A stretch of 32,886 bases of DNA from a virus: positions 1 through 32,886 of the IMG/VR virus record IMGVR_UViG_3300020172_004951; one strand, given 5' to 3'. Positions 1 to 32,886 of the stretch are shown here, in pieces. Both the position numbers and the translations under genes were made by a program. Numbering within the stretch: position 1 is the stretch's first letter; the number at the start of each line of letters is the position of its first letter. The notes below the pieces were generated by a model. It was not told the DNA's origin. It did no database searches and was given only the letters and a program-made list of their open reading frames with translations.

Positions 1-30
1 TCTGAAAAAACTAAGTTTAAAAATAGATGA
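1..30 (+). CDS. 3' end of an upstream gene (partial)
   Basis: Frame 1 is open from the window edge (SEKTKFKNR) to TGA at 28-30, which overlaps the ATG of the next gene as ATGA. This coupling is the same as elsewhere in the operon, so an upstream glycan gene probably ends here. Frame 2 is also open to a TAA at 34-36, so the frame is not certain. No function can be read from nine residues. Confidence 0.4.
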   Translation, partial: SEKTKFKNR

Positions 31-740
31 TAACTAAAAAAAAGGTATCAATTATAGTGTCTGCGTATGCTGCGGCTGACTATCTTAAAGAATGTCTAAA
101 TTCCATTAATAATCAGACCTATTTTGAAGATTTTAACGATTATGAAATATTAGTTGGAATAGACGGCTGTTCATCTACCTTAGCTGAAGTTAGTAAGTTT
201 AAGGAGACTATTCGAAATTTAAAAGTATTATGGTTTCCTACTAATTCTGGCCCATACCTAGTCTTCAACACCCTGATATCATTAAGTAAGTTTCAAGCTA
301 TTTCTATATTCGGGGCAGATGACATAATGGAAGAAAACTTCATTGAACATAATTTAAGTCTATTAAAAAATAAGTCCTGTGTTTTTGCTATGGGCTGCAA
401 CTTTACTCATCCGAACAAAGAAGAAAAACAAAAAAAATATAACCCAGAAGGTGTTATTATATTTAATAAATCTAATTTTTTATCAATTAACGGTTTTGAA
501 CCATGGCGCTGTGGAGCAGACAGCGATCTTAAAAATAGATTTAAAATACTCGGCCTAACTTTAATAAATGCTAACTCTGCTACTTATTTACGTAGATTAC
601 ATAAAAATAGTTTAACTGCGAGCGAAAACATATATGGGTTCGGTGGAGAGTATAGAATAAAAGTACAAAAAATAGTTAAAGCTAGACACAAAGCTAAGAT
701 AAAAAAATACAGTGTTCTTTCTCACTATCAAATAATTTGA
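27..740 (+). CDS. Family 2-type glycosyltransferase (GT-A fold)
   Basis: A 237-residue protein opening with the GT2 beta strand and turn (VSIIVSAYAAADYL, about residues 7-20), followed by the CLNSINNQTY helix and the IDGCSS strand end (about 45-50). GADD at 96-99 is in the place of the metal-binding DxD. GT-A enzymes of this type move a sugar from a nucleotide donor to a growing glycan at the cytoplasmic face of the membrane. No membrane segment is visible. It is the first complete gene of a run of same-strand glycan genes and is followed after five bases by another glycosyltransferase. Donor and acceptor cannot be deduced. The class is well supported; the specific role is inference. Confidence 0.8.
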   Translation: MITKKKVSIIVSAYAAADYLKECLNSINNQTYFEDFNDYEILVGIDGCSSTLAEVSKFKETIRNLKVLWFPTNSGPYLVFNTLISLSKFQAISIFGADDIMEENFIEHNLSLLKNKSCVFAMGCNFTHPNKEEKQKKYNPEGVIIFNKSNFLSINGFEPWRCGADSDLKNRFKILGLTLINANSATYLRRLHKNSLTASENIYGFGGEYRIKVQKIVKARHKAKIKKYSVLSHYQII

Positions 741-745
741 CATAT

Positions 746-1504
746 ATGAAGCCTAAAATAACAGTTGCCCTTCCGTTATACAATATGGGAAAAATAGTTG
801 AGCTTGCTCTACATGGTCTAGCTAATCAAGAGACGAACTATCCTTGGGAGTTAGTAATATGTGAGGAAAATTTAGGAGATTATTATGGTCTTAAAAAATT
901 TATGTCTTGGGAAAAAGATTTAAAGTCTAAAGGCTGTGTTAAGATACATTACATTCAATTAGAAGAATGGGTACCACTCGGACAAAAATGGAAAATTTTA
1001 GCGCAAGCGGCATCAAATACTGAGTGTTTCATTCTTCAAGCTGGTGATTGTCTATCACATAGTAAACGGCTTCAGGAGACATGTGATGCTTTTGAAAAGA
1101 TTAACTGTAATTATTATGATGAACAACAAGGATACTTTTATTCGTATGAATTAGATAAAACTATTATCTTCAATCCTACTGAACTCTATAAACACCCGTG
1201 TCGCTTAAACATGGCATGGTCGACACAATTGATAAAGAAGTTGCCGACTAATACTAGAAAAAGACTCGTTGATAGTTTCCTATTTTCTGAGCTTTCTAAA
1301 AAAGAGAAGATAGTTAAATTTAGAAATAATAGCTTCCATGATGATGGAGTAGACGCAGATGGATATAATAATATTTCAAGTCGATCTAAATTTTTTATGG
1401 AAGAATCTCAAATATTTCAGTTAACTAACATTGATTTAACTAATAAGATCCCAATCTTAAATAAATTTAAAGGCTTAGAACTTACTAAAAATAAAATAAA
1501 ATAG
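746..1504 (+). CDS. Second family 2-like glycosyltransferase
   Basis: I chose the ATG at 746 rather than the in-frame TTG at 737, because 746 leaves a five-base gap after the previous stop and starts directly with the GT2 opening strand (KPKITVALPLYNMGKIVE). The product is 252 residues. CFILQAGDCLS near residue 100 fits the DxD-bearing strand in weakened form (GD only), so the metal site is not classical. The strand ELVICEEN occupies the place of the usual nucleotide-contact segment. The C-terminal third is lysine rich and lacks a membrane anchor. It probably acts with its neighbours in glycan assembly; substrate unknown. A divergent GT2 without activity is possible. Confidence 0.65.
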   Translation: MKPKITVALPLYNMGKIVELALHGLANQETNYPWELVICEENLGDYYGLKKFMSWEKDLKSKGCVKIHYIQLEEWVPLGQKWKILAQAASNTECFILQAGDCLSHSKRLQETCDAFEKINCNYYDEQQGYFYSYELDKTIIFNPTELYKHPCRLNMAWSTQLIKKLPTNTRKRLVDSFLFSELSKKEKIVKFRNNSFHDDGVDADGYNNISSRSKFFMEESQIFQLTNIDLTNKIPILNKFKGLELTKNKIK

Positions 1505-1506
1505 CA

Positions 1507-2289
1507 ATGGTGATAAAACAAGCAAGAGTTTCCTTAACCTTAGAAAAATATTTTGGGAAAGAGTTTAGAAGTAAATGGAAATTAGAGAAGTATTATGATC
1601 CGAACTTACCAGCGATATTCTTAGGTCTATATAAGAATGAAGATTTTGATGCTTTTCTTTCCCATAAATCATTTAGATTATTTGTTTTAGGTGGATCTGA
1701 TATGACGCCTAAAAATTTTTTAAGATTACAGGAAGTAATAAATGACGGTAGAACTTTTACTTGTATGCACCCTGGTGAAATATCTAACACTCTATCTCAA
1801 AATAATATTCCTCATAAGCACATGTATATTCAGCTTAAAGACTATTCCAAATATAAACCTGTTCCACTGGGCGATAAGATATATGTCTATTTTGGTGCTT
1901 CTAGACAAGACTTATCTTACTATAAGTGGGAAGAAATAGTAGAGCCGCTAATCTCACAGTATGGTAAAGATAGAGTAATCTTCACAAAAAACCAAACATC
2001 AAACTATTTAATTAACTCAATATATCCTCAAGCATTTGTCTATGTTAAACCGGCAGTTACTGGAGGAACCACTACCATGTGGGAGCTCGGCCATATGGGA
2101 ATCAGAACATTAGGCAAAGGCGACCTACTTCCTCCTAATTTTACTCAATATTTTAATGTTGATCATTTAATCTCATTAATAACAGAAGAAGAAAAATACA
2201 TCAGTAAAACTAGAGTTGACGTTGCAACTGAAGTTAAAGAACTTTTTGAAACTTCTAAAAATTGGTTAGATTTAGATTTTTGGAAATAA
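1507..2289 (+). CDS. Putative GT-B-like glycosyltransferase
   Basis: A 260-residue protein starting two bases after the preceding stop. The best clue is PAVTGGTTTMWELGHMGI (about residues 183-200): a Gly-rich turn followed by TxxxE and a helix, resembling the donor-binding segment of GT-B glycosyltransferases, preceded by Rossmann-like strands (KIYVYFGAS, RVIFTKNQ). The N-terminal part also has strand/turn elements (FRLFVLGGSD). It is shorter than most GT-B enzymes (350-400), so it could be a minimal or divergent member. Its place between glycosyltransferases and WbqC supports a glycan role. I do not recognise a named family. Confidence 0.45.
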   Translation: MVIKQARVSLTLEKYFGKEFRSKWKLEKYYDPNLPAIFLGLYKNEDFDAFLSHKSFRLFVLGGSDMTPKNFLRLQEVINDGRTFTCMHPGEISNTLSQNNIPHKHMYIQLKDYSKYKPVPLGDKIYVYFGASRQDLSYYKWEEIVEPLISQYGKDRVIFTKNQTSNYLINSIYPQAFVYVKPAVTGGTTTMWELGHMGIRTLGKGDLLPPNFTQYFNVDHLISLITEEEKYISKTRVDVATEVKELFETSKNWLDLDFWK

Positions 2290-2304
2290 AATAATAACGA
2301 TTAA

Positions 2305-2982
2305 ATGAAGGTTTCAATATGTCAGTCTAATTATATTCCATGGAGAGGATATTTTGATCTAATTGCAAGTGCTGATGTCTTTGTTATCTATGATGAAGTC
2401 CAATATACTAAAAATGACTGGCGAAATCGCAACTTAATTAAAACAGCGACTGGTCTATCGTGGCTCACTGTTCCAGTAAGAAGAGAATCTATACATCAAA
2501 AAATAAATGAGACTTTAACTATGTCGACTGGTTGGGAGAGAAAGCACATAACTGCACTAACTTTAAATTATTCCAAGTCTCCATTTTTTCAAACGTATAA
2601 AGATGAAATATTTGAAATATACGAAAATTTTACTTCTTTATCTAACCTGAATGTCAATATGATTAAAAAAATATGTGAGATTTTAATGATAGATACTAAA
2701 ATAATAGATTCATCTGACTTGTGTTTAAGCGGCGATCGAAATTCAAAGTTAATTGATGCGTGCATAAAATTAAATGCAACTACCTACATATCTGGTCCAT
2801 CTGCCTCTTGTTATTTAGATACTGCTGCTTTTAACTTAAATAATATAAATGTTAACTGGATGGATTATTCAGGCTACTTAGAATATCCGCAAAGATTCGG
2901 CACATTTATCGGAAATGTCAGCATATTAGATTTAATCTTTAATATTGGCCCTAATTCTAAAAACTATTTAAAAAAACAATAA
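2305..2982 (+). CDS. WbqC family protein
   Basis: The 225-residue product matches the WbqC family along its whole length: MKVSICQSNYIPWRGYFDL at the N-terminus, VIYDEVQYTKNDWRNRNLIK (about 27-46), a WLTVPV strand, NVNMIKKICEILMI, and SGPSASCYLD near 165-175. WbqC proteins occur in O-antigen and capsule loci; their biochemical role is poorly defined, so I do not assign a reaction. Length is normal for the family. It lies directly before an SDR and an acyltransferase, so it probably handles the same activated sugar or its acceptor. The start follows an A/T-rich stretch without Shine-Dalgarno. Confidence 0.88.
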   Translation: MKVSICQSNYIPWRGYFDLIASADVFVIYDEVQYTKNDWRNRNLIKTATGLSWLTVPVRRESIHQKINETLTMSTGWERKHITALTLNYSKSPFFQTYKDEIFEIYENFTSLSNLNVNMIKKICEILMIDTKIIDSSDLCLSGDRNSKLIDACIKLNATTYISGPSASCYLDTAAFNLNNINVNWMDYSGYLEYPQRFGTFIGNVSILDLIFNIGPNSKNYLKKQ

Positions 2983-2983
2983 T

Positions 2984-4027
2984 ATGAAAAAAGACAAAAT
3001 AATTATTTTTGGAGCTTCTGGTTTTATCGGAACTTACCTAATTGATTCTTTACTAGATAACAACTATCAAGTATTAGCAATAGATTCAGATGACATGCTG
3101 TCTGACTATTATCTAGATAAAAAAATAGAGTATTTACAATTAGACTTACGAGATTCTAAAAAATTCAATGAGATAGACAGTACAGGTTGCACAACAGTTA
3201 TACAACTGGCGGCTCTCCAGCCTTCTAATTATAACCCAATGAAACATTCACCTAAGGATTACCTTGAGATTAATGCAGTCGGTACTCTTAACGTTTTAGA
3301 ATTTTGTAAAGACCGAAATATTCCTAAGATAATTTATGCAATGTCACATAGGAACACGTCTGGACATTGGGGAAAGATGAGCAAAGTAAGAGAGTCAGAT
3401 GGTATCTCACAAGAATACTTCGGTGAATACTCAATGTTTAGTATAGCTGAAAGTTGCGCTCATGAATGTGTAAAACATTACAGTGAAAGCTATAATATTA
3501 ATTCAATAGTTTTTAGGCTCCCTCCTGTTTATGGATACGGCCCTCACCTAGATATATTCAAAGGAGGCACACCAATACGGACTGGTTTTCAAACCTTTAT
3601 AGATCGTGCAATTTTAGGAAAAGCAATAGAGGTTTGGGGCAATCCTCACATAGGTAGAGACATAGTATACGTTAAAGATGTAGTTTCAGCATTTATTTGT
3701 GCGATTACTTCAGATTCTGCAAAGGGGCTCTATAATATATCTTCAAGCTATTCTCTAACTCTCTTAGAAGAAATTAAGACTATCATTGAGGTGTTTAACC
3801 AGACGAATAACATTGAGTTATTATTCTTTCCCGAAAAAACAAATTTTATAGACTGCTTTGTGTATGACAACAGTAAAGCAAAATTAGAACTAAATTGGAC
3901 TCCAGAGTATAACTTTAAAAGGATGCTAATTGACTACAAAAAAGAAAAAGAATCTAATAAATTCAGTTTCTTAATAAAAAAAAGAAAAAAAATGTTTGAT
4001 GAATTTGGAAAAACTAGAAGGCCTTGA
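2984..4027 (+). CDS. NAD-dependent epimerase/dehydratase-like SDR, degenerate active site
   Basis: A 347-residue extended SDR. The Rossmann motif GASGFIG (10-16) binds the dinucleotide, LQLDLRD (51-57) and LAAL (75-78) follow in the usual order, and FRLPPVYGYGPH (178-188) and GRDIVYVKDVV match the sugar-nucleotide side. Normally such enzymes epimerise or dehydrate nucleotide sugars. The catalytic YxxxK appears as Y149-S-M-F-S153, so the lysine is replaced by serine, and the catalytic Ser/Thr segment is also unusual (AMSHRNTSG). It may therefore bind rather than convert its ligand, or use another chemistry. It begins one base after wbqC and ends just before the acyltransferase. The fold is secure; activity is doubtful. 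Confidence 0.82.
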   Translation: MKKDKIIIFGASGFIGTYLIDSLLDNNYQVLAIDSDDMLSDYYLDKKIEYLQLDLRDSKKFNEIDSTGCTTVIQLAALQPSNYNPMKHSPKDYLEINAVGTLNVLEFCKDRNIPKIIYAMSHRNTSGHWGKMSKVRESDGISQEYFGEYSMFSIAESCAHECVKHYSESYNINSIVFRLPPVYGYGPHLDIFKGGTPIRTGFQTFIDRAILGKAIEVWGNPHIGRDIVYVKDVVSAFICAITSDSAKGLYNISSSYSLTLLEEIKTIIEVFNQTNNIELLFFPEKTNFIDCFVYDNSKAKLELNWTPEYNFKRMLIDYKKEKESNKFSFLIKKRKKMFDEFGKTRRP

Positions 4028-4031
4028 ATTT

Positions 4032-4535
4032 ATGGGCGAAAACGTAAAAGAAAAATTAAAGTCATGTGGTAAGCGAGTTAAGATTTATCCAATGGCAAAA
4101 ATAGTATCTCCTCATCTTGTTGAATTAGCAGATGACTGTAGAATTGGAGACTTTGTGTTTATCTTAGGCGGCACTGGTGTTAAAATCGGTAAAAATACTG
4201 ATGTTCAGCCTCATACCACCTTTTGGGGAGGAGGCCGCACTATAATCGGAGATAGAGTATCTACTGGCCCAGGAACAGTATTTTTATCCGCTACGTATTC
4301 TCATGCGGAGGGTCTAAGAATGGTTGATGGGCTACCTGAAGGTTCAACTGATACTTTAGGTGGTGTTTTGGAAGTAGGTGATGATGTATACATCGGTGCA
4401 AAGAGTGTAATAATGCCAGTTAAAATAGGTGAAGGCGCAGTAATAGGTGCAAATAGCTTCGTTAACAAAGATCTAGATCCTTGGGGCATTTATGTAGGCA
4501 GCCCAGCTAAAAAAATAGGTGAAAGAAAAAAATAA
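4032..4535 (+). CDS. Left-handed beta-helix sugar acyltransferase
   Basis: Hexapeptide repeats run through most of the protein (VKIGKNTDVQ, TIIGDRVSTG, LEVGDDVYIGAKSVI, VKIGEGAVIGANSFV), ending in the classic DLDPWGIYVGSPAKKIG. This is the LbH acetyltransferase fold, which moves an acyl group from acetyl-CoA or a related donor onto an amino or hydroxyl group of a sugar, usually as a trimer. I prefer ATG 4032, four bases after the previous stop (167 residues). Upstream in-frame starts at 3996 (TTG) and 3999 (ATG) overlap the SDR gene and add residues unlike the family. It sits next to an aminotransferase, the usual pairing for making an N-acylated amino sugar. Confidence 0.88.
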   Translation: MGENVKEKLKSCGKRVKIYPMAKIVSPHLVELADDCRIGDFVFILGGTGVKIGKNTDVQPHTTFWGGGRTIIGDRVSTGPGTVFLSATYSHAEGLRMVDGLPEGSTDTLGGVLEVGDDVYIGAKSVIMPVKIGEGAVIGANSFVNKDLDPWGIYVGSPAKKIGERKK

Positions 4536-4543
4536 TAAAAGTT

Positions 4544-5179
4544 ATGCCGATCAAATTACACAATCCTTATAAGATAGTTCAAATGTTCGAAGAGGAACTT
4601 GCTGAGTATACTGGTTCTAAGTATGCAGTAGCAGTTGATAGCTGTACAAGCGCTCTATTCTTGTGCTGCACTTACCTAAAGGTAAAAGAGGTAACTATCC
4701 CATCACACACATATCTTTCCGTTCCTATGAGCATACTACAAGCCGGTGGTGAAGTCGTATTTGACTGTAGTGTTCAAGCTAATCAATGGACTGGTGCATA
4801 TCAACTTTCTCCCTATCCGATATATGATGCAGCAAAGAGATTTACTTCAAATATGTACGTTCCAGATAGTTTTATGTGTCTTTCATTTCACATAAAGAAG
4901 AAGCTTGGAATAGGAAAAGGCGGAGCAATATTGACCAGTGATCCAGACGCAGTTGAGTGGTTTAAAAAGGCAAGATATGAAGGTAGAAGCGAAAAGTTCT
5001 ATAAAGAAGACGATATCACAAGTATTGGTTGGAACATGTATATGACTCCTCAAGAAGCTGCTCAAGGATTGGCTCTAATGCAAAACTATCCAGATCACAA
5101 TAGTGATTTAAATGAAGTAAACGGCTATCGTGATCTTACTGAGTTTACAATCTTTAAAAATAACAAAACAATAAAATGA
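4544..5179 (+). CDS. Half-size DegT/DnrJ/EryC1-type aminotransferase
   Basis: A PLP-dependent sugar aminotransferase domain: FEEELAEYTGSKYAVAVDSCTSAL (15-38), PSHTYLSVPMSILQAGGEVVFD (53-74), the cofactor aspartate in YDAAKRF (D95), and the Schiff-base lysine region SFHIKKKLGIGKGGAIL (114-130), where K119 aligns with the catalytic lysine. The family transfers an amino group to a keto sugar nucleotide. At 211 residues it is just over half the usual 370-400: the C-terminal small domain is missing, and the reading frame ends cleanly in an ATGA overlap with the next gene rather than in a visible frameshift. It may work with a partner or be a minimal enzyme. Confidence 0.85.
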   Translation: MPIKLHNPYKIVQMFEEELAEYTGSKYAVAVDSCTSALFLCCTYLKVKEVTIPSHTYLSVPMSILQAGGEVVFDCSVQANQWTGAYQLSPYPIYDAAKRFTSNMYVPDSFMCLSFHIKKKLGIGKGGAILTSDPDAVEWFKKARYEGRSEKFYKEDDITSIGWNMYMTPQEAAQGLALMQNYPDHNSDLNEVNGYRDLTEFTIFKNNKTIK

Positions 5180-5994
5180 AAGTTTCAGTAATTGGACTTG
5201 GCTTCGTAGGCTCTGCGATGTTTGAAAGTTTTAAACAAAAAGGAGTGACTGACCTAATTGGTTATGACAAATATAAAAAAATAGGTTCTTTGGAGTCTTG
5301 CTTAGAGTCAGATATAATCTTCTTATCTCTACCGACTCCTTATCAGGAAAGTACTGCAGAATACGACAAATCTGCAATCGTTGAGACTTTAACTTTTTTA
5401 GCAATTGAAAGTTTTACAGGTTTAGTTGTATTGAAGAGTACAGTTGAGCCTGAGACTACTGTTAATCTGTCTGGATTATTTTCAGGTCTTTCCATAATAC
5501 ACAATCCTGAGTTTTTAACTGAGCGTACTGCTCTTATCGATTTTAATAATCAGTCTCATATTGTGCTTGGGACTGGGCCTTCATGTGGAGGCGGACAGTT
5601 AAAAAAAGCAGTTGATTTCTATTCTAAGTTTTATCCAGACGCTAAGATATCTGTCTGTAGTTCTACTGAGTCTGAAAGCATGAAGATCTTTACTAATTCA
5701 TTCTATTCAGTCAAAGTTCAGTTCTTTAATGAGATTTATTTACTTTGTGAGAAGATGGGCTGTGCATACGAATCAGTTAGGGACCTTATGTTAGAAAACA
5801 ATTGGATAAATCCGATGCACACTCAAGTACCCGGCCCAGACGGGCTCCTAAGTTATGGAGGTTCCTGTTTTCCAAAGGACACGAGTGCACTACTTAAATA
5901 TATGAAGAAGTACAAAACTCCATCTAAGGTCTTGGAGGCAACTATAATAGAAAGAAACGAGATGAGACCCGATAAAACTAATATCATAAGCTAA
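5176..5994 (+). CDS. UDP-glucose/GDP-mannose dehydrogenase-like protein, short form
   Basis: The N-terminal NAD domain (VIGLGFVGSA, residues 5-14), SLPTPY (51-56), KSTVEP (87-92) and HNPEFLTE (109-116), and the central domain (ESMKIFTNSFYSVKVQFFNE, 167-186) are all present, as is the catalytic cysteine in GGSCFPKDT (C231). Enzymes of this family oxidise the C6 hydroxyl of a sugar nucleotide to a uronate. The protein stops at 272 residues, whereas typical members are about 400-450 and carry a C-terminal UDP-binding Rossmann domain that is absent here. It starts by ATGA overlap with the aminotransferase and ends by TAATG overlap with the next gene. Substrate is unknown. Confidence 0.87.
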   Translation: MKVSVIGLGFVGSAMFESFKQKGVTDLIGYDKYKKIGSLESCLESDIIFLSLPTPYQESTAEYDKSAIVETLTFLAIESFTGLVVLKSTVEPETTVNLSGLFSGLSIIHNPEFLTERTALIDFNNQSHIVLGTGPSCGGGQLKKAVDFYSKFYPDAKISVCSSTESESMKIFTNSFYSVKVQFFNEIYLLCEKMGCAYESVRDLMLENNWINPMHTQVPGPDGLLSYGGSCFPKDTSALLKYMKKYKTPSKVLEATIIERNEMRPDKTNIIS

Positions 5995-6824
5995 TGAAAC
6001 TTGGAGTATCATATATTGTGTTTGACGGAATAGAACTTCTAGAACACTCAATCAAACAGATAAGAAAACAAGTAGACTATGTACAAGTAGTCTATCAGAC
6101 TGAATCTTGGTTTGGCCACAAGATAAAAAATGAGGACCTAATTATTCTAAACTCTCTAAAAGTTAGAGGATTAGTCGACGAGCTAAGTAAGTTTTCTAAC
6201 TTTACTCCATTAAAAGACAGTATAGCTAATTCAATAGCTAGAGCAAAGTCATATGAAATGGAAAAGAGATATTTTGGTCTAAAGAGTGCTCTTAAAAAAG
6301 GCTGCACTCATTATCTTTGCATGGACGTTGATGAGTTTTATATAGAAGAACAGTTCGCTGCTGCCAAGTCAGAGATCGAGAAAAAAGATTATAGTTTGAC
6401 TGCTGTTCGATTCATAAATTATGTAAAACTCCCCACCTTACATCGAGGATATGATCCTTCTCGAGTACCTTTTATCTGTAAAATCAACGAGTCTTCCAAG
6501 ATGACTAATCGGTTTTTCGTAAGATGTGATCCTACTAGAGGAATATCATCTAATCCAACAACTACTCATGAGTTTGACAATAATATCATCACCATGCATC
6601 ACATGGAAACTGTGAGAAAGGATCTTAAGATAAAATATGAAGCGACAACCCGGGCACTATTTAAGAGATCAAGCGCAAGTACTCTCATCAATAGCATAAA
6701 TAAGGTTAGTCACGCAAATCCGGAACTAAATTTTAATAAGATCATATTTCCTGCCCTAGATAATATAAAACTTAGACCTTGTGAAAATATATTTAAAATA
6801 CCATACGAAGAGTGGAAAAAGTAA
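5994..6824 (+). CDS. Glycosyltransferase-like protein with DxD motif
   Basis: The 276-residue product has the layout of a GT2/GT92-type transferase for which the sequence shows MDVDEFY (DVD at 111-113) as the metal and nucleotide-diphosphate site, an N-terminal strand-helix (GVSYIVFDGIELLEHSIKQI), and a histidine-rich ITMHHMET segment that could contribute to the active site. No membrane helix is seen. It starts within the stop codon of the dehydrogenase gene and overlaps the next gene by 13 bases. Probable role: sugar transfer in the cluster's glycan. The assignment rests on the DxD strand and context. Confidence 0.65.
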   Translation: MKLGVSYIVFDGIELLEHSIKQIRKQVDYVQVVYQTESWFGHKIKNEDLIILNSLKVRGLVDELSKFSNFTPLKDSIANSIARAKSYEMEKRYFGLKSALKKGCTHYLCMDVDEFYIEEQFAAAKSEIEKKDYSLTAVRFINYVKLPTLHRGYDPSRVPFICKINESSKMTNRFFVRCDPTRGISSNPTTTHEFDNNIITMHHMETVRKDLKIKYEATTRALFKRSSASTLINSINKVSHANPELNFNKIIFPALDNIKLRPCENIFKIPYEEWKK

Positions 6825-7699
6825 AGATAATTGGTGAGATTGGGCTGAATTATGCATATGGTAAAGATACTAGTCTTTTTATAAGTAACGTCAAGCGGCT
6901 AATTGACGTTGCTGTTATTGCCGGTTGTAGTTATGTAAAGTTCCAAAAGAGAAATCCTGACGTATGTGTGCCTGAAGCAGAAAAGAGTAAACCTAAACTC
7001 GTTCCTTGGAGAAAAGAAGAGACTACTTACTTGCAGTACAAAAAAGATATTGAGCTTTGGGAAAGGGAATACGATGAGATCGATGATTACTGTAGAGAGA
7101 AAGGAATCAACTGGTTTGTATCAGCCTGGGACAAGGATTCTGTCGATTTTATGCGAAAGTATCATACTCAGCTGCCGAATGGAAAACATGGCGTCATGGT
7201 AAAGATACCTTCTGCCCTAATAACTGATCTCGACCTTCTTACCTATGCTAATGACTGCTGTGATGAAGTATTGATTTCTACTGGAATGAGTAAGCAGTCA
7301 GAAATAGACGCAGCGATTGTTGCAGCTCAGCCTGGAGTAGTTTTTCACACTAATTCAACCTATCCTTCGCCTAATCATGAATTAAACCTTGACTATATTA
7401 CTTACTTGAAACATATCTCTAGTGAATTCGATAGAGCGTTTGAAGTTGGCTATTCTGGTCATGAATTTGGACTCACAACAACAGTTGCAGCCTCAGTAAT
7501 AGGCGCAACTTGGATAGAACGCCACATAACTCTAGACAGAACCCTTTGGGGTAGCGATCAGATGGCCTCAGTTGAGCCTCAAGGTCTAATTAAATTGGTA
7601 AAAAGCATACGTGACGTTGAATCATCTCGTGGAGGATATGGCGCTAGAGAAGTTTTACCTTCTGAGATGCAAAAGAGAAAAACGCTAAGAGGAAAATAA
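6812..7699 (+). CDS. NeuB-type nonulosonate (sialic-acid-like) synthase, no SAF domain
   Basis: The TIM-barrel domain of NeuB/LegI/PseI synthases, which condense phosphoenolpyruvate with an N-acetylhexosamine to make a nine-carbon acid. Visible family motifs: GEIGLNYAYG (8-17), VKFQKR (42-47), LISTGMSKQSE (154-164), HTNSTYPSP (179-187), GYSGHEFG (213-220) and ERHITLDRTLWGSDQMAS (236-253). Family members usually run to about 340-350 residues with a C-terminal antifreeze-like SAF domain; this one ends at 295 just after the barrel. The start is GTG at 6812 inside the previous gene; no ATG precedes the first strand. Precise sugar (sialic, legionaminic, pseudaminic) cannot be told. Confidence 0.88.
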   Translation: MEKVKIIGEIGLNYAYGKDTSLFISNVKRLIDVAVIAGCSYVKFQKRNPDVCVPEAEKSKPKLVPWRKEETTYLQYKKDIELWEREYDEIDDYCREKGINWFVSAWDKDSVDFMRKYHTQLPNGKHGVMVKIPSALITDLDLLTYANDCCDEVLISTGMSKQSEIDAAIVAAQPGVVFHTNSTYPSPNHELNLDYITYLKHISSEFDRAFEVGYSGHEFGLTTTVAASVIGATWIERHITLDRTLWGSDQMASVEPQGLIKLVKSIRDVESSRGGYGAREVLPSEMQKRKTLRGK

Positions 7700-7710
7700 G
7701 TAAAGCCGAT

Positions 7711-8016
7711 ATGTCTAGGAAAATAACAATCAAAAATGTGCTTCAATTTATCGAAGGAAACGCTAAAATGTTTGGTGATTATATTGACCTGTTGCCTCAG
7801 CATGAAAAAGAACAGGTAGTCTATCGTAGCTGGGTATGTAGAGAAGACTGTATTAAGTTAGGCTATTGCAAACAGTGTGGGTGCTCGGTTCCTGGCAAAC
7901 TTTACGTAAAGGAGTCATGTAACGATGGTGAACTTTTCCCAGACCTAATGGATTCAACTGCTTGGCAAGAATACAAGGAACTAAAAAAAATAAACTTAGA
8001 TGAATTACTTCATTGA
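7711..8016 (+). CDS. Conserved phage-type protein with cysteine cluster, unknown function
   Basis: A 101-residue protein I cannot assign to a function. It has six cysteines (C43, C47, C53, C56, C58, C70) in CREDCIKLGYCKQCGC...ESC, a spacing compatible with one zinc site or a small iron-sulphur site. The N-terminal half is helical (VLQFIEGNAKMFGDYIDLL) and the C-terminus is acidic. It lies between neuB and a HAD gene and its end overlaps the HAD start by 17 bases, so it is translationally linked to the glycan operon but need not act on sugars. Confidence 0.7.
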   Translation: MSRKITIKNVLQFIEGNAKMFGDYIDLLPQHEKEQVVYRSWVCREDCIKLGYCKQCGCSVPGKLYVKESCNDGELFPDLMDSTAWQEYKELKKINLDELLH

Positions 8017-8299
8017 TATTGATGATACTATACTTGAGCTAATGGTAAAGACAGATTACTGTACAGCCATCGCAATTCCAGAAGCAATCGCAAAGGTGAA
8101 CTCGCTATATGAAGAAGGTCACCATATCGTTTTGTGGACTGCCCGAGGAACCGTTACTGGCAGAGACCTTTCTCAACTTACTAAATTACAGCTAGAGGAG
8201 TATGGTGTTAAATACCACGAGCTTAGGTTCGGTAAACCTGCATACGATGTTTTTATAGATGATAAGGCGATAAATGCTAGAGAATGGTTAAAGAGCTAA
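8000..8299 (+). CDS. Small HAD-superfamily phosphatase
   Basis: A compact HAD enzyme of 99 residues. Motif I is DIDDT (6-10, nucleophile D6, acid D8), motif II is TAR in VLWTARG (about 44-50), and the acidic motif is VFIDDKAIN (about 84-92), preceded by a GKPAYD lysine. Such short capless HADs in capsule and sugar loci dephosphorylate small sugar phosphates; here removing phosphate from a nonulosonate or hexosamine precursor is plausible but unproven. It overlaps both neighbours (17 and 16 bases), indicating coupled translation. Confidence 0.8.
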   Translation: MNYFIDIDDTILELMVKTDYCTAIAIPEAIAKVNSLYEEGHHIVLWTARGTVTGRDLSQLTKLQLEEYGVKYHELRFGKPAYDVFIDDKAINAREWLKS

Positions 8300-8892
8300 A
8301 AATACTCGTCCTAGGCAACGATCCTCAAATAAATCAAATTGACTTTAGCCGACTTGACCCTAGTGTGATCACGCTTGGTGTTAATCGAATCTGGTTAAAA
8401 CACATACCTAAGTTCTTTTTCTTTAACGATTTTGAGATACTTAAAGAACTTGAGATGCAGCCTGATGTAGTCAAGGCACTAGTCTCAAAATCACAGTGTT
8501 TTAGTAGCGACTGGTTAAATAAGCCAAGAAAAATAAAAAATTTGCCAGACTGGGTTAAGGTCTATGATCGGCCCAATAAAAAGTCTCTACCTGATTCAGT
8601 AACGACTGCTATTTCCATATTTAAGTCGCAATATCTTAATTATCGCACCGCTACTTTTTATGTTGCAGGAGTATCGTTAAAATGGACAAACCCTAGTCAT
8701 TTTTGGAAAGAGTTAGATTATGATTCTTTAAATAAACATGATGAAAAGTGGTATGATCCTAGGTTTAAGCTAATACTAGAAAACTTTAAAAATCTATCTA
8801 CTAAAAATAACAGCATAGTCTCAGTGCATCCAGACTCTCTACTCAATAAATACTATCGGTATGAAGGTATTGAAAATCTCTACGTAAATTAA
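8284..8892 (+). CDS. GT42/DUF115-like putative sialyltransferase
   Basis: A 202-residue protein whose opening resembles Campylobacter Cst-II-type sialyltransferases: an LGND loop (10-13) followed by IDFSRL (19-24), then GVN (N34) and FFFND (N48) at positions that correspond to nucleotide-contacting asparagines in that family. Later, DSVTTAISIFKSQYL (104-118) precedes FYVAGVSL (125-132), and VHPDSLLNKYY (181-191) resembles the CPNSLL segment near the family's C-terminus. H152 in KHDEKWYDPR could be the catalytic base. The resemblance was judged from remembered family features, not a search. A NeuB-type synthase four genes upstream fits. Its TAA overlaps the stop codon of the convergent tail gene. 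Confidence 0.5.
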   Translation: MVKELKILVLGNDPQINQIDFSRLDPSVITLGVNRIWLKHIPKFFFFNDFEILKELEMQPDVVKALVSKSQCFSSDWLNKPRKIKNLPDWVKVYDRPNKKSLPDSVTTAISIFKSQYLNYRTATFYVAGVSLKWTNPSHFWKELDYDSLNKHDEKWYDPRFKLILENFKNLSTKNNSIVSVHPDSLLNKYYRYEGIENLYVN

Positions 8893-9473
8893 CCTGGAAT
8901 TGCAGAAAGTAGGTTAGTGACAGTCGTTATTGCTGCAATTAGTGCAATTACAGGCGCCGGTACCTTAAATTTTAATTTTGTTGCTATCATTAAAACAGTA
9001 GTCAGTGAAGATAACACGACATTTAAAGTCTTAAGAATGCTTTTCTTAGTCTGTATAGCTACGCCTAACGTATATGCCGGATTAGGGACAGCTGGTGGTA
9101 ATGCTGCAGGTAATGCAGCATTTGCAACAGTTGCAGTAACTTCAGCTGGAATAGAGTCTAGCGCTTCTTTTGCTATTTTATATTCCTGTTTCATCTTGAT
9201 TATCTCCTCTTCAACCATTGGCTCAAGGCTCTTTTTTACACCATCAAGCACTGCCTTTGCGTCTTCTTTTGCCTTTTTCTCAGCCTCGCCCTTAGACATT
9301 CCTCTCTCTATGTTTTCCTCTTTATCAGCATCAATCATCTTTATGTATTCACCTAAGTTTTTATCCTTTTTAATTATGTTTTCTATTACCTTGTCCTTAG
9401 TTAACCCCGGTATATCCTTACCTAATTTACCTAAGTCTTTGATTCCTTTTATCTGTTCTGCTAGTTCTTCCAT
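8889..9473 (-). CDS. Unknown protein at the end of the baseplate operon, helical with hydrophobic C-terminus
   Basis: A 194-residue protein. Residues 1-110 are charged and helix-rich (KGEAEKKAKEDAKAVLDGV), 111-135 are Ala/Pro rich, and 147-193 contain two hydrophobic stretches (NVVLSSLTTVLMIATKL and APVIALIAAITTVTNLLS). It could be a membrane-interacting tail-tip or baseplate-associated factor; a holin is less likely given the large soluble N-terminal part. Its start codon overlaps the stop of the gp5-like gene (TAATG), so it is the last gene of the baseplate operon. No family recognised. An open frame on the plus strand covers the same bases but lacks start context or a family. Confidence 0.7.
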   Translation of the reverse strand: MEELAEQIKGIKDLGKLGKDIPGLTKDKVIENIIKKDKNLGEYIKMIDADKEENIERGMSKGEAEKKAKEDAKAVLDGVKKSLEPMVEEEIIKMKQEYKIAKEALDSIPAEVTATVANAALPAALPPAVPNPAYTLGVAIQTKKSILKTLNVVLSSLTTVLMIATKLKFKVPAPVIALIAAITTVTNLLSAIPG

Positions 9474-10144
9474 TACTTTGTTTTTGTTGTTTTACTAAGT
9501 ACTACACCTGATAGTAATTGTGGAATAGGCGGCGCTCCTGAGCCTGGGTGAGTATGCGCATTAAAAAGCTTTAAAAAAGTCTTACCTTTAATTAAATACT
9601 CAGCAATTGCGGCTGACGTTGATTTACCTAATTCGATATTTGGAGAATCGATAATTACCTTATTATCGGTCTTCATAGTTATTTGATTTTCTTTGTCTAT
9701 ATTAATTAACGCTCCTTTTACTGAAAGAGTGAGTCCTTTACTTACGCTAAACCATATCTTTAGTTCCTGGTCTCCATCGAAAAGAACTATATGACTTCCT
9801 GCATACTCAGAGTTTAGTTCTTCCTTAATATCGTCTGCTAATTCTTGTAGAGAGAAGTATTCAGGTGAATATGGGTTACCGTTATCAAAAACAACACCAA
9901 CTACCGCGTTTAATTTAGGTATAGAAACTGCTCCACCCTTACCTGCTTTTCCAAAAACGGTTCCTCTATTTTTAGGAAATGCCCAAGGTATATCCTCAAC
10001 TGGAATTTCGTCGTATATGCTTGCTACTCTTACCTTTGCTCGGCCTTCTTTTCTAGGATCTTCGATATCAACAATTATCCCTAAGAACTGTTTATCTAAT
10101 AGGTCATCAAAGTCTCTAGCTGTTATGTCGTGATTTCTACTCAT
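9473..10144 (-). CDS. Baseplate spike/hub protein, gp5-like OB-fold type without lysozyme
   Basis: A 223-residue protein with the gp5/gpV N-terminal OB-fold (LGIIVDIEDPRKEGRAKVRV, residues 21-40; DIPWAFPKNRG, 51-61; VGVVFDNGNPYSPEYF, 82-97) and a beta-rich stem (LTLSVKGALINID, ITMKTDNKVIIDSPNIELG) ending in NAHTHPGSGAPP (195-206), typical of gpV-like spikes. T4 gp5 has a lysozyme domain between the OB-fold and the helix; none is present here, so wall digestion must be done by another protein. It forms the central spike under the tail tube, with the gp27-like gene two genes upstream. Confidence 0.82.
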   Translation of the reverse strand: MSRNHDITARDFDDLLDKQFLGIIVDIEDPRKEGRAKVRVASIYDEIPVEDIPWAFPKNRGTVFGKAGKGGAVSIPKLNAVVGVVFDNGNPYSPEYFSLQELADDIKEELNSEYAGSHIVLFDGDQELKIWFSVSKGLTLSVKGALINIDKENQITMKTDNKVIIDSPNIELGKSTSAAIAEYLIKGKTFLKLFNAHTHPGSGAPPIPQLLSGVVLSKTTKTK

Positions 10145-10175
10145 TTATTATTATATCTTTAGATTTAATTTAGTT

Positions 10176-11315
10176 TTAAGGGTACACGTCTCCTAAATTA
10201 TTCGGAGAAGGCGGTTTCTGTTTGTCTGGATATACATCACCCAAGTCTTTTACTGGAGCATAGAGTAGGTTTGTAATAGGATCAGTCACCTTGTTAGTAA
10301 GACCGCCTATTGTCTTTAATCCATTTGAAACAGCTTCTATGCCTTTAGCTGCCGCATTACCCACCAGTGGTAGGCCGACTATTGAGTCTAATGCACCAGC
10401 ACCAGTAGCTAAGATTTTTGCCTGCCTCCATGGATTATTCACCCTGTTCTTTGTAGCATCATCATAGAGTTTGGTTCCATCGTAATATCCGCTCTCTTCC
10501 TCAAAATAACCTACCTTTATATCAAACTTGCTAGTGTTAGGCTTTGTCCCAGTAGCTACCTCCATTGCCTGTTCTCCACCTGCAAAGCTGCCACTGAAAT
10601 CAAACTCACACTGTCTACACTTAAATTTCATGAATCCAAACTGTTTAATCGTACTGTTTGCGTCTTCCATTAGGCCTAGTCCGCTTAGTGATGATGATAT
10701 CTTACCTGCAACTCCGTTTATTGCTGCTGTGTTTATACCTAGAGCGTTTGCCGCATTACCTGCTAGTCCTGGTATTTCAAACCTCATATTTCTAGTTTCT
10801 GCCACCCAAACTTCCATCGTAAACCATCTTAAGTTTTCAGGAACTCTTGCAAGCATTGCTTCTTTGTCATATATTGCTGCTCTATATAGGTTCGCAAGCT
10901 GACTTATTCTTAAATCAACTGCCTCTAATGTCTCAATCGTTAGAATTTGATCGTATTTCTTAGCACTGGTCATGTCAGTTGCAGCTTTATACATCCTATC
11001 TAAACCTACAATGCTTTGAAAGTACCAAGGTGTTTTCGTAGAAATGTAATCTAGAGATCCCTTGAATGTAGCTAGTGCATCTTCCATGTCGTTTCTACCG
11101 ATTGAGCCTAAATAACTACTTGCAGAATGTGGATTATATTTATTACCTTGTGCAAATAGTGGGCTGGCCCATAACGAATTTACTGTCATATTATCAAGTC
11201 CGTCAAAGCTAAAATCTATACCGAAACTTAGGTAAGTAGGTTCATCAAAAGGATCAGTCACATACCCTCTTCTAAATCCATTTACACTTCTGGCTACATT
11301 AAAAAAGTTAAACAT
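10176..11315 (-). CDS. Tail-tube-fold baseplate protein (gp54/gp19-like)
   Basis: A 379-residue protein in a baseplate operon. Features consistent with the tail-tube fold: MEVWVAETRNMRFEIP (about 166-182) and FMKFKCRQCEFDFSGSFAGGEQ (about 228-249), followed by a strand-rich FDIKVGYFEEES. This arrangement resembles the tube-initiator proteins gp48/gp54 of T4, which cap the baseplate and seed tube polymerisation. The C-terminus carries two copies of LGDVYP about ten residues apart at the very end, and a Gly/Ala-rich region before it. Start overlaps the end of the gp27-like gene by eight bases. The tube fold is reasonably supported; the exact T4 counterpart is inference. Confidence 0.6.
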   Translation of the reverse strand: MFNFFNVARSVNGFRRGYVTDPFDEPTYLSFGIDFSFDGLDNMTVNSLWASPLFAQGNKYNPHSASSYLGSIGRNDMEDALATFKGSLDYISTKTPWYFQSIVGLDRMYKAATDMTSAKKYDQILTIETLEAVDLRISQLANLYRAAIYDKEAMLARVPENLRWFTMEVWVAETRNMRFEIPGLAGNAANALGINTAAINGVAGKISSSLSGLGLMEDANSTIKQFGFMKFKCRQCEFDFSGSFAGGEQAMEVATGTKPNTSKFDIKVGYFEEESGYYDGTKLYDDATKNRVNNPWRQAKILATGAGALDSIVGLPLVGNAAAKGIEAVSNGLKTIGGLTNKVTDPITNLLYAPVKDLGDVYPDKQKPPSPNNLGDVYP

Positions 11316-12780
11316 TTGGTGTCTTTATTTTTTTAGAAGCAACCCATTCTCTTCGAGCTAAGATTAGCTCTGTGCTAAATTCTCTAGACTCTCCATCGAA
11401 ATAGTATTTTGCTCCTTTTACCCAATACTTACCACTTAACTGTATATCAGGCACCTCATCTTGTGCGTTACGATTACCTTTGTTTGCTGGTTTTTTTGGA
11501 TCAGCCTCTTTTCTAATCTGATCAGCAACTCTTTGCGTTATTATCACCGATATCACCGATCCTCTGATCACCTGAAAATTTATTCCAGCCAAAGATATTT
11601 TAAGCTGTATCTTTTCTAATTCCTTTAGATTTATATCGTTTGCTATTTTAGCATGATTCCAGTTTTGATGTGTGTTGCCGTACTCAATATTCATCCACTT
11701 TTTAAGACCTACATCAGATAATCCCTCAGGCTCAGGTAAAAGTACCTGGTCTTCAGAAAGTCCAACCGTGTTTGTTGGAGCTACGAAATAGTCTACAAAT
11801 TTATCAGCAGGTTCTCCCTCTAACGTATAATCGTAATAATAAATCCTCTTCTTGTATCCACTGCTCTTTAAAATTTGACCTTGGTCTGAATGTAGAGAAA
11901 GTCCTACTATGTAATGTGGTTTACCTTTGCTATTTTGCATAGTAGTAAGAAAGTTTAGAGTAGTAGAATCGCTTTCTTCTGATTTAGAAAGTGAGCTTGT
12001 ATCGATTGCACCAGCATCAAGGGGATTATTAAAAGTACTGTCTGATTCCATTTGCATGAGCTGTACGTTAACGTTTATATAGTTTAAACAGTATTCTTTA
12101 TTAACGAATGCAGTAAAAAAAGAGTCTTCATCCTGATAAGAGTGACTGATTACGTCTTTTATAAAGTTAGCAGGACTAGTGTTAAAATTCAACCAAGTCA
12201 TTGAATCTGCAGGTTTAACTAAATTTTGAGCAAAACCTATTTTTAGTTCTTCTGCCACTTTGAATAGAGCATCTTTTGAAGTAAGACTAGCGTAGCTCTT
12301 AGAGACGTTGTTATAGAATCTAGGTATAAACAGTTCCCCTTTTATGACGTATTCTATTCCACCTGATGCTGAATCAGAATGTCCTTTTTTAGTTGGTATA
12401 GATCTAATTGAAGTTATCAACCAGTCTTGGCGCAACGACTTAAATTTTCCATTAGCCACTTTCACATAGGAACTAACTATCATATTTGTTTTAGGAAAAG
12501 AATTTCCATTAAACTCTCCAGAATCATCGACGAAGATCAGGGTCATACCCGGTAAAAAGTTAGTTTCATCTATTATAAACGAATATATGTTAAGAACAGA
12601 GTAGCCATTTATTTGTATAAGCGGTTCGTCTCTACCTGCAGTTTGAGCAGTACTTGGCTTATGATTGGGCTTTTTAGTAAGGGCACTTGACTTAACATCC
12701 CTAGAGTCGTCCAAGTCAGTCAGTTCTACTATGATTAGTGTTGGGTCTAGTGTAGTAAGTATGATTTGGTCTAGTGCCAT
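11308..12780 (-). CDS. Baseplate hub protein, gp27/gpD-like
   Basis: A 490-residue protein in the position and size expected for the hub trimer to which the gp5-like spike attaches. The N-terminal half is beta rich (INGYSVLNIYSFIIDETNFLPG, LIFVDDSGEFNG, DWLITSIRSI), then a helical segment with a conserved-looking WLNFNTSPANFIKDVISHSYQDEDSFFTAFVN stretch (about 194-225) that resembles the gp27/VgrG N-terminal region, and a final strand-rich domain (SGKYWVKGAKYYFDG) that ends in ILARREW. Genes for wedge (gp53-like), spike and tube proteins flank it. Homology is judged by layout, so it is graded moderate. Confidence 0.65.
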   Translation of the reverse strand: MALDQIILTTLDPTLIIVELTDLDDSRDVKSSALTKKPNHKPSTAQTAGRDEPLIQINGYSVLNIYSFIIDETNFLPGMTLIFVDDSGEFNGNSFPKTNMIVSSYVKVANGKFKSLRQDWLITSIRSIPTKKGHSDSASGGIEYVIKGELFIPRFYNNVSKSYASLTSKDALFKVAEELKIGFAQNLVKPADSMTWLNFNTSPANFIKDVISHSYQDEDSFFTAFVNKEYCLNYINVNVQLMQMESDSTFNNPLDAGAIDTSSLSKSEESDSTTLNFLTTMQNSKGKPHYIVGLSLHSDQGQILKSSGYKKRIYYYDYTLEGEPADKFVDYFVAPTNTVGLSEDQVLLPEPEGLSDVGLKKWMNIEYGNTHQNWNHAKIANDINLKELEKIQLKISLAGINFQVIRGSVISVIITQRVADQIRKEADPKKPANKGNRNAQDEVPDIQLSGKYWVKGAKYYFDGESREFSTELILARREWVASKKIKTPNV

Positions 12781-12781
12781 G

Positions 12782-13369
12782 TTATAATTTAGTGTTATTA
12801 TTTAAGTTAGTTATCACCCTATCTCTACTTAAGGATCCGCTCTTATTAGATTCACTAGACTGTGACATACTTCCGCCTAGCACAACGAGACCGTCTCTAG
12901 TTACAATATTTTTTACTCCAGTCTTATTAACGTTTGGAGGAACAAGTTCCTTTACTTTTTTTCTAAGAGCATCAAGTCTCTTAACATCAGTATTGTTTCT
13001 AGGTTTAATTAACTTTTTCTCATTACCGTTTGAGTCAACAACCTCTCCTTTTTCAGGAACGGTTTTGGGTCCAACTGCACTCTGCATTAATGTATCCATT
13101 TGTGGAGAAAAAATAATCTCACCAGGCTCAAAAGAAAAAGGATTAGATATACCGTTAAATTTTAAAAGAGTGTCCCACAGAGAACTGTCTCCATAGATAC
13201 GATTTGCTAAGGTATCTGGTCGCATTGCCTCTTCCTCTTTTATCATGATTGGACTAAGATTTACTGACCGTTCTGGATACACAAAAGTCGCGCTTATTAA
13301 GTCGTCAATGATATCACCAACCGCAGTTGTGAACTTGTTCTTTCTGGATACTGTTTTATTTACTAACAT
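12782..13369 (-). CDS. 53: Baseplate wedge protein gp53-like with LysM domain
   Basis: A 195-residue protein, almost the length of T4 gp53. Residues 50-91 form a LysM-like unit (RPDTLANRIYGDSSLWDTL, KFNGISNPFSFEPGEII), the hallmark of gp53, which clips neighbouring baseplate wedges together. The upstream region (VYPERSVNLSPIMI) is strand rich and the C-terminus is Ser/Asn rich and probably disordered. One base separates it from the gp27-like gene and five bases from the gp48-like gene, in the order expected for a baseplate operon. Confidence 0.78.
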   Translation of the reverse strand: MLVNKTVSRKNKFTTAVGDIIDDLISATFVYPERSVNLSPIMIKEEEAMRPDTLANRIYGDSSLWDTLLKFNGISNPFSFEPGEIIFSPQMDTLMQSAVGPKTVPEKGEVVDSNGNEKKLIKPRNNTDVKRLDALRKKVKELVPPNVNKTGVKNIVTRDGLVVLGGSMSQSSESNKSGSLSRDRVITNLNNNTKL

Positions 13370-13374
13370 TTCTT

Positions 13375-15303
13375 TTAATCTTTTGTAACTCTATTATAGA
13401 AGTAAGTAGGTAAGATATTCGAGCTTGCAAAGTTACTTCCATACGCTCTCTCTACTGCAGGTTTAAAATAATCGGATAAATTAGTAGACGCATCGTCTCT
13501 ATCTTTTAGCTTGTCTTTTTTATATGCTTCTGATTCAGCAGTTGTTACAGTAGAAGTAGCCGTTCCTGCAGGATCAGTTACAGCAGGGTTAGCTTCTTTT
13601 ACCTCTCCCGCTAACCCATAATAACTGTTCATTCTAAGGGTGTTACTTTCACCGAAGGTATTTGAAGCACTAGACGGTTGAGCTAACATTGATGCAGATA
13701 GAGGTCCTCCTCCCAAGTTAAACATAGATTCAATATCTTGTTTTGCACGAGGTCTGCCGTGCTGGAGTGCAACACTAAACGACATGCTTGTCGGGAACCC
13801 ATCTTCTCCAAGCTCTTCACCAAAGGTTAGGCTACAACTGTCTAGACATAGATTACCGACCACTGCAATCGGTTCCATTGGGTTACCTATCATCATATGC
13901 CATTCTCCCACTGCTCTACCGTCTAGTAAAGCTTTCATCACTAGCGGTTTTTGAACCACTGACTTTAGTCTTGAGCCTGCAAACATTTGACCTAGTTTAG
14001 AATCTGCAGCGCTACTTGTAAGTGCTGTTGTAATCTCTTCTAAAGTCGCAGAAGCAGATAACTTATCCCCCAAGCTGTCTACCCAAGCTTTAAGATCTTT
14101 TGCTGCACCTAGGAACTGAGCACCAGTTCCGCTCATCACATCGATTGCTCCCTGTATATTGTTTCCCTTCTCTATATTGTCTGTATTAAACCCTGGTGCT
14201 AAGAATCCAGTCTGCTGAAAGTAGCGTACGCTTCCTCCCCAAAATGGAGCAGAGTTATATGTGAGTGAAAGAAAGTTACTAAGCAGGTCAAGAAAGGCAA
14301 TCTTAGGGTTTGCCCCAGACCAGGTTCTAAGTTCGTAGTCAAATTGGAGAGTTATTGTTTTATTTGTTGTCCCAAAGTCCATCCCTGCAGTTCTCATCTG
14401 TGTTGTATCGATCATATTTATTGGGCCCAATACTCGATTCCAATAAGGGCCATTTGGCCCATATGACAACCTATCATACTCCTGCAAATTTTTATCCACT
14501 CCACTTGCAGCCTGCCCAACATTTTGAGCTTGACCTAATGTTGCAATTAGAGCTTTTCTTAGAAGCTCATTTTCCTTTGGTATTCCAGCCGCGTCAAGTA
14601 GAGCCGCGACCTGAACCTCATTGCCTTCAACGTCTTGTACCTCTGCAGTTTTTGGCTCCCATGGAAATCCCCAATCAAGAGCTAAAATCTTGCTTAACAA
14701 ATTTCCAGTACCCTCACCGAACCATGTGACTGCCTGGGCAAGCGGTACAAGCGGCAGGTTTTCTTTCGATATCATTAAATTATCTTCTACTGGCACTGGG
14801 TATCTTCTTAGTGTGATTAATCGATTATTTGGTATCTTTCCATAATATTTACACCATAGAAAATCAGAGATCGCATATGGATATGGATATAGTGGTCCAG
14901 CAGAGTTTTTAGCATCAGTTGCATTAGTATTTGCCCATTCTACTAGTTTAACAGCAGATGGGTTATGATAATTATTAGTATCATCGCGCCTAAGGCTTTC
15001 CGAACTTGTAAAATTTTTAAAAGTATTTTCGCTACGCTCATATACTAGTTTATATGGATCGAGATTAATGTTACCTGGGTTACCTGTGCCCCCAGCAGGA
15101 CCAGCTGTTGCTTTTGCAAACTTAGAATACCTAAATACGTTAAACGGATTGAATAGAGACTCAGTTGAGACTATTCTAATTGGTTGATTTGCAACACCGT
15201 CGACTGCTCCATCTACCTTAGTCGTATATGCTTGACTAGTACCTAATGAACTCCCATTAATTTCAGCAGAATTTGTTTGTGCTACATCATTTTCACCAGG
15301 CAT
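13375..15303 (-). CDS. 48: Baseplate tail-tube cap, gp48-like (enlarged)
   Basis: A 642-residue protein, larger than T4 gp48 (about 364). The diagnostic region is 453-533: RAVGEWHMMIGNPMEPIAVV, then LDSCSLTFGEELGEDGFPTSM, then HGRPRAKQDIESMFN, a tube-fold C-terminal half in which gp48/gp54 proteins share the IGNP...FG.EL...FPT...RPR.K.DIE.MFN pattern. Middle regions (TLQFDYELRTWSGANPKIAFLDLLSNFL) are also tube-like. The N-terminus and last 100 residues are low-complexity Ser/Ala/Thr rich additions. An AATAAATAAA element lies about 15 bases upstream, so this gene starts a late transcript. Confidence 0.75.
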   Translation of the reverse strand: MPGENDVAQTNSAEINGSSLGTSQAYTTKVDGAVDGVANQPIRIVSTESLFNPFNVFRYSKFAKATAGPAGGTGNPGNINLDPYKLVYERSENTFKNFTSSESLRRDDTNNYHNPSAVKLVEWANTNATDAKNSAGPLYPYPYAISDFLWCKYYGKIPNNRLITLRRYPVPVEDNLMISKENLPLVPLAQAVTWFGEGTGNLLSKILALDWGFPWEPKTAEVQDVEGNEVQVAALLDAAGIPKENELLRKALIATLGQAQNVGQAASGVDKNLQEYDRLSYGPNGPYWNRVLGPINMIDTTQMRTAGMDFGTTNKTITLQFDYELRTWSGANPKIAFLDLLSNFLSLTYNSAPFWGGSVRYFQQTGFLAPGFNTDNIEKGNNIQGAIDVMSGTGAQFLGAAKDLKAWVDSLGDKLSASATLEEITTALTSSAADSKLGQMFAGSRLKSVVQKPLVMKALLDGRAVGEWHMMIGNPMEPIAVVGNLCLDSCSLTFGEELGEDGFPTSMSFSVALQHGRPRAKQDIESMFNLGGGPLSASMLAQPSSASNTFGESNTLRMNSYYGLAGEVKEANPAVTDPAGTATSTVTTAESEAYKKDKLKDRDDASTNLSDYFKPAVERAYGSNFASSNILPTYFYNRVTKD

Positions 15304-15317
15304 TATAATTTCTTTTT

Positions 15318-15327
15318 TTTATTTATT
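15318..15327 (-). promoter_or_regulatory. T4-type late promoter-like element
   Basis: Minus-strand AATAAATAAA, 14 bases before the start of the gp48-like gene, followed by an A tract. It makes the tail operon an expected late transcript. Confidence 0.55.
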
Positions 15328-15350
15328 AAAAAACAGGACTAGTCTTAAAA

Positions 15351-17387
15351 TTATTTCTCTTTCAAGAAATCTCCAAAATTCATTACCTTTTGACCGAACT
15401 TTTTGCTTTTCTTAGCAGTCTTCTTATTTGCCTTTTTACCAGGACCGGCTAGGAATAGTGGATCTACTGAGTCGACTGGTAGGCTACTTGGTGTCTGATG
15501 AATTTGTCCAGGAGCTTCAGGATTGATTACTGGAGAGCCAGTATCAGCAATAGAAAGCATGTCTTCTCTTAGTGGGCGTTCTCTGCCAGTCTTACCTTCT
15601 GCCGACTTAAAGAACTGGGGACCTTCGCCGGCTTTATATTGACTTAAGCCTAGTGCATCTGTTCTAAGAGTCTTGGTGACTTTCTCTACCCCTTTATCAA
15701 AGTCTCGACCTGCCTGTTTTCCACCGACTGCTGTGACTCCGCCTTTAAATATGCTTAATATTCCATTAAAGATCGCCTTATTTTGTTCAGAATTTTTTCT
15801 TGCAACTTCTGCATTTCCATTATCCTCTATTCCAGATAATAGACCAGTCATAATTTGACCTAGTCCTTTAACAAAATTCCTTAGTGGACTCTCTGCTATT
15901 CGATCGGCCTCACTAACTGCTAATTTAACTCTAGTGTAGAGAGGTAATCGAAGATCAGGTTTTAACTGAATACCTTTAAAGTTACCCATGTTAATGTCCT
16001 TTGAGATATAATAATTTCTGATCTCTCTCTCTTTTTCTTTACTTATGTTCTCAATCTTAGTGACTGCTTGGGTCTGTTCCTTTTCTGAAAGTACACAGTC
16101 TACTTCACTCTCTATGTATTGTACAATCCATCTTTTACAAAGCTTTAAATAGGAAAGTTGACTCTCTTCTGACCCGCTCTCTTTTACTCTAGGTCCAGCA
16201 TTAAATTGAGAATTTATTGCTCCGTCTGGCATTTCTTGCTTTATAGAAAATTCCATCCAGACATTATTCTGTTTTTCAAGAGACTTAAATAACTTGTAAT
16301 AGTCTCCTCCTGGAGGAAGTGCTTCGCCATTTTGTATCTTAGGTAGAAGACAAGAGTTCAATGCAGAAAAAAGTTTGTTCTTAATCATTGACTTCTTTTT
16401 ACAGGTAGGCTTGGCAGGCGGAGGTAACACTCTTTCTTTTTTCTCAATAGCTGGTTGAAGTACCTCTCTTGCACCAAGTGCGTCGATTAGAGGCTTCCAA
16501 TTTATTTCTAGTGATTCTCTACCCTCATCAGTATCGGGAATCTCGTCGATCTTATCAATATCAACTTCTATTGATTCAGCGACTTCCTTTTTTATTGCAT
16601 CTTCAGTTGACTTTGAAAGCTTTTTAATAGCATCCTTGATTCTTTTGGCTATTTTGATATCTATCTCTACTTCATTACCTTCAGTATCGACCCTCATTAA
16701 GTCACTGATTTCAGTCTTAGTCAGAGTCTCTACTGTACCGTCTTCATATTCTATTTCAAACTTATTGCTTTCAGTACCTTCGTCTATACTGCCAATACTT
16801 TTAATCTTAAAGGTATTTTCCTCTCCTCTTTTTCTTAACTTATTATCCTTTTCCCTAATTGAAACTAGGGTAGCTGTCTCCAAGTCAGTTTCTGGCTGAC
16901 TGTCTAGATAATTAAATATAGTGTAGAGCTTATAGATTCTATTGATAGCTAAGGACTCTCTAGACTTTAAGTTATAAAACTTCTTGAAGTCTTCTCCATG
17001 TTTAAACTGCTTCTTTTCCGAAGATATCTTGTTTAAATTACTTCTAAGGTTCTTAAGGTATGCTTGTAAAAAAGGAATCTTACTAGATTCAGTCATCTGT
17101 TTTATTAATCCTGCAAGCTCATTGGAATTTTTAATAGTCGATATTTGATCCTGTTCGATTCCATCTAACGTTTGACGAATCGCTTCAAACGATGTTGTTC
17201 TAGCTAGGCTATCGTTAATATCTCCACCGATCTTCTCCTTTACTATTGTGAATAGTGTCGATAATTCACTAGGCTCTTCCTTATTCTCAGTATCGTCGTC
17301 TTTTACTGGCGCGCTAGCTACTTTCTTTTTACTCTCAAATAAAGAGTTATGATTCATCCATTGGTTTAAATACTCAGCAAAACTCAT
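15351..17387 (-). CDS. Large putative virion protein with capsid-targeting-like ends, unknown
   Basis: A 678-residue, Lys/Glu-rich, mostly helical protein not recognised. The N-terminus MSFAEYLNQWMNHNSLFESK and the C-terminus KVMNFGDFLKEK both resemble the short T4 capsid-targeting sequence (an aromatic/acidic helix ending in E). It has one cysteine-containing stretch (PTCKKKSMIKNKLFSALNSCLLPK), a proline-rich linker (VLPPPAKPTC) and a Lys-rich tail (GPGKKANKKTAKKSKK) that could bind DNA. The gene is preceded by a GATAAATAAG late element within the end of the neighbouring small gene. A packaged internal head protein or large tail component are the alternatives. Confidence 0.65.
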   Translation of the reverse strand: MSFAEYLNQWMNHNSLFESKKKVASAPVKDDDTENKEEPSELSTLFTIVKEKIGGDINDSLARTTSFEAIRQTLDGIEQDQISTIKNSNELAGLIKQMTESSKIPFLQAYLKNLRSNLNKISSEKKQFKHGEDFKKFYNLKSRESLAINRIYKLYTIFNYLDSQPETDLETATLVSIREKDNKLRKRGEENTFKIKSIGSIDEGTESNKFEIEYEDGTVETLTKTEISDLMRVDTEGNEVEIDIKIAKRIKDAIKKLSKSTEDAIKKEVAESIEVDIDKIDEIPDTDEGRESLEINWKPLIDALGAREVLQPAIEKKERVLPPPAKPTCKKKSMIKNKLFSALNSCLLPKIQNGEALPPGGDYYKLFKSLEKQNNVWMEFSIKQEMPDGAINSQFNAGPRVKESGSEESQLSYLKLCKRWIVQYIESEVDCVLSEKEQTQAVTKIENISKEKEREIRNYYISKDINMGNFKGIQLKPDLRLPLYTRVKLAVSEADRIAESPLRNFVKGLGQIMTGLLSGIEDNGNAEVARKNSEQNKAIFNGILSIFKGGVTAVGGKQAGRDFDKGVEKVTKTLRTDALGLSQYKAGEGPQFFKSAEGKTGRERPLREDMLSIADTGSPVINPEAPGQIHQTPSSLPVDSVDPLFLAGPGKKANKKTAKKSKKFGQKVMNFGDFLKEK

Positions 17388-17390
17388 AAG

Positions 17391-17588
17391 TCAATTCTTT
17401 TTCTTATTTATCTGCTTTGTAAATTTTTCATATGGTATTATCCAAAAGTCTCGTTTAACCTTTCCTTTTAGGTAGTCATATATGGAAGTATCCGCATTTT
17501 CGTCAGGATGTTGAACCATTGCATTCTTTAAAGGTTCCTTTCCTTGAATGTACTTTTTATAGTTTTTTCTACTCTCATGTTCTGACAT
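17391..17588 (-). CDS. Small unknown protein
   Basis: A 65-residue, highly charged protein (HESRKNYKKYIQGKEPL at the start, KFTKQINKKKN at the end) with a central DTSIYDYLKGKVKRDFWIIPYEKF segment. It sits ten bases after the metallophosphoesterase gene and three before the large virion protein, in the same direction. Its last codons contain the presumed late promoter of the following gene, so both coding and promoter roles constrain this segment. No function seen. Confidence 0.6.
   Translation of the reverse strand: MSEHESRKNYKKYIQGKEPLKNAMVQHPDENADTSIYDYLKGKVKRDFWIIPYEKFTKQINKKKN
17403..17412 (-). promoter_or_regulatory. T4-type late promoter-like element
   Basis: Reading on the minus strand this is GATAAATAAG, 15 bases before the start of the large virion protein gene and inside the end of the 65-residue gene. 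It lacks the final T of the others. Confidence 0.55.
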
Positions 17589-17598
17589 TTTACCTTAA

Positions 17599-19164
17599 TT
17601 ATTTTAGGGTCGTATACTCTCCCTTAACGAGGTTAATATGTTGTGCCTTGCCGTTTTCATGAATGATTACGTGTGAGTGTAGCCATCCACTGGCACCTAT
17701 GTTATAACCTACTCTTAATTTAGTTGAAGTCCCAACTGCTAGTGCACCGTCCTTTCTACCTGGCGAGTGGTAGTGACCTACTACTATCTTGGTGTTTAGA
17801 TTTCTAAATTGCTGTAGAGATCCTCTACTTCCACTAGCACCTATATCACCATGCTGACCTAATTCCCAACCATTAACAATATAACTATCACTTCTTCCTA
17901 ATGTTACAAAGTGAGGATATTTATTATTTATCACCCAAGGTATCACACCATTCGGTGCATCTCCGCTTAAGATAGCGGCAGAGTATTGCATGTATTCTAG
18001 TGAGTTCTTTGGAGTAATTGCTTTTCTCCAATCTGTGTTCTTTAACCACCTATCCAGAAAATCATCGTGGTTGCTTCGAACTATTACTGTGTTATAATCC
18101 TCAAACACTTCAAGTCCTTCTAAGAGGTCTTCTATCTCAGTACGTAGAGAATTAGTACCCTCCATTTCTTTTTGATACTGGATGAATGGATCCTTTTCTT
18201 CATGGTGACTAATCGATTTACCGTCAAATACGTCATGTAATATTACGTGGTCTGGATTTATCTTTTCCATTAATGAAACAGTAGTATCGAACACCCTCTG
18301 ATCATGATGACCATAATGGATGTCTCCCCAAATTAAAGCAGAGACTCGATCCACTTCATCAACTCGACTCTCGCCGTCTTGTAAACTCACCTTATAGAAA
18401 AGATCACAGAAATTTCCATCTTCAGTAGCTGTGACCTGTCTCATGAAAAAGATATCGTTTCCTTTTATCTCAACTACAACAAAACCCAAAGTATGGTGAA
18501 ACTCTCCCTTCTTACCTGCTCTAGAGTCAGTATAATTAGTTATAGTACAGGCACCAGTAGTCAACATCATCTTAGGTACGCTACCTTCTAGTACAGGTAT
18601 CATTTCCATCTGTACTTTAGGCGAACCAAACACGCATGAGTTTATTCCGCTCATGCCTTGTAGACCAGTCATCGGGTTTACTGCAGTCGGTTGAATCTTA
18701 ATGTCTGACATGATTGATACATACTTGTGAATATCGTGGCGGTTTGCATCTAGATACTTCTCTATTCTCTTAGACCAAACATCACAACCTTCATCAGTAA
18801 AAATAGATGTTGGGTTCCTATATCTGCCAGCAATAACATGAATGTCTGCATTTATAAAATCAGCATAGGTCTCCATATTCAGAATAAAATTATCATGGAC
18901 TGGGGTATCGTTCTGTGCCCAAGTTATGATAAATCTCTTCTTTCTTTTATTAAAAGATTTTGCTTTTGCTAGTTTTAATTGAGGTGATTCCTCTTGTGTC
19001 TTAGTAGTCAGTCCTAATTTAGATACCCATCTTTCTACTGTTCTGCTTGAAACGTCATAATGATCTGCAAGAGAAGCTATTCGTTTTTCCCAAGAGAGTT
19101 CTTTATTAAAGTAAGTTTCGCTAATTTTAATCTTGTCATTTTCTGTTAATTCTTTAAATCTCAT
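17599..19164 (-). CDS. HTH-metallophosphoesterase protein (phage T5 A1-like candidate)
   Basis: A 521-residue two-part protein. Residues 24-50 form a resolvase/sigma-like helix-turn-helix (RIASLADHYDVSSRTVERWVSKLGL). A calcineurin-like phosphoesterase follows with all metal ligands: GDIH (280-283), LHDVFDG (309-315), RSNHDD (363-368), QHGD (437-440) and GHYH (463-466). Large phage phosphoesterases of this sort include T5 A1, which is required for host DNA degradation, so a DNA-acting nuclease is a reasonable guess; A1 similarity is from memory and unverified. It lies between the virion genes and the ligase-NMNAT fusion; an AT hairpin separates it from the latter. Confidence 0.78.
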   Translation of the reverse strand: MRFKELTENDKIKISETYFNKELSWEKRIASLADHYDVSSRTVERWVSKLGLTTKTQEESPQLKLAKAKSFNKRKKRFIITWAQNDTPVHDNFILNMETYADFINADIHVIAGRYRNPTSIFTDEGCDVWSKRIEKYLDANRHDIHKYVSIMSDIKIQPTAVNPMTGLQGMSGINSCVFGSPKVQMEMIPVLEGSVPKMMLTTGACTITNYTDSRAGKKGEFHHTLGFVVVEIKGNDIFFMRQVTATEDGNFCDLFYKVSLQDGESRVDEVDRVSALIWGDIHYGHHDQRVFDTTVSLMEKINPDHVILHDVFDGKSISHHEEKDPFIQYQKEMEGTNSLRTEIEDLLEGLEVFEDYNTVIVRSNHDDFLDRWLKNTDWRKAITPKNSLEYMQYSAAILSGDAPNGVIPWVINNKYPHFVTLGRSDSYIVNGWELGQHGDIGASGSRGSLQQFRNLNTKIVVGHYHSPGRKDGALAVGTSTKLRVGYNIGASGWLHSHVIIHENGKAQHINLVKGEYTTLK

Positions 19165-19175
19165 AATTAAAGATA

Positions 19176-19210
19176 GATTTTTTTTGATAGTATATTATAT
19201 CAAAAAAATC
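19176..19210. repeat. AT-rich hairpin between operon segments
   Basis: GATTTTTTTTGATA (19176-19189) and TATCAAAAAAATC (19198-19210) are near-perfect inverted repeats with an 8-base loop. The right arm touches the stop codon of the ligase fusion gene on the minus strand. The stem is only A/T with two GATA ends, so it may be a weak terminator, an RNA processing site or a protein site. Confidence 0.5.
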
Positions 19211-21068
19211 AAAGAAGTTCTTCTTTATTAAAGGTTTTATCAGATAGCCTAGGATCGGCGTTTTCACTGACTGGTGTTGAGACTCCAAGTTCTTTTTGTA
19301 AATTAAAGAATTCAGAATGTATTGGAGCTGGTGTTAACTTTTTAAATTCATTAAAATCAGAATTCATAATAGCTGCTAATACTTCTTCTGATTTTACTAA
19401 ACTTGGCATCTCTACCAAGTTAAAGTCCTTTGACATCCTAATTGGAATATTTCTTTTTTTGATATAATCAAACTGAATTGCATAATCATGTAGTCGTCTA
19501 CCGCTTGTTCCCCAAAGTATAGGAGAATAGTCAGATGAAAGAGACTTAAGCACATCATCGATGAGTCCGCTGTTAATTATTCTATAGTCTTGTATAAGAG
19601 TTGGGTTGGCCTGTTGAATTTTACTTAACATGATATTAAGAAACTTCTTAGATATAGGAGAGCCCTTAGTCTTCTTGTTTGGATGAATAGCAATCAAGAC
19701 AACAGGTTTACCGTTTTTATTCTTTAATTGTTCGGCTGCCTGTAAGTGCCCAATCGTAATAGGTTGAAACTGACCTACCATTATGTTTACTTTTTTAGGT
19801 CCTTTTGTCTCTTCTAAATTAGCATGTTCCTTCTCACTCAATAACGGCGCATCGTCTGGTGAATCTATAAACTGATTAAAGCTTGGAAATAAACCCTCAT
19901 ATATCGCATCTCCTAATACTAAATTTCTTACTTTTTGAACTATTAAGTTTAACTGTGATACTAGATCAGGCGTAAAGAAGCCAGAACTAGAACGTTTTCT
20001 AGTCTTTCTAAAGAAATTTAATAAGACTTTGTAGATCTCAGCATTGATTGTACTCTTTTTTATCAAAGTAACTACTGCCTTATCACCGATTAAAGGTATA
20101 TTTAAGGCAAATTCGGCTCTCTGTAAGTATTCAGGTACTTCTAATTCAAGTCCACCATACTTAACTGAGTAGTCCGCAATAAAATCTGTGTAGATCTTAT
20201 TGATTAAATTTATGTATTTCTGCTCGTAATTTGATCCATCTTCACATGCCGATCGTAGTTCGTCAGTCTGATACATCTCGAAGTGATTCATTAAGTCGAT
20301 AACAATTAACCAGATATAATCTTGTGAAATGTTTTTAATTGGACCCGTTTCCTGCTTTTTCTTTTTAAACATTGGATCTATTATCTTTGCTAGATATGAA
20401 CTCTCCTCCCCGTTCTCCAAGCCAAAAAACCTAAATATTAAAGTTTCGAACTCCCTATCTCCAAAGTCAGCAGTTTTTTCTGGACATAAAATCGCAATTA
20501 TGTGCTTTGAGAATGATCTAGTTTTAAACTTTTCCTCTAATTGAGAATCTTCAGAATAAACAAAGTTTAAAATTTCTCTTCTCTGTTCGTCATCTAATTT
20601 ACCTTCAAAGATAATCGGTGGTGGTTCTACTTCTAGGTAGTTTGCCCATTTAGTTAATTGCTCCAGCGATTGTACTGTTTCTATAACGTTTCCTGAATCG
20701 TCTAGTCGTTGGATATAACAGAGTATCAAGTTGTTTTTCATAGGTCGCCCTACAGCATTGCTGTGATCTCCTCTATTAAAGTATTCAAAACCAAAGAAAA
20801 AATTAGATGGAATCCTTTCTCTTTTTGGTTGAGGTATGCTCTCAAAGAAGCTAATTGCTGGATTGTAATACTGCATCAATACACGATCGACGTAAGTTAT
20901 CTCTCCGTTTTTTTTGAAGTATTTGAAAGAGTCATCAGTAGTCTTCTTTACTCCAAAAAAAGCGCCGCTTACTTTTTCGCTTATGATCACATAGTTATTT
21001 AGGATGCCATTTAAAAAAGCATCTCCCTTCTTTTCTTGAAGTTCTTTAAGATGGTTTATACCTGACAT
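19209..21068 (-). CDS. RNA-ligase-like domain fused to NMNAT-like nucleotidyltransferase
   Basis: A 619-residue fusion. The N-terminal half has covalent nucleotidyltransferase motifs in order: motif I EKVSG with K32 as the nucleotidyl-lysine, motif III FFFGFEYF (90-97), motif IV ETLIFRF (208-214) and motif V KIIDPMFKKK (228-237), as in ATP-dependent RNA ligases (T4 Rnl2 has EKIHG). The C-terminal half has the NMNAT/cytidylyltransferase signature GQFQPITIGH (432-441), WGTSGRR (519-525) and the end motif SLVKSEEVLAAI...FKKLTPAPIH (556-584). The usual ISxTxxR arginine is changed. It starts five bases after a small late gene in an operon with a kinase and phosphatase. Ligase activity, NAD synthesis or both are possible. 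Confidence 0.78.
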   Translation of the reverse strand: MSGINHLKELQEKKGDAFLNGILNNYVIISEKVSGAFFGVKKTTDDSFKYFKKNGEITYVDRVLMQYYNPAISFFESIPQPKRERIPSNFFFGFEYFNRGDHSNAVGRPMKNNLILCYIQRLDDSGNVIETVQSLEQLTKWANYLEVEPPPIIFEGKLDDEQRREILNFVYSEDSQLEEKFKTRSFSKHIIAILCPEKTADFGDREFETLIFRFFGLENGEESSYLAKIIDPMFKKKKQETGPIKNISQDYIWLIVIDLMNHFEMYQTDELRSACEDGSNYEQKYINLINKIYTDFIADYSVKYGGLELEVPEYLQRAEFALNIPLIGDKAVVTLIKKSTINAEIYKVLLNFFRKTRKRSSSGFFTPDLVSQLNLIVQKVRNLVLGDAIYEGLFPSFNQFIDSPDDAPLLSEKEHANLEETKGPKKVNIMVGQFQPITIGHLQAAEQLKNKNGKPVVLIAIHPNKKTKGSPISKKFLNIMLSKIQQANPTLIQDYRIINSGLIDDVLKSLSSDYSPILWGTSGRRLHDYAIQFDYIKKRNIPIRMSKDFNLVEMPSLVKSEEVLAAIMNSDFNEFKKLTPAPIHSEFFNLQKELGVSTPVSENADPRLSDKTFNKEELL

Positions 21069-21072
21069 AGTT

Positions 21073-21618
21073 TTATGCTTCTTGTTCTTCAGCCGGTTCT
21101 TGTGGTCGAGTATCGGTCGGTTGCTGTGGTTGAGTTTCCGCAGGTTTTGTGACTTGCATTGATTTTCTAACAGTCGGCGAATCTATACTGATTGAGATAG
21201 TTGCAACATTATCTGAATCCTCAGCGTTTTCAGTAAAATAATCAATTACTTTTTTTAGGTTTATATTATTTGGTTGATCTCCAAAACCACCCGCTTTTTC
21301 TATCTTACTTCTTAAATTTTTAGTAGCTTTCCAGCTGCCTTCATAACTTATCGACCAACAGTAGAATCTAACTTCTTCCGCCTTACTGTCATAGTAATGT
21401 TGTATATCTTTTATTCTTTGAATAGCTCCGTTTGCATCTTTATACGTAGTTGCTCTACCCAAGTAATCTGATGGGACTCCAAACTTAACTCCATCTGAAA
21501 GAGCTTCCACTAATTCTTCTATTCTTTGGATAACAACGTCTGTTTCATATCCCTTAAGTGGAATAGTCATTACTTCAGCTTCGTTTACAAACTGTGAAAA
21601 CTTTTTAAACTTTGGCAT
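21073..21618 (-). CDS. Small putative internal virion protein, capsid-targeting-like N-terminus
   Basis: A 181-residue protein of unknown function. Its first 15 residues (MPKFKKFSQFVNEAE) closely resemble T4 capsid-targeting peptides such as that of the IPIII internal protein, with a possible cleavage point at NEA. The middle has VIQRIEELVEALSDGVKFG, a helix suggesting oligomerisation, then aromatic FYCWSISYEGSWK, and the C-terminal 30 residues are Pro/Gln/Glu rich and probably unstructured. An AATAAATAAT late element lies about 20 bases upstream. It interrupts the kinase and ligase genes, so it may be co-transcribed with them but is likely made late in bulk. Confidence 0.62.
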   Translation of the reverse strand: MPKFKKFSQFVNEAEVMTIPLKGYETDVVIQRIEELVEALSDGVKFGVPSDYLGRATTYKDANGAIQRIKDIQHYYDSKAEEVRFYCWSISYEGSWKATKNLRSKIEKAGGFGDQPNNINLKKVIDYFTENAEDSDNVATISISIDSPTVRKSMQVTKPAETQPQQPTDTRPQEPAEEQEA

Positions 21619-21635
21619 TGATGTCTATTTTTTTT

Positions 21636-21645
21636 ATTATTTATT
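21636..21645 (-). promoter_or_regulatory. T4-type late promoter-like element
   Basis: Minus-strand AATAAATAAT about 17 bases before the gene with the capsid-targeting-like start at 21618. Followed by an A tract as in the plus-strand sites. Confidence 0.6.
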
Positions 21646-21655
21646 AAAAACGCAA

Positions 21656-22249
21656 TTAATTATTTGCTAATTGGGTTAACACAGCAATAAACCGCTCTTC
21701 ACTCAACTGATCAAAGTTATTCTTAAACCTAATTAAACTATTGTTTAATTTGTCATCTGTTATTACTTCTATGAATTCACTAAATAACTTATCAAATAGA
21801 TTTTTTTCTGACTCTAAATTCTCAAAATTTTCAAAATAGTCCTTCTCTCTTACTTCAGTGTTGATTTCAGTAGGTCGGCTAACATATAGAATTTTGCAGT
21901 TTTGCCACAGTTCACTATTCAAGATCTTTCTAAACTCATTGGTGAGTCGGTCGTTATCCATTCTTTCTCGATAGATGGACCATACGTATGCTGAGAATAT
22001 ACAACGATCAAATACTATTACTTGGTCTTTTAGAATAGACTGATTAAGTTCTAAGATGGTTAAAACATTTGCGATACTAAAATAGTGTACACCCGGACCA
22101 TCTTCTTGATCTCTTAAGCCTAGTGACTCAATATATTTTGCAAATTGAAACTTATAGTATTGGATCTTAGGATCTTTGTTTTCTTCAAAGAACTTTTCCA
22201 TTAAAAAAGTTTTACCGCTGTGTCTGTGCCCTTCTATTAGAATTATCAT
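21656..22249 (-). CDS. P-loop kinase (polynucleotide-kinase or dNMP-kinase-like)
   Basis: A 197-residue P-loop NTPase. Walker A is GHRHSGKT (7-14); FDRCIFSAYVW (80-90) contains the DRxxxS segment found in thymidylate kinase and polynucleotide kinase families; YVSRP (122-126) and REKDYFE (134-140) fit a lid region. Dimensions suit a nucleotide or polynucleotide 5'-kinase. Its start overlaps the stop of the HAD phosphatase by four bases (ATGA), which favours joint use in end repair, as in T4 Pnkp where both activities are in one polypeptide. A dNMP kinase cannot be excluded on sequence alone. Confidence 0.68.
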   Translation of the reverse strand: MIILIEGHRHSGKTFLMEKFFEENKDPKIQYYKFQFAKYIESLGLRDQEDGPGVHYFSIANVLTILELNQSILKDQVIVFDRCIFSAYVWSIYRERMDNDRLTNEFRKILNSELWQNCKILYVSRPTEINTEVREKDYFENFENLESEKNLFDKLFSEFIEVITDDKLNNSLIRFKNNFDQLSEERFIAVLTQLANN

Positions 22250-22806
22250 ATCAACTTTATTTTTCTTTTTTCATCAACTTTAAAATCAAGAAGTCTAAAT
22301 ACATTTGACTTATCCACAAAATAGAAATTAACTTCATATTTTCTACTCAATGACTCAAAGCCAGTTCTATACTTTATAATCTGTTCTAGTGTATCCTCGT
22401 AGATATCCACAGTCGCTATCTCTGGGTATTTTTTTAACTCCTTTAATAAAGTATCAAACTTTTCAGTAACCCTACCTAAACAGTAAATTGCATCAAATCC
22501 AAACACTGCCTTTTCTACTACTTGATTAACATAAGGTCTAAGCTGTTCTGTCCTGTGTGTTATAAGTATCGTTCTACTGTTTATATCTAGTACTGACCGT
22601 TGCCAATCGTCTAGTACTGGTGAAATAAACTGAATATTATGAATTGACCTGTCCATCGATAATGGGTGATCGTAGAATGAGTATGGAGTTGGGAATAAGA
22701 AATAGCCATCTGTTGATTTTTCTACATACTTACTAGCAGTATAGCTAGGCATTCTAGCAACAGTTTCATCTAAATCAAATACTGATATCTTAGTTAATTT
22801 TTTCAT
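22246..22806 (-). CDS. HAD phosphatase of the Swiss-Army-Knife RNA-repair type
   Basis: A 186-residue HAD protein. Motif I is FDLDETVARMP (10-20; D11 nucleophile, D13 acid). ILITHRTEQLRPYV (about 99-112) is motif II, FDAIYCLGRVTEKFDTLLKEL (about 124-145) supplies the lysine region, and VDIYEDT (about 153-159) the acidic motif. The TEKF...LLKEL...IYEDT pattern is the one seen in HAD_SAK_1-type domains of RNA-repair proteins, and HADs of this class remove 3'-phosphates from polynucleotides. It is the first gene of a minus-strand operon that continues into a kinase. Substrate assignment is inference. Confidence 0.66.
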   Translation of the reverse strand: MKKLTKISVFDLDETVARMPSYTASKYVEKSTDGYFLFPTPYSFYDHPLSMDRSIHNIQFISPVLDDWQRSVLDINSRTILITHRTEQLRPYVNQVVEKAVFGFDAIYCLGRVTEKFDTLLKELKKYPEIATVDIYEDTLEQIIKYRTGFESLSRKYEVNFYFVDKSNVFRLLDFKVDEKRKIKLI

Positions 22807-22831
22807 AATAATACTTGTACTATATTTTATT

Positions 22832-22841
22832 GATAAATAAT
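22832..22841 (+). promoter_or_regulatory. T4-type late promoter-like element
   Basis: GATAAATAAT, 19 bases before the GTG of the late gene at 22861. It shares the ATAAATAA core with five other sites in this window and resembles the T4 late consensus TATAAATA. It lies inside a small AT inverted repeat (TTTTATT/AATAAAA). Confidence 0.65.
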
Positions 22842-22860
22842 AAAAAGTTTTAACTTAATA

Positions 22861-23346
22861 GTGACTAAATATCTTACATTATTTGAAGATTTTTCTAAAG
22901 AAGACAATAAGGCGAGCTTTGCTCCTTCCTGGTCAGACCTTAGAGATACTATACAGAGTAGACTTCCTTTTGCAATCATCATATTTTTAAACAAAGAAAG
23001 TTATCTACTCACTAAATCAACAATGCTTGCTGAATACAATTGCATTTATCAAAAAGCGTTTCTTTCTAAAAACGGAAGACTTGTTGCATATCCATCAGTC
23101 TTCATAAAATTAGACGAGTCTCAACCTTTTATAGAGAGTATACCTAAACTGTATGAAAAGCATAAAATAAAAGCAATGGTAGTCGGTAAACAAGGAGAAG
23201 AATACGTTAACTACTATTTCAAAAACGGCAATTCTGCAGTAATCGGAAACGAAATAATGACCTCTATAGATAAGGACGATATGAAAAATGAAGATCATTT
23301 TCAGCTAGGTTCCAATCTATACCGCTTTGTTGATTTTGTAGGATAG
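22861..23346 (+). CDS. Putative internal virion protein, unknown, late promoter driven
   Basis: A 161-residue protein starting with GTG at 22861, the only start that follows the promoter and precedes the conserved-looking N-terminus. MTKYLTLFEDFSKED fits the aromatic-rich capsid-targeting-like peptides seen in three other genes of this window. The body has alternating strands and helices (FAIIIFLNKESYLL, LVAYPSVFIKL, IKAMVVGKQGEEYV) and ends aromatic (YRFVDFVG). No known domain. A GATAAATAAT element lies 19 bases before the start. Probably a late, perhaps packaged protein. Confidence 0.62.
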   Translation: MTKYLTLFEDFSKEDNKASFAPSWSDLRDTIQSRLPFAIIIFLNKESYLLTKSTMLAEYNCIYQKAFLSKNGRLVAYPSVFIKLDESQPFIESIPKLYEKHKIKAMVVGKQGEEYVNYYFKNGNSAVIGNEIMTSIDKDDMKNEDHFQLGSNLYRFVDFVG

Positions 23347-23361
23347 AAACTTTTTATGTTT

Positions 23362-23381
23362 TCTAAGTACAACTCTAAGTA
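23362..23381. repeat. Direct repeat in the leader of the UvsY-like gene
   Basis: TCTAAGTA occurs at 23362-23369 and 23374-23381, about one helix turn apart, in the 59-base gap before the gene at 23406. It could be an operator or chance in AT-rich DNA. Confidence 0.35.
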
Positions 23382-23405
23382 ATAAAAGATATCGAGGTAT
23401 ATAAG

Positions 23406-23840
23406 ATGAACGAAGAGACCAAAAAGAAAATAGCCAAAAAGTTTAGTGAAAGTCGAGCAACTGTCTCAACTGAGATCTATGAAAACATCGAAAAACTAAG
23501 TAATCTTAAAACTCTTAAGATTGCTCAAGTAAACATGCTTTCTCTTAGGCAACGTCTCCTTGAAGATAATCATACTCTGTTAGAGAACATTACTACCTTA
23601 CGCAAAAAGTTTAGGGAAGAGAGATCTAGCGAAATGGAAAATCTCTCTAAAAATTTACAAATTAGATATCAGTCTAATGAAAAGACAGTTGTGATTGAAG
23701 GTAAAACTTCAAGTACAAAGGAGTCACTAGAGCTTTTTGAAAATCAAATTTCATTCTATAGTGAATCTATTAAAACAATCGACAGCATAATTTTTGGAAT
23801 AAAGACTAGGCTAGACATTGAAAAAACATTGGGTTTATAA
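23406..23840 (+). CDS. uvsY: UvsY-like recombination mediator (candidate)
   Basis: A 144-residue, helical, charged protein, the size of T4 UvsY (137). Its last third, ENQISFYSESIKTIDSIIFG followed by IKTRLDIEK, resembles the C-terminal helix of T4-like UvsY proteins with its IKxR pattern, and it lies three bases before uvsW; in T4 uvsY and uvsW are near neighbours. UvsY loads UvsX recombinase on gp32-covered single-stranded DNA. The N-terminal part is diverged. A coiled-coil structural protein remains possible. Confidence 0.55.
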   Translation: MNEETKKKIAKKFSESRATVSTEIYENIEKLSNLKTLKIAQVNMLSLRQRLLEDNHTLLENITTLRKKFREERSSEMENLSKNLQIRYQSNEKTVVIEGKTSSTKESLELFENQISFYSESIKTIDSIIFGIKTRLDIEKTLGL

Positions 23841-23843
23841 ATT

Positions 23844-25406
23844 GTGTTAAAGTTTAAGGTCACTCACGATAAAAAATTCATAAAGCTCGTAGAGACAACT
23901 CTAAATCAAGAGAGAACTTCCCTGTTTAGTTTCTTTAAAAGAAAATCAAAGAAGGCAGCTTTTAATGTTCTAGTTGATCGTGGTATTTGGGATGGAATGG
24001 ACTCATTCATCACTAAGGAAGGCGAGGTTGCAGTCGGCTTATGGAAAGAAATTTATAATTTCTGTGATAAGTACAATTACTCTTGTGAGATTGAAGGAGC
24101 AGACGGCTTTGTTAATGAATCTATTTCCAAAGAATTATATTTAAAGTACATTTCTAATCTACTTGAAGGAGTAATCGACGAGCATGGAAATCAGATAATA
24201 CCTAGAGACTATCAAGTAGAAGGAGCATTTAGAGCAGTTAAGTATAAATTCTGCACAGAAGAACTTGCTACGTCTGCCGGTAAGACGCTAATCTTCTATA
24301 TGTATAATTCATTTCTAAGAGATGGAGGTAAGATAAACAAGGAAAATAAAAGTCTAATCATAGTACCTAACATTTCATTAGTTGGTCAGACTGCAGATAA
24401 ATTCAGGATGTATGCAAAACCAGGTAAGGAATGGAACGTTCTATCAATAGGCGGAAAAGATAAGTTTACAGAAGAAAAATTTAACAGAGCAGAAGTAGTC
24501 ATCTCTACCTATCAGAGTTTAGTAAACCTTCCAATTGAAGTGTTTAGTAAGTTCTCAGTAGTTCAAGTAGACGAAGTCCATACCTCTAGAGGAAACTCAA
24601 TTAGGGACATACTTCTATCTTGTATTAATTGGGAATATCGACTTGGTCTTTCTGGGACAGTAAAAATAGACGAATCTTTTTCTGACTTCTTTAGGATACA
24701 GGAAACAGTCGGTCCACTAGTTATGGTACTTTCTGCAAAACATTTAATTGATAATGGATATTCGCCAAATATAAAGATAGAGATGGTACGACTTAAATAC
24801 GATGAAAGCAATCAAAGTATTCAAAAGTACTGGCACCTAAAAGAAACAGGTAAAGCGATGTATAATAATCCCAAAGATTTTGGGAGAGACATGTTAGCCA
24901 TTGAAAAAGGAATAATCTTTGAGAGTAAAGAAAGGTTAGATTATATTAGCGACCTCTGTAGAGAAGTAAACAAAAATACTCTTATCTTATTTTCTGACGT
25001 AAAGAATGGTTATGGAAAGATGATTCAAGCTAAGCTGCTTGAGTGGAACAAGAACACTTTTTATATTGACGGTGAAGTTGATTCACTAAATAGAGATCAA
25101 TTCAAAGCTGTTCTTGAAGCTCAAAACGAAGTAATAATCGTTGCAAGCTACGGAACCTTTGCTACTGGTATAGACTCTAAGAACCTTCACCATATTATCC
25201 TGGCAGAATCGATTAAAGCAGAGATAACACTGAGGCAGGCAATAGGCAGAGGCATGCGTAAACTTGCTGAAAAGAATAAAGTAATAGTGTGGGACTTAAT
25301 AGATGAACTTGATGGATATTCTATTCGTCATGCAAAGGTGAGAAAGGAGATTTATAAGGAACAAAAATTTCAAATCTCCGAAAGTATAGTATCTTTAATA
25401 AACTAA
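23844..25406 (+). CDS. uvsW: UvsW-type superfamily 2 DNA helicase
   Basis: A 520-residue helicase (T4 UvsW is about 503). Motif I is ATSAGKT (142-148), motif II DEVH (243-246), motif III LSGT (269-272) and motif VI QAIGRGMRK (about residues 470-480), with the Q-site IPRDYQ (119-124) in front. The N-terminal 100 residues match the UvsW double-stranded-DNA-binding domain in size. UvsW unwinds D-loops and R-loops and shifts replication from origin- to recombination-dependent mode. It starts with GTG three bases after the UvsY-like gene, and five tiny genes follow it on the same strand. Confidence 0.9.
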   Translation: MLKFKVTHDKKFIKLVETTLNQERTSLFSFFKRKSKKAAFNVLVDRGIWDGMDSFITKEGEVAVGLWKEIYNFCDKYNYSCEIEGADGFVNESISKELYLKYISNLLEGVIDEHGNQIIPRDYQVEGAFRAVKYKFCTEELATSAGKTLIFYMYNSFLRDGGKINKENKSLIIVPNISLVGQTADKFRMYAKPGKEWNVLSIGGKDKFTEEKFNRAEVVISTYQSLVNLPIEVFSKFSVVQVDEVHTSRGNSIRDILLSCINWEYRLGLSGTVKIDESFSDFFRIQETVGPLVMVLSAKHLIDNGYSPNIKIEMVRLKYDESNQSIQKYWHLKETGKAMYNNPKDFGRDMLAIEKGIIFESKERLDYISDLCREVNKNTLILFSDVKNGYGKMIQAKLLEWNKNTFYIDGEVDSLNRDQFKAVLEAQNEVIIVASYGTFATGIDSKNLHHIILAESIKAEITLRQAIGRGMRKLAEKNKVIVWDLIDELDGYSIRHAKVRKEIYKEQKFQISESIVSLIN

Positions 25407-25421
25407 CAAAAACTAAAAGAA

Positions 25422-25670
25422 ATGCAAGTAGTGTGTATAAACGATACAAAGCAGCCAATTGGTGGACAAGTTGTTCGTGGGCAAGAATACGAAGTATTAC
25501 GTGAATTTATTAATAACTTTGATCAAAAAGTGTATATCATAGTAGGAGTAGCTAACGAGGGAAGAACCTCAATGGGATTACCATGGTTAGGATATAATGC
25601 GAATAGATTTGCAGACTTACAGGCACTACAGCATACACATGATTACGCCCACAGTGAATTACAACTATAA
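25422..25670 (+). CDS. Small unknown protein (SH3-like beta protein)
   Basis: An 82-residue protein in a block of five tiny genes. VVCINDTKQPIGGQVVRGQEYEVLREF and the strand KVYIIVGVANEG suggest a small SH3-like barrel; the tail is Gln/His/Tyr rich. Similar small beta proteins are common in Bacteroidota phages but I cannot name a function. It begins 15 bases after the uvsW stop, with an A-rich leader and no Shine-Dalgarno. Confidence 0.6.
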   Translation: MQVVCINDTKQPIGGQVVRGQEYEVLREFINNFDQKVYIIVGVANEGRTSMGLPWLGYNANRFADLQALQHTHDYAHSELQL

Positions 25671-25682
25671 ACTAAATTATAA

Positions 25683-25940
25683 ATGACAAAGGATCAACAA
25701 ATAAAAACATTATCTCATTGCTTTGATGAGGTTATATGGATGGCAATAAGATATGCTGATGGAAGACATACATATGCTCCAAGTATGGTACGTGATGCAA
25801 TCAAACAATTTCAGAAAGTTAATCCAGATTGGAAACCTAAAGTAGATAGTGTAATTGAAAAACCTACAGAAGATATGATTGGTGGAGCATCATTTGAATC
25901 AGACTATTTGTGGGACTTAGTACAATCAAAATCAGAATAA
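25683..25940 (+). CDS. Small unknown protein
   Basis: An 85-residue protein of mixed helices (QQIKTLSHCFDEVIWMAIRYA, SMVRDAIKQFQKVNPDW) and an acidic C-terminus (TEDMIGGASFESDYLWDLVQ). No domain is recognised. Every threonine codon in it is ACA, whereas ACT is frequent in much of the surrounding genome, hinting at separate ancestry of this block. Confidence 0.6.
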   Translation: MTKDQQIKTLSHCFDEVIWMAIRYADGRHTYAPSMVRDAIKQFQKVNPDWKPKVDSVIEKPTEDMIGGASFESDYLWDLVQSKSE

Positions 25941-25941
25941 G

Positions 25942-26241
25942 ATGAAGATAGATCACGAAGAATTCAACAGAAAAGCACAACATATTATTGATACTGTAGT
26001 AAAACCACAGGTTGAAAAGTATGAGAGAGCAAAAGCAATTGAAGAAGCTGCTGCTAATCTAGCTGATCCTAACTTATGTAAAACAGACAATTGGATAGCT
26101 GGTGCTAAATGGCAAGCTGAACGGATGTACGCTTATGATGAACTCAGAACTATTGCATATAATGCTTATTGCCTTGGTCAATTAAATGAACCTACAGAAG
26201 GTAAGTATAACCTTTGGATCCAACAATTTAGAAAGAAATAA
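25942..26241 (+). CDS. Small unknown helical protein
   Basis: A 99-residue helical protein (EEFNRKAQHIIDTVVKPQVE, EAAANLADPNLCKTDNWIAGAKWQ, ELRTIAYNAYCLGQLNE). The DNWIAGAKWQAE stretch resembles short segments found in many small phage proteins, but I know no function. It starts one base after the previous stop, so the block is an operon. Only one cysteine pair and no obvious metal site. Confidence 0.6.
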   Translation: MKIDHEEFNRKAQHIIDTVVKPQVEKYERAKAIEEAAANLADPNLCKTDNWIAGAKWQAERMYAYDELRTIAYNAYCLGQLNEPTEGKYNLWIQQFRKK

Positions 26242-26242
26242 C

Positions 26243-26392
26243 ATGAAAGAAACTCAGCAAGTTATGGAGAATAAAAAAAGAAATATAATAAATATTGATT
26301 TAAGTGGTTGTAAAAACATGAAGGAATGTGCTAAAGTAATTGATATGATCTCATCTGGTAAAATTAAAATCACAATAGGACAGACAAAATGA
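26243..26392 (+). CDS. Very small unknown protein
   Basis: I chose ATG 26243, one base after the preceding stop; a longer in-frame extension to 26186 would overlap the previous gene for no reason. The 49 residues carry a charged start (MKETQQVMENKKRN) and IINIDLSGCKNMKECAKVIDMI, which could be a short helix-strand unit. Function unknown. The stop overlaps the next start as ATGA. Confidence 0.5.
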   Translation: MKETQQVMENKKRNIINIDLSGCKNMKECAKVIDMISSGKIKITIGQTK

Positions 26393-26571
26393 AGAAACAA
26401 ACAGCAGTAGAATGGTTCTATCAAAGAATATTAGCAAAAGATATTAAAGAAGTATTTGAACAAGCCAAAGAAATGGAGAAGGAGCAGATAAACGATGCGT
26501 GCTATGAAGGGTATTATCAAGAAGGAATGTATGATACTAGAGCATACTATGATAATAAATATAAAAAATGA
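26389..26571 (+). CDS. Small protein of a type common in Bacteroidota phages
   Basis: A 60-residue protein: KQTAVEWFYQRI followed by FEQAKEMEKEQINDACYEGY and a Tyr-rich tail. The QAKEMEKEQI core and the KQTAVEW start are familiar from small uncharacterised proteins of Bacteroidota and their phages, so this is one of the clues for the host; this is memory and not a search result. Function unknown. It is the last plus-strand gene before the convergent phoH gene; about 44 bases separate them, without a visible hairpin. Confidence 0.6.
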   Translation: MKKQTAVEWFYQRILAKDIKEVFEQAKEMEKEQINDACYEGYYQEGMYDTRAYYDNKYKK

Positions 26572-26615
26572 AAATGAGCCAATCTACAATAAATATGACT
26601 TTTTATAATTCTTTA

Positions 26616-27383
26616 TTATTTGTTTAATTTTTCATGATTTTCTATCTTTTCAAAGACTTCTTCTAGTTTTTTAATTATTGGATGCCTAACGATATCATCT
26701 TTAGATAATTCAGATACTCCAATTTCCTCAATCTCTACAAAATATTCAATTAGAATTTCTAAAGCACTCTTCTGTCCCTTATTTACAGATTTTTGTTTAA
26801 TGTCTCCTAGGAATACCATCTTAGAGTCTGTACCTATCCTAGTCAGGAGAGTATGTAAGTGATCTTTTGCTATTTGTTGAGCTTCATCAATTAAAATGAT
26901 TGAATTATCTAAAGTTACACCCAATGCGAATTTAATAGGTAGAATTTCAATATGTCCGCCAGCTTTAAGAGAGTCAGTTGCCTGTTTTCCGATCACTTTT
27001 TGAAAATTAGAGATGAATGGATACATATACATCTCCATCTTTTCTTCCAGTGTTCCTTTTAGATAACCTATCTCCTCATCCTTAGGTACATTAACTGATT
27101 TTATTAAGATAATCTTTTTATATGTGCCGCCATCCTCCTTTAGATATTTTAATGCTCTAGCACAAGAAAGGTAAGTTTTACCCGTTCCTGGAGGACCTGT
27201 TATAATTGAAATATCGTGGTTTTCAATTGCGAGTAATGCATCCTTTTGCGCTTTTGATTTACATTTTATCTCTATTTTATTTCCAACCATCGTTGAGTTT
27301 AAGTTTAATTGACTTCTCTCTTGGCTCCAAGTGTCAAACTCTTCTTGTTCATCCTTGTTTAATTTAGTTTTACGATTTGCCAT
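26616..27383 (-). CDS. phoH: PhoH-like ATPase
   Basis: A 255-residue single-domain PhoH. Walker A is GPPGTGKT (63-70), the preceding KAQKDALLAIENHDISII matches the Q-motif/strand, KSVNVPKDEEIGYLKGTLEEK (about 95-115) is the PhoH signature, IILIDEAQQ (about 162-170) is Walker B and FLGDIKQKS (about 193-201) sensor 1. Widespread in T4-like phages; thought to be an RNA helicase or RNase-linked ATPase, exact role in infection unsettled. Three bases after the upstream unknown gene and co-directional with it. Confidence 0.9.
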   Translation of the reverse strand: MANRKTKLNKDEQEEFDTWSQERSQLNLNSTMVGNKIEIKCKSKAQKDALLAIENHDISIITGPPGTGKTYLSCARALKYLKEDGGTYKKIILIKSVNVPKDEEIGYLKGTLEEKMEMYMYPFISNFQKVIGKQATDSLKAGGHIEILPIKFALGVTLDNSIILIDEAQQIAKDHLHTLLTRIGTDSKMVFLGDIKQKSVNKGQKSALEILIEYFVEIEEIGVSELSKDDIVRHPIIKKLEEVFEKIENHEKLNK

Positions 27384-27386
27384 ATT

Positions 27387-28013
27387 TTAATGTATTTTAG
27401 CTGCAATTATTACACCTAGTATTATTTTAACATAGTGTAATTGAAAGTTTAAGAATCCACAGACTGCCTGTTGTTGTTTTTCAGTTAATTCAAATTTTTC
27501 AAAGGATTTAATATTTAAGTTATTAAGAGCGAGTTTTACTTTTGACTCTAACGATACATCATAGATTTCTAAAAACTCAAAAAGAGTCGCGTTAAAATCA
27601 AAATCATGTAAGCTAAATTCGTCAAAGCTATTAAAAAACTTTTTACTATCCCTTATTGTTTTCATTTTATCTGCTATCTTGACAGAATCAAGCGCATAAT
27701 CTAGTTTTTCTCTGGGTGCATTTAGTTTCTTTATCTTACCTGACTGATTTGCTAGCCATTCAACATCGTCTTTTCTTAAAGAGATTGAAACACTCGAATC
27801 ACCTTCAGAATAATAAAAGTCAACTCGTTTCATTAGGTCGCTATTACCTATTTCACTTATTAAGATTGGTGATATTCCTAATTGATCTAATGCTAGACCC
27901 GCATCTTCAATCGTCATCTCATAGTCGTCAAACGGGAAGTATGACATAAATGGGATAGACTCAAATAACAGTGTAGTCTTGTCATAGACTAGCTTTTCCT
28001 TAGCCTCTCCCAT
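27387..28013 (-). CDS. Unknown protein, late-promoter driven
   Basis: A 208-residue protein without a recognised domain. There is an acidic, aromatic opening (LLFESIPFMSYFPFDDYEM), a middle rich in charged helices and a hydrophobic C-terminal stretch (VCGFLNFQLHYVKIILGVIIAAKIH, about 184-208) that could be a short membrane or core helix. An AATAAATAAT element about 16 bases upstream of its start suggests late transcription that would include phoH. A role in virion or lysis cannot be inferred further. Confidence 0.6.
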   Translation of the reverse strand: MGEAKEKLVYDKTTLLFESIPFMSYFPFDDYEMTIEDAGLALDQLGISPILISEIGNSDLMKRVDFYYSEGDSSVSISLRKDDVEWLANQSGKIKKLNAPREKLDYALDSVKIADKMKTIRDSKKFFNSFDEFSLHDFDFNATLFEFLEIYDVSLESKVKLALNNLNIKSFEKFELTEKQQQAVCGFLNFQLHYVKIILGVIIAAKIH

Positions 28014-28029
28014 ATCCTTTTATTTTTTT

Positions 28030-28039
28030 ATTATTTATT
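28030..28039 (-). promoter_or_regulatory. T4-type late promoter-like element
   Basis: Minus-strand AATAAATAAT, preceded by G, 16 bases before the start of the unknown gene at 28013. It is in the divergent region with the polymerase gene. No clear promoter for the polymerase side was identified. Confidence 0.6.
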
Positions 28040-28130
28040 CTAAAAATAAAAATAGGTAGAAGACAGAATTATAAAAAAACATATTTTTACACTTTATTAA
28101 ACTATTAATGAAAAACTAGTATAAAAAAAT

Positions 28131-29561
28131 ATGGAAGACCTTGAAAAAAAAATAAAAAAACTAGATTTAAAGCAAAACGCTATTAAACTTTTGATTAACT
28201 CTATATACGGCGCGTTTGGTAATAAGTGGTTCTACTTCTACGATCCAGACATTGCACAGTCTATAACTTTACAGGGGCAAGACCTTATTAAATTCTCAAT
28301 TAAAGCAGTCAACCATTACTTCTTAGAAAAGTGGCACCTAGATACTGAACTACACGAGACGCTCGGTCTATCAAAATATGTCATAACTAAAGTAGAAGAC
28401 GAAGCTGCGATCTATACTGATACTGACTCTATCTATGTTCAATTTGATTCAGCAATTGATTCTATTCAAGGCGCAGACTTTACCAAAGATGAGATAATGT
28501 ATCTCTGTATCAATATAGACAGATATCGTCTTTCTAGTTATTTTGATCAGTGTTTTGAGAAATATGGTAAAATTTTTAATACTCAAAACCGTCTTAAGTT
28601 TAAGTTAGAAAATCTTTCAGAACATGGAATTTGGTTAAAGAAGAAGAATTATACAATTAAAGTAGCCTATGAACCTAATCCAAATTACGAAATTATACCT
28701 AAAGAGAAAAGATATTTAGTGATAAAGGGTCTAGAACCAATAAAAGGTTCCTATCCTATTTGGGCTAGACGAAAACTAGTCACACTTACTGAATTTATCT
28801 TAGAGCGAGGCAAGAGACTTAATATCGAAGACGATATCATTCCTAAACTACAAGCGCTTAAAGATGAAGCTAGGACTTTAACTATCGATGATCTTTCATT
28901 CAACTACAATATTCGAGTATATGAGAAGTATGTGACTAGCGAGGCCAGACTAGAAATTAAAAAAGGTATCTCAATATATCCTAGAGCATCTGTGTATTAT
29001 AATCATCTTTTAATAAAAACTGGTTTAATTAATAGGTATCCTAAAATTAGAGAAAAGGACAAGATAAAGTTTTATTATTGCTCAGAAAATGATAATGACT
29101 TTGATGTATTTGCATACGTACCTGGTTCATTTCCAGCAGAGATAGCTATGCCTATGGATCTAGATTCTCAATTCTTTACTCTAATTGTTGAACCTGTAAA
29201 TCGTCTTCTTACTTCAATGAGGATGAGTTCACTAGACCCAAACCTAAAGAGAGCAGTTGCAGTTGTGAAGGCAAAAGGTAAAAAAGCAGAAGACGATGCT
29301 AACCTGTACCCATTATATTTAGTCAATCAAGATTCTTTAGAATATGAAGAAGTTCCTGAAAAGTTTTGGAGAATACTAGGAAACCCAGATGCTGATGTAT
29401 GTGAGGCAGATTTCCCAGAGTACTTGACAATTTTAACAAAATACGGGCTAGACACAATTGTTGTCCCAAAAATGGAGCTTGAAAAATACATAAAACGATT
29501 GACTAAGAAGAAGGAAAAAGGTATGGAAGTTGAAGACTTAGTTGAAGAAGAAAATGTTTGA
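28131..29561 (+). CDS. 43: Family B DNA polymerase, C-terminal part only (split gp43)
   Basis: A 476-residue protein that starts immediately before motif B: KLLINSIYG (19-27) then motif C YTDTDS (95-100), and the KKNYTIKV motif near 178-185; the C-terminal thumb follows. The 3'-5' exonuclease domain and motif A (DxxSLYP) are missing. An in-frame TAA at 28122-28124 just six bases before the ATG rules out a longer frame. The other half must be encoded elsewhere. In T4, motif A is at about residue 408 and motif B near 560, so the break lies between palm and fingers. Split gene 43 is known from some Aeromonas T4-like phages, and Rhodothermus phage RM378 has separate exonuclease and polymerase genes. 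It overlaps the primase gene by eight bases. Confidence 0.88.
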   Translation: MEDLEKKIKKLDLKQNAIKLLINSIYGAFGNKWFYFYDPDIAQSITLQGQDLIKFSIKAVNHYFLEKWHLDTELHETLGLSKYVITKVEDEAAIYTDTDSIYVQFDSAIDSIQGADFTKDEIMYLCINIDRYRLSSYFDQCFEKYGKIFNTQNRLKFKLENLSEHGIWLKKKNYTIKVAYEPNPNYEIIPKEKRYLVIKGLEPIKGSYPIWARRKLVTLTEFILERGKRLNIEDDIIPKLQALKDEARTLTIDDLSFNYNIRVYEKYVTSEARLEIKKGISIYPRASVYYNHLLIKTGLINRYPKIREKDKIKFYYCSENDNDFDVFAYVPGSFPAEIAMPMDLDSQFFTLIVEPVNRLLTSMRMSSLDPNLKRAVAVVKAKGKKAEDDANLYPLYLVNQDSLEYEEVPEKFWRILGNPDADVCEADFPEYLTILTKYGLDTIVVPKMELEKYIKRLTKKKEKGMEVEDLVEEENV

Positions 29562-30687
29562 TTTTTTAGTGAGCTACAGCATACATGATTTTGTAAAGGA
29601 CCTACTTAAGAAAAAGTTTCCAGGTTCCAATTTAAAACAACAGATCTTTGATGCTGGTGATAAACTAAATTTTGCCTGTCCATTTTGTGGTGACTCAAAG
29701 AAGGATCCAAAAAAGAAGAGAGGTAACCTGTATCTTACTACTCATACCTATAAGTGTTATAACGACGGTTGCGGAGCAAAGGCTGATCTTACTGGATTCG
29801 TTTCAGCATTTGCCGGTAAGTATTCACTAGGTATTCCATCCATCTCCAATGAAAAACCAAAGTTTGAACTACTGACTCACTCTAAGAAGAGAGGATCGAT
29901 GTTTGAGAAATTTATCAGTCTAAACGCAGGTTCACAATTGATGAAACTTACGGAGTTAGCTGAAAGGTTTTCATTAAAGCCGTGTTCCGAAGCTAAGAGC
30001 GGCTCTGCAGTCTACGATTTTATAGAATCTAGAAACCTTGAAGTATTGCCCGACTTTAATAAGATTGCTTATTTTGATTCTAAGGACGATAAAGTATTTC
30101 TTTTCAACATAGACTATAAGTCAGACCGAGTATTAGGATTTGCAATTAGGCGACTTGGAGAATCATATGGTCCTAAGTATCTGATAAAGAACTATGCTGA
30201 GTTTAATAAAAACGGTCTAGTAAAGGGCATGAGCCAAGAAGTAATACACGAAGTAGATTCCCTAAACAATTACTTCAACATTCTTAATATCGATTTTACA
30301 AAGGATGTGATCGTTACAGAAGGTCAGATAGATGCCTTGTTCATTTTTAATTGTGTCGCCACTACAGGTGTCTCAAAGAGCCGATTACTATTGGAAAATC
30401 TACTCACCAAAAGAAACGCTAAGATCTTTTTTGATAATGATTTGGCAGGAAAAAGACAGTCGATTGAATTAATCAAAAAAGGATACTCTGTCTTCCTTTG
30501 GTCCAAATTTATTTCTGACTTAGCTAAGACTTACCCAAGTAATAGAATACAGCTCAAGCTAATTAAAGACATCAATGATGCTTATTCTATGCTCGTAAAG
30601 ATAGATAAAAAGACAAGCATAGAGTCTTTTAATATTCTCATAAATAAGTATTTTTCTGACTCTGAGTTAGACATGCTTTTCATATGA
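29554..30687 (+). CDS. 61: DNA primase, gp61/TOPRIM type
   Basis: I start it at ATG 29554, which overlaps the polymerase stop by eight bases; TTG 29542 in the same frame is less likely. The product of 377 residues has an N-terminal zinc site (C42, C45, C68, C73 in ACPFCGD...YKCYNDGC) and a TOPRIM core: VIVTEGQIDALF (E256, G257, D260) and FFDNDLAGK (D294, D296). This is the primase layout that makes RNA primers for lagging-strand synthesis with the gp41-type helicase. Its location after the polymerase half makes a replication operon. Confidence 0.85.
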   Translation: MFDFLVSYSIHDFVKDLLKKKFPGSNLKQQIFDAGDKLNFACPFCGDSKKDPKKKRGNLYLTTHTYKCYNDGCGAKADLTGFVSAFAGKYSLGIPSISNEKPKFELLTHSKKRGSMFEKFISLNAGSQLMKLTELAERFSLKPCSEAKSGSAVYDFIESRNLEVLPDFNKIAYFDSKDDKVFLFNIDYKSDRVLGFAIRRLGESYGPKYLIKNYAEFNKNGLVKGMSQEVIHEVDSLNNYFNILNIDFTKDVIVTEGQIDALFIFNCVATTGVSKSRLLLENLLTKRNAKIFFDNDLAGKRQSIELIKKGYSVFLWSKFISDLAKTYPSNRIQLKLIKDINDAYSMLVKIDKKTSIESFNILINKYFSDSELDMLFI

Positions 30688-30707
30688 ATCTAAAAAAACG
30701 TTAAGGA

Positions 30708-31427
30708 ATGGAACTAAGTAAATATCTAACAATCATAATTCCCTGTAAAAACGAAAAGCGTATTATCGAAAAGACACTCGACCTGTTAAATTATCAAGTT
30801 GATATACTTAACGTGAAAGTTGTTGTGTGTGATGCATCAAACGATGGAATTACAAAACCCGATCTATTGAATAGATTAGAATCTGAACATAGCACCGATA
30901 TATTTGATTTACAGTTAGCTGATGGCGGTCTGCCTGCACGAGCAAGAAACAACGGGTTTAAACTAGTAGATACACCATATGTCTTGTTTATGGATGCTGA
31001 CGTCTTTATCTTGGACCCTAAGTGCATCAAGAGAGCATTTTTGAAAATATACAAAAATAAATTAGACTTAGTTACCACAAAGTTTAGAAGCGATAATGGC
31101 AAATATAATTACATATATCGTCTTTTTGATATTCTACAAATAATTTCAAAATGGTCTACTCCTTTTTGTTTAGGCGGATTTATGATGGTTAGATCAGAAA
31201 CATTCAAAGACCTTAAAGGATTTGATGAGGAGATCAAAGTAGCCGAAGATTATTATTTCTCAAAACAAATTAAACCAAAAAAATTCGGACGGATAAACAA
31301 TATTGTATTTACGCCACCTAGACGATTTGAAAACAAAGGATTATTCTATATGGTCAAACTTTTTTTCGGTTCATTTTTTAATCATAACAATAAAGAGTAT
31401 TTTACAAAAGATAAAAATTATTGGTAA
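30708..31427 (+). CDS. Family 2 glycosyltransferase outside the main glycan cluster
   Basis: A 239-residue GT-A enzyme: YLTIIIPCKNEKRIIEKTLD (6-25), VVVCDASNDG (38-47), GLPARARNNGF (74-84) and MDADVF (95-100) as the DxD strand, followed by FCLGGFMMVRSETF and FDEEIKVAEDYYFS as the acceptor side (ED catalytic base). It resembles the dolichol-phosphate-mannose-synthase-like branch, without a membrane anchor. It is 20 bases after the primase and next to the LpxH-like gene, suggesting a pair that acts on a lipid-linked sugar or lipid A. Confidence 0.85.
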   Translation: MELSKYLTIIIPCKNEKRIIEKTLDLLNYQVDILNVKVVVCDASNDGITKPDLLNRLESEHSTDIFDLQLADGGLPARARNNGFKLVDTPYVLFMDADVFILDPKCIKRAFLKIYKNKLDLVTTKFRSDNGKYNYIYRLFDILQIISKWSTPFCLGGFMMVRSETFKDLKGFDEEIKVAEDYYFSKQIKPKKFGRINNIVFTPPRRFENKGLFYMVKLFFGSFFNHNNKEYFTKDKNYW

Positions 31428-31456
31428 TCAAAATTAGTATTAAAAAATAAGTAGCA

Positions 31457-32170
31457 ATGAAAGCTTGGAAAACCGTAATTATGAGCGACCTTCATTTGGG
31501 TGCAAGACAATCTCAAACTGACAAGATATTAAAGTTTCTAGAGGAAAACGAGATGGACACCCTAATCTTGAATGGAGATATAATTGATGGGTGGGCTATT
31601 AGAAGTAATGGCAAATGGACAAACGACTGTACAAAGATAATTAGAAAAATAATAAAGTTATCGGAGGGTGCTACCAAAGTAATCTATATTAGAGGAAATC
31701 ACGATGACTTTCTGAAGGACTTTATCCCATTCAAGTTAAACAACATTAAAATTGTTAGAATGTATAATCATGTTGGTGTAGATGGCAGAAACTACTATTG
31801 TTTTCATGGAGATGTATTGGACTTTATTATCATGAAAGCGCGATGGTTAGCTGTAGTCGGTGGATGGTCATATGATCTAGTCATAAAGTTAAACACGATC
31901 TATAATAGAGTCAGAAAAACTTTTAATTTAAAATATCATTCACTTGCAAATGACATTAAACAGTCAGTGAAGGGAGCAATTAATTTTGTTTCTGACTTTG
32001 AGATGGGCGCACGTGGCCTAACTAGAGAAAAAGGATATGATGTTGCAGTCTGCGGCCATATTCACCAGCCTAAGCTCGAAGACGACTATATGAACTCTGG
32101 AGATTTTTGTGAAAACTCAACATGCCTAGTCGAAGATAAGAAAGGAAACTGGAAAATCTTAACTATCTAA
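31457..32170 (+). CDS. LpxH/UDP-2,3-diacylglucosamine diphosphatase-like phosphoesterase
   Basis: A 237-residue calcineurin-like phosphoesterase with the COG2908 layout: MSDLHLGAR (9-17), NGDIIDGW (39-46), IRGNHDD (78-84), FHGDVLD (116-122), WLAVVGGWSYD (130-140), and VCGHIHQPK near 196-204. In LpxH the reaction is cleavage of UDP-2,3-diacylglucosamine to lipid X in lipid A synthesis. A phage copy could alter lipid A supply or process another nucleotide-linked lipid sugar. It follows a glycosyltransferase and precedes a late element, so it is not part of a virion operon. The family is well supported, its substrate is not. Confidence 0.82.
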   Translation: MKAWKTVIMSDLHLGARQSQTDKILKFLEENEMDTLILNGDIIDGWAIRSNGKWTNDCTKIIRKIIKLSEGATKVIYIRGNHDDFLKDFIPFKLNNIKIVRMYNHVGVDGRNYYCFHGDVLDFIIMKARWLAVVGGWSYDLVIKLNTIYNRVRKTFNLKYHSLANDIKQSVKGAINFVSDFEMGARGLTREKGYDVAVCGHIHQPKLEDDYMNSGDFCENSTCLVEDKKGNWKILTI

Positions 32171-32192
32171 ATCTCTTGTTATTATAAGAGAT
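32171..32192. repeat. Short hairpin after the LpxH-like gene
   Basis: ATCTCTT (32171-32177) pairs with AAGAGAT (32186-32192) across an 8-base loop, starting directly after the stop codon of the phosphoesterase gene. Its right arm overlaps a late-promoter-like element, so it may end the early transcript or expose the promoter. Confidence 0.45.
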
Positions 32193-32199
32193 AAATAAT
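32190..32199 (+). promoter_or_regulatory. T4-type late promoter-like element
   Basis: GATAAATAAT, 15 bases upstream of the ATG at 32215 and overlapping the right arm of a hairpin at 32171-32192. Same core as the other five sites. Confidence 0.6.
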
Positions 32200-32214
32200 C
32201 AAAAAATAAATCTT

Positions 32215-32532
32215 ATGAATAAAATCATGTCATTAAGACAATTCGCTTCTAAAAAAATAAATGAAGACGAGTCTGCAGAAGAGATGATAGTTGTTGACAC
32301 CGCATTATTAGATGAACTAGTTGAACTTGTTGGTTCTGAAGAAGAAGTTGAGCAGGCTGCAATAGCTGCTCATGCTGAATTGGAAGAAGCATTTAATAAC
32401 GAAGATCTTGAATTGTCTGAAGAAGACATTCCTGAAAACCTTGCAGTTGCTTCACTAGTATTAAAATTGGTTGAACTTGGTTCTCTTGACCCAAGGGATG
32501 CAGACGAATTGATTGCAAAATACATAGGTTAA
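32215..32532 (+). CDS. Small acidic late protein, putative prohead core/internal protein
   Basis: A 105-residue protein with the start MNKIMSLRQFASKKINEDES, a capsid-targeting-like peptide, and a strongly acidic, helical remainder (ELVELVGSEEEVEQAAIAAHAEL, NNEDLELSEED). Composition fits a prohead core or scaffold-associated protein, as T4 gp67/gp68-like proteins are small and charged. A GATAAATAAT element sits 15 bases upstream. It immediately precedes the gp4 head-completion gene, which supports a head role. Confidence 0.62.
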   Translation: MNKIMSLRQFASKKINEDESAEEMIVVDTALLDELVELVGSEEEVEQAAIAAHAELEEAFNNEDLELSEEDIPENLAVASLVLKLVELGSLDPRDADELIAKYIG

Positions 32533-32536
32533 GTTT

Positions 32537-32886
32537 ATGGCAAAGGAGAAAAGGGACATCCATGACTTTTTAAAGCCGCAAAACGGCAGGGTCAAGCAGG
32601 GATATTTTACTCCACAAAATCCAGACAAGTATACTGGCGACCTTACTAAAATAATTTACAGATCAAGCTGGGAGCTAAAGTTCCTCGTATACTGTGATAA
32701 CAACGATAGCGTTATCGAGTACGCATCGGAGCCGGTTGGCATACCCTATTGGAATCCTATACTTAAGAAAGAGTGTACCTATTGGATCGACTGTTATATG
32801 GCGACTAAGAATCTAGAAGGAAAGATAACTCGATGGCTGATTGAGATCAAACCCAATAAGTACTTAACTCCACCGGAAGAGCCTAA
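32537..32886 (+). CDS. 4: Head-completion nuclease gp4-like (3' end cut by window)
   Basis: About 116 residues are visible, MAKEKRDIHDFLKPQNGRVK onwards. YRSSWELKF (41-49, E46), YWIDC (82-86, D85) and LIEIKPNKY (101-109, E103 and K105) form the TnsA-like nuclease active site found in T4 gp4 (about 150 residues), which trims DNA ends so that the neck can attach to the filled head. The start is four bases after the previous gene. The C-terminus lies past the window. Confidence 0.85.
   Translation, partial: MAKEKRDIHDFLKPQNGRVKQGYFTPQNPDKYTGDLTKIIYRSSWELKFLVYCDNNDSVIEYASEPVGIPYWNPILKKECTYWIDCYMATKNLEGKITRWLIEIKPNKYLTPPEEP

Follow-up and report, generated by a model that had tools for sequence, protein, structure and literature searches.

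Genomic context of the gene pair

Which reaction do a glycosyltransferase and a phosphoesterase, encoded side by side between the replication and head genes of a phage, carry out in the infected cell? The pair in question lies in the viral record IMGVR_UViG_3300020172_004951, which was analysed over its full length of 32,886 bases (hereafter the window). The window contains T4-type replication and head genes, identified with PHROG profiles (primase, part of a DNA polymerase, PhoH and head closure), and a T4-like portal protein (PF07230) was found by Pfam in a close relative, L238. The pair reported by the initial annotation is indeed encoded there: both open reading frames (ORFs) are present and match their Pfam families above the cut-offs (9e-17 for PF00535 and 1.5e-14 for PF00149), with the GT2 glycosyltransferase gene upstream of the phosphoesterase gene on the same strand and 29 bp between them (Table 1). 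The pair was also correctly placed outside the glycan operon, since the sugar genes, with a Pfam match in six of the ten ORFs scanned, lie in the first 8.9 kb, and the pair stands between the primase and head-closure genes. A promoter and terminator scan gave results no better than shuffles.

Table 1. Position of the gene pair, its neighbours and the sugar operon in the window
Feature	Position	Strand	Description
Primase	29542–30687		Directly before the pair; phrog_47
Segment holding the cassette	30688–32214		From the primase stop to the gene at 32215
GT2 glycosyltransferase	30708–31427	+	239 aa ORF; PF00535
Metallophosphoesterase	31457–32170	+	237 aa ORF; PF00149
105-aa gene	32215–32532		Unassigned; between the pair and the head-closure gene
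Head-closure gene	starts at 32537		phrog_218
Sugar operon	27–8892 (~0–8.9 kb)		GT2, WbqC, epimerase, DegT-type aminotransferase, UDP-sugar dehydrogenase and NeuB domains

Elsewhere in the window, only a C-terminal part of DNA polymerase B is encoded (28131–29561; phrog_1918 and the end of phrog_262), and the polymerase may be split, the gene upstream of this part being on the opposite strand. The ORF at 17599–19164 has a strong match (1.7e-152) to phrog_1745, annotated as 'DNA transfer protein', in a phage with T4-type genes, and a weaker metallo-phosphoesterase match as well.

The pair is an accessory cassette, as it is absent from the same junction in six relatives (L238–L243), where the primase gene is followed by the homologue of the gene at 32215 and there is no GT2 or phosphoesterase match. 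The gap between these two genes is 26 bp in L238–L241 and 32 bp in L242, and the aligned pieces of L243 have the same spacing as those of L242. Three other relatives, L004–L006 (the same contigs as L235–L237), share the gene order of the window including the pair. The phosphoesterase is conserved at 76–98% identity, over the whole or nearly the whole protein, in 42 other viral loci (L004–L045, among the best 80 or fewer of the scan), and in L007–L045 it is found (76–92%) together with the GT2, unless cut by a contig end, without any of six neighbouring genes tested. These conserved relatives and the invariant metal ligands (see below) argue that the pair is not due to chance.

The phosphoesterase is PlcP-like

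Under phosphate starvation, the phospholipase C PlcP works with a glycosyltransferase to replace phospholipid by glycolipid. The initial annotation had called the window phosphoesterase LpxH-like and suggested that a phage copy of LpxH, which acts in lipid A synthesis, might remodel the outer membrane, a reading that our analysis does not support. Both LpxH equivalog cut-offs were missed (42.0 of 134 bits for NF003743 and 30.5 of 190.35 for TIGR01854), and the protein scored 298.5 bits with a profile built from 50 bacterial PlcP-like sequences, versus 44.3 bits with one built from seven LpxH sequences. The corresponding ranges for 35 viral representatives are 280–372 and 34–67 bits, in a comparison where the PlcP-like profile is not independent of the viral family, because its 50 sequences were found with that family as bait. 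Against the same PlcP-like profile, the seven LpxH sequences reached 37–57 bits and a Sinorhizobium meliloti gene from outside the profile set reached 373 bits. The latter shares 36% identity with the window phosphoesterase over 98% (E 8e-56), and adjoins genes for an acyl-homoserine-lactone synthase and LuxR, a neighbourhood that we take to be the plcP (SMc00171) locus.

Matches in plasmid records came from Sinorhizobium, Sphingomonas, Parabacteroides and others, the best 25 of 31 showing 31–41% identity over 96–100%. Escherichia coli LpxH (L070) gave no tblastn match to the window phosphoesterase at E ≤ 1, and among six Bacteroidota LpxH-like genes only L229 matched (25% identity, E 1e-8). 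One Algoriphagus genome encodes two paralogues, an LpxH-like one (80.4 bits) and a PlcP-like one (37.5 bits, both against TIGR01854). We also note that the record CP090106.1 (L065) is labelled S. meliloti plasmid pSymB, with 3.72 Mb; the quorum-sensing genes on it are presumably chromosomal in S. meliloti, and the label may be wrong.

The metal ligands D11, H13, D41, N81, H117, H201 and H203, plus H82, are invariant in all 45 aligned sequences, and the dinuclear metal centre is complete in the window phosphoesterase. The structural model (pLDDT 83) bears out the LpxH-like fold that had been proposed, including the helical lid (Z 18.6, 183 residues, 3.7 Å), with lid residues 126–139 and 167–175 poorly modelled; the closest solved folds in the structure comparison were those of LpxH, and no PlcP structure was among the matches. 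Thus, the fold and metal centre of LpxH and the window enzyme are alike, whereas the sequence family, the cut-offs, the residue at the Arg80 position and the place in the tree differ. Motif III of the window enzyme reads GNHD, with His where LpxH has Arg80 (GNRD), which is weak evidence by itself because Bacteroidota LpxH-like paralogues also read GNHD. In the excerpts of their paper, Okada et al. describe Arg80, which binds the beta phosphate, as specific to LpxH, and consider that PaLpxH2 likely has a different substrate (PMC5016852).

In a tree of 102 rows, with very long LpxH branches, LpxH was split off with a support of 99, and in a repeat of 76 rows, after removal of 11 rows that were long or odd and of 15 others by thinning, at 100/100. 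The window phosphoesterase groups with the PlcP-like proteins, for which the S. meliloti gene, assigned through its neighbourhood, served as reference, apart from LpxH. LpxH was the outgroup of the PlcP tree in extracts of an mBio 2022 paper (PMC9239053). In view of the missed cut-offs, the separate tree placement and the much closer S. meliloti gene, the LpxH reading was rejected: the LpxH-type label appears wrong, and on family placement the enzyme belongs with PlcP, its likely substrate being membrane phospholipid. The interpretation first given to the locus is partly supported, as remodelling of the host envelope is retained in a wider sense, with a phospholipid as likely substrate, and the lipid A route is not.

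The window belongs to a viral clade of 26 rows (100/95) in the 76-row tree, and this clade joins one of 21 Bacteroidota and Verrucomicrobiota rows (98/87) with a support of 100/100. A second viral clade, with six rows (100/100) in this tree and nine in the 102-row tree, stands beside proteobacterial PlcP-like proteins (81/88), the viral row L211 is placed next to a SAR86 genome (84/91), and a separate branch of the 76-row tree is formed by phage Mosig. From these scattered placements, viruses probably took up the plcP-like gene several times. Proteins with a type IX secretion sorting domain (PF18962) are encoded near the L007 cassette, upstream of the L269 GT2 and, among 21 long viral records, in the two that contain L016 and L181, which points to Bacteroidota hosts for parts of the window's clade. 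The record MT836169.1 (L001), labelled 'Bacteriophage sp.', has a gene order resembling a Bacteroidota chromosome and not a phage, and in both trees the PlcP-like gene of this record is placed within those of Bacteroidota.

The GT2 partner

All 32 viral homologues of the GT2 share residues D96 and D98 (DXD), E180 and D181 (ED) and, towards the C-terminus, RR and YW without variation, and the active sites of both enzymes are intact. The AlphaFold2 model of the GT2 (pLDDT 93.6) shows a GT-A fold, with Foldseek matches to GT-A GT2 enzymes such as TarP, TarS and PcManGT. We propose that the product is a diacylglycerol glycosyltransferase. Agt belongs to GT4 and has the GT-B fold, so that the window partner is of a different family, but its function may be the same as that of Agt.

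In a search for a cellular source of the GT2, 197 of 296 Bacteroidota genomes gave a GT2 match at E ≤ 1e-12, the best cellular relative having E 1.2e-28, and all those fetched were distant. None of the 20 fetched Bacteroidota loci (flanks of about 1.5 kb) has a phosphoesterase beside the cellular GT2 relative.

Pairing of the phosphoesterase with glycosyltransferases

The same pair recurs in related phages, a check proposed with the initial annotation. A glycosyltransferase is encoded within 1.5 kb of the phosphoesterase in 123 of 133 viral loci (GT2 in 112, GT4 in 10 and PF13528 in one), and in 31 of 35 viral representatives at 80% identity. As a control, none of 1098 viral ORFs at least 2.5 kb away matched the three glycosyltransferase profiles, which does not mean that they are free of glycosyltransferases, as only homologues of these profiles are seen and a GT2-looking ORF (L016:983–1939) is uncounted. 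The GT2 profile was derived from the loci on which it was then counted, and the GT4 profile was built without the PlcP–GT4 fusions. For the viral and bacterial sets, at most the 80 best loci were taken from each scan; they are not random samples, and some contigs are in several sets. Greedy ORF calling gave no phosphoesterase ORF in 25 of 226 loci, three of which (L063, L064 and L070) contain none of this type. Five of the viral loci lacking a glycosyltransferase end within about 1 kb of the gene on one side (L039, L046, L055, L059 and L212) and five are not cut by a contig end (L170, L171, L172, L176 and L177).

When the GT2 was used as bait, the phosphoesterase was found downstream in 36 of 38 loci, some of them cut by a contig end, the exceptions being L269 and L286. 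A 4-base overlap between the two reading frames is seen in several relatives (e.g. L007, where the GT2 ends at 6004 and the phosphoesterase starts at 6001), and in L013, L026–L029 and L157 a small gene of GNAT size, confirmed by Pfam in L028, lies between the members of the pair.

In bacteria, 50 of the 80 loci have a glycosyltransferase (22 of the PF13528 type, 22 GT4 and six fused PlcP–GT4), a count that may be low, since phosphoesterase positions came from tblastn and glycosyltransferases from greedy ORFs; one of 263 far ORFs matched in the control. The 39 genes scanned downstream of bacterial PlcP-like genes gave 21 PF13528 and 18 PF13439 matches, with a transporter family instead in three. 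The fusions occur in six Verrucomicrobiota (L079, L096, L105, L114, L135 and L140), with GT4 and PlcP in one ORF of 647–665 aa, possibly a one-protein lipid remodeller. Together, the PlcP–GT4 fusion and the exchange of glycosyltransferase families point to one shared intermediate, of which diacylglycerol is the known example. In L079:3855–5831, the one fusion scanned with Pfam, the GT4 domain is N-terminal and the PlcP-like domain C-terminal.

Link to phosphate

In phage Mosig a PF12849 (PstS-type) gene lies beside the plcP-like gene and is divergently transcribed, and L189 carries in succession a PF12849 gene, the plcP-like gene, a single ORF and GT4. A 12-of-14 match to the Pho box precedes the PF12849 gene of L189 and was reached in one of 300 local shuffles; this site is only suggestive, since the overall count over 135 viral loci equals expectation (8 observed, 8 expected). 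Neither the window nor the intergenic region of Mosig contains a Pho-box-like site, and the phage gene may use phage promoters instead. The PF12849 gene is present in two of 21 long viral records, that of L189 and that of L211 (in the latter not near plcP), both outside the window's clade, and in none of the 17 long viral records of that clade. For the window, we infer that phosphate salvage is plausible.

Proposed function and alternatives

We propose, with a probability of about 0.68, that the pair is a viral lipid-remodelling cassette which, in the infected cell, turns phospholipid into diacylglycerol and this into glycolipid. The PlcP-like phosphoesterase, with two metal ions and a helical lid to take up acyl chains, would cut the phosphorylated head group off host membrane phospholipids, leaving diacylglycerol, to which the GT2 would move a sugar from a nucleotide sugar, so that a glycolipid is formed and the membrane stays intact. 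Phosphate freed in this way could be used to make phage DNA, and the change in the membrane could also have an effect on later infections. This proposal has its direct basis in the family placement, the active sites, the conserved pairing, the glycosyltransferase replacement, the bacterial fusions and the presence or absence of the cassette; the substrates, the sugar, expression during infection and the benefit are what we infer. A wider proposal, for which we see even odds, is that phages of several host groups carry this two-step machinery, assembled repeatedly from PlcP and one of three unrelated glycosyltransferase families. In this view the GT2 would be a diacylglycerol glycosyltransferase of a new kind, and the membrane would provide a store of phosphate for viral DNA.

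A true LpxH altering lipid A synthesis, as first suggested, would account for the shared fold with its lid, the weak LpxH profile matches and the naming of relatives in public records as UDP-2,3-diacylglucosamine hydrolase or diphosphatase, but we regard it as very improbable, given scores far under the cut-offs, a position apart from LpxH in both trees and the much closer S. meliloti gene; the His at the Arg80 position (PMC5016852, excerpts) also speaks against it, though Bacteroidota LpxH-like paralogues share it. It is unlikely, though less so, that the pair acts on another lipid or a polyprenyl carrier and changes the cell surface, for example excluding later phages. The GT2 fold is closest to surface-polymer glycosyltransferases, the same phage has a sugar operon, and some viral copies adjoin RimK-type ATP-grasp or GNAT genes, all of which would suit such a role; yet the pair lies outside the sugar operon, and the three unrelated glycosyltransferase families and the fusions fit one acceptor made by PlcP, diacylglycerol.

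The replication neighbourhood would also fit a DNA-directed pair, with an SbcD-like nuclease and a DNA-base glucosyltransferase, and there are weak PHROG matches to SbcD and exonuclease families besides the position after the primase. We consider this extremely unlikely, as the pair also occurs where the replication genes tested are absent, six relatives lack it and the phosphoesterase is PlcP-like.

The lipid-remodelling reading has a close cellular counterpart in the PlcP–Agt pathway of Pelagibacter, Pseudomonas, Methylosinus and others, where, as in the window, a PlcP-like gene lies beside a glycosyltransferase gene, and whose phosphoesterase is of the same family by tree and profile. Extracts of the literature describe PlcP and Agt as acting in MGDG and GADG synthesis (PMC4796936, PMC8528852), SAR11 Agt as giving MGDG and GADG in E. 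coli (Sebastian et al.), and a gene for a non-phosphorus lipid enzyme as adjoining plcP in about two-thirds of strains (PMC4796936). In the P. aeruginosa plcP mutant of Jones et al., MGDG is lost and GADG much reduced, and Agt1 and Agt2 are needed for the two lipids (excerpts of PMC8528852). The window pair differs in being viral, in having a GT2 and not a GT4, located upstream and not downstream, and in that no Pho box or phosphate-uptake gene was seen beside it. In Bacteroidota, the PlcP-like protein that joins the viral clade at 100/100 is associated with a PF13528/PF04101-type glycosyltransferase, of another family than that of the window (the PF13528 type adjoins the PlcP-like gene in 22 of the 80 bacterial loci, the best of the scan). 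A list of lipid remodelling upon phosphate depletion includes the Flavobacterium johnsoniae PlcP (Fjoh_4577) and a PF04101 glycosyltransferase (Fjoh_0541, PhoBR operon), which, unlike the pair in the window, are at separate loci (PMC8115612, in extracts).

Two cultured phages encode relatives annotated as UDP-2,3-diacylglucosamine hydrolase/diphosphatase, Pelagibacter phage Mosig (34% identity) and Synechococcus phage S-SRM01 (29%). Unlike in the window, the gene listings show no glycosyltransferase directly adjacent in either phage; Mosig has the PstS-type gene as a neighbour, which the window lacks, and in S-SRM01, a very long branch in the 102-row tree, annotated glycosyltransferases are about 5.5 kb away. 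No report of a phage-encoded PlcP was found in the literature searched, which covers few subscription papers. The Mosig announcement is without the terms lipid, phosphate and UDP (PMC7892664), and extracts of a study of infected Pseudoalteromonas at low phosphate describe changes in phospholipid synthesis and recycling without the word PlcP (PMC12282109). The cassette stays hidden because databases name the enzyme as LpxH-type and because at least one catalogue, the conservative version of a global ocean viral metabolic-gene catalogue, excludes contigs with glycosyltransferases (PMC11360552, from its excerpts).

At least 580 stretches of the viral collection encode a relative of the phosphoesterase at E ≤ 1e-3, not all of which need be PlcP, and the viral cassette may therefore be common. 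Bacteria widely respond to a lack of phosphate by remodelling their lipids, and phage DNA has a high phosphate content. If our proposal is true, infection itself can turn the membrane into a phosphate source and alter the cell envelope.

Other genes beside the cassette

A gene for a RimK-type ATP-grasp protein adjoins the PlcP-like gene in L046, L053, L216, L218, L221 and L226 (Pfam on three of them), which could represent another lipid head-group route; in L053 a PF13528-type glycosyltransferase is also encoded near these two genes. YceI proteins are lipid binders, and a YceI-domain gene (PF04264) follows the cassette region in L269 (3825–4376, by Pfam), with a similar one, judged by eye, in L007 (6809–7360). 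A class 3 lipase gene (PF01764) is located just upstream of the GT2 and PlcP-like genes in L047 (4052–4792), and in L054 (3346–5292) a papain-family protease with an intein domain (PF14890) is encoded directly upstream of the pair.
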